The notes under the pieces are model-generated. The model did no database searches. It saw only the letters and a list, made by a program, of their open reading frames with translations, and had not been told where the DNA came from. DNA of 64,000 nucleotides, taken from Sabellastarte sp. h YS-2021. Taxonomy: Eukaryota; Annelida; Polychaeta; Sabellida; Sabellidae. The translations under genes and the position numbers were made by a program. The DNA lies in contig OZ024935.1 of NCBI GenBank assembly GCA_964017235.1, positions 2,542,001 to 2,606,000 of the forward strand, in the 5' to 3' direction. Numbering within the stretch: position 1 is the first letter of the stretch; every line of letters starts with the position of its first letter. Shown here in pieces: positions 1 to 64,000 of this stretch.

Positions 1-2150
1 GCATGTTATGCATTTTGTGGTGAGCTCTTATTGGATTGAACTATATGCAGTGTTTGGATCGACCAGAGTGGTTTCTTGTAAAAACTGCATACTATCTACG
101 TATTTGTGCAAATATCAGAGTAGGGAGATACTGAACAGTTGGATGCATATGTATTGTGTAAAATTTTCTGGGTTTTTTTCTTCTTTTTTTTTACAATTTT
201 AAAAACGACCAGTAACTGCTACCTCCTTTGCCCTGTGGACCTTAACACTATAAGGTGATGTATCCTTTTAATTATTGAATTTGTTCTTTATATTTTTTTT
301 CAGTTTTGTCACCAACCAAAACATCTTTGACTGTAATTCCCAAAAACTGGAGTATTAATGTTTTTGTTCAATATTTATAAAAAAAGGATGATCACATATT
401 TGCTCAAATTAATGTATAGAAAAATGTGGGGAGGATTTCCCAATGGGGGAGGGAAAATCTTAATATTTTTTTTCAGTGGGGTGAAGACAAAATTTGTGCA
501 AAAAGTCTGAACTATTTTGAATTCAAATTAACAAATTTTAGTAAAACTAAAACATTTTTTCATCGATAAATACACCAAACATTCTCTTTAAAATTATAAA
601 ACAGATTTGTTACTTCATTTTTGTAAAATTATGTAAAAATAGTAATATTTGTGTTTTATTGTGAGTCAGCCATTTTTATGACATTATTTTTACCACAAGA
701 AGGTAAAATGTGGAAATTTATAGGTAATTAAATGATGTAAATTTCTATTACAATCCACAGAAATTACTTCTACAGGAAGTATAGATCCCCATAGTATATA
801 TATTGTTTTCATAACAAACGGTAAAATGCAAATACATGCAATGGAATATTTTAAAAATGACTTAAGTCTGCCCTGCAGTGGTCTTAAAGTTATGACAAAA
901 TCTAAGACAAATTTTTGTCTAAGACCTTTTGTGAATCCCATTTTGTCTAAGCAAAAAAAGTCTTAACTTTATAACAAAATTCTTGCCCAGTTAAGACTTT
1001 TCTCTTAAAGTTATGACAATTTTTTGCTTAAGACCTTTCTTAATCCCGGCCCAGACGTCAAACAAAAATTTAGATCGAAATGTGGAATGATCGGATTTAT
1101 CTCGTTTAGTTATTACCATTATGGGCGATAATATGTGATTTTGTGTTCAGGATACCTAGTGCTAGTAGAGAAGACTAAACAACACCCCTAACCCACCATA
1201 TTGACTTTTATCAATAAAATCTAAATGTAATGTTTTCACTGATCGAAGTACCAAAAATCAGCTCAAGTTTACTGTAGCATTACGTAAACAGCTGATTTTT
1301 GGCTCATCTTCAGCTGGTATCCGGAGGTTTCGTCCCATTTATTTTCAAAGCAAATAAACAAACAAATTGTTGCAAGACTTCTGAGATTTTTGTTCAACCG
1401 AAAGTTCAGACTTGGGTTTGAAATGCAAAAAAAAAATACTATTGTTTGTTACATTGATCATTGAGTCGATCACCCAGTACTGCCTTGCTACACGGGTAAC
1501 ACTTATTAAACATACCTGATCTTCAAGCAGCATTTTTATAACATATTGTTAGAGAATCCCAAAGAATACTGTGATTTCATATTTTATACATAAATATGAA
1601 TATTAATGAGGTATTATCATATCCACTTTGTATGGGGCCAACTTTAAAATGGGCCGAGTTTGAAGTGGGCCGAGTTGTCCATAAAACATTTGGGACATAA
1701 TTTATCTGTATTATCGGCTGTTTTTACTGCAAACCGGAAATACCAGTGAACGCCCATTTTGTAGACTTACGGAAGCATTTGTCCTTGACCTCTAACAAAG
1801 ATTTATAAGGCGGGCATTCACTGGTAGGCGGGCGTTTACTGGTAGAAAGCTACTATGCCTTTTGTGAATTACAACCCTGTCATCTTTTGCTGGATATTTT
1901 AAAAATTATATATTATTTGAAAGGTATTTTAACAGTGCTTCTGTTCATTTTACTGCATTAAAATCCATTGACAAGTAAGTTGAAAATATTATTCAAAGTG
2001 AAATTTTGTTTTAAAAGTCACAATATTTTGGTGCATTATATTTTCCGGAATTCCAAAAACAGGTGCGTTGAGGTGCGGTGTTGAAATATGAGGTGCTGTA
2101 AAATGGTGCGGTGTTAAAAACTTAAAATATGAGGTGCAGTCATTAATATT
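1..2150. other. Intergenic DNA, no gene seen
   Basis: AT-rich sequence with no protein-like reading frame. A diverged inverted pair lies at 1739-1845, where a TACCAGTGAACGCC-like segment faces GGCGGGCATTCACTGGTA, and a degraded MITE lies at 860-1060 (separate entry). The rest shows nothing I can name. Confidence 0.6.
860..1060. repeat. Degraded MITE related to the element at 60017-60600
   Basis: Short blocks such as GTCTAAGACCTTTTGTGAAT and repeated CTTAAAGTTATGACAA recur in both orientations. They resemble the terminal parts of the GGGCCCGTATTCACGAAAGG element at 60017-60600. The ends are not definable here, so this is a fragment. Confidence 0.4.
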
Positions 2151-2154
2151 CATG

Positions 2155-2385
2155 AGATGATATGAGGACACGTATTTCCCTGGGGATTTCCTTGCAATAC
2201 TTTATAAAATGGATGTCTCGACGAAGATCAAATACTTTAATTTAAACTTAAGCACTCATGGCCATAGCACCCAAGTCATTTATATTCATAAGAAGATATG
2301 AGGACACCGATTTCCCCTGGGATTTCTTTGCAATATTTTATAAAATGGACATCTCGGTGAAGATCAGATAGTTTAAACTAAAAAT
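2155..2385. repeat. Two diverged direct repeats of about 100 bp
   Basis: Two blocks, about 2157-2250 and 2288-2385, share the order GATATGAGGACAC, TTTCCC(C)TGGG, TTGCAATA and TATAAAATGGA, then a GAAGATCA block. They are spaced about 130 bp apart. No coding potential is visible. Confidence 0.55.
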
Positions 2386-2430
2386 ATAAAAAAAATATGA
2401 AACTAAAGGTTGCAGGCCAGAGCTCAATAT

Positions 2431-2464
2431 TTTTTTTTTTTTTTTTTTTTTTTTCCACGGTATA

Positions 2465-2500
<36 letters not shown>

Positions 2501-3345
2501 TATTATTATTAAACAAAACAAAAAACAAAGCATACAAGTACAATCATAATAATGTTTAAATGATTATGAAATCATTAGGATTTAGGATACTATTTAGGTA
2601 CTGAATTAAGCAATCAGACATTACCTTATTTATACAGATATTGAGTTATTTTTACATTTTGAGAATTAATTTATTCCTGGATCATTCAATAAAAACTCGC
2701 TGAACACTGACCACGACACTTGAAATTTATCATATGTATTGTTTATTTTTGCAAAGTATTCTTGTTCAGTGTAGATATTTCTGATATAGTTTTGAAAATC
2801 AAGCACATTTAATGGTTTTGAATTTCGTGAACATTTCCAAATAAATTTTTTTCCTGCTAAAAGAGTTAAATTTTTGGGGAACATATCTAACTCATTTTCT
2901 AAAACACCAAACAAAAGAATGATTGGAGTTAAATTAATATAAATACCAAGTGATTGAAGCCATTGTCTAACATTTCTCCAGAAGTCAATAACAACAGGAC
3001 AAGCAGCAAATAAGTGATAAATTGTTTCAGTAGATGACTGACAGAAAGCACAGAAAGCACAACTGTTTATGTTAATCTTTTGTAAGTAAGCTCTAGTACC
3101 TAGAATTCTATGAATAATACGAAATTGAAGCCAAATTAGGTCATTTCGACATATAGTTTTGAAACAATTTTTAAAGATTTTATTCCAGGTGTCATCATTT
3201 ATAGTAGTGTTTAAGACATTATTCCATTTATTTCGTAATGATAAATTTTTATATTGATCATTAAGAGTTTTGTAAAAGTATTTTGAACCTTTTACCCGAC
3301 TCAGTAGTACTTTTAAGTATGATGGCAGTACAGGTCTGCTGCAAG
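2431..3345 (-). mobile_element. 5'-truncated non-LTR retrotransposon, 3' end with poly(A)
   Basis: Read on the minus strand, an open frame runs from about 3315 to the stop near 2666. It carries the C-terminal part of a LINE polyprotein: the block RIIHRILGTRAYLQKI is followed by a Cys/His knuckle (CAFC, then HLFAAC) and WRNVRQWL. In LINE ORF2 proteins this block lies downstream of the reverse transcriptase. After the stop come a 3' UTR and long poly(A), seen as poly(T) at 2431-2454 and 2470-2498 on the plus strand. RT and endonuclease domains are missing, so this is a typical dead 5'-truncated copy. The L1/Tx1-like group is my best guess. The 5' break near 3345 is approximate. Confidence 0.8.
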
Positions 3346-3494
3346 TATATATATGGTTAACCCATTGATTCCGTTATAAAATACCTATTCCCAATACACC
3401 TCCCATAGCGACTAATACATGTGGTTTACACTGCTGGAAGCCAGAGTGTGGGTAGAAAGTGTGAGATACCATTTAGCTCCACCCCCATAACTTT

Positions 3495-4245
3495 AAGAGC
3501 CAATCAGCATAGAGTTGTGGTGAGGTGCTATTCCGGAAAAAATTCCAATGTATAAGTTGTGAAAAATAATAAATTATTCAAAAGGATTTCCTATATTTAT
3601 AAGTAGGAATTATTGAAATAGACACTAACAAGGAATTATGAGGGTTCAAAATGTTTTGTTTAATAAACAAGGTGACTGGTTGCAGAGGGGTGTAATGAGT
3701 GTTCTCTATTCCAAAAACTTTCCAAGTTCAACTTCCAGTGCCATGTAATATACAAATATGTATATTCCTGCCCCAATAAATTTTTATTAAAATAAATAAA
3801 TTTCTTCAAAGGGGTCTTATGAGATGTTCTAATCCAGTTCCAATGTAAAACATCAAAATATTTTAACTTCAAGTTAATTCCTGGCCACATATATGTATGA
3901 GCCAATCAGCATGGAGGTGCGGTAAGAAGTGCTATTCCGGAAAAAAATCCAATATATATTACAGTGGATATAATTACAATATTTCACCTTTACAGGAGTG
4001 ACTACATTTGAAAGTAGGGGTTATTGTAAAAACTTTTTCATTTATAACATATGTTTGATATTCCCAAATGAGATGGAAGAATGAAAAACACTAAATTTCC
4101 AAATTACATTACCCTAAAATAGGCTGCTATACTCAGGGGTTTTATCAAGGGTGTGTAGGGCATAAGCCCCGCCCCCATACTTTTAAGAGCCAATCAGCAT
4201 GAATGTGCGGTAAGAGGTGCTATTCCGGAAAAAATTCCGATTCCA
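3495..4245 (+). repeat. Three spaced copies of a CCAAT-containing segment
   Basis: A segment with AGAGCCAATCAGCAT, then a GTGCGGTAAGAGGTG-like block, then GCTATTCCGGAAAAAATTCC occurs near 3498-3550, 3896-3952 and 4186-4245. Spacings are about 395 and 290 bp. Each holds a CCAATCA box of the kind NF-Y binds. They lie 0.5-1.3 kb upstream of the ACTR5 start. Whether they regulate it is inference; they may simply be pieces of a dispersed repeat. Confidence 0.5.
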
Positions 4246-4769
4246 ATTCCGAATCTGGGTTTTATAATGCACCCAATATTTTTGCTATTTTATTATCTTC
4301 TCCAATAGCTAATACACAAAAAAGGGATCAAGTGAAAAGAGAAACGCATTCAGTTGAAACACCTTTAAAACATGGATCGATGGGGCAGATATTCTGTCAG
4401 TTTTCCAAGTGGCACCTCAATCTTCCCTTGTCCCCCCAAAAAGGCCAGAAACTCCAATTAAATCCCTTCAAAATAGAATAATTAACAATTTTTAACCTAG
4501 TAGTGACTATTCTATGAATATTTAATACAAATATAATTAATATATCGTTTCTGACCACAAAAAAATCAATGATTTGCTTCAAATGGCACATCACTTGTTT
4601 CTTTGTTGCTGAGAAGATGATCGATGCCTGCACATGTGAGTTATATTGTCGGCAAAGTGCACAAATACCTAGTCTACTCTCTGTATGCTGTACTGCACTT
4701 TGAGTAAAATATTTGTTGTTATCATTACTGCTTTGTCTGCACAACACAGTTCAAACTTGGAAGTTGTCA

Positions 4770-4890
4770 ATGGATCCGGAAGAGGAGGCCAATGTGTTCA
4801 ATTTTCAGGATGATCAAATACTTGGAGAGCCTACCTATACATATGAAGAGGACATCAGATTGGATCAAGTGCCTATCATCATTGACAATG
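4770..4890 (+). CDS. ACTR5: ACTR5 exon 1 (coding part), residues 1-40
   Basis: It begins [14 protein letters not shown] and ends in VPIIIDNG, the start of the actin phosphate-1 loop. The donor is GTGAGT at 4891, phase 1. The upstream sequence 4700-4769 is presumably 5' UTR; no clear TATA box is visible. The start context has +4 G but no purine at -3. Confidence 0.9.
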
Positions 4891-7800
4891 GTGAGTTGTG
4901 AAGCTTTCAACATTTGAACACTGTCATTTCACATTATGACAAGCAATTTATGTGAAAATTAATTTTCAGTTTAACTTCTTAATATTTTTTCTGATAATGT
5001 TTAACTTTCTAATATGATACTGATAAATTGTTCGACATTTGTTCGATCACTCTGTAACATCCATGTTTCGTGTAGTCATAAATTATATTAATATTTCCGT
5101 AATCCATGCATTTTTGTCCTACCTTTTTCCTACAAAAATGCCAGCTCTGCCTTTGATAAATTAAATTCTTGTCTTCAGGATGTTCAAAAATCAATGTCAT
5201 CAAGCATGCTTAAATTAACCCCCCCCCAAAAAAAACAGAGTTCATCATATTGAAATCTTATGCTCAGCTGAGGAAATTAGATATTTGGTAAACTTTTGCA
5301 TCCGTAAGCTGTTGTAAAGAATCTGGGTGTCTGGTTTGATGCTAATTAAGCGGCCCGTCAGGGACGCTTATTTGTTTTCACCGAAGTTCGACTGATCACC
5401 GCCGCCGCCGGATTATGGTCTCCCTTGAATAACTTCTTAGCCTTTCAAATTTTTCTTCCCTTCTTATCTTTCTTTAAAACTATAGGGGCGGGAAAAATTT
5501 TTCAGATACTTTCCGCAGACCTTAAGCTTTACTTAAGGTAACCTTAAGCATACCTCCAAAACACCTCGTCATCGCGTTTCGGAAAAAACCACACACACCT
5601 GTGCTATAAAATTTATCAGGTACATTCTAGACCAAATTTCCAAGGTCGGAAAGGATTTTCTCATCAATCGGACCATAGATGCCTGAATGGGAGGCGTTTT
5701 ATTTTCGTAATTTTTTTAAAAATGGGTACTTGGTCTGTATCTCAAAAACGGTCAGGATTTCGGCGTTTTGTTGGAATAACTTATTCAGCTACTTTTTGAT
5801 AATCTTTCACATGCCAAAGTTTTAGCCCTGTATCTGCAATTTTAAGGTCACCTTAATGTCAAAAAACGGGGTTTTAGCCCTCCAGTTCACTTAGTTTTTC
5901 ACTTTTTTCAACCAAACTTGGCACATATATTAAGATTTGCCAAAGGAATATCCTGACTTTATGGTGACCTTAAACTCAAAATGTTAATGGACATTTGGCC
6001 TGCTTAAAGTCATCAAATTGGAATAAAATGCTCTGGCTCCTTTGTTTTTCCATTTTTTTGTATCGAAATTATCACTGGTATTAAACTAGATAAAAATAAT
6101 ACTTATGGTCACCTTAAACTCTCAGTATGAATGGAGTTGTAACCACCTTAAAGTGAAATAAGGGGTTTTTCAGCCTCCAAGTATCTTATTGTTCGACTGA
6201 CCTCAGTTAAACTTTGCACACTTATAAAGGATGGAAAACCAAAGGGTTATCCTGACTTTAAGGTGACCTTAAACTGTTAATATAATTTTGGCCCCCCTAA
6301 AGTCATAACATTTGAATAAAGCCATCAGCTAAACTTTGTACGCTTATAAAGGATGACAAAAGGGACATTTTTATTTTATGGTCACCTTAAAGTCGCAATA
6401 TGGATGAAGTTATGGTCACCTTGCGGTGAAATTATGGAGTTTTTAATCTCCAGCTATTGTATTGTTCAGCAGAGCTCGGTTAAATTTGTACAATTTTAAA
6501 GATGACATTAGGGACATTCTTATTTTCTGAGGATTTTCAGCCCCTAACTGATTTACTGTTCAGTAACATCAGTTTAACTTGACATTGATTATACTAAAGT
6601 AAGATTTTGTATAACATTTCACTTAAAATTCCTGTACTGAAGAGGCTTTGGCCATCTTAACATGATAAATATATACTTCTTGCTCCCTCCTCATTTATTT
6701 TAACACTTTTAAAAACCACACCTGGCATATATATGCTTAAAAATATTTATGCTGTCTGGCAAACCTAATCTCTTAGTGTTTATGAAGTTATGACATCTTC
6801 AAAGAAAAAAATTAGCTATTTATGATGCACTGATGTGGTTATTAACATATTGCAACTGATCAGTGTTCACATAATATAAATTCCCAATTTTAGGCAGATT
6901 AAAAAAAACACATTCTTCTGATTCCATTCATTTGGAAATGTGGGGATATGACTTTTCCTTTTTGGAAAAAAAGCTTCAATTGATTCAACTTTTGTTTTGT
7001 AGAAGGAGTTGATGATCTAGCTACTTGTTCACATAGACTATATAAATTGGTCAGATGTATACACCTGACTTCTTTCACAATATAAGATGCTTGAAAAAAA
7101 AACACTTTCTCATAAACAGTTTTTCTTGTACAGCATTTTATGTATCTCCAGCTGAGTGGAAATGAATGACTTGTCCTTTTCTTCTTTCTCCCCAACTCTG
7201 TTGTGTGATATCTATCAAAAGGCACATTCATGGAAAGTCTTTCTATGCAGAAAGAACCCCCCCCCCCCCCCCAACTCCCCTTTAGTGCACACAAAAAGCA
7301 ATTGCAAAAAAGAATGGCCTCAGTGGGGGAAGTGGGGGGGGGGTTCATGGAGGGAGATGATAGATAGAGATATATATATGTGTGTGTGAAGCAAAAGTGG
7401 AACAAAAAAAAGTGGAATATTTATGCTGTTCTTTTGAATGTATGTTGTTTTCTTTTCTTTTACTTTCTTCCATTTCACTTAGACTTCTACATTTAATTAA
7501 TTTTAGCTCAAGTGGGAAATGAATTTTTGAAACTTTAATGCATTCAAATTCCTGAAGTGATGCACTAAATCACTTATAACTTGAAAAGTATTGCGTTCAC
7601 AGCATTTTGTTAAAATATGTTATTAGGCTACTTTTTCCACAGCTACACCAAGTCCAGTAACTTGTTTGGTCTTAATTTTGTGCATTATTGAAGTGTGGAA
7701 TGGATCATGATCTCCTACTCTTATTCCTAAGCCTAGATTTTTGATTTCAATTGCTAAATCATTCATAAATATTGCAATATATAAACTCATACTTTTCTTT

Positions 7801-10800
7801 CCCAATAAATCCAGTAACATTTTTCTAGCACTATAGCTTCACTTGTTTGTAACTTGATTTTTCTTGTAAGCAATAACTCTGAAGCAAAATCAGTAACTTT
7901 TGAACAAAAAGTCTAACACACTTTGGTTCACTGGATTTTATTAGTGGTTTTGTTAAGTTTTTAGCTGAAGCACAACCAGTAATTTTAAACAATAGTTCTT
8001 AAGCATCTTAGTCCATTGCATTCAATTAGTGTTTTATACTTAAGTCTGATACTAATGACATTTTGAACAGAAATGTCTGTGGTCAGTGTACCCTTTCACT
8101 TGAGACCTCTTCTCTGAGAACATTACCAAAGAATGTAGGACATACAGAATCCGGGAAAAAAATGCCTCCTGGACAAAATGCCTCACAGAAAAAAATGCCT
8201 CCTGGAAAAAATGCCTCCTAGAAAGAATGCCTCCTGGATGTTTTGTGACTAGGAAAAAATGGCTCCTGAGAAAAAAAAGTTATTTCAACCTGTAAACATG
8301 TTACATATGAAACCTATAACGTATAATATCAAAAACATGTTAATTTCAGATATTTACAGTCAAAACCAGAACGTACAATATCGTGAAGTACAAATTACAA
8401 ATATCTTCTTGAAAGGGTATCCCTTCAGCTGTACTCTGGAGCAGTTTAAAAGCAGGATTTATGGCTGTGAGGTTTCTTGATGAAATAGTTGTGGCCTTTA
8501 TGGCTTACAATATGCATTCTTATCAAATTACAACATAAGTTATCCCCTCTGTAAGGAGTTGATCACAGTTAGATGCACTAGGAGGGGCAGAAATGTAATT
8601 ACAAGAAAAAGACGACACCTGTCATAATAGAAACCAGGGATGACCAGCCAGCCAAAAGAGTGAGAAGCACCAGCAAAACCTTACAAGAGAAACTTACATA
8701 CCTTTGTACAGCTAAGCAAAATGGGTAAAAGACTGTGAATTTTTGACAGGCATTGGCGACTATAAGACTCAAGTGGAAAAAATGAAGATGCCTTTGAAGT
8801 TGTAATGTGAACCTGTAGTGTTATAATACTTGAAAGAACTTTTTTTTCTTAGGAGGTATTTTTCCTGGTCACAAAATATTCAGGAGGCATTCATTCTAGG
8901 AGGTATATTTCCTAGGAGGCATATTTTCTAGGAGGCATTTTTTCCAGGAGCCACTTTTTCCGCGCATCGGACATACATTCTTTTGAGAAGTCAATTTCAC
9001 ACCTACAATTTCTCTTCTGCCAAGCTGTGGTCATTCTTTCATTTGTTAAATATGGTAACATACACAATGCAATAAACTTTACATTTTCTATTCCTTGTGA
9101 TGCATATCTTCACATCTTTTACGGCTTACTTCACACTTTTTCATCAGGGCCGCTTCGTTTTTGTCAGCAAAAACATTTGTCTAGTTTTTCCTTTGCTGAT
9201 CATGTCCGCAATATTTGTAAGATTTGCTTCATTCAAGTGCGTGATCTCAGGCGGGTCAGGCAGTACCTGACGGATGATGCTGCTGTCCTAGCGGCAAATG
9301 CCCTTGGGAGCAGTCATCTCTACTACTACAACTCTCTTTTCAGAAGTCTATCCAGTTTCCACATGTGCAAACTGCAGTGTATTCAAAATACACTGGATTG
9401 TCACAAATTGCAATAGATATTCAAGGGCTAGTCCTGTTCTCAAAAAACTCCATTGGTTGCCAGTTGAATTTTGGTGTATTTTCAAAACAGCCACTTTGGT
9501 TTATAAGTTTTTTCTCATTGGTCACCCAAACTAGTTCAGCCCTTATCTGTCTATTCGTTGTGGAAGGTATGGCACAAGATAAGAGGTTCCTGGAGGTTTC
9601 TCAATTCTACCCATCTGTACACAAATAAAAGAAACCACTTTGGTACAGTTTTGCTTTTGATGCTCCCACACTCTGGAATGATTTGCCTGATGATGTAAGT
9701 TCTGCTTCAACTCTTGCCTGTTTCAGAAAAAAACTAAAATCCTATCTCTTTGATAAAGCTTTCCCACCTTAGTATCTGAATTTCCCGGTGTCTCTGTGGT
9801 GTCGACCTTGCTAAGTCTCAGGAATGATGATTATTGAATTGGACTTGGTGTCGTGCCTTGGCAGAGATTAAGCGCAATAGAAGAATAGAATAGAATGCAT
9901 TACACACATATGTCGTTGCTGTCACCAAAGCCTGTTCCTTCTATTCATTAATAGCCAAACTCCAATCACATACAAGTCTGGTAACACATGTCATCACCCT
10001 TAACTATGTTAATCAGAGGCAGTATTCATGAATGGTCCAAGCCAGATCATATTTGTATACAAAAGTTAAGCTTAAGACTTGGCTAAGAACTTTGGTGAAT
10101 TACGCCCCAGATGCAGAGTTGAATTTAGATGTCTGTAGATGTATAGTATCTTTGTGTCATCTATTATTAATAGTTGTCCATTATCAATGATAGCTCATTA
10201 ATACATTGTACTTATGTGCAGATCTTTTGTGGTCATTAAAATTGAAATAAGGTTCCCTTGGCAGCATTCTTAAATTTCTGCATTAAAATACAAAAAGCCA
10301 TTTATCTCGGAAATGGTGCGAGGTAGGGTGATTTTGATGAAATTTCTGGTGCACAGTCTTCTGGTACTTTTTGCCAAAAATTATTTTCCCGGAATCTGAT
10401 TAATGTTCATTGATGAAGCCATGACATAACAGTTATGCCAATAGCAATAAATATGGGTAGTTGTATTGATGATGGTTGGGTTTTTCGAAATATGTTAAAC
10501 ATGTATTAAATGGGATAAGTACCCGTCTCTTCATGCAAGTTAAGCAGCAGTTTTTGACATACTATCCAGTTTTTGACAATATTCCTTGGGTTTTTTGTCA
10601 TTTTTGACAAAGTTGTTAAAGATGCAAAAACCTCTTTTTGAAGTGATGTCTTAAATCAGTAAAAATCAGGTTTAAATCATGTCGATAAAAAACATGCCAG
10701 CCCTGATATTGATGCTAAACAAAGGTACAGATTCTTAGTATGTGAATTATGTCAACATATCGTCTTAATATTCAGTTTTTAAGTATTATTTTGATGCTTA

Positions 10801-13800
10801 TATATGCGAAATACTCAGTTGTCAGGCCAACATACCACACATATATTAACTGTTTTACTGCAGCTTAAATAGAAATATTTTCCACATGGTTGGTTGTGGA
10901 CTTACCCAACCAAGTTACCCCTAGTTGACCCACAGATGTAATCTTGCCATTGTTCATTTTAAACGGCTGTTTCTTTTTTAAAAAATGAGAGTGTTTTTGT
11001 TGATGTTTGTAGCGTATGGGAGGATGGGTTTTGTATTTGTTTTATATTTTAAATCCACGTGTTGCCATTTTGTGGTTGAAGGTTCATACAAGTGTAGAGC
11101 GGGCTGGGCTTACGATGCAGAACCCAGACTGATATTCAAGAACCTGGTGGCCAAACAGCGTGGCAAGAAAGAGGAAGTGCAAGTGGGAAATGACATCACA
11201 AATATTGACGTGGTCAAGTTCCAGCTCAAGTCCCAGTTTGAGAGGAATGTTGTGACACAGTATGATATTCAGGTGACAGTTAATTACAGCACAATATCAC
11301 CGACATATTGTCACAACGTAAAAAAAATTGAGTATCTGCAATATGGCGCATATAAAAAGTGAAATAAACTCATTGAATTACTTTGTAATAAACAACTAAA
11401 GTGGAAAGTTTATATCAGTATATCAGTTTTATAAGTAAGATGAATATCACTTGATCAGGTGTCTCTGTAGTCTGTTGCCTGATTGGTATTTGGCAAATTA
11501 TTTAAACATTATTTTAAAAGTTATCATTAAACTTTTTGTGTAATTTACTTAGCACTGGTGAAAATTTAGCTCTCATATAATCCTTTTATAAGAGCATCAA
11601 TAGGTTATTTGACTATATGCATAGATCTAATTTTGTAATAACGATTTTTTGTCCCAGATAGTACAATTGCAGAATTATGTCCACCCCACTGGGGGTTGGA
11701 CATATTATTTTTGCTTTTTCCGCCATCCGGCGTCCCACTTGGTTTCCAGACATTTTAGGCAACAGTTCTTATCCTATCTTTACCAAATTTGGCATGCAGG
11801 TTTATTGGGTTAATAGCTTGTATGGGATTGCTTTTGGTGATGATAGCTCTATAGCTAACTGTGTAATAGCTACTTTGCTACTTTTGAGTAGCTCTTTGGT
11901 TTCCAGACATTTTAAGGAATGCTATTAAGCCTAGCTTTCTGAAATTTGGTATGGAGGTTCATTGGGTTAATAGCTTGTATGGGATTGCTTTTGGGGGGAA
12001 TTGCTTCATAGATGAGTGAGTAATTAATTAAATAAATGAGTAATTAGCTATTTTGAATACTGAAAAAGGCAAATGTGCTCATATCTCCTAAACCGTGCGA
12101 GATAGAGACGATTTCGTCGAAATTTTCGACCCACAGGGTATCTAAGGAATGTACTCTTTGCAATTTTCAAAAAATTTTCCCCTCCCCAAAAATGGCGGCC
12201 ATTTTGAATTTTCGAATTTTTGCCAAAAATGGCAAAACACAAATTTGCTTCTATCTCCTTAACCGTGCGAGATAGAGCGATTTCGTCAAAATGTTCGACC
12301 CACAGGGTATCTGAGCATTGTATTCTTTGCAATTTTCAAAAAATTTTCCCCTCCTCCAAAATGGCGGCCATTTTGAATTTTCGAATTTTTGCCAAAAATG
12401 GCAAAACACAAATTTTCTTCTATCTCCTTAACCGTGCGAGATAGAGCGATTTCGTCGAAATTTTCGACCCACAGGGTATCTAAGGAATGTACTCTTTGCA
12501 ATTTTCAAAAAATTTTCCCCTCCCCAAAAATGGCGGCCATTTTGAATTTTCGAATTTTTGCCAAAAATGGCAAAACACAAATTTGCTTCTATCTCCTTAA
12601 CCGTGCGAGATAGCGATTTCGTCGAAATTTTCGACCCACAGGGTATCTGAGCATTGTATTCTTTGCAATTTTCAAAAAATTTTCCCCTCCCCAAAAATGG
12701 CGGCCATTTTGAATTTTCGAATTTTTGCCAAAAATGGCAAAACACAAATTTGCTTCTATCTCCTTAACCGTGCGAGATAGAGCGATTTCGTCAAAATGTT
12801 CGACCCACAGGGTATCTGAGCATTGTATTCTTTGCAATTTTCAAAAAAATTTTCCCCTCCCCAAAAATGGCGGCCATTTTGAATTTTCGAATTTTTGCCA
12901 AAAATGGCAAAACACAAATTTGCTTCTATCTCCTTAACCGTGCGAGATAGAGCGATTTCGTCGAAATTTTCGACCCACAGGGTATCTAAGGAATGTAATC
13001 TTTGCAATTTTCAAAAAATTTTCCCCTCCTCCAAAATGGCGGCCATTTTGAATTTTCGAATTTTTGCCAAAAATGGCAAAACACAAATTTGCTTCTATCT
13101 CCTTAACCGTGCGAGATAGAGCGGTTTCGTGGAAATTTTCGACCCATAGGGTATCTGAATGTACTCTTTGCAATTTTAAAAAAAATTTCCCCTCCCCAAA
13201 AATGGCGGCCATTTTGATTTTCGAATTTTTGCCAAAAAAGAAAAACACGAATTTGCTTCTATCTTCTTAACCATGCAAGATAGAGTGATTTCGTCAAAAT
13301 TTTCGACCCAACCAATGCAAAAAGGCATGAAGCTGAAATAATTTACATCTACACTAATAAATATTTAAGCATCATTGATATATTTTACAAATGAAACAGG
13401 GTCTTGTAAGACTACTGTACAATTTTGGCAAAAGGTTCATGGGGTGGACATTACACATGATAATGTGTGTTCGTCTATGCTATCCTGTTTCTATTCGCAT
13501 CTACTATCAACAGGGCGTCCTATTTCTAGTTAGATGTTTAGTTGTGCTGCATAACTGTCTTTACCTAACTGAAATTTATTTAGGCACAGAATGTAAACAA
13601 ATAAAGCAAGTGTTAGAGTAAGAAATCTAAAATTCACCACATATCTGAAATTCGCCACATGCAAAAATACTAATAAAATAAACGAATTGTGGTGAGATTT
13701 GTTGACTGTATAGTAAATTAAGGCTTTTTGAACTGAAAAATACCAATTTTTGGACAAAAACATCATTTTCTTTATAAAATTAACTAAGGTTTTAGAGGTG

Positions 13801-16800
13801 GCGAATTTTAAATTAAATTAGATTTCTTACTCTATGCAGCAGTTGACTGTTCAAATGATAAAACTAGTTGATTTATTGTGACAGTATCAGCACACCTGGT
13901 TGGACATTTTATTTCATTATTCAGGAGGTGGTGTTTGACCACATCTTTTCTCACCTGGGTATAGACACAGAGGGTCAGGTGGATCACCCCGTTGTTTTGA
14001 TGGAACCAGTGTGTAACCCCAACCAGTGCAGACAGCGTATGTATTAAACCAGAGAAATGTCATAATCAAGGCTGCAACAATTCATCGGCTACTCACAAAT
14101 GAAGCGATTCTGTTTTAAAAACTCGAGTCAAGAAAGTGAACCGGTTCTTAAAAACAACTAAAAATACATGTAAAATCAAGTACCGAATTTGATTTTTGCT
14201 TATCATAAATAAATAACTGATTATCTTTTTATACTTTAAAGTGTTTCTATTTTAGTTTTTACTTTTGCCAATTTTGACTTTATATATATAGAAATTATTG
14301 TTTGTAACTTCTAAACATAATGTAGAGTCCGAATTTCATACGTTTGAATTGAACTTTGTTTTCTGGGTAGTCATTAAGTGAAGTATCACACTTCTATAAA
14401 CACTAGTGTCCACACAATAAATACAAAGCCTGTGTTTATTTAATCAATACAGAGTCATTGTGTATGAAATTAATAAGCGGTTATTTATTTGACCAATGCA
14501 TGGTCAGTGTGTATGAAACAGAGGGTTTATTTAATCCATGCAAAATATTAAATCAATTTATTTGATCATTGTATTTAATCAGTGTAGTACTGGTGTATAT
14601 TTAATGAAAACACAGTGTTTATTTGACAATAATACTACCATTTTACTTTTGTACCAAATCATTCCTGTCTAATCGTTTTCCCTCTATTGCAGAGATGTCC
14701 GAGCTTCTGTTTGAGTGTTACCATGTCCCACAAGTGGCGTATGGAGTGGATGCACTGTTCAGTCTCCATAGCAACCATCCTGATGCAGGTACTTCAGTGA
14801 AAGCATGCATGTAACTAGAATGTATAAGTGGAAATGTGAGCTGCCAAAAGTGAGGCATTTGTGATTTATAAGAAATTGCTGAATGTTAATGGTTAGTGAA
14901 AATGTAAATGAAAGTAGGACTTAATTTTCATTATTCTAGCTAGGACAAATACCTCACACGGGGGATAATAAAACATGATATACAAACTTGTCATATTTAG
15001 AATAATTTGCCACTTTTCCATACAGGCCGGTGTGACAGTTTAGTCGTATCCTGTGGCTATCAGACCACCCACGTTCTGCCTGTACTGGAGGGCAAACTGT
15101 GTCCTCAGTATGCACGCCGGATCAACCTGGGCGGATCTCACCTGGACAGCTTCATGCAACGATCCATACAGCTACGACATCCCGGACACATCAACCACAT
15201 CACACTGAGCAGAGCAGAAGTAAGTAGTGATGTTTTCAGGTAAACATTGAAAAAAATTGGAAATCCTGTTTGCGGAGACATTGAAAATCCCCAATTCTAA
15301 AATCTGAAAATACCAATATTAATGCATTTAAGAGTATTCATTGCAATACTTTATTTCATGATTAAGGCTTAATCAAACTGGAAAATGGAACTCTATTCCT
15401 CTCTTGGGAAGAACCAACTCATACTTGGATAATCATTTGATTAACCAATGAAATGGACTGCTTCATGTTATTACAACTGATGAAATGGCTAAAACACATA
15501 AAACAGGAAAGAATGTGAATAATTTTGCATGAAGTGTTAGCATGAAGTGGGTCGATTTTTCAAGTGTTTTTAGTGCTGTGTAAAAAGTAGATTGGCCAGA
15601 AACGTTATGTTTGGCAGACATACAGAAGAAAGTGATAGCAGCAACAAAATGCAAAATTGGGTTAAGAACTTTTTCCCTCAAATGTAAATTTGTACAAAAT
15701 CTTTGAAAAATATCTACACCAAACATTCATGAAGTGGGTCGATTTTTCAGGCAAAAATACTTTTCCAATATTCATATTTTGACCAAATCAATGTGTTCCT
15801 TGGATTTATTATACTTAAAAGTTCACAAAAAATGTTCGCCAGAAAGAAAATGGCAATAAATTCATGATAAATAGATCTGGTTTGTGAATATGCCATGGTG
15901 TTATTGCAGTCAGGATTTTCCCTCATATGAGAAGGGCAATAAAATTTATTTCACCGAAGTTCGACTGATCACCGCCGCCGCCGGATTATGGTCCCCCCGG
16001 AATAACTTCTTAGCCTTTCAAATTTTTCTTTCCTTCTTATCTTTCTTTAAAACTATAGGGACGGGAAAAATTTTTGAGATACTTTGCGCAGACGTTAAGC
16101 TTTACTTAAGGTAACCTTAAGCATAACTCCAAAACACCTTGTCATCGCGTTTCGGAAAAAAACACACACACCTGTGCTATAAAATTTATCAGGTACATTC
16201 TAGACCAAATTTCCAAGGTCGGAAAGGATTTTCTCATCAATCGGACCATAGATGCCTGAATGGGAGGCGTTTTATTTTCATAAATTTTTTTAAAATGGGT
16301 ACTTGGTCTGTATCTCAAAAACGGTCAGGATTTCGGCGTTTTGTTGGAATAACTTATTCAGCTACTTTTTGATAATCTTTCACATGCCGAAGTTTTAGCC
16401 CTGTATCTGCAATTTTAAGGTCACCTTAATGTCAAAAAACGGGGTTTTAGCCCTCCAGTTCACTTAGTTTTTCACTTTTTTCAACCAAACTTGGCACATA
16501 TATTAAGATTTTCCAAAGGAATATCCTGACGTTATGGTGACCTTAAACTCAAAATGTTAATGGACATATGGCCTGCTTAAAGTCATCAAATTGGAATAAA
16601 ATGCTCTGGCTCCTTTCTTTTTCCATTTTTTTATATCGAAATTATCACTGGTATTAAACTAGATAAAAATAATACTTATGGTCACCTTAAACTCTCAGTA
16701 TGAATGGAGTTGTAGCCACCTTAAAGTGAAATAAGGGGGTTTTCAGCCTCCAAGTATCTTATTGTTCGACTGACCTCAGTTAAACTTTGCACACTTATAA

Positions 16801-19800
16801 AGGATGGCAAACCAAAGGGTTATCCTGACTTTAAGGTGACCTTAAACAGTTAATATAATTTTGGCCCCCCCCTAAAGTCATAACATTTGAATAAAGCCAT
16901 CTGGCTCCTTTCTTTTTCCATATCTAACATATATTGGTATTGAAGGGACATTCTCATATTATGGTCACCTTAAAGTCGCAATATGAATGAAGTTATGGTC
17001 ACCTTACAGTGAAAAAGGAAGTTTCAGCCTCCAGCTATCTTATTGTTCAACTGACCTGAGCTAAACTTTATGCACTTATAAAGGATGAGAAAAGGGACAT
17101 TCTTATTTTATGGTCACCTTAAAGTCCCCATATGAATGAAGTTATGGCCATCTTGCAGCGAAATTATGGAGTTTTTAATCTCCAGCTATTGTATTGTTCA
17201 GCTGACCTCACTTTAATTGTGCGCACTCATTAAAGATAAAAATAGGGACAAGTAACATACACAATGAAATAAAGTTCACAGTTTCTATTGCTTATGATGC
17301 ATATGTTGACATCTTTTATGGGTGACTTCTTTTTCATCAGGGCCGCTTCGTTTTTGTCAGCAAAAACATTCTTCTAGTTTAAATTGTTAAATTTAACAGA
17401 CATCAAAATATCACAGTTTGATCTTTTATAATTTAAATATGTACTGTAAAACTTTTCCAAAAATTTCATGATACAGAAATACAGCAAACTTTTATTTTGG
17501 TAGAATTTCTTGAAAAATTGACCCACTTCATGAATCGACCCACTTCATGCTAACCCATGTACTGTATGTTTAACCTAAATTACAGCCAAACTTTTTCATA
17601 GTTACTGTTAACTATTTCCTTTGATAGAGGTCCCCAAGTAGGTTGAAAGCAAAGTTAGGTAGGCCTAACCATGAAGCTTTGCCAGAGATGAGTGATTTTA
17701 GATGAACCAATCCTTTTAGGCTTTTTGGGGAGTATATATGGGTTCTAGAGCATATGTCAAACTGTTGTAATGTGGAGTCTATTGGTTAAAACAAGAAGCC
17801 CTGAATTAAAATACCATTTTACTTTTTAAAGCAAAACTTTAAGGTTGATATAGAAATAGTCAGCTTCCGTCCATCCTTCTGACTTCAGTGTCATCTCACA
17901 TACATTACTTACTATCGCTTACCAATACTTAACGACGCTTACCAGGTGGTGGCGGACATAAAGCTTGTGGGTGTTCCACAGTCTACATCCTTGCATGAAT
18001 TTTCACCAAATCTTTAGGATACGTTTACCCCATGAGGATCTAGAGCTGATTAGGTTTTTGTGGGCATCCGGCAACAAATGTTGCCATGGCAACATTTTTA
18101 AGAATTTTGAGTCTTAAAGTTTGTGGGTGTTCCACAGCCTAAACCCATGCACTGATTTTCACTAAACTGTCAGGGTATGTTGACCCCGAGAGGATCTAGA
18201 GCTGATTAGGTTTTTTGTGGGGGGTATCTGGTAACAACTGTTGCCATGGCAACGATTTAAATACTTTACAGTCTTAACTTCTTAATTAGAAAGGGGCGCT
18301 ATTAAACAGATGTTACTGCAGTTACATTTGTATCATCTGCCAGGCAAGGCCGGGGTTGGGAGATTATGAAACGCCCTGTGTGCGTGCGTGCATGTGCGCA
18401 TTTGTCACATTTTTAAATTAAGCTTTATATCTTATTCAATTATGAAGATATCCTCACTAAATTTGCAGAGAATGTTTATGGCTGTGAAAACATGTCTATA
18501 AAAAAAATTGTACTCATGTTAGAAAACAACATGGCTGCCAAAGCCGATTGTTTAAAAGTCATTGATATGCTCTAAAATTTAAAATATTTCAGCTAGCTGT
18601 GTCAGAATTGTACAAAATGTAAATGTCTAGGAAAGCTTGCCTGAGAGTAACTTTGGCCTTGTTTGGAAAACAAAATGGCTGCCATATCACATCTTTAATG
18701 TCAAATGGGGTGCATATCAAAAAGCTCTAATATCTCCCTTATCATTGGTCCTACGGGTTTGGAATGAGAAAACAACTTATTGGAAATCATAGTCTGCAAA
18801 TCTATTGCAGTGTCCAATTTGACCTTTACACCTACTTCAAGGTCATGTAGGGTCATCGTGCTAAGAAGGCCTTGTATCTCCCTTATAATTGGTTCTGGGA
18901 CTTCAAAATATGAAAACAACTTGTAAGAAATTATGACCTGTGATCTTACATCTGACAACATTTTGTGGATTCTGTATGCTTCTTAAAACTGAAGTTGTTC
19001 CTAAGATTTTCCCAAATCTCAATGTTGTTGTGCTTTAGTTGTACCTGCAGGCTGGGGTTCTTGCCTGCTGAGGCTGGCTATTTTTAGGCGGATGGCGTGT
19101 AACCAACCCGTCTATTAGATTGATGTGTCTGACGTCCATCTGTCCATCCACATTTTCGTTTCTGGACTCTAACTCAAAAATGCTTTGTCCAATCGAATTC
19201 AAACTTGACAGGGACATACATCACCATCAAAGCTAGATTCCTTTCGAAATTGGTGTTATTCTGTGTGTGTATGTTTGTCCATTTTTTGTCCGTTTGTGTG
19301 TCCGTCAACATTTCCATTTCCGGACTGTAGCTCAAAATCGCTTTGTTCAATCGAATTCAAACTTGACAGGGAGATAAATCACCACCATAGCTAGGTTCCT
19401 TTCGAAATTGGTGTAATTCCATCCATTTGTCCCTTTTTTGTCCGTTTGTCTGTGGGTCAACATTTTCATTTCCGGACTCTTCCTCGAAAATGCTTTGTCC
19501 AATCTAATTCAAACTTGACAGGGAGATAGATCATCACAGCTAGGTTGCTTTCAAAATTGGTGTACTTCCGTCTGTTTGTTTGTCCATTTTTTGTCCGTTT
19601 GTCTGTCCGTCAATATTTCCTGCGCAACCCGCCTTTTGGGGCATCTCTGACCCTCTTGTTTGTAAGAGTTGTAAACAATTTCACCGATCTATTCCATTTT
19701 CCTATTTTTTCACAGGAGCTTGTTCAGAAGTACACATTTCTGGCAGAGGATTTCCACGAGGAGGTGAACAAGTGGTTTTGTGAGGATTACTACCTGAAGA

Positions 19801-22800
19801 ATGTTAAGAAGATTCAGCTATCGTATAATGCTGTGAGTTACTTAATAGTATTGCAATAAAGCTTAATCTGGGAGGCAATGTGACTGTGGTTTATTGATGG
19901 AATCTCAGGAATAGAAAAAACTCTCATACAACACTGTGAGTTATCTATTTAGACTTCTGTAGAGCTTAATCTGTGAAGGAAGAATAAAATTACTTTTCTG
20001 AAGCTAGAATAGAATAGTCTGCTGTTTGGAAATACTGTAATGAACAAGCCCTGGAGAGGCTACTGTTATTAGTGAAATGCACTGAGGTCAAGCCAGTTGT
20101 TTGTACGAAAACTCACCACATTATAAATGCATTAAAAAGCACTTAAACACAGAGATCCTACAAACCTCCAGATATCTGGAGCAGTTACTTTTGGGCAATG
20201 GCTTTGTAAAGATGTATCTCCTGTTTCTAACATATCCACTATTTTGAATGTTAAATATATGTAACTTGAAAACATGGTGTCAGAAGTAAAACTCTAATTT
20301 AAAATTAATTAAAGAATATATTCACAAGCAAAAGGATAACCATTTACATACAATAGCAAAAGGATATAATTGGGAAACAGTTATTTTAGACAAGCAAATA
20401 ATTGTGGACAGTTATATTATAATCTGTATGTAATTCAAGTGCTCTGAAAAGGTGATATAAAGCAAGAAAAAAATAAATACAGGAAAATGACTGAGGATCA
20501 ACCATCTCAAAACCAGGGAGCAGCCGCAGCAGTAACTCAGCCGGTGTACATCCCAGGAAACTTTCCCTTGCCAGCACCATTAGAATATAAAGGTGATGTA
20601 TATTCCAACTGGAAATTCTTCAGACTCCAGTGGGAAGATTATGAAGTCGCAACACAACTGAACACCAAATCAGAAGAAATGAGGATAGCTACATTGCGCT
20701 CAGTTATGGGGAAAGAGTGCCTGAGAATTTATACACACCTTGACATCCCAGAGGCGGATAAAAAGCAGGTGAAGAAAACACTAGATGCCTTGGAAAAGCA
20801 TTTTCAGCCAACAAAAAACACTGTATATGAACGCTACATATTCAACAGCTGCTCACAAGGACAATCAGAGAGCATAGAACAATATGTAGCTCGACTTCGG
20901 CAGCTAGCATCAACATGTGACTACGGATCTCTGACAGAAGAGGTCATTCGCGACAGGCTCATTCTCGGTATAAAGGATTCAGCTGCCAGAGCCAGAATGT
21001 TCTGCAAACCGGATCTTAATCTGGCTGAAGCAATCAACATGTGCCGTATAGCAGAACTTTTGGAAATACAGCTACAGAAAATTGGAGCACCCGATGAGTC
21101 AATCCATTATGCAAAGCAAGGAGCAAAGCAGAAACGAAAAACACAGAAAAAGGACGTAGAGCCAAAGAGAGGACAGAAACAGAAATGCAAATACTGTGGA
21201 CAAAGCCATGAATTCGGAAAACAGAAATGTCCCGCATATGGAAAAAAATGTAGTAAATGTGCTAAAATGAACCACTTTGCTGCAGTATGTAAGCAGTCAC
21301 AGAAGCAGGTACATATAGTGCATGATGTGTCCTCTTCAGATGAGTCTATAATGCACATAGACCACTATGTCGGATCAGTGAAAACCCATGGGAAACAGCT
21401 GGTTGTTTCACTGGAACTCAGCCAAGAGAAGACCCGGACAGGTAAAATATTACCATGTCTGTTAGACACTGGCACCAGTGTCAATGTAATCAGTGACAGA
21501 GATTACAACGAAATTTGTGACAGACCTAAACTAAAGGAAAGCAATGCCAAACTGCACCTTTACGACGGGTCTTGGATGAAACCCCTGGGGATTGGTACTG
21601 TGTACGGCAAATACAATGGCCAAACATACAAACTTGGATTTCAAGTGGTCCCAACATCTGTTACCCAGAAACCACTTTTGTCTGCTAACACATGCGAGAA
21701 ACTGGGTGTACTGACAGTACACATACCTGAGCAGACCAATTATGCAAGGGTGGACAGTGCTGATATGGCTGAAGCAGGAATAACAACAGAATTTGCAGAT
21801 GTTTTCACTGGCACAGGATGTTTTCCGGGTGAATGTCATCTGGAATTAGAACCTCATGCTAAACCTGTACAACATGTTCCAAGATGTGTCCCTGTAGCAA
21901 TCAGAGAGGCAGTCAAAGAGCAGCTAGATGATATGGAACGGCGAGACATTATAGCAAAGGTCACTGAACCTACAGACTGGATTAGTAGCATGGTGGTAGT
22001 TAAGAAACCAAACAAACTCAGAATTTGCATCGACCCTAAAGATTTAAATGCTGCAATTAAAAAACCAAGATTTCAAATGCCGACCATAGATGAGATGCTC
22101 CCAAGACTGCAGAATGCCAAAATATTCTCAGTACTTGATGCCAGAGAAGGTTTCTACCACATAAAGCTGGATAAGCAAAGCAGCATATTAACAACCTTCT
22201 GGACACCCTTTGGCAGGTACCGCTGGCTAAGAATGTCATTTGGAATATCTTCAGCTCCAGAAGAATACCAGAGACGCCAGCAAGAGATCCTTGAAGGACT
22301 AAAGGGTGTTGAAGTCATTGCTGACTACATACTTGTGATTGGGAGTGGTATAACTGACAGTGACGCAGTCAAGGATCATGACAGAAACCTGAAAGCCTTA
22401 CTACAAAGAGCCAGGGAGTCAAATCTCAAACTGAATAAGAAGAAATTGAAGCTGCGCTTGCATCAGGTACCATACATGGGACATCTTCTTACTGCAGATG
22501 GGCTGAAACCAGATGAAGAGAAGATTAAAGCTGTAAAAGATATGCCTAAGCCAGCTAGTAAACAGGATGTGCAAAGATTTCTGGGTTTCGTGAACTACCT
22601 GTCAAAATTTGCTCCCCATCTATCAGATGTGTGTGAACCACTGAGGAGGCTTCTTGATAAGGATACCATATGGACATGGCAAAAGCAGCAAGAAAAGGCT
22701 TTCAAAGAAGCTAAAAGAGTTGTGACAATGCAACCAGTATTAAAGTTCTACAGCCTTAATGAAGAAGTCACACTACAATGTGATGCAAGTGAAAAGGGGC

Positions 22801-25800
22801 TAGGAGCAACTCTGCTACAAAACAAGCAACCTGTAGCTTTCGCTTCAAGGGCTCTCTCCAAAACAGAACAAAATTATGCGCAGATAGAAAAAGAGTGCCT
22901 CAGCATTGTATTTGGCTGTGAAAGGTTCAGGCAATATCTACTGGGTCGCAATACTATATATGTGGAGTCAGATCACTAGCCTTTAGAGGTCATCTTCAAA
23001 AAACCTCTGCTGTCAGCACCAAAGCGCCAGCAACGTATGTTGCTGAGACTACAGCATTACAACCTGGATGTAAATTACAAAAAAGGATCTGAAATGTACA
23101 TCGCAGATTTTCTGTCAAGGGCAAGCCTACCACACAGCCAGGACAAAACAAATGACTATGACATATTTAGCTTGGAGCTAGAAAATATGAACTTTGCAGA
23201 GTTTCTCCATATATCTGATACACGACTACAACAGATTCAGAAGCTCACATGCTCAGACTGTCAACTTCAGACACTGAAAACAACTATCCTGGCTGGTTGG
23301 CCCAACTGCAAAGATGAAATTCATCCAAGCATCAGAGAATTCTGGTCCATGCGAGAAGAACTAACCATGCAAAATGGCATCATCTATAAGGGTCACCGAG
23401 TCATAATTCCCAAAGCCATGAGAGCTGAACTCCTCAGTCGCATTCATTCTAGCCATTTAGGAGCAGAAGCATGCTTGCGCAAAGCTCGTGACGTTGTTTT
23501 TTGGCCACACATGAATGCAGACATCAAAGAGGAAGTAGGCAACTGTGCAACCTGCAATGAATCAATTGATAACCAGCAAAAAGAACCCTTGTTGACACAT
23601 GAGATTCCGAGTCGTCCCTGGAGCAAACTTGGGATAGATCTCTTCAGTATAAGAGGGAAAGACTATATGGTCACAGTCGACTTTTACTCAGATTTCTGGG
23701 AAGTTGACAGATTGTACAGTACAACAACAGATGCCGTTGTCAAGAAACTCAAGAGGCATTTCAGTCGATATGGAAGACCTGATGCTGTAGTGACTGATAA
23801 TGGACCACAGCTGGTCAGTGATGAATTCCAAAAGTTCAGCACTGACTGGGAATTTGCCCATATAACATCATCTCCTTACCACAGCTCATCAAATGGTAAG
23901 GCAGAGTCTGCCGTGAAAATTGTGAAGAAATTAATCAGAAAGACTCAGAAAGATGGAACAGACATTCACAAAGCAATTTTAGACTGGCACAACACACCTA
24001 CAGTTGGCATGAACAGCAGCCCGGCACAGCACCTGATGTCAAGACGAACTCAAACGTTACTTCCAACATCAGAACGTTTACTGCAGCCTGAAGTAGTTCC
24101 GGATGTCCATGACAAGATCACACAGAAAAGACAGCAAGCCAAAAAGCTGTATGACAAACATGCAAAGCCACTTCCACAGCTAGAAATTGGAGAACCTGTG
24201 TATGTGAAACCACTTCCTCAAACTAACAACAAAACATGGAAGGAAGGAGTGTGCACAGAGAAGCTTTCACAAAGGTCATACAAGGTTGCCGTAGATGGCA
24301 AAACAGTCAGAAGGAATAGGATACATCTTAAGGAGAAAATACAAGACAATACAACCTCAGAGGAGCAAATTGAACATTCGACCCAAGATCAGCCAACAGA
24401 AGTCAGAAGAAGCACCAGAAACAAAAAGGCACCTGATGTGTACCAGGCTGGTTTTAGCTAACTGATTAAATGAAATTCTTGTGTAAAGTTTATTCTTTTG
24501 TTTAAATTTGGATACACTCACTTAAACTGTGTATGAAAAAAAGGATGTTTGGAAATACTGTAATGAACAAGCCCTGGAGAGGCTACTGTTATTAGTGAAA
24601 TGCACTGAGGTCAAGCAAGTTGTTTGTACGAAAACTCACCACATTATAAATGCATTAAAAAGCACTTAAACACAGAGATCCTACAAACCTCCAGATATCT
24701 GGAGCAGTTACTTTTGGGCAATGGCTTTGTAAAGATGTATCTCCTGTTTCTAACATATCCACTATTTTGAATGTTAAATATATGTAACTTGAAAACAGTC
24801 TGCTATATATTGTGTCAAAGTGTTAGGTGAATATCTATATATTGTTTAGTAGAATTGATAGAAGTCAAATTTTGGGGGTAAATTTATTTCCGACTTTATG
24901 TCTGTAGTTCTATATAAAATCCCCTAGTGACCACTGCTCTGACACATGCTTTAAATGAAACAATATGATAATTTGTAAGCTTTTCATTGGTTGTGTACTA
25001 AGTTCCACCAGACATTTGTATTATTGTCAGTTTAAAGGTTGAAAAGTTATTGAGCAAAGTAAACAGTAGGAATTAGTATTTGATGTTTTCTTTGAATACT
25101 TAGTCATTAGTATTGACGTTGTTTTCTTTTTTATATGTATATAATCTATTTGAAGTTTGTGCTTTTGCCAGTATATATTTTTGGTCAAGTATCACATTAG
25201 TTTACAGTCTCAAAGATAAGGTAACCCTAAATTACACTTTGGAAAATCTATATTTTCTATTACTTCTTATGTCTTAACTTATATCTATGTCAGCAGTCAG
25301 CCTCTATTACTTGACCCTGGAGGAAGTTGTTGAAGATTACTAAAGAAGACACAAATGTTACTTACAGATATAATTGTGTGTATCTTTGTCAGGCTGTGAG
25401 TAAAGTGGACCCAGAGACCCAGAAACAGAGGAGGGAGGAACAGGCCCGCCGACTTAAACAGGTGGCCGCCAAAAAACGCGAGGAAAAGGTACGTATTGAG
25501 TCCCTGATATTTAAATATTATTGTTGTATTGTTTGTATTGATTTATACTCAGCACAGTATCTCCATATACTACAGGACTCAAAACCCTATATGACCCATT
25601 CGTCTGCACAGTTACAATTACAGTCCAACTCTCAAGTTACTGACATTCTCCTAACTGAAAGACAGAGGCTCAAGGATGACCATTTATAAACGTCCTTGAG
25701 GTTCTTTAGCCTGGGATAGGGATAAATATATGGTACTTTATATATATCTGTGCACGCGATCCTTACAATTGGTATCACAGTTTCATGAAATTAGCTTGTT

Positions 25801-28800
25801 TCTTGAGCATCGTCAACTTGGTAGCACCCCTAGTGTTTCTGATGACAGCGTTGTTCTGTACTACATTACGGGGGCTACTGTTATGGTAACACACTCACCT
25901 CCCAATCTCTGAGGTCAGAGTTTGAATCCTTGCCTGACCTCATGTGGGAAAGCTGGTAGTTGGTGGCCGTTGCAGTTTATAAGGTCAAGGTTAGGGTTTT
26001 ACATCGCATTCAACAGCCAGGGTGACATTGGTACAGGCCCCATTGTCACTTGTGGGGGTCAAACCCACACAGAGGTCGCAGCCTGTGATTAGATGCCAAA
26101 CTTGCTAACCACTAGGCCACTGAGGACCTCTTGCAGTTTATAGTACAGAACCTTGACGAAGTGTATCTAATGCCTTCCTTTGCTCCTTTTAACTACCGGT
26201 CACAGTATAACTAGTAAAGTACTAGGTACGATGTAAAACACTGAATAAATAAATAAATGTACTAAATTACATGTTTGTGTTTAAGGATTGAGTGCCATGT
26301 TGAGGATTGATATCGAATGAAAGTTTCTTATACGTGGTTTTGATATTGAAATGCTGGTAGTATGTGTCGATATCGGCAGTTCCGTAGGATGATCGATCGA
26401 TATTGAAAGATCAAGCACCAATCCCTATACTATTTGTGTTTGGTTTCTGTATGTTTGTTGTGTATTCTTTCTGTATTTACCGGTGTATTCCTATGTGTTT
26501 ACTCTTTACCACACACTAAGACAAGCTCCTGAAGCTGGTTCTGTGTAATTAGAATGCAGTCTATGTACAAATGTCTTTGAGTTTTGTGTATTTATCAAAT
26601 GCTCAGTCTGTATTTATAGTTTGGTCTCTGAGGAAAACAAGTGGCTGGGTCGGTGTGTTTTTCATGTATTCAGACTGTATTCATGAGTGTATCTCTGTGT
26701 ATTTCCATGTATTCACAGTTGGCATCAGAACAAGACAAGTTACAAGAGTTGGTTCTATGTATTTAGTCTATTTTATCATGTATTCAGACTGTATTCATGA
26801 GTGTACATCTGTGTATTTCCATGTATTCACAGTTGGCATCAGAACAAGACAAGTTACAAGAGTTGGTTCTGGCTCAGCAGATTCTGGAAGAAGAGGAGGA
26901 TGAGAAGAGATACAGGGTGAGAGTTCTCAGCATTTCAGTCACTTACCATATTGATATATAAACATTTATGATTTATTCTCCACTGTCAATGCTTTGTTGG
27001 CTTCAACCTTAAGGATGTTCTTTGGAAAAATTGGGTTGAAGTTTTTATCAGGGATTTCTTTTTGAAAAGGGATGCTTTGATTGTTTCAGAAAATCCTACG
27101 TAAGATAGGAGTTGAAGACGAGGAGGATTTACAGGATACGATCAACGAGCTGAACAACTCCATTCACAAACTGATGAACAGGATACAGGAAGAGGCCACT
27201 GTAAGTGTGTGTGGCTGGGTGTATGGGTCTGATTGCCTAGTTTTATGTGTCTCCATACACTAATTAACAGGATACAGGTGGAGGCCACTGTAAGTGTGTG
27301 TGGCTGGGCGTATGGGTCTGATTGACTAGATAGATATCTCCATATACTAATTAACAGGATACAGGAAGAGGCCGCTGTGTGTATGGCTGGATGTATTGGT
27401 ATGACTGGTTGTATATGTCTTGATACACAAATTTATGAATAGAATACAAGAGGGGGTCACTGTGAGTATGTGTGTATGGCTGAGTGTATGGTTTCTACAC
27501 ACAAACTAATGAACAGATTGCAAGACGAGGCCACTGTAAGTGTGTGTATATGGCTGGGTATAACAGTCTGACTGCCTGGATGTGTGAGTGTGTGAGTATG
27601 TCTTCATACAGATATATGTGAACAGGAATACAGGTCAAGACTACAGTGAGTGTGCATATGGTTAGGTGTATGGGTCTGACTGGGTGTGTGTCTGTCTGAA
27701 TGTACAAACTGATAAGATTATGTGTGTGAGTGAAAATTTTGTGCAAGTCATTAGTGGGTACATTGTTTATCGATAGCGATATTTATTGTTTTGGGATAGG
27801 GTTGCTGATATTAATGTAAACAGCCCTTTATTCATTATCGGCATTTTAAGTATAACTATAAGCTTACACTGTGAATATTTGAAATAAACCCTAAATATGA
27901 GGAAATTCTACACATTTATGTCTTATTTTGTAGTTTTTAATGCATTTTTTAGCAGAACTACTATGTTGTTGTTTTTTATGATAAACTTTTTTTCCTGTTA
28001 GCAGCCAGTAGGAGATATGCAGGAACAAAACTTTTTCAGAATCCCAGATTTAGACTCTTTAGTAGACAATATTACCCCCAAATAATAATGAAATATTTTT
28101 CACATTCTACATCAGTGTTCACATAGCCAAAAGATGTACTCACTAAAATCATCTGTAGTGTCACCCAGTCCTTTAAATTTAAAGAAATTAAAAATGAAAA
28201 GAAATTATTTGGTAAAATATCAAAACAGAAAGTATTCTTAAAAGCATTTTATCAAGAAAAAAAGACACGCCACAATCCCGAATTGGATCAAAGTTCAACA
28301 CCATCTTCTAGGATGTGATAAATTCCTTGTCTGATATGTTCTCTATTCCTGATACCTTCCCCAAGTCTTGCTCTACAGTTTTTTATGTTTATCTACAGAA
28401 GAACAGTTCTAAGACTTCCTCCAGTGAAGCCAAGAAAGCAAAAGTGGAGAAAAAAACGGTGAGTAGTAGAATTGTGGTGGTTGCTTGTTTTACACTAATC
28501 AAAATAATATCTCCAGTAATAAACATATGAATGTCATATTTCTGCTTCTACTGGTTACTTTTTATAGACGTTGACAATTCATAAAATTTAATGTCCTTGT
28601 TAGAAATCTGTGGGATTATATCGGGTCTTTTCAAAAAAAGAGAGATGTTTTCTACAATGTTTACACTTCCTCCCAATTTAAGATAGTTAAGGTGTAACTT
28701 TAGGTTGTTTTAAAAAAAGTTAGCTGACACTGTGCCCAGTTGACACTGTATTCTTAGTTTTAGTGCCATTCTAATATTATTAGTAAAACGTTCTTTTTGT

Positions 28801-31800
28801 TGTTATTCAGTTATTTTGACAATTTGTCCCATTTTAGGACATCAACGATCCTCCAGTAGGACATGAGGGCAAGATGAAACAGTGGCTGGAGGCCATACAG
28901 TCCAAACGGCAACAGCTACTCAACAAGAAGGAGGAACGGAGACGTAAACGCACAGACATGACAAAACGCAGAACCCACGCATCCCAACAGAGAATGAGGA
29001 TCATCACCGAGCTAGCTCAGGGTAAGAAATAAACACAGCGAATGTACAAATGCACATAAATGTATGGTCTTTACCAAATGCAAAACTTACACCTCACAGC
29101 AAATGGCGAGTAGCATCACTGAGTTAGCCCAGGGTAAGAAGTGAACACAGAGAATGTATATGAATGTACAAAACAATGTAACAAAGATAGTTAACAGTGT
29201 ATTTTACTAGTCTTTATCTTTACTATTTCTTTTTTACCATTATACAGCTCTTTTGCTATGGGAGTCTTCATTTTAACTTTAATTAAAATTATGTTCCAGT
29301 TATTTGTATTATTAACTTTATGGTAATATATCCATTGACAGCTATAATTACGCGGCCCATCAGGGGCGCTTATTTGTTTTCACCTAAGTTTGACTGATCA
29401 CTGCCGGATTATGGTCTCCCTTGAATAACGTCTTGGGCTTTTAAATTTTTTCTTTTTCCTTCTTATGTTTCTTTAAAACTATAGGTTCGGGGAAAAATTT
29501 TGGGATACTTTGCAGAGACCTTAAGCTTTACTTAAGGTAACCTTAAGCATTTTCAAACACCCCGTCATCGGTTTTCAGAAAAAGCCACACACACCTGGGC
29601 TATAAAATTTATCAGGTACATTCTAAACCTAAATGCGCAGGTTTTAAAGGATTTTCTGATCAAACAGACCATAGATGCCTGAATGGGAGGCTTTTCATTT
29701 TTGTATTTTATTTTAAAATGGGTACTTTGTCTGCATCTCAAAAACGGTCTGGATTTTGGCGTTTTCTGGAATAACTTATTCAGCTACTTTTTGATAATCT
29801 TTCAAATGCTGAAGTTTTAGCCCTGTATCTGCTATCTTAAGGTCACATTAATGTCAAAACTGGGGGTTTTAACCCACCAGTTCACTTAGTTTTTCACTTT
29901 TTTCAACCAAACTTGGCATATATATTAAGATTTACCAAAGGATTAACCTGACTTTATGGTGACCTTAACCTGTTAATATAATTGGAGCTATGCCCCCCCC
30001 CCCAAAAGTCATAAAATTGGCATAAAACCGTCTGGCCCCTTTATTTTTTCCATTTTTAAAGAATCTAATGCATAGTGATATTGAAGTTGATCAAAAGAAG
30101 ACTCTTACTACCTAACGATTTAAATATTAATAATGTTATGGCCATCTTAAACTTAAAACGTAGGGTTTTTCAGTCCTAAGCTCAGTTAATGTTTAAATTT
30201 TTAAAATAAAACTTGGCACATTTATAAAGGTTGACAGAAGAGACATTCTGATTTTATGGTCACCTTAAAGTCCCAATATGAATGAAATTATGGTCACCTT
30301 ACAGTGAAAAAAAATAAGTTTTCAGCCTCCAGCTATCTTATTGTTCATCTGACCTCAGCTAAACTTTGTGCACTTATAAAGGATGACAAAAGGCACATTC
30401 TTCTTTTATGGTCACCTTAGAGTCCCAATATGAATGAAGTTATGACCAGCTTGATGTGAAACTATGGAGTTTTTAACCTCCAGCTATTGTATTGTTCAGC
30501 TGACCTCAGTACTTATTAAAGATGACAATAAGGACATTCTTATTTTCATTCCACCTTGGAGTTCCAATACAGGTACAGCCATGGCCATCTTGAAGTAAAA
30601 ATGAGGGTTTTAAGCCGCCAACTGACTTATGGTTCCATAATATCAGTTTAACTTGACACATTGATTAAGATTAAGGAAGATATTTATGACCTTTTTACTT
30701 AAAATTCTTGTATTTCAGAGACTTTGGCCATCTTAACATAATCGTAATAAATATATAGTTTTATTTCATAAAAATGTAAATATACTATACCATATGAAAA
30801 CACTTGGGTAGGCGTGGCTTGGCGTTCGGTGACCGCCACGTACACCGTACATAGAATTTAAATATATGAGGGGAGACCCTCTTTAAACCTATATACTTGC
30901 TACCTTTGACCCCTGGTGACCTAATTCACTCTGCCATGCGCAGTAATACAGAAATAGTTCATTCTTTTTGTGGCGGTTGTAGTGTCAACAGGCATTTTTG
31001 CTATGTCACTAAGACCTGCATTTACACATTTTTCATGCTCTGTAAGTACACTTAAGCTGTTTTATTCACTTTTCGTCCATTTTATTTACCTTTTACTTCA
31101 ATTTCTGGTGAATTTATTGTATACTTTGGGCAATATTTTACGTATTTCTTCAAAATTCGTATTATCGGTCATCTGGTCACGTGGTGTTAGAATGTCGGAT
31201 TGCCTTAGGAGATATTCATTTCCTTAGTAAATTAATTCTTTTTATGCACTTCTACAGGCATTTTTATTTTAATTTACCATTTCCCTTCATTCTTTCAACG
31301 AAATTCTTCGTTTCTCCACGTATTTTGACCGTATTGTCACCTTGACTGTGCATTGTTTTTCACGTAGATACCTATTTGGTATTTTCGCTCATCGGGTCAC
31401 GTGGTGTCAGAATGTTGGATTTCCTTTGGAAATATTCATTTCCGCAGTGAATTAATTCCTTTATGCACTTCTACAGGCATTATAATTCATCTTTTACGGT
31501 TTTCCTTCATTCTTTTTACGAAATTCTTCGTTTCACCGCGTATATTGACCATATTTTTTAGCTTTTTACGAATCATTCACCAGGTCATGTGACGAGGACG
31601 TCACATCCAAAATGGACGTCAACCGATCGGTTGTCAGAAAATATTCATTTTCATAGTGATTGCAGCATTTCCAGGTTTGTTTATACATTCCTTCTACATA
31701 TTTCTTGTCATTATGTCAGAGCATAATGTGTAATAATTTCAATTGTTAACGCATTTTTCATAGCGTAACATTACGGTATTTACTACCTACCATTCACGGT

Positions 31801-34800
31801 TCTTTACTTGTACAGGCCCTTTCATTTGACATTTCTGGAATTCGGATCCTGGTTTCAGTGTTTTGGGGTTCAATTCTGAGCCTAGGGTCTCCATTTTTAG
31901 CCTTTCTCCACCTTCAATTTTGGAGGTTGGGGGTTTACGGCTTCTGGGGAGGACTTTGTTTTCCACCTTTTGGAGATCCATTTCACTGTTACTGGTTTCC
32001 TACATTCCAATTTTGTCATTTTGGTCATTTGGTTTCTCAGTCCATTTTTAGTCCTTTGGCCTCTTTTGTGCCTAGGGCTCAGCCTAATCAGGCTGCTTTT
32101 TGGGCTAGGATTACCTTATTCAGACCATTCATGTTCAGGGTCCTTTTAGAAAAGTTTATCAGTTGAATCCAACTGATTTTCTACTCCCTAAACACAGCTC
32201 CATTAATTTTCTAAATCTAGAAAATTTTTGTTTGGGGTTTGGTGGAAATCTTCTGTTACTCAACAGCTTTCTATTGTGTTTTCACCATTTTTTAGATCTG
32301 ACGATTAATGGGCACATCTCCCTTTTGGGTATGTTGGGGGTTCCTCTGTCTACAGTTAACCTTCAGACTTCAGGAACCCTATTCCAACTTTTTGGTGCCA
32401 GTCTGTTGGACTATATGGGTGCTTAGGACTTCATCCAATAATCTTCTCCACAGAAGATTTTCAAGCTTCCTGTCTAACAGAATTAGGGAATAAATTTGAC
32501 TGCTCTTTCCTTTTGATCAGTCTTATTTTTCTCTAAGTCAACCACTTTTCCCAGGCTTAGAAGTTCCTTCATGAGGCCAGATACTTACTTTCTGTCACTC
32601 ATTCATTTTGGGATCTTCTTATTCTAACTTTTGTAGGTTGGGTAATTACCCAATTTTCCTTCTAAAACTTAGTTTTGCCAGGTAGAAATCCTCTTCAGAG
32701 GGTTTTTTGGGTTGACTTGCTCAGGTTTCCGGACCTGGGATCTAGCCTGATGGGGTTCTTAAGACCTTCTCTTCCCTAGGTAGAGTTCCTCTGCTATTAG
32801 GGGAGATCTGAGATGGACCTTAGGGTCCTTATTTCTGTGGGATTTTTTCCTTCAGTCCTGTTTTGTTGATCACTTAACCAAGTTGATTGACAAGGCAATA
32901 CTTTCTCAGTGGTCTTTTCCATCCACCATTCTTTGGACATCTCTTCAATGGGTCTTCTAGCTCCATTTTAGCTGGTTGATCTATGGCCCTTTTTCAGCCA
33001 TCTTTGCACTTTGTTTTGAGAGATTTCTTTATACATTTCCCTCACTTGTGCTTAGTCACTTGGTAGGGTAAATTGGTCCTATTTTGGTCTTATGCTGTTT
33101 CTTGTGGCGTCTCTCTTGGGAGACCATTTCTTCTCACATATAACAGTATGTTTTTGTGTGATGCGCCTTAGAGTCTGTCTTTTGACGGAGATTAAGCGCT
33201 ATAAAAGTGCTATTAGAATTAGAATTATTAGAATTAGTATAAGCAGAAGCTTTTCATGTGGCCCTTACTCAAGGTGCGTCTTTTAAGCTATCTGCATTAG
33301 CCTTTTGAGGCACACCAATTAAGACCTTTTTCCTCCCATCCATTTAGTGCTTTAAGGATGTGGTTCCTTTCCAGGTTCCAACATTCTGATGGTGGAATGC
33401 CTTCCAGAGGTAGAGGCTCAGCCTCAACCTCTATTATGGTGTCCTTCAGGAGATAAGAGTGTTGTTTTATTCAAATTTTCACTCTTACTTCCAGATCCCT
33501 CCACTTGCCAGTGGGAGGTCAACTGAGTCCAGTGGTCTCTCAGATTCCACTTTCCTGATTCTTTCAGCTCTTCTCCACAGAAGAATGCTGTTCTTTGTCT
33601 TTCAGTCTCACACTGTCTGTTCACATGAGCAGTTCAAGTATCATGAGCTCCTGTTTTCCTGATTTTTCAGGGCATTATCCTTGACAAAGATATACTGGAA
33701 ACCACCATTAGATTTATATCTTTTCCTGGTTTTCCAGACTATCAGGATGCAACTTATCAGTTGATCATTTTCTCAATTGGCCAGTGGACCACTTCTCTTC
33801 CTCAATTGCCTCCTTTCTCTCCTTTGGCTCCTTTGGTTCACTCTTGCTCATAGTTTTGCTTTTGGGCAAGGTGTACCACTTTGTGGCAATGCCTTTTGGT
33901 CTAGCCACTAGCCTTTCAGGTTTTTCTTCCTTAGTCAAGGAAGTAAGGAAAGTTGGCTTTGAGGTTGGGCATCTCAGTGCACATGTGACTACAAATTGGC
34001 TCATTAGAGCCAATAGTTGTCAGAGGCTCATTTACCAACTCTATTAGAGTTGACTTTGGGCTTCCACTTGGAAGCCGCTTCTTCAAGGTCCCTGCACATG
34101 ACACTTCTTCTGTGTCATCTCAGGACACTTGATTTTCCTTCTCAAAGGTGCTCTGGATTTTCAATTTCTTGATCCTTCTATGAAGGTTCATTCAAGATGG
34201 TACTATCCTGGGAACTATGTCTTTGCATCCCTCCCTTTAATTCCCTAGTTTTTACATCTACTTTCATGGATGTTTCACTGCAGGGTTTGGGAGTTCTTTG
34301 TGCTCTGGACCACCTAAGGTCTATTTTTGATGTAGCAGTCCAGTCTGTGCATCAGTTCTAGAGCTCATAGCTGTCCTTTTTGCTCAGACATTTGTTCCTG
34401 TATTATCCTTTCATCAAAGGATCATCCTTTCAGCCTCAAACAACTCAGATTGTCTTGTTCTCAAGACATTTGTTCCTCTTTTGTCCTTTCTTTAAGGGAT
34501 TCTTCAGATAGTCCAGGTAACACTGTTGTCTGGGCTTTCTTTATATCAAGACAGCTTCCACTCTTGGGACATGTGTATTTTGGCATCTTTTGCCATTATT
34601 TTTACAAGAACAAGTCTGTTCTTCCACCTCATGTTCCAGGGGCATGAATCCTTGGCAGACCATCTCTGGAGGTCTTTTCTCACCTTTCATATAAGGTGGC
34701 CCTTCAATTCTTGGATCTTCAGATGGTAGTCTCAGACTTCTCATCTTATTTAGATCTCTTTTGCCATGTGATTCAATCACAAGCTGCTCTTACATGTGCC

Positions 34801-37800
34801 TCCTGTGCTAGATCCTTAGGCTCTGACAACAGATGCCCTGGAGTGTTTTGGTCCGGAGTACTTGTTTTACTCCTTCCCTCCTTCAGCTCCTTGTCCTCTA
34901 TGGCCATGAAGTTAATCAACTTTCAGAGCTGTATCATTCTTCTTGTAGCCTTTCCTGGTAATTGCCAGGTTTGGCCTCAAGATCTCCTTTAAGAAAGCCA
35001 TTGGCTCTTCCTCTTATTCTTCTATAACAATCTCATCTAGAGTTTTGTTATTTATTTGTATGGAGTTCCTTTCTTCAAGCTTTCTGGTTGAAGTCTCCTT
35101 TAAGAAGAATTTTCACAGGAGGGGTCTTGGAGGATTTTTATCCTCCATAACTGTCTATGAAGCAATGTGGAACTGCTTCAAAAACTTGTGAGAAACATGG
35201 CCACTCTGCCATGCTTCAACTGTCCCATTTATTGCTGTTTGTTCCTTTTAAGGAATTATTTTTCAGACAATAGGGATACAGGTCAGCTCTCTCCAGGTAC
35301 TACTTGGAGTTGGGTTCTTATAGGGAGCTTGGAAGTCTCTTTTAGAGCTTCTTTAAGTCCACAGTAAGGGTAGTCGTCACCTACCTTTTGGTACTTAAAC
35401 CTTGGTTCTGCAGGCTCTTACCAAGGCTCCTCTTGAACCCTCTTTACTTGCTGAGCCAAGTTTTTCACATATTAGACAGTCTTTCTTACTCCCTTTCTTT
35501 GGGAAGGAGAAGGAGTGATTTTGATTCCTTTATTTAAAGGTTTTCTCTCACTCTCTAGGGATGGCCTAAGTCATCCTTAAGTCAGATCTTACTTTCCTGG
35601 CTTAAGCCAGTTATCTTCAGAAGGCTCTTTTTCCGATGCCACCAGTCCCGTGAGAATCGGACAAGCGGAAAAGGTGAAAGCGGCCGTTTCCGCTGACCCT
35701 CCGGTACTGCCCATCTCAGTATATAGCCAATGCTAAGTAAATGCTTGATATGAGAAATGGGCTGGACGCAAACAGCCGCGGTTTCCTTTGCGAGCTCACT
35801 ATCTTCACCAAATTTGGGGGATGATTTCATATGTCCCTGACCTACATTTGACCCAAGCAGGGCCTGGCTGGGCCGACTTTGTGCACATTGCCACCCCTTT
35901 TCCTTAGATGGTATACCAGACCTTATATACAGTAAATATACAGTGGTCAAAAAGTCGTCATATTGTCAACGGTTTTACCAGGCATTCAGGTGGCCCATAG
36001 ATACAAGACAGACACCAAAATACAGGACAAGCAAAGACCTTTCCGATGCCACCAGTCCCGTGAGAATCGGACAAGCGGAAAAGGTGAAAGCGGCCGTTTC
36101 CGCTGACCCTCCGGTACTGCCCATCTCAGTATATAGCCAATGCTAAGTAAATGCTTGATATGAGAAATGGGCTGGACGCAAACAGCCGCGGTTTCCTTTG
36201 CGAGCTCACTATCTTCACCAAATTTGGGGGATGATTTCATATGTCCCTGACCTACATTTGACCCAAGCAGGGCCTGGCTGGGCCGACTTTGTGCACATTG
36301 CCACCCCTTTTCCTTAGATGGTATACCAGACCTTATATACAGTAAATATACAGTGGTCAAAAAGTCGTCATATTGTCAACGGTTTTAGAGCATGACGTCA
36401 GCCGTCTCAGAACCGCTTTGCTTCGGTGCACTGACATACGGAAGAAGTAAAAGAGAAGGGGGGGGGGGGGGGGGGGAGTGGGGGGGGAGAAAAAATCTTA
36501 TATATATATATTTTTTTTTTTTTTTGCTTTGACTTTTTGTCTTTGGTCAGGATGACTTAGAAGACCTCTCCTTTTTTACAGTCAGATTCCTAAGATACTT
36601 TCTATCTAGCTATTCTGACTTAAAAGGATTTCTTATTGGTCTTTCTTCTGAAGTCCAAGAGGGTGATATTGCTGCTCAGACAATATCTTTTTGGATAGCA
36701 CTTTATCCTTTATTCCCTCAATCTCTGTTCCACAGAGAATGCATCTCTTCATGGTGTCAGGGCTCATCATGTCAGGGCACAGGGGGCTTCCTGGTCCTTT
36801 AGGGGTGGAATCCCACTCCTAGTCAACATGAGATCCTGCACGTGGAAGAGCCATTCCACTTTTACATCCTTCTATTTTAGGAATGTATTTGCCTTCAGAG
36901 ATGTTGTTCTTAAGAATCTCTTATGATTTCTTAAGTGGAGTGGACATCCTTTTCCACTCAGCCATTTCTCTCCTTTTTGAATTCCTCAATTTAAGTCCAT
37001 CTGAAACTTTTAGTTTCAGAAAAAGGGGGGTGGCATTTCCCTTTTAGGGAATCTATTCTTCATCTCTATTTTCAGAACCGTGCTTCTTAGTGCCTCTGGG
37101 CATGTTGCCATTCTGAGCACAGGGCATACTTATGCCTTCTCCTTTGAGCTGACCTAATAGGGTGTAGACAGCAGTGTTGAAGTTAGTGCAGTGGTTAATG
37201 CTACTCACTTAACTCACTCGAGTTATTGCTTCAGCACAGAGGTTTTGGGTTCAATTGCATTGCACTAGGAAGTATCCTTTTGTAGCAATTTAACCTTAGG
37301 GTGGTTTTCCTCAGGCTGTCTTTTTCCCACCATCCTTCCATGTGGGCATTCAACCCAAGTGTTTTCATATGGTATAGTATATTTACATTTTTATGAAATA
37401 AAATTTCATATTTTTAAATGTAAAATGCATTTTTATGAATAAAAATGTATATACTTACCATATGAAAACAGCAAATCACCCTCCCGCCTGCCCCGCTTTT
37501 AAAGACCTTTTTCCAGCATTTATGTTTATTCACAAAAAGAATGAACTATTTCTGTATTACTGTGCATGGCAGAGTGAATTAGGTCACCAGGGGTCAAAGG
37601 TAGCAAGTATATAGGTTTAAAGAGGGTCTCCCCGCATATATTTAAATTCTATGTACGGTGTACGTGGCGGTCACTGAACGCCAAGCCACGCCTACCCAAG
37701 TGTTTTCATATGGTAAGTATATACATTTTTATTCATAAAAATGCATTTTACATTTAAAAATATGAAATTCTTGCTCCCACCTCATTTTTTAAGACTTTTT

Positions 37801-40800
37801 AAAACCACACCTGGTATATTTATACTTCAAACAAAATTTTGTGCTATCTGGCAAATCTAACCTCCTAGTGTTTCTGAAGTTATGGCATCTTCAAAGAAAA
37901 AAATGATATATTTAGCATTCACTGAGGTGGTTATTAACATATTGCAGCGATCAGTGATTCATATAATATAAATTCCCCATTTTAGGCACATTAAAAAAAT
38001 CCCACATTATTCTGATTCCACTTGTGGAATTGTGTGGATATGCCTTTTCGGGGGAAAAAAAGCTTTAATTGATTCATCTTTTACTTTGCAGCAGGAGTTG
38101 TTGATCTAGCTACTTAGTCACAGAGATTATGTTAATAGGTCAAATGTATAGACTTGACTTCCTTCAGAAGATAAGATGACTAGGGAAAAAATACTTTCTC
38201 ATAAACAGTTTTTCATGTACAGTATTTTATGTATCTCCAGCTAAGTGAAAATTAATAACTTGTCTCTTTTTTCTCTTTCATCCAACTCTGTATTTCCTTT
38301 TGTGTGCTATCTATCTGGAGGCAGGTTCATGGAAAGTCCCACTCACCTGCAGGGGTACTATTGTGTTTTACATAATGTGTCTACACACTGAGTGAAAAGG
38401 TTGATAAGAGATATCAAGATGCATTCATTTCTTTTCATTAAGGGATATGCTTGCAGTAAATCTTTTTGGGGGTAAACAATTCAAACAAGGACATTTATCT
38501 ATAGGTTTATGGAAGTGGATCCTTATGGAAGTAATATTTTGTGGAAAGAATGTCTTGTCTGTTTTGAGAGAATGGAAAAAGCCTTGTGTAAAAACCTCAG
38601 TGTTTCAGGATGTTCACATTTAGAGTCATGTGTGAATGAAAACTGTTAACAGTAACATCTAACAACACGACTTTGTGAATTCTTTTTACAATGGAACAAT
38701 ACAGGATTTCAAAAGGAGGATTATCTTAAGAATATTTGTCTTATAAAAATATCAAATAGTAATGAACTTTCAGAGGCATAAAGTGCCTCAAAGATATAAA
38801 ACATATGAATGTATCTAACTAAAGCCAATCACAGTTTACTACAGTATATCTTTATCATTATAAATCTAGAATTAAATATCTTCTGGAAAAAAATTACGAT
38901 CCCAAATTTGCAGCTACAGTTTCTCTTCAGGCAACCTATAACAAAAATGATTCGTAAAATATACTACTTTACGAAACTCAATAAAGCTCACATTCTGCTT
39001 ACAGCTTAATACTGCAACTGCTATAGTTTTTAAATAATCCACTTTTTGATCAGACACAAAACACAGTAAAGCTTATATTCTGCTTACAGTCTCATACTGC
39101 AACTACTACAGCTCTCCATCTGGGCCGCTCGTTTTTGTTAGCAAAAAACCTTTTTCTAGTTCAATTAATAAAGAGATCAGTTAATAAATTTTGCAACTTT
39201 ATACCTTTTAGTTTACAAATTAGTGTTTTTTTCTTGCAATCAAATGATCTCGTTTTGACACTTTGTCTTTACACAGATTTTCTCTGTCTTTTGATTTTTA
39301 TGTCAGCTGACTTGTCAGTCAGCTGACATTATGTCGTCACTCTGCGGCGTGGGCGTACGCGTCCGCGTACGCGTCCGCGTGAACAACTTCTCCTCCAAAA
39401 CTACAAGGCCTAGAGACGTGCTGTTTTTTTTAAAAGATACCTTATCTATCGAGGATGAAAAATTGTTCAAGGCATGCAAATCTGTCTGTTCGTCTGTTTG
39501 CTAGAGACATTACAAGGGGGGTACCCCCACCAAAAGTGTGAAAATTTCAACACTTAATCACAATTTTCTCAGTGACTATTGCAGGGATTTCTCTCATATC
39601 TTGCATATATGTACTAGGCCACAGGTAGATTCTCTTGTGTGAGTATGAGACCTGGATCTGTCTTACTTTTTTTTAATAAATTTTTTTAATAATTTTTAAT
39701 GCATTAAAATTCATGAAATCATGCACAAAATCATTTATAACTTGAAAAGTGTTGCATTTAGAGCATTTTGTTAAAATATGTTATTCAGCTACTTTTTTCA
39801 TAGCTACAATATGGTGAGTAAGTTGGGTGCCTGTCTCAATAGCTAAGTGAGTAATAGCTACTTTTGGGCTTTTCAGTAACTTCCATCATGAGTAAAATCA
39901 CTTGTAACTTAAAAACTATTGCATTTAGAGAATTTCGTATAAATATGTTATTCAGCTACTTTTGGGTCAGCTATAACATAGTAAAATTTTAGACCTGTAG
40001 CTCATGGCATAGCTGAGTAATAGCTACTTTTAGGTTATCACTGTTGAGTAAATCGCTTATAACTTCAAAACTATTGCATTTAGAGAATTTCGTATAAACA
40101 TGTTATTCAGCTACTTTTGGGTCAGCTATAACATAGTAAAATTTCAGACCTGTAGCTCATGGCATAGCTGAGTAATAGCTACTTTTAGGTTATCACTGTT
40201 GAGTAAATCGCTTATAACTTGGAAACTATTGCATTTACAGTATTTTGTTTCAATATGTTATTCACCTATTTTGGGATCAGCTATAACATAGTGAAGTTTC
40301 AGATCTGTGGCTCATTGCATAGCTGAGTAATGGCTACTTTGAAGTTCTCACTATTGAGTAAATCACTTGTAACTTAAAACCTATTGCATTTAGAGAATTT
40401 CGTATAAATATGTTATTCAGCTACTTTTGGGCCAGCTATAACATAGTGAAATTTCAGATCTGTAGGTCATGGCATAGCTGAGTAATAGCTACTTTTAGGT
40501 CATCACTATTGAGTAAATCAGTTGTAACTTGAAAACTATTGCATTTACAGTATTTTGCTTAAATATGTTGTTCACCTACTTTTGGGTCAGCTATAACATA
40601 GTAAAATTTCAGACCTGTAGCTCATTGCATAGCTGAGTAATAACTACTTTGAGGTTCTCACTATTGAGTAAATCAGTTGTAATTGCAAAACTATTGCATT
40701 TAGAGAATTTCGTATAAATATGTTATTCAGCTACTTTTGGGCCAGCTATAACATAGTAAAATTTCAGACCTGTAGCTCATTGCATAGCTGAGTAATAACT

Positions 40801-43800
40801 ACTTTGAGGTTCTCACTATTGAGTAAATCAGTTGTAATTGCAAAACTATTGCATTTAGAGAATTTCGTATAAATATGTTATTCAGCTACTTTTGGGCCAG
40901 CTATAACATAGTGAAATTTCAGATCTGTAGGTCATGGCACAGCTGAGTAATAGCTACTTTGAAGTTCTCACTATTGAGTAAATCAGCTGTAATTGCAAAA
41001 CTATTGCGTTTAGAGAATTTCGTATGAATATGTTATTCAGCTACTTTTGGGCCAGCTATAACATAGTGAAATTTCAGATCTGTAGGTCATGGCACAGCTG
41101 AGTAATAGCTACTTTGAAGTTCTCACTATTGAGTAAATCAGTTGTAATTGGAAAACTATTGCATTTACAGAATTTCGTATAAATATGTTATTCAGCTACT
41201 TTTGGGTCAGCTATAACATAGTGAAATTTCAGACCTGTAGCTCATGGCATAGCTGAGTAATAGCTACTTTTAGGTCATCACTATTGAGTAAATCAGTTGT
41301 AACTTCAAAACTATTGCATTTACAGTATTTTGCTTAAATATGTTGTTCACCTACTTTTGGGTCAGCTATAACATAGTAAAATTTCAGACCTGTAGCTCAT
41401 TGCATAGCTGAGTAATAACTACTTTGAGGTTCTCACTATTGAGTAAATCAGTTGTAATTGCAAAACTATTGCATTTAGAGAATTTAGTATAAATATGTTA
41501 TTCAGCTACTTTTGGGTCAGCTATAACATAGTAAAATTTCAGACCTGTAGCTCATGGCATAGCTGAGTAATAGCTACTTTTAGGTCATCACTATTGAGTA
41601 AATCAGTTGTAACTTGAAAACTATTGCATGTACAGTATTTTGCTTAAATATGTTGTTCACCTACTTTTGGGTCAGCTATAACACAGTAAAATTTCAGACC
41701 TGTAGCTCATGGCATAGCTGAGTAATAGTTACTTTGAGGTTATCACTGTTGAGTAAATCGCTTATAACTTGGAAATTATTGCATTTAGAGTATTTTGTTT
41801 CAATATGTTATTCACCTATTTTGGGGTCAGCTATAACATAGTGAAGTTCCAGACCTGTGACTCATTGCATAGCCGAGTAATAGCTACTTTGAAGTTCTCA
41901 ATGTTGAGCAAATCACTTATAATTTGAAAGCTATTGCATTTAGAGAATTTAGTATAAATATGTTATTCAGCTACTTTTGGGTCAGCTATAACATAGTAAA
42001 ATTTCAGACCTGTAGCTCATGGCATAGCTGAGTAATAGCTACTTTTAGGTTATCACTGTTGAGTAAATCACTTATAACTTGGAAACTATTGCATTTAGAG
42101 TATTTTGTTGCAATATGTTATTCACCTATTTTGGGGTCAGCTATAACATAGTGAAGTTCCAGACCTGTGGCTCATTGCATAGCTGAGTAATAGCTACTTT
42201 GAAGTTCTCACTGTTGAGTAAATCAGTTGTAATTGGAAAACTATTGCCTTTACAGAAATTTGTGCAAATATGTTATTCAGCTACTTTTGGGTCAGCTATA
42301 ACATAGTGAAATTACAGACCTGTAGCTCATGGCACAACTGAGCAATAGCTATTCTCAGGCACTGACTGTTGAGTAAATCGGCTATAACTTGAAAAATATT
42401 GCATTTGGAGTATTTTGTTAAAATATATTGTTCACCTACTTTTGGGTTAGCTATAACATAGTGAAATTACAGACCTATAGCTCATGGCATAGCGGAGCAA
42501 TAGCTATTTTCAGGTTCTCACTATTGAGTAAATCAGTTGTAACTTGAAAACTATTGCATTTACAGTATTTTGCTTAAATATGTTGTTCACCTACTTTTAG
42601 GTCAGCTATAACAGAGCAAAAATTCAGACATGTAGCTCATTGCATAGCTGAGTAATAGTTACTTTGAGGTTCTCACTCTTGAGTAAATCAGTAGTAACTT
42701 GAAAACTATTACATTTAGAGTATTTTGTTAAATATGTTTTTCACAGACGTTTTGGTCAGCTATAACATAGTGAAATTGCAGACCTCTATGTCATGGCATA
42801 GCTGAGCAATAGCTTCTTTCAGGTTCTCACTGTTGAGTAAATCATTGTATCCAACCTGTAGGAAATCATGGGCTGGGAATCTGTTAATATGGTCCGATTT
42901 GACCTTGGAACCCTCCTTCAAGGTCAAATGAGGATAGCCAAACATAAAAGTGCTTATAACTCGCTTATTATTGGTCCTACAGGTTTGGAATGAAAACCAA
43001 CCTATAGAAAATCATGAGCTGGGAATTTTTTGGTGTGGTCGGATTTCACCTTGGACCCCTCCTTCAAGGTCAAATGAGGATAGCCAAACTTAAAAGTGCT
43101 TATAACTCGCTTATTATTGGTCCTAGAGGTTTGGAATGGAAAACCAACCTATAGAAAATCATGGGCTGGGAATCTTTTGGTGTGGTCAGATTTCACCTTA
43201 GACCCCTCCTTCCAGGTCAAACGAAGATAGCCAAACTTAAAGTGCTTATAACTCGCGTATTATTGGTCTTGGAGGTTTGGGATGGTAAACCAACATATAG
43301 GAAATCATGGGCTGGGATTCTTTTGGTGTGGTCAGATTTGACCTGGGACCCCTCCTTCAAGGTCAATTGAGGATAGCCAAACTTACAATTGCTTAGAACT
43401 CGCTTATTATTGGTCCTACAGGTTTGGGATGGTAAACAAGCTACAGGAAATCATGGGCTGGGAATTTTTTTGTGTGGTCGGATTTGACCTTGGACCCCTC
43501 CGTCAAGGTCAAACAAGGATAGGCAAACTTAAAAAGTGCCTATGACTGATTTATTATTGGTCCGAGAGGTTTGGGATGGTAAACCATCCTAAATTCTTTG
43601 GCTGGGAATCTTTTGGTATGGTCAGATTTGACCTTTGGACCCCTTCTTCATGGTCGAACGAGGATATTGCATTTATAGTATTTCTTTAAATATTTTTAAC
43701 CTACTTTTTACACTTAAACAATTACCTTGTTACTTTATTTCATAATACCATTTGCAGGGCACAACTTTTTTGTCCTTTTTTTCTGTCAGCTTCGGAATAT

Positions 43801-46800
43801 CTTTCGAACATGCTGTTCAGTTACCATTTACTGTATTTCTGTACAGCTCTTTCCCTGATAATTATGCTTTCCTCTCATTATCACCATCACAAATCAAAAA
43901 CATTCAGTCAGCTGACACAGTGCCCGTTCACGGGCACTCTCCTCTTGTTTTTCTCTTGCACCTTTATACAACTAATACTCTCTCTTCTGAAAGACACTTT
44001 GTACTTTTACACCTCTGCAATATCTCATTGTATTCAACATTATTTCCCCAGGTGCTAGCATCTCTGATGCTATTTTTTTTAAGATTAATTTTTGGCTACT
44101 CTGTCAATTTGACAAACTAACTAGTTAAATAATTGAATTATTGATTGCTCTAATTCTGTATTTCCAGGCAGAAAGAGTAAAAAGGAGGACACATTTGGCA
44201 TGCGCGATGAAGACTGGAACGTCTACAAGGAAATTGTGAGTTTGTGGAATTGGCTTTTGGTAATGATGAGTTTCTCATGGTTGTTATGTCATTCATGTAA
44301 ATCTGCACTGTAGCAACTAGGATTTGAATTACCTTTTTACCTTAGCCAGTTGACACATTTGGTTGTAATGCAGGAGATGGATTGTAGCTTTACACCAGTG
44401 CTTAGTTGGATGACATAGTTTGTTATGTTGCTTCAGTGTGTAGAGAGACTTTCTGTGACTGCTGTCTCTTTAGTAAGTACCCCACTTAGAGAGTTTTGGT
44501 GGAAATTGTTTTTATTATTGTTTCTAGAGGTTTGGCTTCGCAAACCAACCTATAAGAAATCTTATGCAGGGATTTTCTGAAAATGTGTCACATTTGACAT
44601 TGATCCTCCCCTTCAAGGTCAAAAAAGGATAGCCAAACTTAAAAAAGTTTTTGTTTTAAACAACGATTGTCGAAATGTAAAAGTGTTTATTAATATGCAG
44701 GAATTTGTGGGCTTGGAGTTTTTTTATGTGGTCTGATTTTACCGTGGGTCCCCAGTTGAAAGTCAAAGTGGCCTAAATAATAGTGCCTATATAGTCCTCG
44801 TTATTGACCCTAACATGGGTGCTAGGTGAAGAGCTTGTTAACTAAGGTATTATATCTGTGCAGTGCGCTTGGTCCAGTTCGTCATTTACCACATGAAGGG
44901 ACACAGTGATGTAATTCACTCCAACCCAAAAGGTCAGGATTGAATTCACAGACCGTACCTCAAATGGGAAAGTAGGTAGCTTTTGATGGCTGACTTTTTA
45001 CAGGACTGTGACTGGACTGACTGGTATGTGTTTCTCTCTGTACTCCATTACAAGGCTTGCAGGACAAGATGTGATGCTGTCCTGCCGTGATCGTACCTGC
45101 TTAAAGGGACGTAAATCCAAAACTTTATCAGGCAGTCTTGCGTTGTTGCCCACTAAAGATGGCCATTTTATTTTTCTGATTGGGAGTTAAGTTTGCTGTG
45201 TTGATTGTTTCAGACTTTCATAGCGTGATTGTTGCTGTTGCAAGTAGGAACAGTTAAGTAGGCTCTGTATCTCTGTGTGAAGAGCATTTAAGTGACATGC
45301 CATGACAACATTTAGCAACTACCTTGTTTATCAACTCGTATAATTTAAGGATAAGTAAAGATAATAGATACAAACCCTGTAATTGCAGAAATTATGAGCT
45401 TTGTGTGATATATTTATGAACCTTTATAGCGATTTTGTTTTACCAGAACTGCCATGTTTTGGTTTCATGAGTTTCACTTCCTGTCAGTGGTTTTATTGGT
45501 GAGATACCAAAACAGAAAAATATGCCTACTACCCATCCCAAGCAGAAAGGGACATAAAGCTAAACCTTTGTTGGGCGGTCTTGGGTTGTTGCCCATTACA
45601 GCCATTTTTAACCCCAGCCCATAAAGGCTGGGGTTATAGTCGTCCCCTGTGCCGTCCGGGCTGCAGCAGTAGCAGTGGGGGCGGCGGGCATAAAGTTTGT
45701 GGGTGTTCCACAGCCTAAACCCCTGCATGGATTTCACCAAATTTTCTGGATATATTTAGTGGGATATCCAGTAATAACTGTTGGCATGGCAACACTTTTA
45801 AGATTTTCAAGTCTTAAAGTTTGTTCTAAAATCTTTAATGTTTTCTGTAACCTAAAATATTGCACCTAGCTTCATCAGATTTGCACAAAATGTAAATGGA
45901 TAGGAAAGTTTGCCTTGTTTTGGAAACAAAATGGCCGCCATATCACATCTTTAATGCCAAATAGGAGGGCAAAAATACCAAAAAGGCCTTATATCTCCCT
46001 TATAATTGTTTCTTGGGCTTCAAAATATGAAAACTACTTGTAAGAAATCATGACCTGTGAATCTTTTGTAGAACATCTCGTGGGTTCTCTATACTTCTTA
46101 CAACAAGTTGTTCCTAAGATTTTCCCAAATCTCAATGTTGTTGGCCATTTAGCTGTACCTGCGGGCTGGGGTTCTTGCCTGTCGAGGCTGGCTATCTTCT
46201 TTTTCTGATTGTGAATTAAGTTTGTTGTGTATTGATTGATTGGTTCAGAATGTGACGGCAGGAGATTCAGACTCTGAGGCAGAACAGGAGCAGATAGATG
46301 AGCTGGAGACTTATCTGAAAGAGTATGACCCAGAGTACAGAGAGTGAGTAAAAATGAGTATAAACAGAGTACTGAGAGTGAGTAAAAGTAAGTATAAAAC
46401 TAAGTACAGATAGTGAATAAAAGTAAGTATAAAATTGAGCACTGAGTACTGAGTGAAAATAAGTATAAAACTGAGTACAGAGAGTGAGTAAATATGAGTA
46501 TAAAACGGAGTACTGAGTGTGAGTAAAAGTAAGTATAAGTTCAGAGAGTGAGTAAAATAAGTGTAAAACTGAGTACTGACAGTGAGTAAAAGTATAAAAT
46601 TGAGTATTGAGTGAGTAAAAAAAGTATAAAACTGAGTACAGGGAGAGAGAGTAAATATGAGTAAAACTGAGTACTGAGAATTAGTAAAAGTAAGTATAAA
46701 ATTGAGTACTGAGAGTGAGTAAAAATAAGCATAACACTCAGTACAGAGAGTGAGTAAATATGAGTATAACTGAGTAAGAGAGTCAAAATTTTACTATTGA

Positions 46801-49800
46801 GTGTGGAGAATGTGTGAAAATAGATCAAGCATTTAAAGTGCGTAAAAATAATGAGAATTTACAGACGCTAATTACAGAGTGCAAAGATGGTGTAAAAGTA
46901 GTTCTGAGAGTGTATAAAATATCAGCTACAGTTACAATAAAATAAAATCTATTCAAAAATTTATTCCCATATTTAAAACTTTCTTATAGCCAAGAGAGGT
47001 CATTTATGTTCATAGATTCTTCCTGTATCTTCCAGTATTAATGTTGTATTTAATTTCACAAATTTTTGCTGTGTTCTGTACACTTTGTATTGTACGTTTC
47101 TGCAGTTGCAGTGAAGCTTCAAGTTCTGTGGACATCAGGGAATACTACAGACTGCACATAGCTGTTGAACAGATCAGGTCAGTCCCATTGAGTGTTTGAC
47201 TTGTTGTTTTTAAGTGTACTGGAGCAGTGGATATCTAATCTAATCGTACTCTTAAAAACACCTAATCTTTGTACCAGCATATGCAAAGGTGCAGAAACAG
47301 AACCAGCAGGTTTAAGTCTCTTTCCTGAAATATGTTCAAGGGCAAGCACTATGGATATGAGGTTGTAAAGATTTTTCAAAACACTTAGGGACATTTTATT
47401 GCTGTGAAGCTCTAAATTGCTCATTGTGCAAGAATGGATTGTCCAGAAGACAAAAACCATCATCCACAAAAGGTGAGATAGTTTGGGTGGTGTGGAGCCA
47501 AGTCTGAACAGAGTCTTTAGGTTTTGTGTGAAAAAAGCCTTTGGTTGTTTGTTTGATGTTCAGATTAGATAGTTCTACAGATGTAAGTCTCTAGCTACCA
47601 AATTAATTGTGAATATGCATGCCAGAAATCAACAATCTGTTGCCACGACCAAATTTACTTGAATTTACCATTGCAGACAGAAGGTTAACTTGAATTTAGA
47701 GCGTTTCATACTAAATGTTGTACTTCAAAAGGGCGTACTTATGAACTGTTAGCAATATTCAGTTGGCAGGCAATTCAGCAAAAACAATTTTGAACTTGTG
47801 TAGCTATGTTGGCCCTCAATAATGGTTGCTTGTTCAGTCAATCTGTATCAGTCTGAGATAGTGGTGTCATCACGAGCAGTCATATCGCCAGATTCACGGG
47901 TGATAGAATAAATGAACAATAATCGAGGATCAGTCTGTGATGCAGCTTATGAACATTATGTATTCATTTTTATTAATATATATTAATAAAATTTTTATTT
48001 TCATGCGGTTTATTTTGATTTATGATGTAACTATGGTGATGACAACATCCTCTCCTACATAGCTCTTCCTACAGGAAGTATAACATGTAAGTTTTGATTG
48101 TAGAAATGATGTCCTCAGGTTCATACTCTATGACCTCTATAAAAGGACGGTACTTCCAGCGGATAATGGACGAGCGCAGTGCGCGAGTCCATTATGCCGG
48201 AAGTTTCGTCCTTTTATAGAGGTCATAAAGTCCGAACTTGAGGACTTTATTTCTATTATAAAGACCAGTTTATTTCATTAATCCATAAATAGTATTGTAA
48301 ATATGTTGTTATACACACCTATTTGTCACACTATATTTTGTGTGTATCATTTGGTTCTCTATTATCGGCGATCGTCCATTTATTGCCTCAGATAAAGGTA
48401 CGCAAAAATATGCGCACTGCATTGTTTTGTGTGGTCTGCACACTTCCGGTCTTTATACTACATTTTATTGCTCCAATTATTCACCATTTTAACAACTGTC
48501 AGCACAAAAGAAACATAAAATCTAATATATTTCAGTATAAGTTATCAATGCACATCTATTTATAAGAGCAAATATAGGTTTAATTTGTGAAGCGGTGGCA
48601 TCGTAATATTGCTCACGGTTTTGTTCTCTGTATTGAGACCTCAAATACCCTGACGATGACACCACTATTCTGAGAGAACCTTTATAAAGGCTGGGGTAAA
48701 CCATCAACCTGAAGTACTAACCCTTCTTAGTTCAAAGTTGGGACTAACCCTTCTGACTACCTGTATTGTTGACAGGGTTCTATGAGTTGATATATCAGCC
48801 CTCCATACTAAGCATAAAACAGACTTAAATACTACCTCTTATGACTACTTCTATTGTTGACAGGGTCCCTGAGTTGCTGTTCCAGCCCTCCATGCTAGGT
48901 ATAGAACAGGCGGGACTGGCAGAGACCATAGGATTTGTACTCAGCAAAATGTCAGAACAGGAACAGAACCGAGTTGTACAGGTGAGGGTTAAGGTTGTAC
49001 AAGGTCGAGATATGTCTGTACTCGGTCAGCCAACGTGGGCGATATTTACAGCAATAAAGCTTAGAGTCGGGTACTCGGGTATGTGATTTTTGATTCGGGT
49101 AAATATTCAGGGTTCAGGTACCCGGATATCCGGATAACCGTTGAGATCACTAAAAAAACCAACACTGAATCAGATTCTGCTTGTAGATCTTATACCTTAA
49201 TAATAAAATTAATATAACACTACTCTAATGATCAAGACCACACATGTGCAGAGTAATTAGTGACAATGTTTTATTTTTATCTCCAACTTCTTTGTGTTGA
49301 TCCTGGGGTCCCCTTATAAGTGGGTAGGCACATTGTTTATTGATGTTAAACCATATCTATTGCTTTAGAACAGGGTTGTAGGTATTGGTGTGTTACAAGA
49401 AATACTATTATTGACAGCATAACACATAATCATTATAAGTATCGTTAATTCAGTGCACTGAATCTCCCGCAGTAGATTAATTCTACTTCTGTTTTCTGTT
49501 TTAGCACGTGTTTATCACTGGTAGCTGTGGCTGTCTGCCTCACTTCAAGCCTCGACTAGAACATGAGCTTTTGATGCTCCGCCCTTTCCAGTCCTCGTTT
49601 CAGGTCCACTCAGCAGCCAATCCAGAGCTGGATTCCTGGAAGGGAGCTCGGCAGTGGGGAATGAGTGGCAGTTTCAACACAAAGGCAGTCACTCGGGCGG
49701 AGTATGAGGAGCATGGGAGTGGCTACCTGAAGGAAGACTCGGTAACAAATAGGTACTTCCCCTCACCTGGTGGCGGGGTACAGGGGGAGGAGACACTGAT

Positions 49801-49831
49801 AAAAAGTGAGAGCCAGGCCAGCTTGGTATGA
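4770..49831 (+). CDS. ACTR5: ACTR5 / Arp5, INO80-complex actin-related protein (16 coding exons)
   Basis: Arp5 is a nuclear actin-related protein which, with Ies6, forms a module of the INO80 chromatin remodeller needed for nucleosome sliding. The gene model joins 4770-4890, 11082-11272, 13925-14036, 14693-14788, 15026-15219, 19716-19832, 25393-25488, 26833-26916, 27090-27200, 28399-28458, 28838-29021, 44168-44235, 46249-46343, 47106-47177, 48864-48981 and 49505-49831. All introns are GT-AG and all phases agree, giving 681 aa (human Arp5 is about 607). Family marks seen include [15 protein letters not shown] (first phosphate loop), [70 protein letters not shown] and [10 protein letters not shown]. 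Residues about 278-525 are the charged Arp5-specific insert. The ATG at 4770 is the first in its frame. Intron 6 hosts a complete LTR retrotransposon and intron 11 is about 15 kb. Several junctions have duplicated decoys. Confidence 0.95.
4891..5344 (+). other. ACTR5: Intron 1, 5' portion, nothing notable
   Basis: AT-rich sequence with a C8 then A8 run at 5219-5236. I see no coding or repeat structure before family A begins at about 5345. Confidence 0.6.
7252..7348. repeat. Poly(C)/poly(G) inverted pair
   Basis: A run of about 15 C (from 7258) faces a G-rich tract ending in about 10 G near 7341, each next to AACC/GGTT. The pair could form a GC hairpin of about 90 bp in otherwise AT-rich DNA. 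It is probably a slippage product. Confidence 0.5.
8146..8968. mobile_element. Foldback/MITE element with long repetitive TIRs and 8-bp TSD
   Basis: The terminal inverted repeats are about 130 bp (about 8150-8282 and 8838-8965). Each is built of a 16-bp unit like GGAAAAAATGCCTCCT, in opposite orientation on the two sides. The flanks carry a perfect 8-bp direct repeat GGACATAC (8138-8145 and 8969-8976), the expected target-site duplication of hAT-type insertion. The 550-bp centre has no recognisable protein. It is inserted into family A copy 1. Confidence 0.8.
9190..9896 (+). mobile_element. CR1-like LINE 3' relic with frameshifts
   Basis: Pieces of the C-terminal reverse-transcriptase region are readable in order across several frames: [47 protein letters not shown] and [11 protein letters not shown], then [14 protein letters not shown]. 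This order is typical of CR1/Jockey-type LINEs. At least two frame changes and stops break it. The 3' end is AGATTAAGCGCAATAGAAG followed by an (AGAAT)n tail, as CR1 elements have. It abuts the end of family A copy 1. Confidence 0.85.
9897..11081 (+). other. ACTR5: Intron 1, 3' portion
   Basis: It contains a small MITE-like fragment at about 10016-10108 (GTATTCATGAATGG to GACTTGGCTAAGAAC and GGTGAATTACGCC), related to the element at 60017-60600. A segment at 10290-10360 loosely matches the 169-bp unit of the 12060 array. The rest shows nothing. Confidence 0.5.
11082..11272 (+). CDS. ACTR5: ACTR5 exon 2, residues 41-104
   Basis: It completes the phosphate-1 loop ([10 protein letters not shown]) and carries [18 protein letters not shown] and [14 protein letters not shown], which align with the N-terminal actin lobe of Arp5. 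Acceptor AG is at 11080-11081 and donor GTGACA at 11273. Phase is 1 in and 0 out. Confidence 0.92.
11273..12059 (+). other. ACTR5: Intron 2, 5' portion with two copies of a dispersed segment
   Basis: A block ending GTTAATAGCTTGTATGGGAT occurs twice (about 11745-11835 and 11900-11992), each preceded by TTTCCAGACATTTTA. This is a degenerate tandem repeat of about 155 bp that leads into the 169-bp array. Confidence 0.55.
12060..13310. repeat. 169-bp tandem array, about 7.4 copies (intron 2)
   Basis: The unit contains AATGGCGGCCATTTTGAATT, TTTTTGCCAAAAATGGC, CTTAACCGTGCGAGATAGAG and CGACCCACAGGGTATCT. The GCGGCC centre sits in a palindrome (AAAATGGC GGCCATTTT). Two monomer variants are visible: type A with TCTAAGGAATGTA and type B with TCTGAGCATTGTATT. 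In order they run A, B, A, B, B, A, then a diverged unit and a partial one. The array produces long apparent reading frames on both strands that are not genes. Confidence 0.9.
13614..13834. mobile_element. Small MITE with AGAGTAAGAAATCTA termini
   Basis: The left end TAGAGTAAGAAATCTAAAAT faces a right end that is its inverse (TTAGATTTCTTACTCTA). Inner GTGGCGAATTT-type blocks are also inverted. Both ends have TA outermost, which could be a TA target duplication. Length is about 220 bp and it is non-coding. Confidence 0.7.
13925..14036 (+). CDS. ACTR5: ACTR5 exon 3, residues 105-141
   Basis: It encodes [13 protein letters not shown], then [19 protein letters not shown]. The HP(I/V)VLxE(A/P)VCNP block is diagnostic for Arp5. 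Acceptor AG is at 13923-13924 and donor GTATGT at 14037. Phase is 0 in and 1 out. Confidence 0.93.
14037..14692 (+). other. ACTR5: Intron 3 with a degenerate short tandem repeat
   Basis: About 14410-14625 repeats a 55-60 bp unit with TTTATTTAATC/TTTATTTGACC and CAGTGTGTATGAAA blocks, about four loose copies. Nothing else is notable. Confidence 0.5.
14693..14788 (+). CDS. ACTR5: ACTR5 exon 4, residues 142-173
   Basis: It encodes [20 protein letters not shown] followed by ALFSL, the conserved core helix and strand of the Arp5 actin fold. Acceptor AG is at 14691-14692 and donor GTACTT at 14789. Phase is 1 in and 1 out. Confidence 0.95.
15026..15219 (+). CDS. ACTR5: ACTR5 exon 5, residues 174-238
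   Basis: It encodes the second phosphate-binding region ([19 protein letters not shown]), then [15 protein letters not shown] and [14 protein letters not shown]. Donor GTAAGT at 15220 is a strong consensus. Phase is 1 in and 0 out. Confidence 0.95.
15450..17570. mobile_element. TIR element split by family A copy 2
   Basis: The block CATGAAGTGGGTCGATTTTT occurs at 15540 and 15729. Its inverse occurs twice at about 17517-17556 (GACCCACTTCATG). These look like the two ends of one inverted-repeat element into whose centre the family A copy (15945-17382) was inserted. Exact ends are uncertain. Confidence 0.5.
15945..17382 (+). repeat. Family A dispersed repeat, copy 2 (intron 5)
   Basis: It is nearly identical to copy 1 from TTCACCGAAGTTCGACTGAT onward and ends at the same GGGCCGCTTCGTTTTTGTCA terminus. 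The extreme left end with GCGGCCC is missing and there is a large internal deletion relative to copy 1. The high identity to copy 1 over the first 1 kb suggests recent spread. Confidence 0.8.
17940..19082 (+). repeat. Family B dispersed repeat, copy 1 (intron 5)
   Basis: It shares ordered blocks with 45608-46196: GTGGGTGTTCCACAG, GTTGCCATGGCAAC, AAAATGGC(T/C)GCCATATCACA and CCTAAGATTTTCCCAAATCT, then GCTGGGGTTCTTGCCTG. The first part is itself duplicated (about 17955-18100 and 18110-18255). No protein is visible. Confidence 0.7.
19120..19625. repeat. Tandem array of about 155 bp, 3+ copies, just upstream of exon 6
   Basis: The unit contains AATCGAATTCAAACTTGACA, TTTCGAAATTGGTGT and TTTTTTGTCCGTTTGT. 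AAACTTGAC recurs near 19201, 19359 and 19510. The array ends about 90 bp before the exon 6 acceptor. Confidence 0.8.
19716..19832 (+). CDS. ACTR5: ACTR5 exon 6, residues 239-277
   Basis: It encodes [20 protein letters not shown] followed by [15 protein letters not shown], matching the Arp5 segment before the large insert. The acceptor follows a T-rich tract (AG at 19714-19715). The donor is GTGAGT at 19833, phase 0. The following intron holds the LTR retrotransposon. Confidence 0.93.
20023..20274 (+). repeat. 5' LTR
   Basis: 252 bp from TGTTTGGAAATACTG to AACTTGAAAACA. It matches the 3' LTR except at 20094. Confidence 0.95.
20275..20287 (+). other. Primer-binding site (tRNA-Leu type)
   Basis: TGGTGTCAGAAGT starts directly after the 5' LTR. 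It is complementary to the 3' end of eukaryotic tRNA-Leu (…ACTTCTGACACCA); the match stops after 13 nt. Confidence 0.8.
20487..22979 (+). CDS. LTR retrotransposon Gag-protease-RT-RNase H polyprotein, stopped early
   Basis: This 830-aa frame opens about 210 bp after the LTR. Residues 1-230 are a Gag-like capsid region. Two Cys/His knuckles follow at about 234-270 (CKYCGQSH… and [14 protein letters not shown]). The aspartic protease has [12 protein letters not shown] (DTG at 327-329). The RT runs about 455-640 with [20 protein letters not shown] and [13 protein letters not shown], then RNase H with [13 protein letters not shown] and [14 protein letters not shown]. Two lesions are visible. The catalytic box reads IADYILVIG, so Tyr (codon 22326-22328, residue 614) stands where the second Asp of the YxDD-type box belongs. 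An in-frame TAG (22977-22979) ends the frame within RNase H right after ESDH. The same frame continues downstream into integrase, so one stop separates them. Confidence 0.95.
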   Translation: MTEDQPSQNQGAAAAVTQPVYIPGNFPLPAPLEYKGDVYSNWKFFRLQWEDYEVATQLNTKSEEMRIATLRSVMGKECLRIYTHLDIPEADKKQVKKTLDALEKHFQPTKNTVYERYIFNSCSQGQSESIEQYVARLRQLASTCDYGSLTEEVIRDRLILGIKDSAARARMFCKPDLNLAEAINMCRIAELLEIQLQKIGAPDESIHYAKQGAKQKRKTQKKDVEPKRGQKQKCKYCGQSHEFGKQKCPAYGKKCSKCAKMNHFAAVCKQSQKQVHIVHDVSSSDESIMHIDHYVGSVKTHGKQLVVSLELSQEKTRTGKILPCLLDTGTSVNVISDRDYNEICDRPKLKESNAKLHLYDGSWMKPLGIGTVYGKYNGQTYKLGFQVVPTSVTQKPLLSANTCEKLGVLTVHIPEQTNYARVDSADMAEAGITTEFADVFTGTGCFPGECHLELEPHAKPVQHVPRCVPVAIREAVKEQLDDMERRDIIAKVTEPTDWISSMVVVKKPNKLRICIDPKDLNAAIKKPRFQMPTIDEMLPRLQNAKIFSVLDAREGFYHIKLDKQSSILTTFWTPFGRYRWLRMSFGISSAPEEYQRRQQEILEGLKGVEVIADYILVIGSGITDSDAVKDHDRNLKALLQRARESNLKLNKKKLKLRLHQVPYMGHLLTADGLKPDEEKIKAVKDMPKPASKQDVQRFLGFVNYLSKFAPHLSDVCEPLRRLLDKDTIWTWQKQQEKAFKEAKRVVTMQPVLKFYSLNEEVTLQCDASEKGLGATLLQNKQPVAFASRALSKTEQNYAQIEKECLSIVFGCERFRQYLLGRNTIYVESDH
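22980..24461 (+). CDS. LTR retrotransposon integrase part, in frame after the TAG
   Basis: The frame continues without another stop from 22980; the first internal ATG is at 23037. Numbered from that ATG (474 aa), it holds the end of RNase H ([12 protein letters not shown]), an integrase zinc-binding HHCC site (H137, H140, C160, C163) and a complete D,D-35-E core (D201 in GIDLF, D254 in VTDNGPQ, E290 in NGKAESAVK). A basic tail follows. The integrase catalytic triad is intact. No separate promoter or frameshift site is visible, so this part was originally the C-terminal half of one Gag-Pol. Confidence 0.93.
   Translation, partial: PLEVIFKKPLLSAPKRQQRMLLRLQHYNLDVNYKKGSEMYIADFLSRASLPHSQDKTNDYDIFSLELENMNFAEFLHISDTRLQQIQKLTCSDCQLQTLKTTILAGWPNCKDEIHPSIREFWSMREELTMQNGIIYKGHRVIIPKAMRAELLSRIHSSHLGAEACLRKARDVVFWPHMNADIKEEVGNCATCNESIDNQQKEPLLTHEIPSRPWSKLGIDLFSIRGKDYMVTVDFYSDFWEVDRLYSTTTDAVVKKLKRHFSRYGRPDAVVTDNGPQLVSDEFQKFSTDWEFAHITSSPYHSSSNGKAESAVKIVKKLIRKTQKDGTDIHKAILDWHNTPTVGMNSSPAQHLMSRRTQTLLPTSERLLQPEVVPDVHDKITQKRQQAKKLYDKHAKPLPQLEIGEPVYVKPLPQTNNKTWKEGVCTEKLSQRSYKVAVDGKTVRRNRIHLKEKIQDNTTSEEQIEHSTQDQPTEVRRSTRNKKAPDVYQAGFS
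24535..24545 (+). other. Polypurine tract
   Basis: GAAAAAAAGGA lies immediately upstream of the 3' LTR. It is the expected plus-strand primer site. Confidence 0.85.
24546..24797 (+). repeat. 3' LTR
   Basis: 252 bp with one difference from the 5' LTR (A at 24617). It is followed by the GTCTGC target duplication. Confidence 0.95.
24804..25392 (+). other. ACTR5: Intron 6 after the retrotransposon, nothing notable
   Basis: AT-rich intron without visible repeats or frames. It ends in a TATCTTTGTCAG acceptor. Confidence 0.55.
25393..25488 (+). CDS. ACTR5: ACTR5 exon 7, residues 278-309
   Basis: It encodes [20 protein letters not shown] then AAKKREEK, the highly charged helical start of the Arp5-specific insert (compare the EEKQERRQQQLRRLQ-type segment of vertebrate Arp5). 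Donor GTACGT is at 25489. Phase is 0 in and 0 out. Confidence 0.92.
25870..26258 (+). mobile_element. tRNA-derived SINE, interrupted by a second SINE
   Basis: The head at about 25870-25935 looks tRNA-like: ATGGTAACACACTCACC, then a B-box-like GAGTTTGAATCC. The body resumes after 26142 and ends in GATGTAAAACACTG then (AATA)n, a typical SINE tail. A second SINE (25982-26130) splits it. Confidence 0.6.
25982..26130 (-). mobile_element. Nested tRNA-derived SINE with 12-bp TSD
   Basis: On the minus strand the head reads CAGTGGCCTAGTGGTTAGCA (A-box-like), then GTGGGTTTGACCCCC (B-box-like). It is flanked by perfect TTGCAGTTTATA repeats at 25970-25981 and 26131-26142, a classic LINE-mediated target duplication. 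Confidence 0.8.
26662..26870 (+). repeat. ACTR5: Tandem duplication covering the exon 8 acceptor
   Basis: A 95-bp unit is present twice, 114 bp apart (26662-26756 and 26776-26870), nearly identical. It covers TCATGTATTCAGACTG, the ATTCACAG acceptor and the first 38 nt of exon 8. The upstream copy has acceptor AG at 26717-26718 but then reads into TAG and has no donor, so it is a decoy. Confidence 0.9.
26833..26916 (+). CDS. ACTR5: ACTR5 exon 8, residues 310-337
   Basis: It encodes [20 protein letters not shown] then EEDEKRYR, a coiled-coil-like part of the insert. Acceptor AG is at 26831-26832 and donor GTGAGA at 26917. The downstream member of the duplicated pair is used because only it reads through to a donor in phase. 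Confidence 0.92.
27090..27200 (+). CDS. ACTR5: ACTR5 exon 9, residues 338-374
   Basis: It encodes [20 protein letters not shown] then [17 protein letters not shown], aligning with the LNMDSPEELQSYIQKL-type helix of vertebrate Arp5. Donor GTAAGT at 27201 is the first of a series of duplicated donors. Confidence 0.92.
27172..27730 (+). repeat. ACTR5: Tandem array of the exon 9 donor junction
   Basis: A unit of about 75-110 bp starts with exon 9 sequence (AACAGGATACAGGAAGAGGC, then CACT) and the donor, then GTGTGTGTGGCTGGGTGTAT. It repeats about six times with rising divergence. GT donors lie at 27201 (real), 27290, 27462, 27536 and 27646; the 27376 copy is weakened. Confidence 0.85.
27731..28398 (+). 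other. ACTR5: Intron 9 remainder, nothing notable
   Basis: AT-rich sequence with no repeat or frame I can name. It ends in the TTATCTACAG acceptor. Confidence 0.5.
28399..28458 (+). CDS. ACTR5: ACTR5 exon 10, residues 375-394
   Basis: A small 60-nt exon encoding [20 protein letters not shown], a Lys/Ser-rich linker in the insert, possibly a nuclear localisation signal. It is the least conserved exon. Support comes from consensus AG (28397-28398), GTGAGT (28459) and phase fit. As a 20-codon cassette it could be skipped without frame loss. Confidence 0.8.
28838..29021 (+). CDS. ACTR5: ACTR5 exon 11, residues 395-455
   Basis: It encodes [20 protein letters not shown] then [20 protein letters not shown] and [11 protein letters not shown], a strongly basic helical stretch of the insert. 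Donor GTAAGA is at 29022, phase 1. A decayed second copy of the donor region lies 112 bp downstream. Confidence 0.92.
29100..29170 (+). repeat. ACTR5: Decayed duplicate of the exon 11 donor region
   Basis: Here AGCATCACTGAGTTAGCCCA then GGGTAAGAA mirrors the exon 11 end (ATCATCACCGAGCTAGCTCA then GGGTAAGAA), and the intronic ACACAG(C/A)GAATGTA also repeats. A usable GT lies at 29134. Using it would add 112 nt including a stop. Confidence 0.85.
29346..30758 (+). repeat. Family A dispersed repeat, copy 3, left part (intron 11)
   Basis: It starts at CGCGGCCCATCAGGGGCGCT and follows copy 1 block by block but with more divergence. It breaks at 30758, and family A resumes at 37770 with CTTGCTCCCACCTC, matching 6673 onward in copy 1. 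The 7-kb interruption is the DIRS-like element. Confidence 0.85.
30759..30972 (+). repeat. DIRS left inverted terminal repeat
   Basis: It contains ACACTTGGGTAGGCGTGGCT, GCCACGTACACCGTACATAG and GGTGACCTAATTCACTCTGC. All are found inverted at the right end. Confidence 0.92.
31800..33700 (+). pseudogene. DIRS 5' coding region relic, probably Gag
   Basis: Many short frames in all phases with no long open one. Position between the left ITR and the RT relic suggests the Gag region; no domain is recognisable. A LINE tail is inserted near 33130-33245. Confidence 0.45.
33130..33245 (+). mobile_element. Short LINE 3' tail inside the DIRS relic
   Basis: TGATGCGCCTTAGAGTCTGT, then GGAGATTAAGCGCTATAAAA and repeats of TTAGAATTA, match the CR1-like 3' tail type also seen near 9880 and, inverted, near 52600 and 52960. 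Confidence 0.6.
33750..34700 (+). pseudogene. DIRS reverse transcriptase-RNase H relic
   Basis: [12 protein letters not shown] (about 33870-33910) matches the conserved PFGLxT block of DIRS RT. RNase H follows, with [14 protein letters not shown], then SNNSDCLV and finally [16 protein letters not shown] (about 34625-34675), the terminal PGxxNxLADxLSR block. The catalytic YxDD-type box is not readable. Frames change repeatedly and stops are frequent. Confidence 0.8.
35630..36387. repeat. Two identical 348-bp direct repeats with a 62-bp spacer
   Basis: 35630-35977 and 36040-36387 appear identical base for base, separated by 62 bp of unrelated sequence (35978-36039). They are more GC-rich than the surrounding DIRS relic. 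The repeat contains a hairpin (AGCGGAAA…TTTCCGCT). On the minus strand TATATAAGGTC lies near one end. The layout repeat-short spacer-repeat resembles a terminal-repeat miniature element (TRIM-like), but ends are not TG…CA, no PBS is seen and no target duplication is obvious. Confidence 0.85.
36450..36525 (+). repeat. Poly(G), (TA)n and poly(T) cluster
   Basis: A run of about 20 G, then AGTGGGGGGGG, (AT)n and a run of T. It could form G-quadruplexes and is prone to assembly or slippage error. Confidence 0.8.
37150..37300 (+). mobile_element. Possible tRNA-derived SINE head inside the DIRS relic
   Basis: GTTAGTGCAGTGGTTAATGC resembles an A box. GGTTTTGGGTTCAATTGC, about 60 bp later, resembles a B box. 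No tail or target duplication is defined. Confidence 0.4.
37354..37470 (+). repeat. DIRS internal complementary region
   Basis: The first half (CCCAAGTGTTTTCATATGGT… to GAAATAAAA) is the inverse of the left element end. The second half (AATTTCATATTTTTAAATGT… to CATATGAAAACA) is the inverse of the right end. The halves meet at a shared AA/TT, marking the circular junction used in DIRS replication. Confidence 0.9.
37531..37769 (+). repeat. DIRS right inverted terminal repeat
   Basis: It is the inverse of 30759-30972 over about 190 bp. The outermost 50 bp differ from the left end, as is usual for DIRS elements. Confidence 0.92.
37770..39160 (+). repeat. Family A dispersed repeat, copy 3, right part
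   Basis: It resumes exactly where the left part stops and ends near GGGCCGCTCGTTTTTGTTAG, the shared right terminus. Adjacent 39303-39326 has GTCAGCTGAC in tandem. 39340-39385 is CpG-rich (GTACGCGTCCGCGTACGCGT). Confidence 0.75.
39690..42845. repeat. 155-bp tandem array, about 20 copies (intron 11)
   Basis: The unit contains CAGCTATAACATAGTGAAAT, CATAGCTGAGTAATAGCTAC, TTGAGTAAATCAGTTGTAA and CTATTGCATTTAGAGAATTT. The CAGCTATAACATAGT block recurs every 155 bp (39966, 40121, 40276, 40431, 40586 and so on). Monomers come in TTATTCAGCTAC and TTGTTCACCTAC forms. Some two-monomer blocks are near identical, such as around 40660 and 40810. A lone related monomer lies at about 7540-7650 in intron 1. 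Confidence 0.92.
42846..43680. repeat. 146-bp tandem array, nearly 6 copies, with TCAAGGTCA sites
   Basis: The unit contains CTTATAACTCGCTTATTATT, GGTCCTACAGGTTTGG and ATCATGGGCTGGGAAT, then ACCCCTCCTTCAAGGTCAAA. TCAAGGTCA, an exact NR5A/ERR-type extended half-site, is intact near 42917, 43060, 43356 and 43501 and altered near 43208 and 43648. Diverged single copies lie near 18740-18860 and 44525-44640. Confidence 0.88.
43681..44167 (+). other. ACTR5: Intron 11, last part
   Basis: No repeat is defined. It ends with CTGTATTTCCAG, the exon 12 acceptor. Apparent frames here are AT/TC-rich noise. Confidence 0.5.
44168..44235 (+). CDS. ACTR5: ACTR5 exon 12, residues 456-478
   Basis: It encodes [20 protein letters not shown] then KEI. 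The DTFGxxDxDWxVYKEI pattern is typical of the end of the Arp5 insert. Donor is GTGAGT at 44236. Phase is 1 in and 0 out. Confidence 0.92.
44236..45607 (+). other. ACTR5: Intron 12, 5' portion with SINE-like and duplicated segments
   Basis: 44525-44640 is a diverged unit of the 146-bp array family. About 44860-45005 is SINE-like (CAGTGCGCTTGGTCC, AGGATTGAATTCACAG). 45100-45180 and 45545-45608 are diverged duplicates (AAAGGGAC(G/A)TAAA … CGTTGTTGCCCA). Confidence 0.5.
45170..45212 (+). repeat. ACTR5: Duplicate of the exon 13 acceptor region
   Basis: TTTTTCTGATTGGGAGTTAA, then GTTTGCTGTGTTGATTGTTTCAG, is a close copy of 46198-46248, which ends at the real exon 13 acceptor. A family B element later inserted between the copies. 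After its AG no exon 13 sequence follows, so it is a decoy acceptor. Confidence 0.8.
45608..46196 (+). mobile_element. Family B element, copy 2, with AACCCCAGCC termini
   Basis: The left end is AACCCCAGCCCATAAAGG followed by CTGGGGTT (itself a hairpin). The right end carries the inverse GGGCTGGGGTT. The interior matches 17940-19082. About 590 bp, non-coding. Confidence 0.7.
46249..46343 (+). CDS. ACTR5: ACTR5 exon 13, residues 479-510
   Basis: It encodes [20 protein letters not shown] then [11 protein letters not shown], the acidic end of the insert. Acceptor AG is at 46247-46248. Donor GTGAGT is at 46344, phase 2. The donor is the first unit of a minisatellite. Confidence 0.92.
46328..46840 (+). 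repeat. ACTR5: Minisatellite seeded by the exon 13 donor
   Basis: A unit of about 35-50 bp, GAGTACAGAGAGTGAGTAAA with ATGAGTATAAAACT, repeats about a dozen times. The first unit contains the last exon 13 codons and the real donor. Most units keep a GTGAGT donor-like site. Confidence 0.9.
47106..47177 (+). CDS. ACTR5: ACTR5 exon 14, residues 510-534
   Basis: It encodes [20 protein letters not shown] then VEQIR; the actin fold resumes at [13 protein letters not shown]. Donor GTCAGT is at 47178. The acceptor TGCAGTTGCAG offers two AGs six bases apart, both in frame, so residues Cys-Ser may be optional. Confidence 0.88.
48103..48253. mobile_element. 151-bp near-perfect palindrome (miniature foldback)
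   Basis: Arms of about 73 bp meet around GAGCGCAGTGCGCGAG with only a few bases of loop. CTCTATGACCTCTATAAAAG and its inverse CTTTTATAGAGGTCATAAAG are examples. Arms match at roughly 85%. It may be a MITE or a promoter-like inversion. If transcribed it would form a long hairpin. Confidence 0.75.
48751..48822 (+). pseudogene. ACTR5: Decayed duplicate of the exon 15 acceptor and 5' exon
   Basis: TATTGTTGACAGGGT and CAGCCCTCCAT match the real exon 15 start 88 bp downstream. Inside are in-frame stops (ATGAGTTGA, CTAAGC) where the real exon reads through. Its acceptor AG (48774-48775) remains intact. Confidence 0.85.
48864..48981 (+). CDS. ACTR5: ACTR5 exon 15, residues 534-573
   Basis: It encodes [20 protein letters not shown] then [10 protein letters not shown] and NRVVQ. 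The FQPSxxGxEQAGxAE block is strongly Arp5-specific. Acceptor AG is at 48862-48863 and donor GTGAGG at 48982. Phase is 2 in and 0 out. Confidence 0.95.
49505..49831 (+). CDS. ACTR5: ACTR5 exon 16 (last coding), residues 574-681
   Basis: It encodes the adenosine-motif region [20 protein letters not shown], then [20 protein letters not shown] and [10 protein letters not shown], with [18 protein letters not shown] near the end. It stops at TGA 49829-49831. The usual LTGG of the adenosine loop reads ITGS here, an altered residue worth noting. Confidence 0.95.
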   Translation, partial: HVFITGSCGCLPHFKPRLEHELLMLRPFQSSFQVHSAANPELDSWKGARQWGMSGSFNTKAVTRAEYEEHGSGYLKEDSVTNRYFPSPGGGVQGEETLIKSESQASLV

Positions 49832-51440
49832 ACACGAGGAGCAGAAGTGAAGATATGGGATCATTGTATTAGTGTGGCTTCTAGAATGCATTTCTTTGGA
49901 GAAGTCCTCCCTCTCAGTACAGGGACCAGTCCCTCAGTAACATGGATCAGGATGCATGTTAAGACTCATTCTCTTAAGTTTTAGTTTCTCAACCTGATAT
50001 TTTTCATGTTGTTCACACCTACAACTATTGATTTTTGACCTGCAGCATCCCATGTCAATTTTGCCCATTATTTGTTGAGTGGATTTGGTTGATTTCATCT
50101 TGTGGGGAAGATATTACGCTGCAAAGCAGTAAATTAACTATAATTAGACTGATTTGGGATGAACATGTGTTTTTCAAAAGTTTACACATTATTTTAAAAT
50201 CTTCCCTCATATTTTATCCCCTCTCTCGCTTCCAGTTTATGAAATATTCAGAAGCATAGACAAAAAATACTGTGCAAAATATAGTGCAACAGTCTGGCAT
50301 GGATGAGGAGCAAACTCATGTAGATTCAATGGGTTGAATGACTTGGATGATCTAACTCGTTCCCTTTGATTGTAGTCAGGTGTATACCTATACTCGTGTG
50401 TAGCATTATGGTTTATAAAATGATTCACTCTAATCTATTTTAACCTACTGCTTTGCAGGCAAAAGGCTGGAACTCAATGTGCTAAACTAACAGAGAGTTG
50501 GGTAAGAAATGATAGTCAAGAGACATAGGGTCATTAGTCAGGGTTGTGGGGTGTAAAAGAGGGAAAAATGCTTGATTTTTAAAGGGCAAGAAAAAGTTTG
50601 AATTCCCTAATGTTGATACGTAATTGCTGAAAGAAAAAATGCTTGAAGGATGTTTGAAATAGGTGATTTGAAGGAACTTCTGGGCAACTGTATTTGTTAT
50701 TTCTAGCTGAGGTGTATGGCTAGAGTTTTGTATTGGGTAATGCTGATTAGCTGTGTATTAGAACTTTATATGAACTTTTAGTAGAACCCAGTTTTGAACT
50801 GCACCCTATGTTATCTAGGATCCAGTGGAATAATGTCAATATTGATTTATCCATGATTATAAACAGGATGGATGTCGCCTAAATAATTGTTCAGTACCAA
50901 TAATACTTGAGTACAGGTTGCAAAACCAATCTGTTCTGTAGGAGCCATATCAACACCATTGTTATACAAAACATGATGCTTAATTTGATGCTAAAATCAT
51001 TTTAAGTCTAGAAATCTCCGATCTGAATTTTTTTCTTGAGGTTTTTGGAAGATCTAGTTTTTTTTTGTCCTAAGTATACAGCTAATAACACTGTGGCTAA
51101 AGTTGTTCACCTGTTCACAGAGGTTATATAAAAAACTTTCAAGATGGCAGGTAAAACCTCAGCTGTTTTTGTCTCATTTAAGAGTTTGTATTCTTCATCT
51201 CATTACAATTTTATCTCATTTTTAGATACAATTTGGCATGTTCAATCAAGTAAATCTTGTCCCTTAAAAACAGTTTGCATCACTGTTTCAGTTTCTCTGG
51301 TTTTTGCTGAAGCACTTACTGAGAGAAGCACCTGTTAAATTATATTTTATGTACCAATTTTGTGTTCAAAATATTATATATTTGAAAGTATTTATTTTTA
51401 TATGTGACTCAAAATAAAAGTTCTATGTGAATATACGAGG
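49832..51440 (+). other. ACTR5: Probable ACTR5 3' UTR
   Basis: No further coding exon is seen. The first well-placed polyadenylation signal I found is AATAAA at 51413-51418. The UTR could end earlier or be spliced. Confidence 0.45.
51413..51418 (+). terminator. ACTR5: Candidate polyadenylation signal of ACTR5
   Basis: AATAAA followed about 20-30 nt later by the T/G-rich GAGGTTTTATTTTTTGTTT, a plausible downstream element. Confidence 0.4.
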
Positions 51441-51584
51441 TTTTATTTTTTGTTTATGAATATATAGTAGACTAAAAGAATCTATTTCAGTTTTCTACAG
51501 CCTTCACACTTTTGGTCTCCAAAAGAGAAGCTACTGCAAATTGTAAGTTCAAACTGAGCTTCCTCAGATATTCAAACGTGTAAG

Positions 51585-51680
51585 GAAGCCGTGATGGTCT
51601 AGTGGTTAACTTGGCATTAAATCAGTTGGTTTTCAAATCCAGTTCATAGCAACTTGTGCGATTTACCAAAGGCCTGTCCT
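51585..51680 (+). mobile_element. tRNA-derived SINE fragment
   Basis: GTGATGGTCTAGTGGTTAAC resembles a tRNA A box, and GGTTTTCAAATCC about 45 bp on resembles a B box. The rest is too diverged to bound. Confidence 0.55.
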
Positions 51681-52076
51681 GACATGACTTTTTACTTTTA
51701 CAAACTTTAGCTTCAAAGATTAAGAGATTAGGACATTATCTTGGGTTGGTGAGTTGTCTCAAAGTCATAGATTAGTGAATCTCAACATTGATAAAAGGCT
51801 GAATGCAAGATCAATATCATCACTAGCCACTGTTCACTCTTGCCAGGACCACTCTGATTATGTGGTCAGGAGCATAATCTTGTTGGTTGTGTAAAAAATG
51901 AGTCAGAAAGGTTGGTAGAATAATTGCTGCAATCCTAGACCTCCATCCTATTTTCAAATGTTAAAAGCCTTTGAGAATGAGCCTCTCCATCCCAACTACT
52001 TCTATTTGAACTTATCAATCAAACTGTTAACACTCTTTGCAGTCACACTGATCTGATCAGTTGTAAGAGTTATTTT

Positions 52077-52381
52077 CAGGGTGTATCCAGTCAGAAAACC
52101 TGGAAATGTCATTGAATTCCATTATTTTTTTCCAGGCCTGGAAATGTCATGGAAATTGACTCCAGGTTTTGGAAAATTCATAAAGTGTCATGGAAATTAA
52201 AAGGCATCCTTTCCTTCATCCAGCATTTCAATACGAGGATACGTTCATTGCCTTGGCGGGAGCTCATGGCCTCGGTACATGTCTCTTTAATGCCACGAAG
52301 CATGTAAAAGGTCCATAATTTTAAAGCTTCAGTCATCGAAAAGTCATGGCAAAAATATTAAAATTTAGTGGATACACCCTG
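52077..52381. mobile_element. hAT-like MITE with CAGGGTGTATCCA ends
   Basis: Perfect 13-bp terminal inverted repeats: CAGGGTGTATCCA (52077-52089) and TGGATACACCCTG (52369-52381). TATTTT flanks both sides, consistent with a target duplication (hAT gives 8 bp, so this may be partial). The interior has repeats of GGAAATGTCATGGAAATT and no protein. Confidence 0.78.
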
Positions 52382-52569
52382 TATTTTTTCCACTCTTCAT
52401 TACATGACTAATCTTGTAAAGCTGGAGGTGAGTGATCAAGTCTCGTCAGAAAAAAGTCAATAGCAGAGTTGTCTCCTTACATAAGACTTTTCAGTCTGAA
52501 GACCTATCCATTGTAAGTCTTGTCTTCTCCATAATAAGACAGTACATCTTAAATTGGAAAATTACAGGA

Positions 52570-52850
52570 TTGCTTGTGAAAAGATTGAGACGATTTTTAT
52601 AGTGCTTAATCTCAGCATTTAAGCAGATTCAAAGGCACAACAATCTTAAGGAGTATTGCAAAATTATTCAGTCCATGTAAATAGTGATGGTCCTTGCCAA
52701 AGAAACACTGGGTGAACAAGAAACTATGTTTAAAAAATTTTGGAAAACAAATGTGATTTGAGTTTCTTCCTGAAGGAGCAAGCAGAATGAGCATGAATTT
52801 CATTCCATATTGCAGGAGCATCAAAAGCCAGATCATGGCAGAGGTGGTTC
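52570..52850 (-). mobile_element. CR1-like LINE 3' end
   Basis: On the minus strand, HDLAFDAPAIWNEIH then CSFRKKLKSHLFSKIF is the terminal APxxWNxLP…FRKKLKxxLF block of CR1 elements. It is followed by GAGATTAAGCACTATAAAAA, the shared 3' tail. Confidence 0.8.
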
Positions 52851-52934
52851 TTCAATCTGTGAACTTAACATAGGAAACTGCAGGAACCTTCTATCCAGCC
52901 TTTGTCTTTCCTTCTGCTATATTTGCTGCTACGG

Positions 52935-53110
52935 GGGATTAAAAATGGTAATTCTAATTGGGTTTTTATAGCACTTAATCTCCCCATACAAGAGGACTCT
53001 AAGGCGCAACAAAGCCAAAACAAGCAGTCAACCAAATTTTAGTATGATCCAGGTTAAGGTGGGTATGCTTTGGTGTACAGGTAGGTGTTAAGCTGCTTAA
53101 AGTGCTCAGA
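52935..53110 (-). mobile_element. Second LINE 3' tail
   Basis: Minus strand TGTTGCGCCTTAGAGTCCTC, then GGGGAGATTAAGTGCTATAA and AATTAGAATTA, match the tail in the DIRS relic at 33130-33245. Only the non-coding tail is visible. Confidence 0.6.
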
Positions 53111-53136
53111 AAGGACAGATATTGTCTAATACACCT

Positions 53137-55541
53137 CCCAGATAGCAAGACTCTGTAGGGCTACCGCTGGCCCACTGGCGGCATAGCTGTCGGTCCGACG
53201 TTGGCTGCAGGCGGTGGCCAGCCGTTGGCGTGACCAGCTGATAGGCAGTGGTCCACCGTTGGTAGCCGACAATACGGTTTACTGGTGGTCCTTCAGTGGC
53301 CCACTGTCGGCAGCCAATGATAAGCTTTTCTATTGGCCCACCAGTGTCCCACCTTCAGTAGCCGACAAGGTTGACTGGTGGTCCACCAGTGGCCCACTGT
53401 TGGGTGCCATCAAAGGTGGTTCTCTGGTGGTGTGACCAGCTGATAGACAGTGGCCCACTGTTGGCAGCCAACAATAAGGTTTACTGGTGGCCCATCAGTG
53501 GCCCACTGTTGAGTGCCATCAGTGGTGGTTCTCTGGTGGCATGACCAGCTGATAGACAGTGGTCCACTGTTGGCAGCCAGCAATAAGGTTTACTAGTGGC
53601 CCATCAGTGGCCCACTGGCTTTTAGGCCGGTGGATGTGTCAGTCTGACATTGGCAAGCCACTGGTAAAATTTTACTACCACTATAATATAGCATCAGCCA
53701 ATCGGATTGCAGCATGAAGTTATGTGGCCATTGTTTAACAGAAAGCAAATAATTGACAGATTGTGGGTGGATTTTAGTTAAGGGAATCCCTAATAAGTCA
53801 CATGACCAAACATAAACAATGGTGGAACAGTATCTTAGGATGACATGTTCCATAGTCAAACAATAAAATTATAATGTTCAGAAACAACTTTTCTTACTGT
53901 GAATTTCTAATGAGAATGTTATTTTTATGTCTAAAATTGTTAAATAGTTAGTTAAAAATTGTGGGCCCACTGAAATATGATTTTTAGACATACCATAATA
54001 AATAATTTTTTACTAAGTGTCTCAATATCCCCTATTATTGCTCGCCGCCATCTTGAATAAAAAGCCACCATTGGCCCACCGTTGGCCCAACCTTGGCAGC
54101 CTGAGTTTTGGTTGGCAAGCCTTCACTGGGCCAGCGTTGGCATGAGTAATTTGGCCACTGATTGGAATATATTTCATGGGTAATTATTCCTTTCAACTTA
54201 AGAAACTTTATATTTTATCGGACACATACATATTGCAGCTAGTGGACCAAGGGTCGTCCAGTGGTGGCTACACCTCAACCCCAATTAATAGGGTTTTGAT
54301 TTAATATATTTTTCTCCTGTACATGTTTTATGGTTTGTTTACAGGGGAAACTTTCACTTCTGTTAACTTTTCTGTGTAATTATCAGATGATTTTATTGAT
54401 TAGATCTAAAATCCGGGTGGAAATTAGAAAATTCCCATCAGTGGCCCATCAATCATAGCTTATATACCACTGATATAGTTGGTGGGCTGCCAGTGGTAAA
54501 TCTTGGAAGAAATTTGTGGCCCAAGAATGGGAAGAAAAGAAACATATATTAAGGCAGAGATGTGACATCTGTTATTTAAAAATGTTGGTGTCTTGGTGAT
54601 ATACACACACATACATAAAGTATCCAATTACTTTGCCGTCTGTGGGCCACCGGTGGGCCAACAGTATGTGTACCATGCAGGCAGAAGGTGGACCACTGAT
54701 GGACCACCAGTGGCAAATCTTACAATTTTTTTATGTAATAAAATTCAGAACAGCTACTTTTGGAAAGTAATTCACTTGAAACAAATGAATTTAAGCCAAG
54801 ACAGCCTCTCTTCAAGATCTGTCAAAACAAATGCTGTTCCACCATTGGTCCACCAACTAAGTATAGCTCTTACAGATGATAGTTGCATGTGTCAGACAAA
54901 AACAAATTCTGCGATAGTTTTAGGTTGCATCAAAAAAACAAATTTTTTATATCAAAAGGAAAAAAATGAAAATATCTTTCTTTAACCTTCACTAAAAATA
55001 TATATATATGTGCCACCAGTGGCCCACTGGCTGCCCATCATGGGTCATGTACTACTTATGTAGTGGGTGGACCATTGATGAACCACCTGTGGCAAATATA
55101 TAAGCAAGTAATATATAAAGTAATAAAGTGGAGAAAAGACTGACTGAGCAAAATGAAGGAATACAGAATAAGTTTGTTAAAAAATGACATTAACTTATGT
55201 TAAGTGAAAGAAAACACACATTTTATCTAATTTTTCCTAGGATTTTAGACCAGTGGGTGTAGGCTGGTACCTGAGCTACAGCCACTGACTTTGGTAGTTG
55301 GTGGGCCAACAGTGGGCCACGCAACGTATTTATATTTTGAAATAATGTGTTTTTAACATTGAATATTGTTAAATAATATGTCAGAAAACAGTATTTGAGG
55401 TTGCTTTTGAAGTTGTTTATAATGCTTTAAAATTTTGAAAAAAAATGCAGTCAGTGGGCCACCAGTGGCTCAGTGGTAGCCCACAAGCTATATTTTGCCA
55501 CCCATAGCCAACGGTGGCCCACTAGCGTCTTGCTATCTGGG
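53137..55541. mobile_element. 2.4-kb non-autonomous transposon with CCCAGATAGCAAGAC ends
   Basis: The left end CCCAGATAGCAAGAC and right end GTCTTGCTATCTGGG are perfect inverse copies. The first 500 bp and the right part are packed with variants of GTGGCCCACTGTTGGC in both orientations, several tens of copies. These may be subterminal transposase-binding repeats. The AT-rich middle encodes nothing recognisable. No target duplication is certain. Confidence 0.8.
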
Positions 55542-56685
55542 CTGGGATCAAGCGGCTGAAAAAAAGGAATTTTAATTGTAGTAAAATGATATTGTTACCC
55601 AAATATACTTGCAGGAATAGACTTCTTTTCCACTTCTGATTTCATATATATGTCACCTTGCAATTTTCAGGTTTGGCAAATAGGCAACACTCTTGCATCT
55701 GTAATTGTATTCAGATCTAGCTCATAACACTGGCAAAGTACCAAAATCTGTTTCAATATGACTGGTTGTTAAAATGGGTATAAAAACTAACTCTAAAGTT
55801 GTGGGACTTTTGACAATAAGTGAGACAGTTAGTAACTTCAGGAAATGGAAAATCTGAAAATATGGCACATTTCAGTTATTTATTTTCTAAGAGGAAATTA
55901 TTTCTTAACATCTGGAAAAACTTACTGAATTTTGTTGTCATGAATCTTTCTGAAGATATGGTTATTTTTCCTTTTTTTCATGTCAGTAAACTTACTTAGG
56001 TTTGGTCTGGAAAATGTATAATTTACTGAAAATATCACCGCCCAAATCAAACAAAACCAAAATTGTCATCTCACTTGGACAGATACAAAATTCACTTTGA
56101 TGAAATTAAAAATATTATTTTGTCCAGGTGAATTTAATGTTTGACTGACTAAATCAAATTAAAATTTTGATTTTAGTTGATATTACTTTTATTTTTTCCA
56201 TTACATCATGTTAAATATCATTTACTCAGCCATAAATCATATCTTTCAACACTGGATAGGTTTATAATTTCAATTTAAACTAGACAAAATCAAGTTTTAA
56301 AATCTGACTAGATCTGTCTGCTATATGTTCCACTTGAGGGAAAATATTTTTCCTACAAAGCTGATGTTTAGGTTAGATTAAAATCATTATGATATTGATA
56401 TGTATGAAAAATAAATATATGATATTCAGAATAAAAGTTAATTAACAAATTTAGCATTTATCCAAATTAACATACAGCAGGTGCCATCACTTAAATCTCA
56501 TCAGGCCGTCAAGTTCCTATACCATCAAATATTTCAAATATAACAAGCCATGTACATATGTAGTTTTTAACCTTAACCTGATTACACAACAACCTTTGTT
56601 ACATGATCACTGGCAACCTCCTCTAATTTTAACATAACATCACTCCATTAAACACATATTTGGTTTAAAAACTGCTATGGTCATT
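55542..56685. other. Intergenic, nothing notable
   Basis: AT-rich sequence, no repeat or protein-like frame seen. Confidence 0.5.
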
Positions 56686-57470
56686 GGGGCAAGTGCAGAA
56701 GCAGTTTCCAGTTGCTTTCAAGTTTTAACAGGAAAAGACGGAAAGTTTCACTTAAATTTGTTTGTCAACTGAGATACTGACGGCTAATAAAATAAGATTA
56801 CATACAGTGATGAAACTTATCTGACCTGACTACAGTACTTTATTTAAAAGTTTGTACACTTCATCCAATTATCCATTTGAAGATCTATCCAATGTTTTCC
56901 AGCACAACACATCCATATCCAAATGATGTTCAAATATCTCTAGCATTCACTCCTAGATGTGACCAGTACCTTCTGATTGGCAACTATCCAGGATAGCCAG
57001 ACACTAAATCCAGTTCCCTTCAGTAAGAATTCATGACAGATATGCAGTTTACAGGCAGTTTATATTAACTTATGACACAAATTAATCCACAAATGTATCA
57101 AAAATTCAAAGACCTCTGTCGATATAACACTCCACTTCAACTCTAACTGTGGTCAGGCTTTTTACCCTTTTTATATAGCTGGGAACTCCAGAATAGGAAC
57201 AGATGAATACATTTCTAGCACAGAAGAAATAAATGGAAGTTTATAGAAAATTTCCCCAATTAATTTTTTCATCACAGTTGTAGAGTACATGAAAGGTCAT
57301 TATTAACTAAGCCACTTCTGTTATCTTAAACCACTGATAATATTGTCCATAAATCATACCTACTTATATATCGAACATTATGACAAAAGTATCTGTACTT
57401 TGACTCTCGTAATGTTTAATTATTTTTCTTACATATGAATAATATTCCCAGACAAAAGCCGGGGATACAC
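56686..57470 (-). repeat. Diverged relative of the LTR at 62932-63945
   Basis: Ordered blocks match loosely: GGGGCAAGTGCAG, CCAGTTGCTTTCAAGTT then TAACAGGAAAAG, CTGACCTGACTACAG and CTATCCAATGTTTTCC. It is probably an old solo LTR of the same family. Ends are not definable. Confidence 0.45.
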
Positions 57471-57594
57471 TGAATTCAGCGCCGTCATGTCATAGTTGTT
57501 GAAATTTCATTGTCTTTTCAATAGCTGAAAAATATGTACATAGTTTCCTGTCAAACTGGGTAAACATGTTAAGGATGGTCTAAGAACAAACCAT

Positions 57595-58330
57595 AAGTTT
57601 AGGTGACCTTAAACTCTTCATATTAATGGCCACCTTAATTCAAACAAATGTTTAATATACAGTTAACTTAAATTTTCACTTTTTGCAATCATACTTGGTA
57701 CAAATATTAAAGATTTGCCAAGGAATATTCTAACTTTCTGGTGAAACCTTAAACCTTAATTATTTTTGAAATGATGGCCTTAAATGTCTAAAATTGGGCT
57801 TTAACCTCTGGCTCATTTATTTTTCCATTTCAAAGATCAAACTTGACTCTGATAATGAAGTTTACCAAAGAAATTCCTTAGCTAGTTTTAAATTTGGAAT
57901 TTAGATGATGTTAAAAGTAAAAGAACTTAAAGTAAAATAAAACAACTGGCCCTTCACTCACTGAGTTTTTAATTTGGCAAAAGTGACATTCTTATTTTCT
58001 GGTGATCTTAAAGTCCCAATATTAGTTAAATTGTGGCCAGTAAAAAGGGCATTTAACCCAGCTTTTTAACTTAGTATTGTACTTAGTTCAGTTAAAGTGC
58101 ATGTGGTAACATTTATTAAGGTTACCCAAAAGAAGGTTTCTAGTGTTTGTTCATATTAGAATCCTGATAATAAGGACGTTTTTGACTCTTTTGGACCGAA
58201 TTTGGCAAATATGGGTTTTAAGCAAAATTTCTACTCTGTGGCACACTTAACTACCTAGTATTTAAGAACTACCTTAAAGCTATGTCTACCTTAAAGTAAA
58301 AATAAATACTACGTTTAAACTTATTTCACT
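57595..58330 (+). repeat. Family A dispersed repeat, copy 4 (decayed)
   Basis: The series TTAGGTGACCTTAAACTCTT, GGCCACCTTAA and TGGTGATCTTAAAGTCCCAA follows the family A order but with heavy divergence. It lies outside the gene. Confidence 0.65.
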
Positions 58331-58399
58331 TGATATTCACACATTTATGAATTTGACTTTTAATTTCAATAGAACAGATTTTTCTGTTCTCATCTTTGT

Positions 58400-58690
58400 A
58401 TGTATGTAATTGTTTAGGGTTTTATGTCGCCCCCAGTCCCTTTGTATCAGTTATTTATGTATGATGGCATGTTCCAAGGGTGGAGGAAACCAATACACAC
58501 ACAAGCTTCTTCATCCTGCTGACCAACAGTTCATTTCTATCACCTGACCCACTTGAAGTTGGGCTGTGATTCAAAATCAAAAATCCAATCTCAGAGGTGT
58601 GAGGCAGTGTGTTGCCATTGTGCCACCATAGACCCCTCATTCTTGTAGAGTTCTGCACTGCTTGCTGATGATATAATTTTAGGTGCGAGC
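58400..58690 (-). mobile_element. Degraded tRNA-derived SINE
   Basis: Minus strand GGTCTATGGTGGCACAATGG is A-box-like and GATTTTTGATTTTGAATCAC is B-box-like. The far end GGGTTTTATGTCGC resembles a shared SINE 3' domain. Identification is moderate. Confidence 0.45.
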
Positions 58691-58734
58691 TCTAGAGATC
58701 ACTTTTTTCTGTCTCTTGACTTTCATGATGAGTA

Positions 58735-58815
58735 CCACTCTCTTCACTGAAATTAAGTGGCGATGGGCTAAGTTAGTACTGGCATGGGTGACCACTTCAG
58801 TGCACTACTTATGTC
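58735..58815 (+). mobile_element. 5S rRNA-derived SINE head or 5S pseudogene
   Basis: ACTGAAATTAAGTGGCGATG, GGC, then TTAGTACTGGCATGGGTGAC follow the order of the 5S rRNA internal promoter (A box GAAGTTAAGC, intermediate element, C box TAGTACTTGGATGGGTGACC). The 5' third of 5S is not recognisable, so it is not a functional 5S gene. Confidence 0.6.
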
Positions 58816-60016
58816 TCTAATGCCTTTGCAGTTCACGCTAGTGGACCCAAACCCTTTTCGGTCTTGTCCTATTATCAGATTACTGGGAGTTTGTTGATAT
58901 GTTGGTCTAACTTTTTCTTTCTCACAAATTAAACATTTATGTGAATTAAGCTTTTATGGGGTAAATTTGTCAAATGCATAAACTGGACTGTTAACCTTTT
59001 TAAAGATCACATATAAATATATATGTTTTTTTATTTAAACATGCTTGTCACCCATTCATTTTTTAAAATAGATAATTCATAAATCTCAAGCAAATATGAT
59101 TTGAATATTAGCCACATTAACATCTAACCATCTGGTTAATTTTCACTTCAATGTGGTCACAAGTGATTTGTGAGTATTTCATTATCCCTGTATGTTTTAT
59201 CTTCTATATATTGGATTTATTAATAATAAACAGGATCGTTAGAGAGACCCCCAGTTAGAATTTTGTACAAGTTTAATTGACTTTTATTTTATTTCAGCCT
59301 CACTCAATATTGTTATATAAGGAATAGCCACTTCCATTCGTTTGATATCTACATATTCATTTAAAGAAGACTGGGGGTATGTTAGCACTGAGTTTGCCCA
59401 ATCTGGTTATAAACAATGATCGTTAGTCTCAGATGATAGATATTTGTCATTACAAAAATTATGAAACCATAGCAATATATATATATTTTAACAAAGCACT
59501 GTCTCATTGATGTATAAAGTTAGGAAGATATTATGATTTTTTTACTTCCCCTTTGTTCCAAATTTTAATTATGGCCAGTCATTTAATTTTTGGTCTACTC
59601 ATATTTTCAGTGTATTTTCTGTATTTTGCCATTAGAATACAGTAAGAATTGTTGTATAGCAACAATTATAAATGCATCCATCAAAGTTGAACAACTGTGT
59701 AACTTGTTCATTGTAATCAAATGTGCATATAAATTTGTAAAGATTTCATTAAAATGCACATCCAATAGCTGGTTGATGGGCTGCAAAAGGCTACCACCAT
59801 ATCTGGTTTGGATTCTTTCCAATAATAACTTTAGCTTCCTTTGTTTATGGATTTGCTTGGCTTAACTAGAACATTGTATTACATTTTGCAATAAACAAAC
59901 AAGAAAAAAAATAGTTGAAAACATATCTTTTCAGATTAGCCTATCTTCCACCAGAGCCTATCTACCATATCGGACACTAATATGGAAATGGACCTCTTTT
60001 TGGAACTGGACATCAG
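58816..60016. other. Intergenic, nothing notable
   Basis: AT-rich sequence. The open frames on both strands near 59590-59865 have no protein-like features. Confidence 0.5.
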
Positions 60017-60600
60017 GGCCCGTATTCACGAAAGGTCTTAGCCAGGGCTTAGGCTTAAAGTTGAGACTTTTGTCTCAAGTTTCTGTCCAAAACCTGCTAA
60101 GACTTTTGTCTTAGGCTAAGTGGCATCCACAAAAAATTTAAGACTGGTCTTAAGCTTAGCCAAGGGCTCAACTTTAAGACTGGTTAGTAGTTGGCTTAAA
60201 TTTTGTAAAGAGGACTTAAATATGGCTGCCATAAACTTTTCTCCACTTCAAAATTTGAAATGGCTGTAAATAAAGTATAATTATACAGAACATCTCACTG
60301 AAGCAGTCTTTATAAGTTTATATGTGGTTACAAGGTTTTTCATTTCAAAACAGCACTTTTCCTTAGATAAAATGCATTAAATGAAGGATATATGTCACCA
60401 ATAGTATAGTTTGAATAGAAAAGAAAGGTCACATGACACAGAAAACCACTGTGGTTATTTGACGATTTTTGACTTAGCTAAGTCACCCTTTGTGAATACG
60501 GTTTTACGACAAAACTTAGCTGAGACAAAAGTCTTAACTTTAAGACTGGATTTAAGCCTAAGACCTGGCTAAGTCTAAGACCTTTCGTGAATACGGGCCC
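60017..60600. mobile_element. MITE with long GGGCCCGTATTCACGAAAGG inverted ends
   Basis: Both ends carry GGGCCCGTATTCACGAAAGG followed by TCTTAG, in opposite orientation. The inner TIRs are loosely matched stretches of CTTAAGACTTTTGTCTTAG type over more than 100 bp. Related fragments lie at about 860-1060 and 10016-10108. No coding capacity. The target duplication is not clear. Confidence 0.8.
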
Positions 60601-61870
60601 AGCTGTTTACATAAATTTCGGCGCTTTATAAGTGTTTCTTACTTGCTTACTTTGCACCGACCTTATTAATTTTGGAGGTTTAGTAGCCACCTAGGTTAAA
60701 TGGGTGCAGTAGTTTTATTTATTATTGTTCAAAAACAGTTGCTGAGAAGAAAGATGATAAAATAAAAGTATTTTCTTTGTAAAATACAGTTAATTCTGAA
60801 CAGAGTTCACGTGATATGATCAACGAAGTGCGTTTTATGTTTGTAACTTTATTTTCATTTTTCAAATTTGTGATTTTTGAATTGTCTGTTTCCCTGAAGT
60901 GATCACCCTTTGTAAATAAGATTTCACGCTTCATTGACATGTTTCAGATGGGTTTTGTCAGTTGGATGAGGTCAGCAACAGCGCTATTTAACACGTGTTG
61001 ATAAAGTCATAAACGCAGCCATTTTTACAATTTTAAGTTATGTTTACGAGAAGTCACCAATACTGTAGAATTTAGTAAAACTCTGTTTAGTACTGCTCAG
61101 CCCTAATGGAGGTCCGCGTCTCGCATAACGTTCTATTTAGGGCTGAGTACTGCTGTACTGCTCAGCCAATGAATTTCGTCACCACAGTGAAGTTCGTCAC
61201 CTGCATTTTATATAAATATTAAAAGAGTTATTACTACCTTGTTATTAGTACATTGTTGCTGAAAGCAGCTATTCCATTTATTTAAATATGGATATTGCCT
61301 ATCCTTGATGATTTTTACAGTACAGTACAGAGCAGTACATTACAGTAACTTTGCTAACCTTATATACAAAATAAATGTCATAATTCACGTATTGCCGATG
61401 TACGGGTTTTCGATATTTTTACGTTTTCGATCATTTAAAATATAAGCTATCAGCCTCATTTTTGGATGGCGTTTTTACAGTATTTTAGAATGAATATACA
61501 GTCACATTAAACCAGCAAATTTAAGAATTTATTATTCTTGTTTTATGTCTGATAATATTGGTTGTGTTGGTTGTGATATTCAGCATTGTCCATTTACGTT
61601 GTCATATCGAAAACCCTTCCATCCTGGATCTATCTGCAGTTTTTTCTTTCTTTTTTTTTTGAGTTTTTTCTTTTTTTTTCGTCGAGACAACTATAATGAG
61701 GGATCATAGGGAGAAACATGATTATGCATTATTTTGCCCTTGACGTATTTCATCGTTTAGCAAATCAAATTCACAGACACATCCATGTCATGTTAGTGTA
61801 GCGTGCTGAGGTGATGTTACCCAAAGTTTCAAGTGGTAGTGGGTTCTTAAGTTTGGGATTGGATCTGCTG
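60601..61870. other. Intergenic with one short hairpin
   Basis: 61094-61155 has ACTGCTCAGCCCTAA facing TTAGGGCTGAGTACT, a possible small foldback. 61635-61680 is T-rich. Nothing else is seen. Confidence 0.45.
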
Positions 61871-62931
61871 CAGTATAAGCGAAACACTTATTTTATCAAA
61901 ACATAAACTTTATTCATATAAAACAAGTTCAAAAGCAATACTTTTATAAATACAAAAACACCAGCCTAGGCAGGGGTTGAGTTGACAGAGTCCAGACACA
62001 AATTATACAAATGTGCAATGAACTCATCAGAATCCCTAAAAGTCTAAACATAATACTCTAGCATAGAAATAGTAAATAGGAGACATCAAAAGCCTCTGAT
62101 CAACCTCACAGCTTTGTCCATCACACAAGGCTTGGATATCGAAACATGCACTGCCAAATGGCTAGGCTTCAATCTTAAAACAAACCCTTGGTTTCAGACT
62201 ATGCAGAAGGAAAAGACTGATTCTGACATCTCTAACTACAAATCTATGTCATTTCAATAACAAAACATAAACATGATATTCCAAGCTAAAAACCTCAAGA
62301 TAAATTACATACTAGTGAAAACAAGCATGTTATTCTAAATCAACAACCTCAAAGTAAATTAAACATAAAGGAAACACAAGCAGGTTATTCCCAATCAACA
62401 ACCTCAAAGTAAATTAAACATAAATGAAACACAAGCAGGTTATTCTAAATCAACAACCGCAAAGTAAATTAAATATTAATGAACATAATGTTATGAAATC
62501 ACAATTTTAGGTTTCACCCTGAAATTAAGAAGTTTCAGATATTAATTCATTTGAACTCTCCCAAGTTTTCAGGTTTGACCCCGAAATCAAGAAAACTATG
62601 TATTATTAAACGTAGATTCTATCTTTCAGCATATATACAGCATCCTCATACAGGACTCCTCCAAACCTAAATCACAAAAGAAACTTCCGATGACATCAGA
62701 AGTTTGGGTTTGACCCCAACTCCAAACCTAAGTCACCAAAGAAACTTGCAGTTACATATATGACATTAAAAGTTTGGGTTTGACCCCAACTCCAAACCTA
62801 AATCAGAAAAGAAACTTCTAATTGCGTATCATAAGTAAACTTCAAATTCTAAACTTCAAACTTTGGGTTTTACCCCAAAGTGAAATCACCACTTAACTAT
62901 CAGGTTTTACCCTGAAATCACCAATACCTTG
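61871..62931. repeat. Region of two short tandem arrays
   Basis: At about 62285-62480 a 60-bp unit with CAACCTCAAAGTAAATTAAA and AACACAAGCAGGTTATTC repeats about four times. At about 62505-62930 blocks of GGTTTGACCCC(A/G)A and CCAAACCTAAATCAC repeat. Together they abut the LTR and may belong to the same or an older retroelement. Confidence 0.55.
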
Positions 62932-63945
62932 TGTTACGGTCACGGGCAAGCGCGGTAGCAATTACCGGTTGTCTTTAAGTTGTAACAGAAAAAGCAAAAA
63001 GTTAAACTTAACAAATTTATTTAATAGTCAACAATAATGATTACAGTCAACTGGTATGCTCTTAACTAAACACACTAATACAATAATAAGATCTAGCTGA
63101 CCTGACCACAGAGATTATGAGTTAAATTTATCCGCCGTATCCAGCAATCTGTTCCATAATCCGTCCTGTAGTATATTCTGTGGTCTGTCCAATGTCCTGT
63201 GGTCTGTCCTGTGATCTGTCCAATGTTCACTCACACACAGATATCTATATCTTGTGACCTGTCTCACGCTCAACAACACAAAAGGTTCTTGTCCTGCTAT
63301 TCTTTGTATATCCAGTCACACAGAATGTCTGTCTGGAGATATTTAGAGAGTTAACACAACTGTACTGTCTGCTCCAAGATGTGGACAATGTCCAAAATGC
63401 AGTAAATTCACTCTCTGTTATATGAATGTACAATATCCAAAATATCCAAAGTACAATAAATCTGTCCAGACAATGTATCTAGTTCACTCCAGTAAAAGTT
63501 CACAGTGATATAAGTATATATTATATTCCAAAACACAATAGCTCTCCTTATAGCAAGCGAATACAAAGTTCACTTGTGGTCAGATGTACATTCCTTATAT
63601 ACATTCACAGATTTCTCTGGAATTGTAGAGAACCAACTCAAAAAAAGCTTGAGCCATCTAGGCCAAAGGAGGAAGTTCTAGAAACTACTGGTAATTGGGT
63701 TTCCCCAAATCTAACATAACCACTGAGGGGGGGATTTCCCCCAGTCTGTGAACAGATCAATAAACACTAAGACACAAAAGTCAATAACTCCCTTACTTTA
63801 AATGTCAACACACAAAAAGAACCAACAACACAATTATCTTTCATGACAATGTATAAACATAAAGCTTAAATTAAACAATGCACCAACATAGTGCCTAATA
63901 TATGTAATATACAATGTACTAATATAGTGTCCAATATATGTAACA
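62932..63945 (-). repeat. 1,014-bp LTR of a minus-strand retroelement running off the window
   Basis: It is bounded by TGTTAC…GTAACA. Directly to its right, read on the minus strand, is a purine tract (63946-63956). So this is the 3' LTR of an element whose body lies beyond 64000. Short CTGTGGTCTGTCCAATGT-type repeats lie at 63160-63230. Superfamily is unknown without the coding part. Confidence 0.7.
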
Positions 63946-63956
63946 CCTCCCCCCTT
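63946..63956 (-). other. Polypurine tract of the minus-strand retroelement
   Basis: On the minus strand AAGGGGGGAGG abuts the LTR start TGTTAC. It is the expected plus-strand priming site. Confidence 0.65.
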
Positions 63957-64000
63957 AAAGAAAAATTTTGGAAACCAAGGGATTACAAAATTTTACAAGA

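Follow-up and report, generated by a model that had tools for sequence, protein, structure and literature searches.

Splice-junction copies in an ACTR5 gene of Sabellastarte sp.: probable local tandem duplications on the intron side of exons

Near five of the 30 splice junctions of the ACTR5 gene in the window (the whole 64,000-nucleotide stretch of Sabellastarte sp. h YS-2021 DNA that was analysed), a local copy was identified that spans both exon and intron sequence, i.e., at the acceptors of exons 8 and 15 and at the donors of exons 9, 11 and 13. These copies probably arose by unexceptional local tandem duplication of minisatellite type, which in some cases would have straddled a junction by chance and been tolerated, since the extra copy would be spliced out.

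Junction-spanning copies in ACTR5

The gene model encodes 681 amino acids in 16 exons separated by 15 introns, all of them GT-AG. The best PDB match of the product was ARP5 (E=1.3e-137; aligned blocks 7-371 and 512-659), all six PDB sequences matched at E<=1e-60 were ARP5, which supports this identity, and a Pfam Actin match was detected at 8.7e-54. The introns holding the five decoys range in size from 762 to 15146 nt, and intron 8, beside exons 8 and 9, measures 173 nt.

All 30 junctions were scanned with a query of +/-60 nt against the surrounding +/-1500 nt. The five junction copies gave alignment scores of 59-181, against a maximum of 28-32 amongst 300 dinucleotide shuffles at each junction, and their identities run from 97% down to about 80%. 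The extra copy lies on the intron side in every case. A match at the exon 6 donor (score 28) was rejected as falling within shuffle noise (highest shuffle 42). The relevant features are as follows, with positions counted from the first letter of the window.

26658..26756, + strand: upstream copy of the exon 8 acceptor unit, 97% identical to the real unit at 26772-26870 (period 114)
26833..26916, + strand: ACTR5 exon 8, with the true acceptor at 26833 (gene model, ARP5 homology)
27174..27262, + strand: real exon 9 donor unit; exon 9 ends at 27200
27263..27697, + strand: five further tandem exon 9 donor units, starting at 27263, 27350, 27435, 27509 and 27619 (79-89% identity over the aligned part)
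28996..29064, + strand: real exon 11 donor unit; exon 11 ends at 29021
29108..29180, + strand: copy of the exon 11 donor unit (69 nt aligned, 84%), with a decoy exon end at 29133
45161..45210, + strand: copy of sequence upstream of the exon 13 acceptor; intron-only, free of exon sequence
45603..46203, strand not assigned: dispersed repeat of high copy number that inserted immediately before exon 13 and splits the real member of the intronic duplication to which the preceding copy belongs
46333..46783, + strand: 35-bp x 13.4 array at the exon 13 donor, starting in the last 11 nt of exon 13 and continuing into intron 13
48743..48806, + strand: upstream copy of the exon 15 acceptor unit, 82-83% identical to the real unit at 48831-48893, with a decoy acceptor before 48776

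The exon 8 copy aligns over 98 nt, takes in 38 nt of the exon and carries a decoy acceptor before 26719; a possible older copy at 26461-26543 is weak, with 67% identity. The best copies of the exon 9 and exon 13 donors align over 85 nt (88% identity) and 76 nt (91% identity), respectively, and that of the exon 15 acceptor over 60 nt. Exon 13 ends at 46343, and the array that begins within it holds 13 GTRAGT motifs. Two directly repeated, exactly identical 348-bp sequences also lie in intron 11, at 35630 and 36040.

The first-pass annotation of this DNA had counted six junction-spanning duplications, five of which hold. The sixth, at the exon 13 acceptor, was rejected as a junction copy: the alignment runs from -60 to -7 only, and the copy is part of a roughly 110-bp duplication within the intron, which the dispersed repeat later split. 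The copy numbers first given were too low, as the exon 9 donor comprises the real unit plus five copies and the exon 13 donor an array of 13.4 copies. The affected junctions had also been described as clustered in exons 8-13; four of the five copies do fall on these 12 of the 30 junctions, but the one-sided p is about 0.07 (our own arithmetic). The repeated local duplication that had been proposed is supported, since the copies look locally made and their differing divergence implies several events.

If minisatellites are taken as head-to-tail units of about 10-100 bp in several copies, they comprise the exon 13 array and the six units at exon 9, while the duplications at exons 8, 11 and 15, with about two units only, fall short of several copies. 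In a dispersed-repeat search with two queries, in which genome-common words were skipped, the matches listed apart from the own locus (with 40 of 2345 and 40 of 2270 candidates scored) fell on one dispersed element per query. Within their limits, the DNA searches do not point to the junction copies being dispersed repeats.

Junction copies in ACTR5 and in other genes

The control set consisted of 41 stretches of other genes with 176 junctions and 2309 intronic control positions. It is a non-random sample of conserved families in exon-dense stretches, in which exons outside the profiles are unlisted; 28 of 97 actin, 50 of 55 CCT, 34 of 35 cullin and 9 of 78 myosin rows were used, those dropped being mainly single-exon and cytoplasmic-actin-like matches, and 86 of the first 112 rows lay inside the stretches taken. 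Control junctions were profile-match edges shifted to the best nearby splice motif, some of which may be wrong, and the outer edges of first and last exons were discarded. Of 162 edges found, four with weak motifs were discarded to leave 158, and a further 18, with only about 700 nt per side searchable, were added later. A match at L021:5551 (score 51), found in an initial pass over 20 stretches and 134 junctions, was set aside because it came from another CCT exon of similar sequence, which lies 1.5 kb away and thus beyond the 1000-nt range of later counts.

Of the grid positions, 20% in 33 stretches of other genes and 24% in ACTR5 fall within local duplications scoring 36 or more, and the process is thus common and not junction-specific. 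A spanning local copy was detected at 3-7 of the 176 other-gene junctions, depending on threshold, versus 10.5-13.8% of the intronic controls, and coverage by short duplication loci in these genes, about 8% at distances above 600 nt, drops to about 1% where exon and intron meet. All copies in the seven other-gene cases, some of which are weak, lie on the intron side. ACTR5 stands above these genes (5/30 versus 4/176, p=0.004, or versus 7/176, p=0.018), with the qualification that it was singled out after the pattern had been seen; at stricter scores the contrast is partly weaker (3/30 versus 2/158 at 80, p=0.03; 3/30 versus 1/158 at 100, p=0.013).

The pattern was originally reported from ACTR5, where the rate is higher, but junction copying is not private to this gene and is also seen, less often, elsewhere in the genome. 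In the Cullin-1 gene (CUL1), two arrays (56-bp x 34.9 and 54-bp x 7.9) each end in a true exon, and every unit (35 of 56 bp and eight of 54 bp) contains an acceptor and an exon start. A CCT gene has two degenerate copies upstream, and in a myosin gene, as judged by visual inspection alone, units of about 30 bp that contain an acceptor and an exon start follow one another in a series.

Within ACTR5, the proportion of junctions in local duplications (17%) is similar to that of random positions of the same gene (12-30% by subset). A locus permutation gave a weak excess: five of the 19 short duplication loci coincide with a junction, where 1.86 would be expected (p=0.029), and the TRF-array version gave four of nine, where the expectation is 1.76 (p=0.057). 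Unlike in the other genes, duplication coverage in ACTR5 does not drop towards exons. The earlier suggestion that duplication is biased to, or tolerated at, exon edges can be divided on these data: the low counts at other-gene junctions speak against bias, and tolerance is the better fit.

Local tandem duplication is frequent in introns of this genome. Where it straddles a splice junction, the copy next to the exon stays intact and the extra copy ends up on the intron side, as the geometry of a junction-spanning duplication requires. Under exon definition, the spliceosome would continue to pair whichever sites are closest to each other on the two sides of an exon and the extra copy would be spliced out, so that it may be nearly neutral and persist, decay or grow into an array. 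Tolerance at junctions would follow because the exon-side copy retains the native exon and is favoured by exon definition. A purely neutral account leaves the ACTR5 excess of junction copies, and the absent coverage drop towards its exons, unexplained.

It is possible, though we put it forward tentatively, that splice junctions repeatedly seed minisatellites in this genome, with units of a complete acceptor or donor plus exon edge expanding on the intron side, up to the 35 56-bp units of CUL1, while the spliceosome uses the exon-side copy only; extrapolation from 2-4% of sampled junctions would place such arrays at thousands of exons. If so, they would constitute natural arrays of equal competing sites, which put the proximity rule of exon definition to the test in vivo, and a stock from which introns could be gained and exons extended. 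That tandem duplication has its mutational hot spots at junctions, e.g., through slippage via the pyrimidine tract with AG or through nascent-RNA structure, is unlikely: the permutation excess in ACTR5 and the recurrence of acceptor-seeded arrays in the CUL1, CCT and myosin genes would agree with it, but both the fall in coverage towards other-gene junctions and the scarcity of copies there relative to intronic controls argue against it, and at the base-pair level the ACTR5 junctions are no higher than the gene's own introns.

Decoy splice sites and site choice

Splice motifs are identical or nearly so at many of the ACTR5 decoys. With scoring matrices built on assumed base frequencies, the donor score was at least that of the true site for the exon 11 decoy, seven of the nine exon 13 decoys and two of the six exon 9 candidates; one of these six, at 27583, does not lie within an aligned copy. 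Use of each of the 18 candidate decoy sites is predicted to yield a premature stop.

Decoys that serve a function, whether through premature-stop transcripts that tune ACTR5 dose or through alternative products, are improbable. The uniform prediction of stops would fit such a role, as would the GT-purine-AGT donor kept in four of the five exon 9 copies despite an overall identity of 79-89%, but by reasoning a chance stop is expected in most added intron stretches, the donor motif in the exon 9 copies is kept at 82% versus 78% for the copied exon part, which is hardly any difference, and the kind and divergence of the copies vary between junctions.

On the preferred reading of tolerated tandem duplications, the true sites are presumably those used in the living animal, with exon definition as the likely reason. 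In a human study, minigenes in which two strong donors of identical sequence stood in an exon-defined context used the exon-proximal donor alone (PMC9225289). For acceptors, exon definition did no more than weaken the opposite preference, and in the human data before equal-strength filtering all architecture classes favoured the downstream donor (PMC9225289). The rule would be carried over from human cells, i.e., from another animal group than the host, and since intron 8 is short, exon definition is not assured at exons 8 and 9.

The decoys are a reasonable test bed for how the true site is chosen. If decoys with the same motif are ignored in vivo, the choosing information would have to come from beyond the copied unit, the simplest source being the distance from one end of the exon to the other, and the natural tandem series, above all the CUL1 array of 35 acceptor units, would test this proximity rule without minigenes. 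If true, splicing can hide tandem duplication at exon edges, a possible first step to new introns.

The order of events could be the reverse, with exon edges recruited from pre-existing intronic repeats, which we regard as very improbable. The end of exon 13 (residue 509.7) does lie outside both blocks aligned to human ARP5, and that of exon 9 (residue 374) at the edge of the first, but the human ARP5 alignment takes in the starts of exons 8 and 15, and both array-linked CUL1 exons align to human Cullin-1, so that the exon is older than the copies there. Haplotype or misassembly duplicates are scarcely credible as the source of the copies: the 97% identity at exon 8 and the perfect repeat in intron 11 would allow for them, but the best copies at the other four junctions are 82-91% identical and tandem in structure, unlike haplotype errors, and the same arrangement recurs on other contigs.

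Known systems

ACTR5 shares with other known tandem-duplication cases the supply of spare splice sites by duplication; what is duplicated here is not exon alone, and no gained intron is needed to complete the 681-aa reading frame. ABCA7 reportedly contains an intronic VNTR that affects splicing, and resembles the present cases in having a tandem array in an intron; the units in the host genome include the exon edge.

In a literature search on junction-derived minisatellites and duplicated splice sites, in which subscription journals were thinly covered, the only direct precedent recognised was a potato RdRp gene. In this gene (PGSC0003DMG402000361), a tandem duplication lies across an intron-exon boundary (PMC4974935). 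As in ACTR5, the local duplication comprises an intron's 3' end together with the first part of the following exon, copying acceptor, branch site and pyrimidine tract (PMC4974935), and a nearby copy with intron and exon sequence round the splice site is present at five of the 30 ACTR5 junctions. The potato copy made a new intron with RNA-seq support (PMC4974935), whereas the ACTR5 copies seem to have become intron; relative to what is described for potato, donors were copied too in the host genome, and in several instances the units have multiplied into long series.

Splice motifs within tandem repeats are also described for UBC and VCX3A, where dual-specific splice sites occur and one AGGT acts as donor and acceptor (PMC10809524). 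Those repeats are repeats of the transcript (PMC10809524), whereas each array in the host genome contains one kind of site and lies on the intron side of one exon.

Junction-spanning copies in ACTR5

The window, which sits in contig C11 (2542001-2606000) of a 1.786 Gb genome in 647 contigs, carries an ACTR5 model that was built in this analysis and comprises 16 exons and 15 GT-AG introns. For its 681 aa product, the top PDB match was ARP5 (E=1.3e-137), and Pfam returned an Actin domain. Repeats observed in its introns were the following (window coordinates).

20448-24458, intron 6: retrotransposon-like open frames with Pfam gag, reverse transcriptase, RNase H and integrase domains
35630-35977 and 36040-36387, intron 11: direct repeat of 348 bp, its copies identical and offset by 410 bp, either a recent duplication or an assembly error
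39889-42849 (155 bp x 19) and 42851-43666 (146 bp x 5.6), intron 11: two satellite arrays side by side
about 48093-48467, intron 14: dispersed element with a self-complementary part, its copies elsewhere 88-93% identical (best 40 scored)

Local copies were searched by aligning +/-60 nt at each of the 30 ACTR5 junctions (exon edges) against +/-1500 nt. A spanning copy was found at five: the exon 8 (E8) and E15 acceptors and the E9, E11 and E13 donors, with alignment scores of 59-181; dinucleotide shuffles (n=300) gave a top score of 28-32 for each of these junctions. The first-pass annotation had claimed six, and the sixth, at the E13 acceptor, aligned from -60 to -7 only and is thus intronic. 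A high-copy dispersed repeat (45603-46203) interrupts the real member of that intronic pair.

Each of the five copies is on the intron side of its junction, as geometry demands if the true exon is to remain uninterrupted. Five additional tandem copies accompany the E9 donor, and the E13 donor is associated with an array (35-bp x 13.4) in which GTRAGT motifs number 13 per 451 bp vs 0.85 per kb across the gene. Copy identity ranges from 97% (E8) down to about 80% (the most diverged E9 copies), and the duplication events therefore probably differ in age. DNA searches with 26400-29200 and 46300-49000 returned the locus itself and one dispersed element per query among the best 40 of >2000 candidates scored each, which suggests that the junction copies arose locally.

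Junctions compared with other positions and other genes

Within ACTR5, junctions did not stand out from other positions of the gene for local copies. At a score of at least 50, the share with a copy was 17% for junctions (5/30) and 23% for gene grid points; for grid points >1 kb from any junction it was 30%, or 12.5% once large satellites were removed. Amongst 392 intronic controls placed 150-900 nt into ACTR5 introns, 12-17% had a copy. In a test by locus, a junction fell within 5 of the 19 short duplication loci vs 1.86 expected (p=0.029), and TRF arrays alone gave 4/9 vs 1.76 expected (p=0.057).

The comparison set of other genes consisted of 41 stretches (33 totalling 252 kb, plus eight of 1.4 kb) from actin-related, CCT, cullin and myosin families. 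When +/-60 nt was aligned over a 1000-nt range, 5, 4, 3 and 2 of their 176 junctions reached scores of 36, 50, 80 and 100, respectively. A narrower comparison (+/-30 nt, 400-nt range) found copies at 7/176 junctions vs 318/2309 intronic controls at score 28, and at 3/176 vs 242/2309 at score 50. In these genes, short duplication loci gave about 8% coverage at distances >600 nt, dropping to about 1% at the junction. The ACTR5 figure, within 300 nt of junctions, was 13-16%. Given these higher junction counts and near-junction coverage, the junction-copy rate of ACTR5 exceeds that of the sampled genes (5/30 vs 4/176, p=0.004; vs 7/176, p=0.018), but ACTR5 was selected for showing the pattern, and stricter scores give a contrast that is weaker in part (3/30 vs 2/158, p=0.03; vs 1/158, p=0.013).

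Decoy splice sites and their predicted use

All 18 candidate decoy boundaries (spare splice sites) that were tested would end the protein early, at residues 324-536 of 681. By matrix score, the E11 decoy donor equals the true site, as do 2/6 E9 donor candidates, and 7/9 E13 decoy donors are equal to or slightly above it. The introns harbouring the five decoys are 762-15146 nt long.

We propose that tandem duplications, which are common in these introns, arise at random and sometimes straddle a junction, and that the copy adjoining the exon preserves the exon. In a potato gene (PMC4974935), a tandem duplication that spanned the boundary between intron and exon produced a new intron; the ACTR5 copies are likewise tandem duplications across such a boundary but, unlike that case, bear no sign of a gained intron.

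A human study (PMC9225289) reports that, where competing sites are nearly equal in strength and flanking introns are long, donors nearest across the exon are favoured, and that minigenes with two identical strong donors use the exon-proximal donor alone. For acceptors, the opposite preference was merely weakened. Where no equal-strength filter was applied, the downstream donor was preferred in every class, which counts against a simple proximity rule. From these data and the decoy intron lengths we infer splice-site use in the animal, predicting that donor decoys would be silent and that acceptor decoys may leak.

Junction-derived arrays in other genes

Repeats built from junctions were also found in the comparison stretches, among them L025, whose gene is Cullin-1 (PDB Cullin-1 match, E=1.9e-36).

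L025:1656-3722, minus strand gene: Cullin-1 array, 56-bp x 34.9, 98% matches, ending 14 nt inside the true exon
L025:7101-7524, minus strand gene: second Cullin-1 array, eight 54-bp units (true one counted), acceptor plus exon start
L047, about 240-600, gene orientation: myosin series of degenerate units of about 30 bp upstream of an exon, seen by eye

The 56-bp unit consists of the acceptor and the first 14 nt of the exon, and the array stands directly before the true exon, with the CAG at the acceptor kept in 35/35 units, true unit counted. The 54-bp array ends in a different exon of the same gene. No description of such expansion of junction-spanning units into long arrays was found in the searches, which covered open-licence papers. 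In the CCT stretch L040, an acceptor has two degenerate copies upstream, and L024, another cullin, has a 21-bp acceptor repeat. This repeat and the second Cullin-1 array lie at exons outside the junction list and are absent from the counts. By eye, many of the L047 myosin units resemble the exon's acceptor plus exon start.

Elsewhere in the genome, G000:C14:20123497-20142816 holds nine occurrences of one myosin-head exon match (positions about 127-173), spaced about 2.35 kb apart, with a partner exon (167-200) listed for six of the nine; these are either tandem exon copies or cassette exons.
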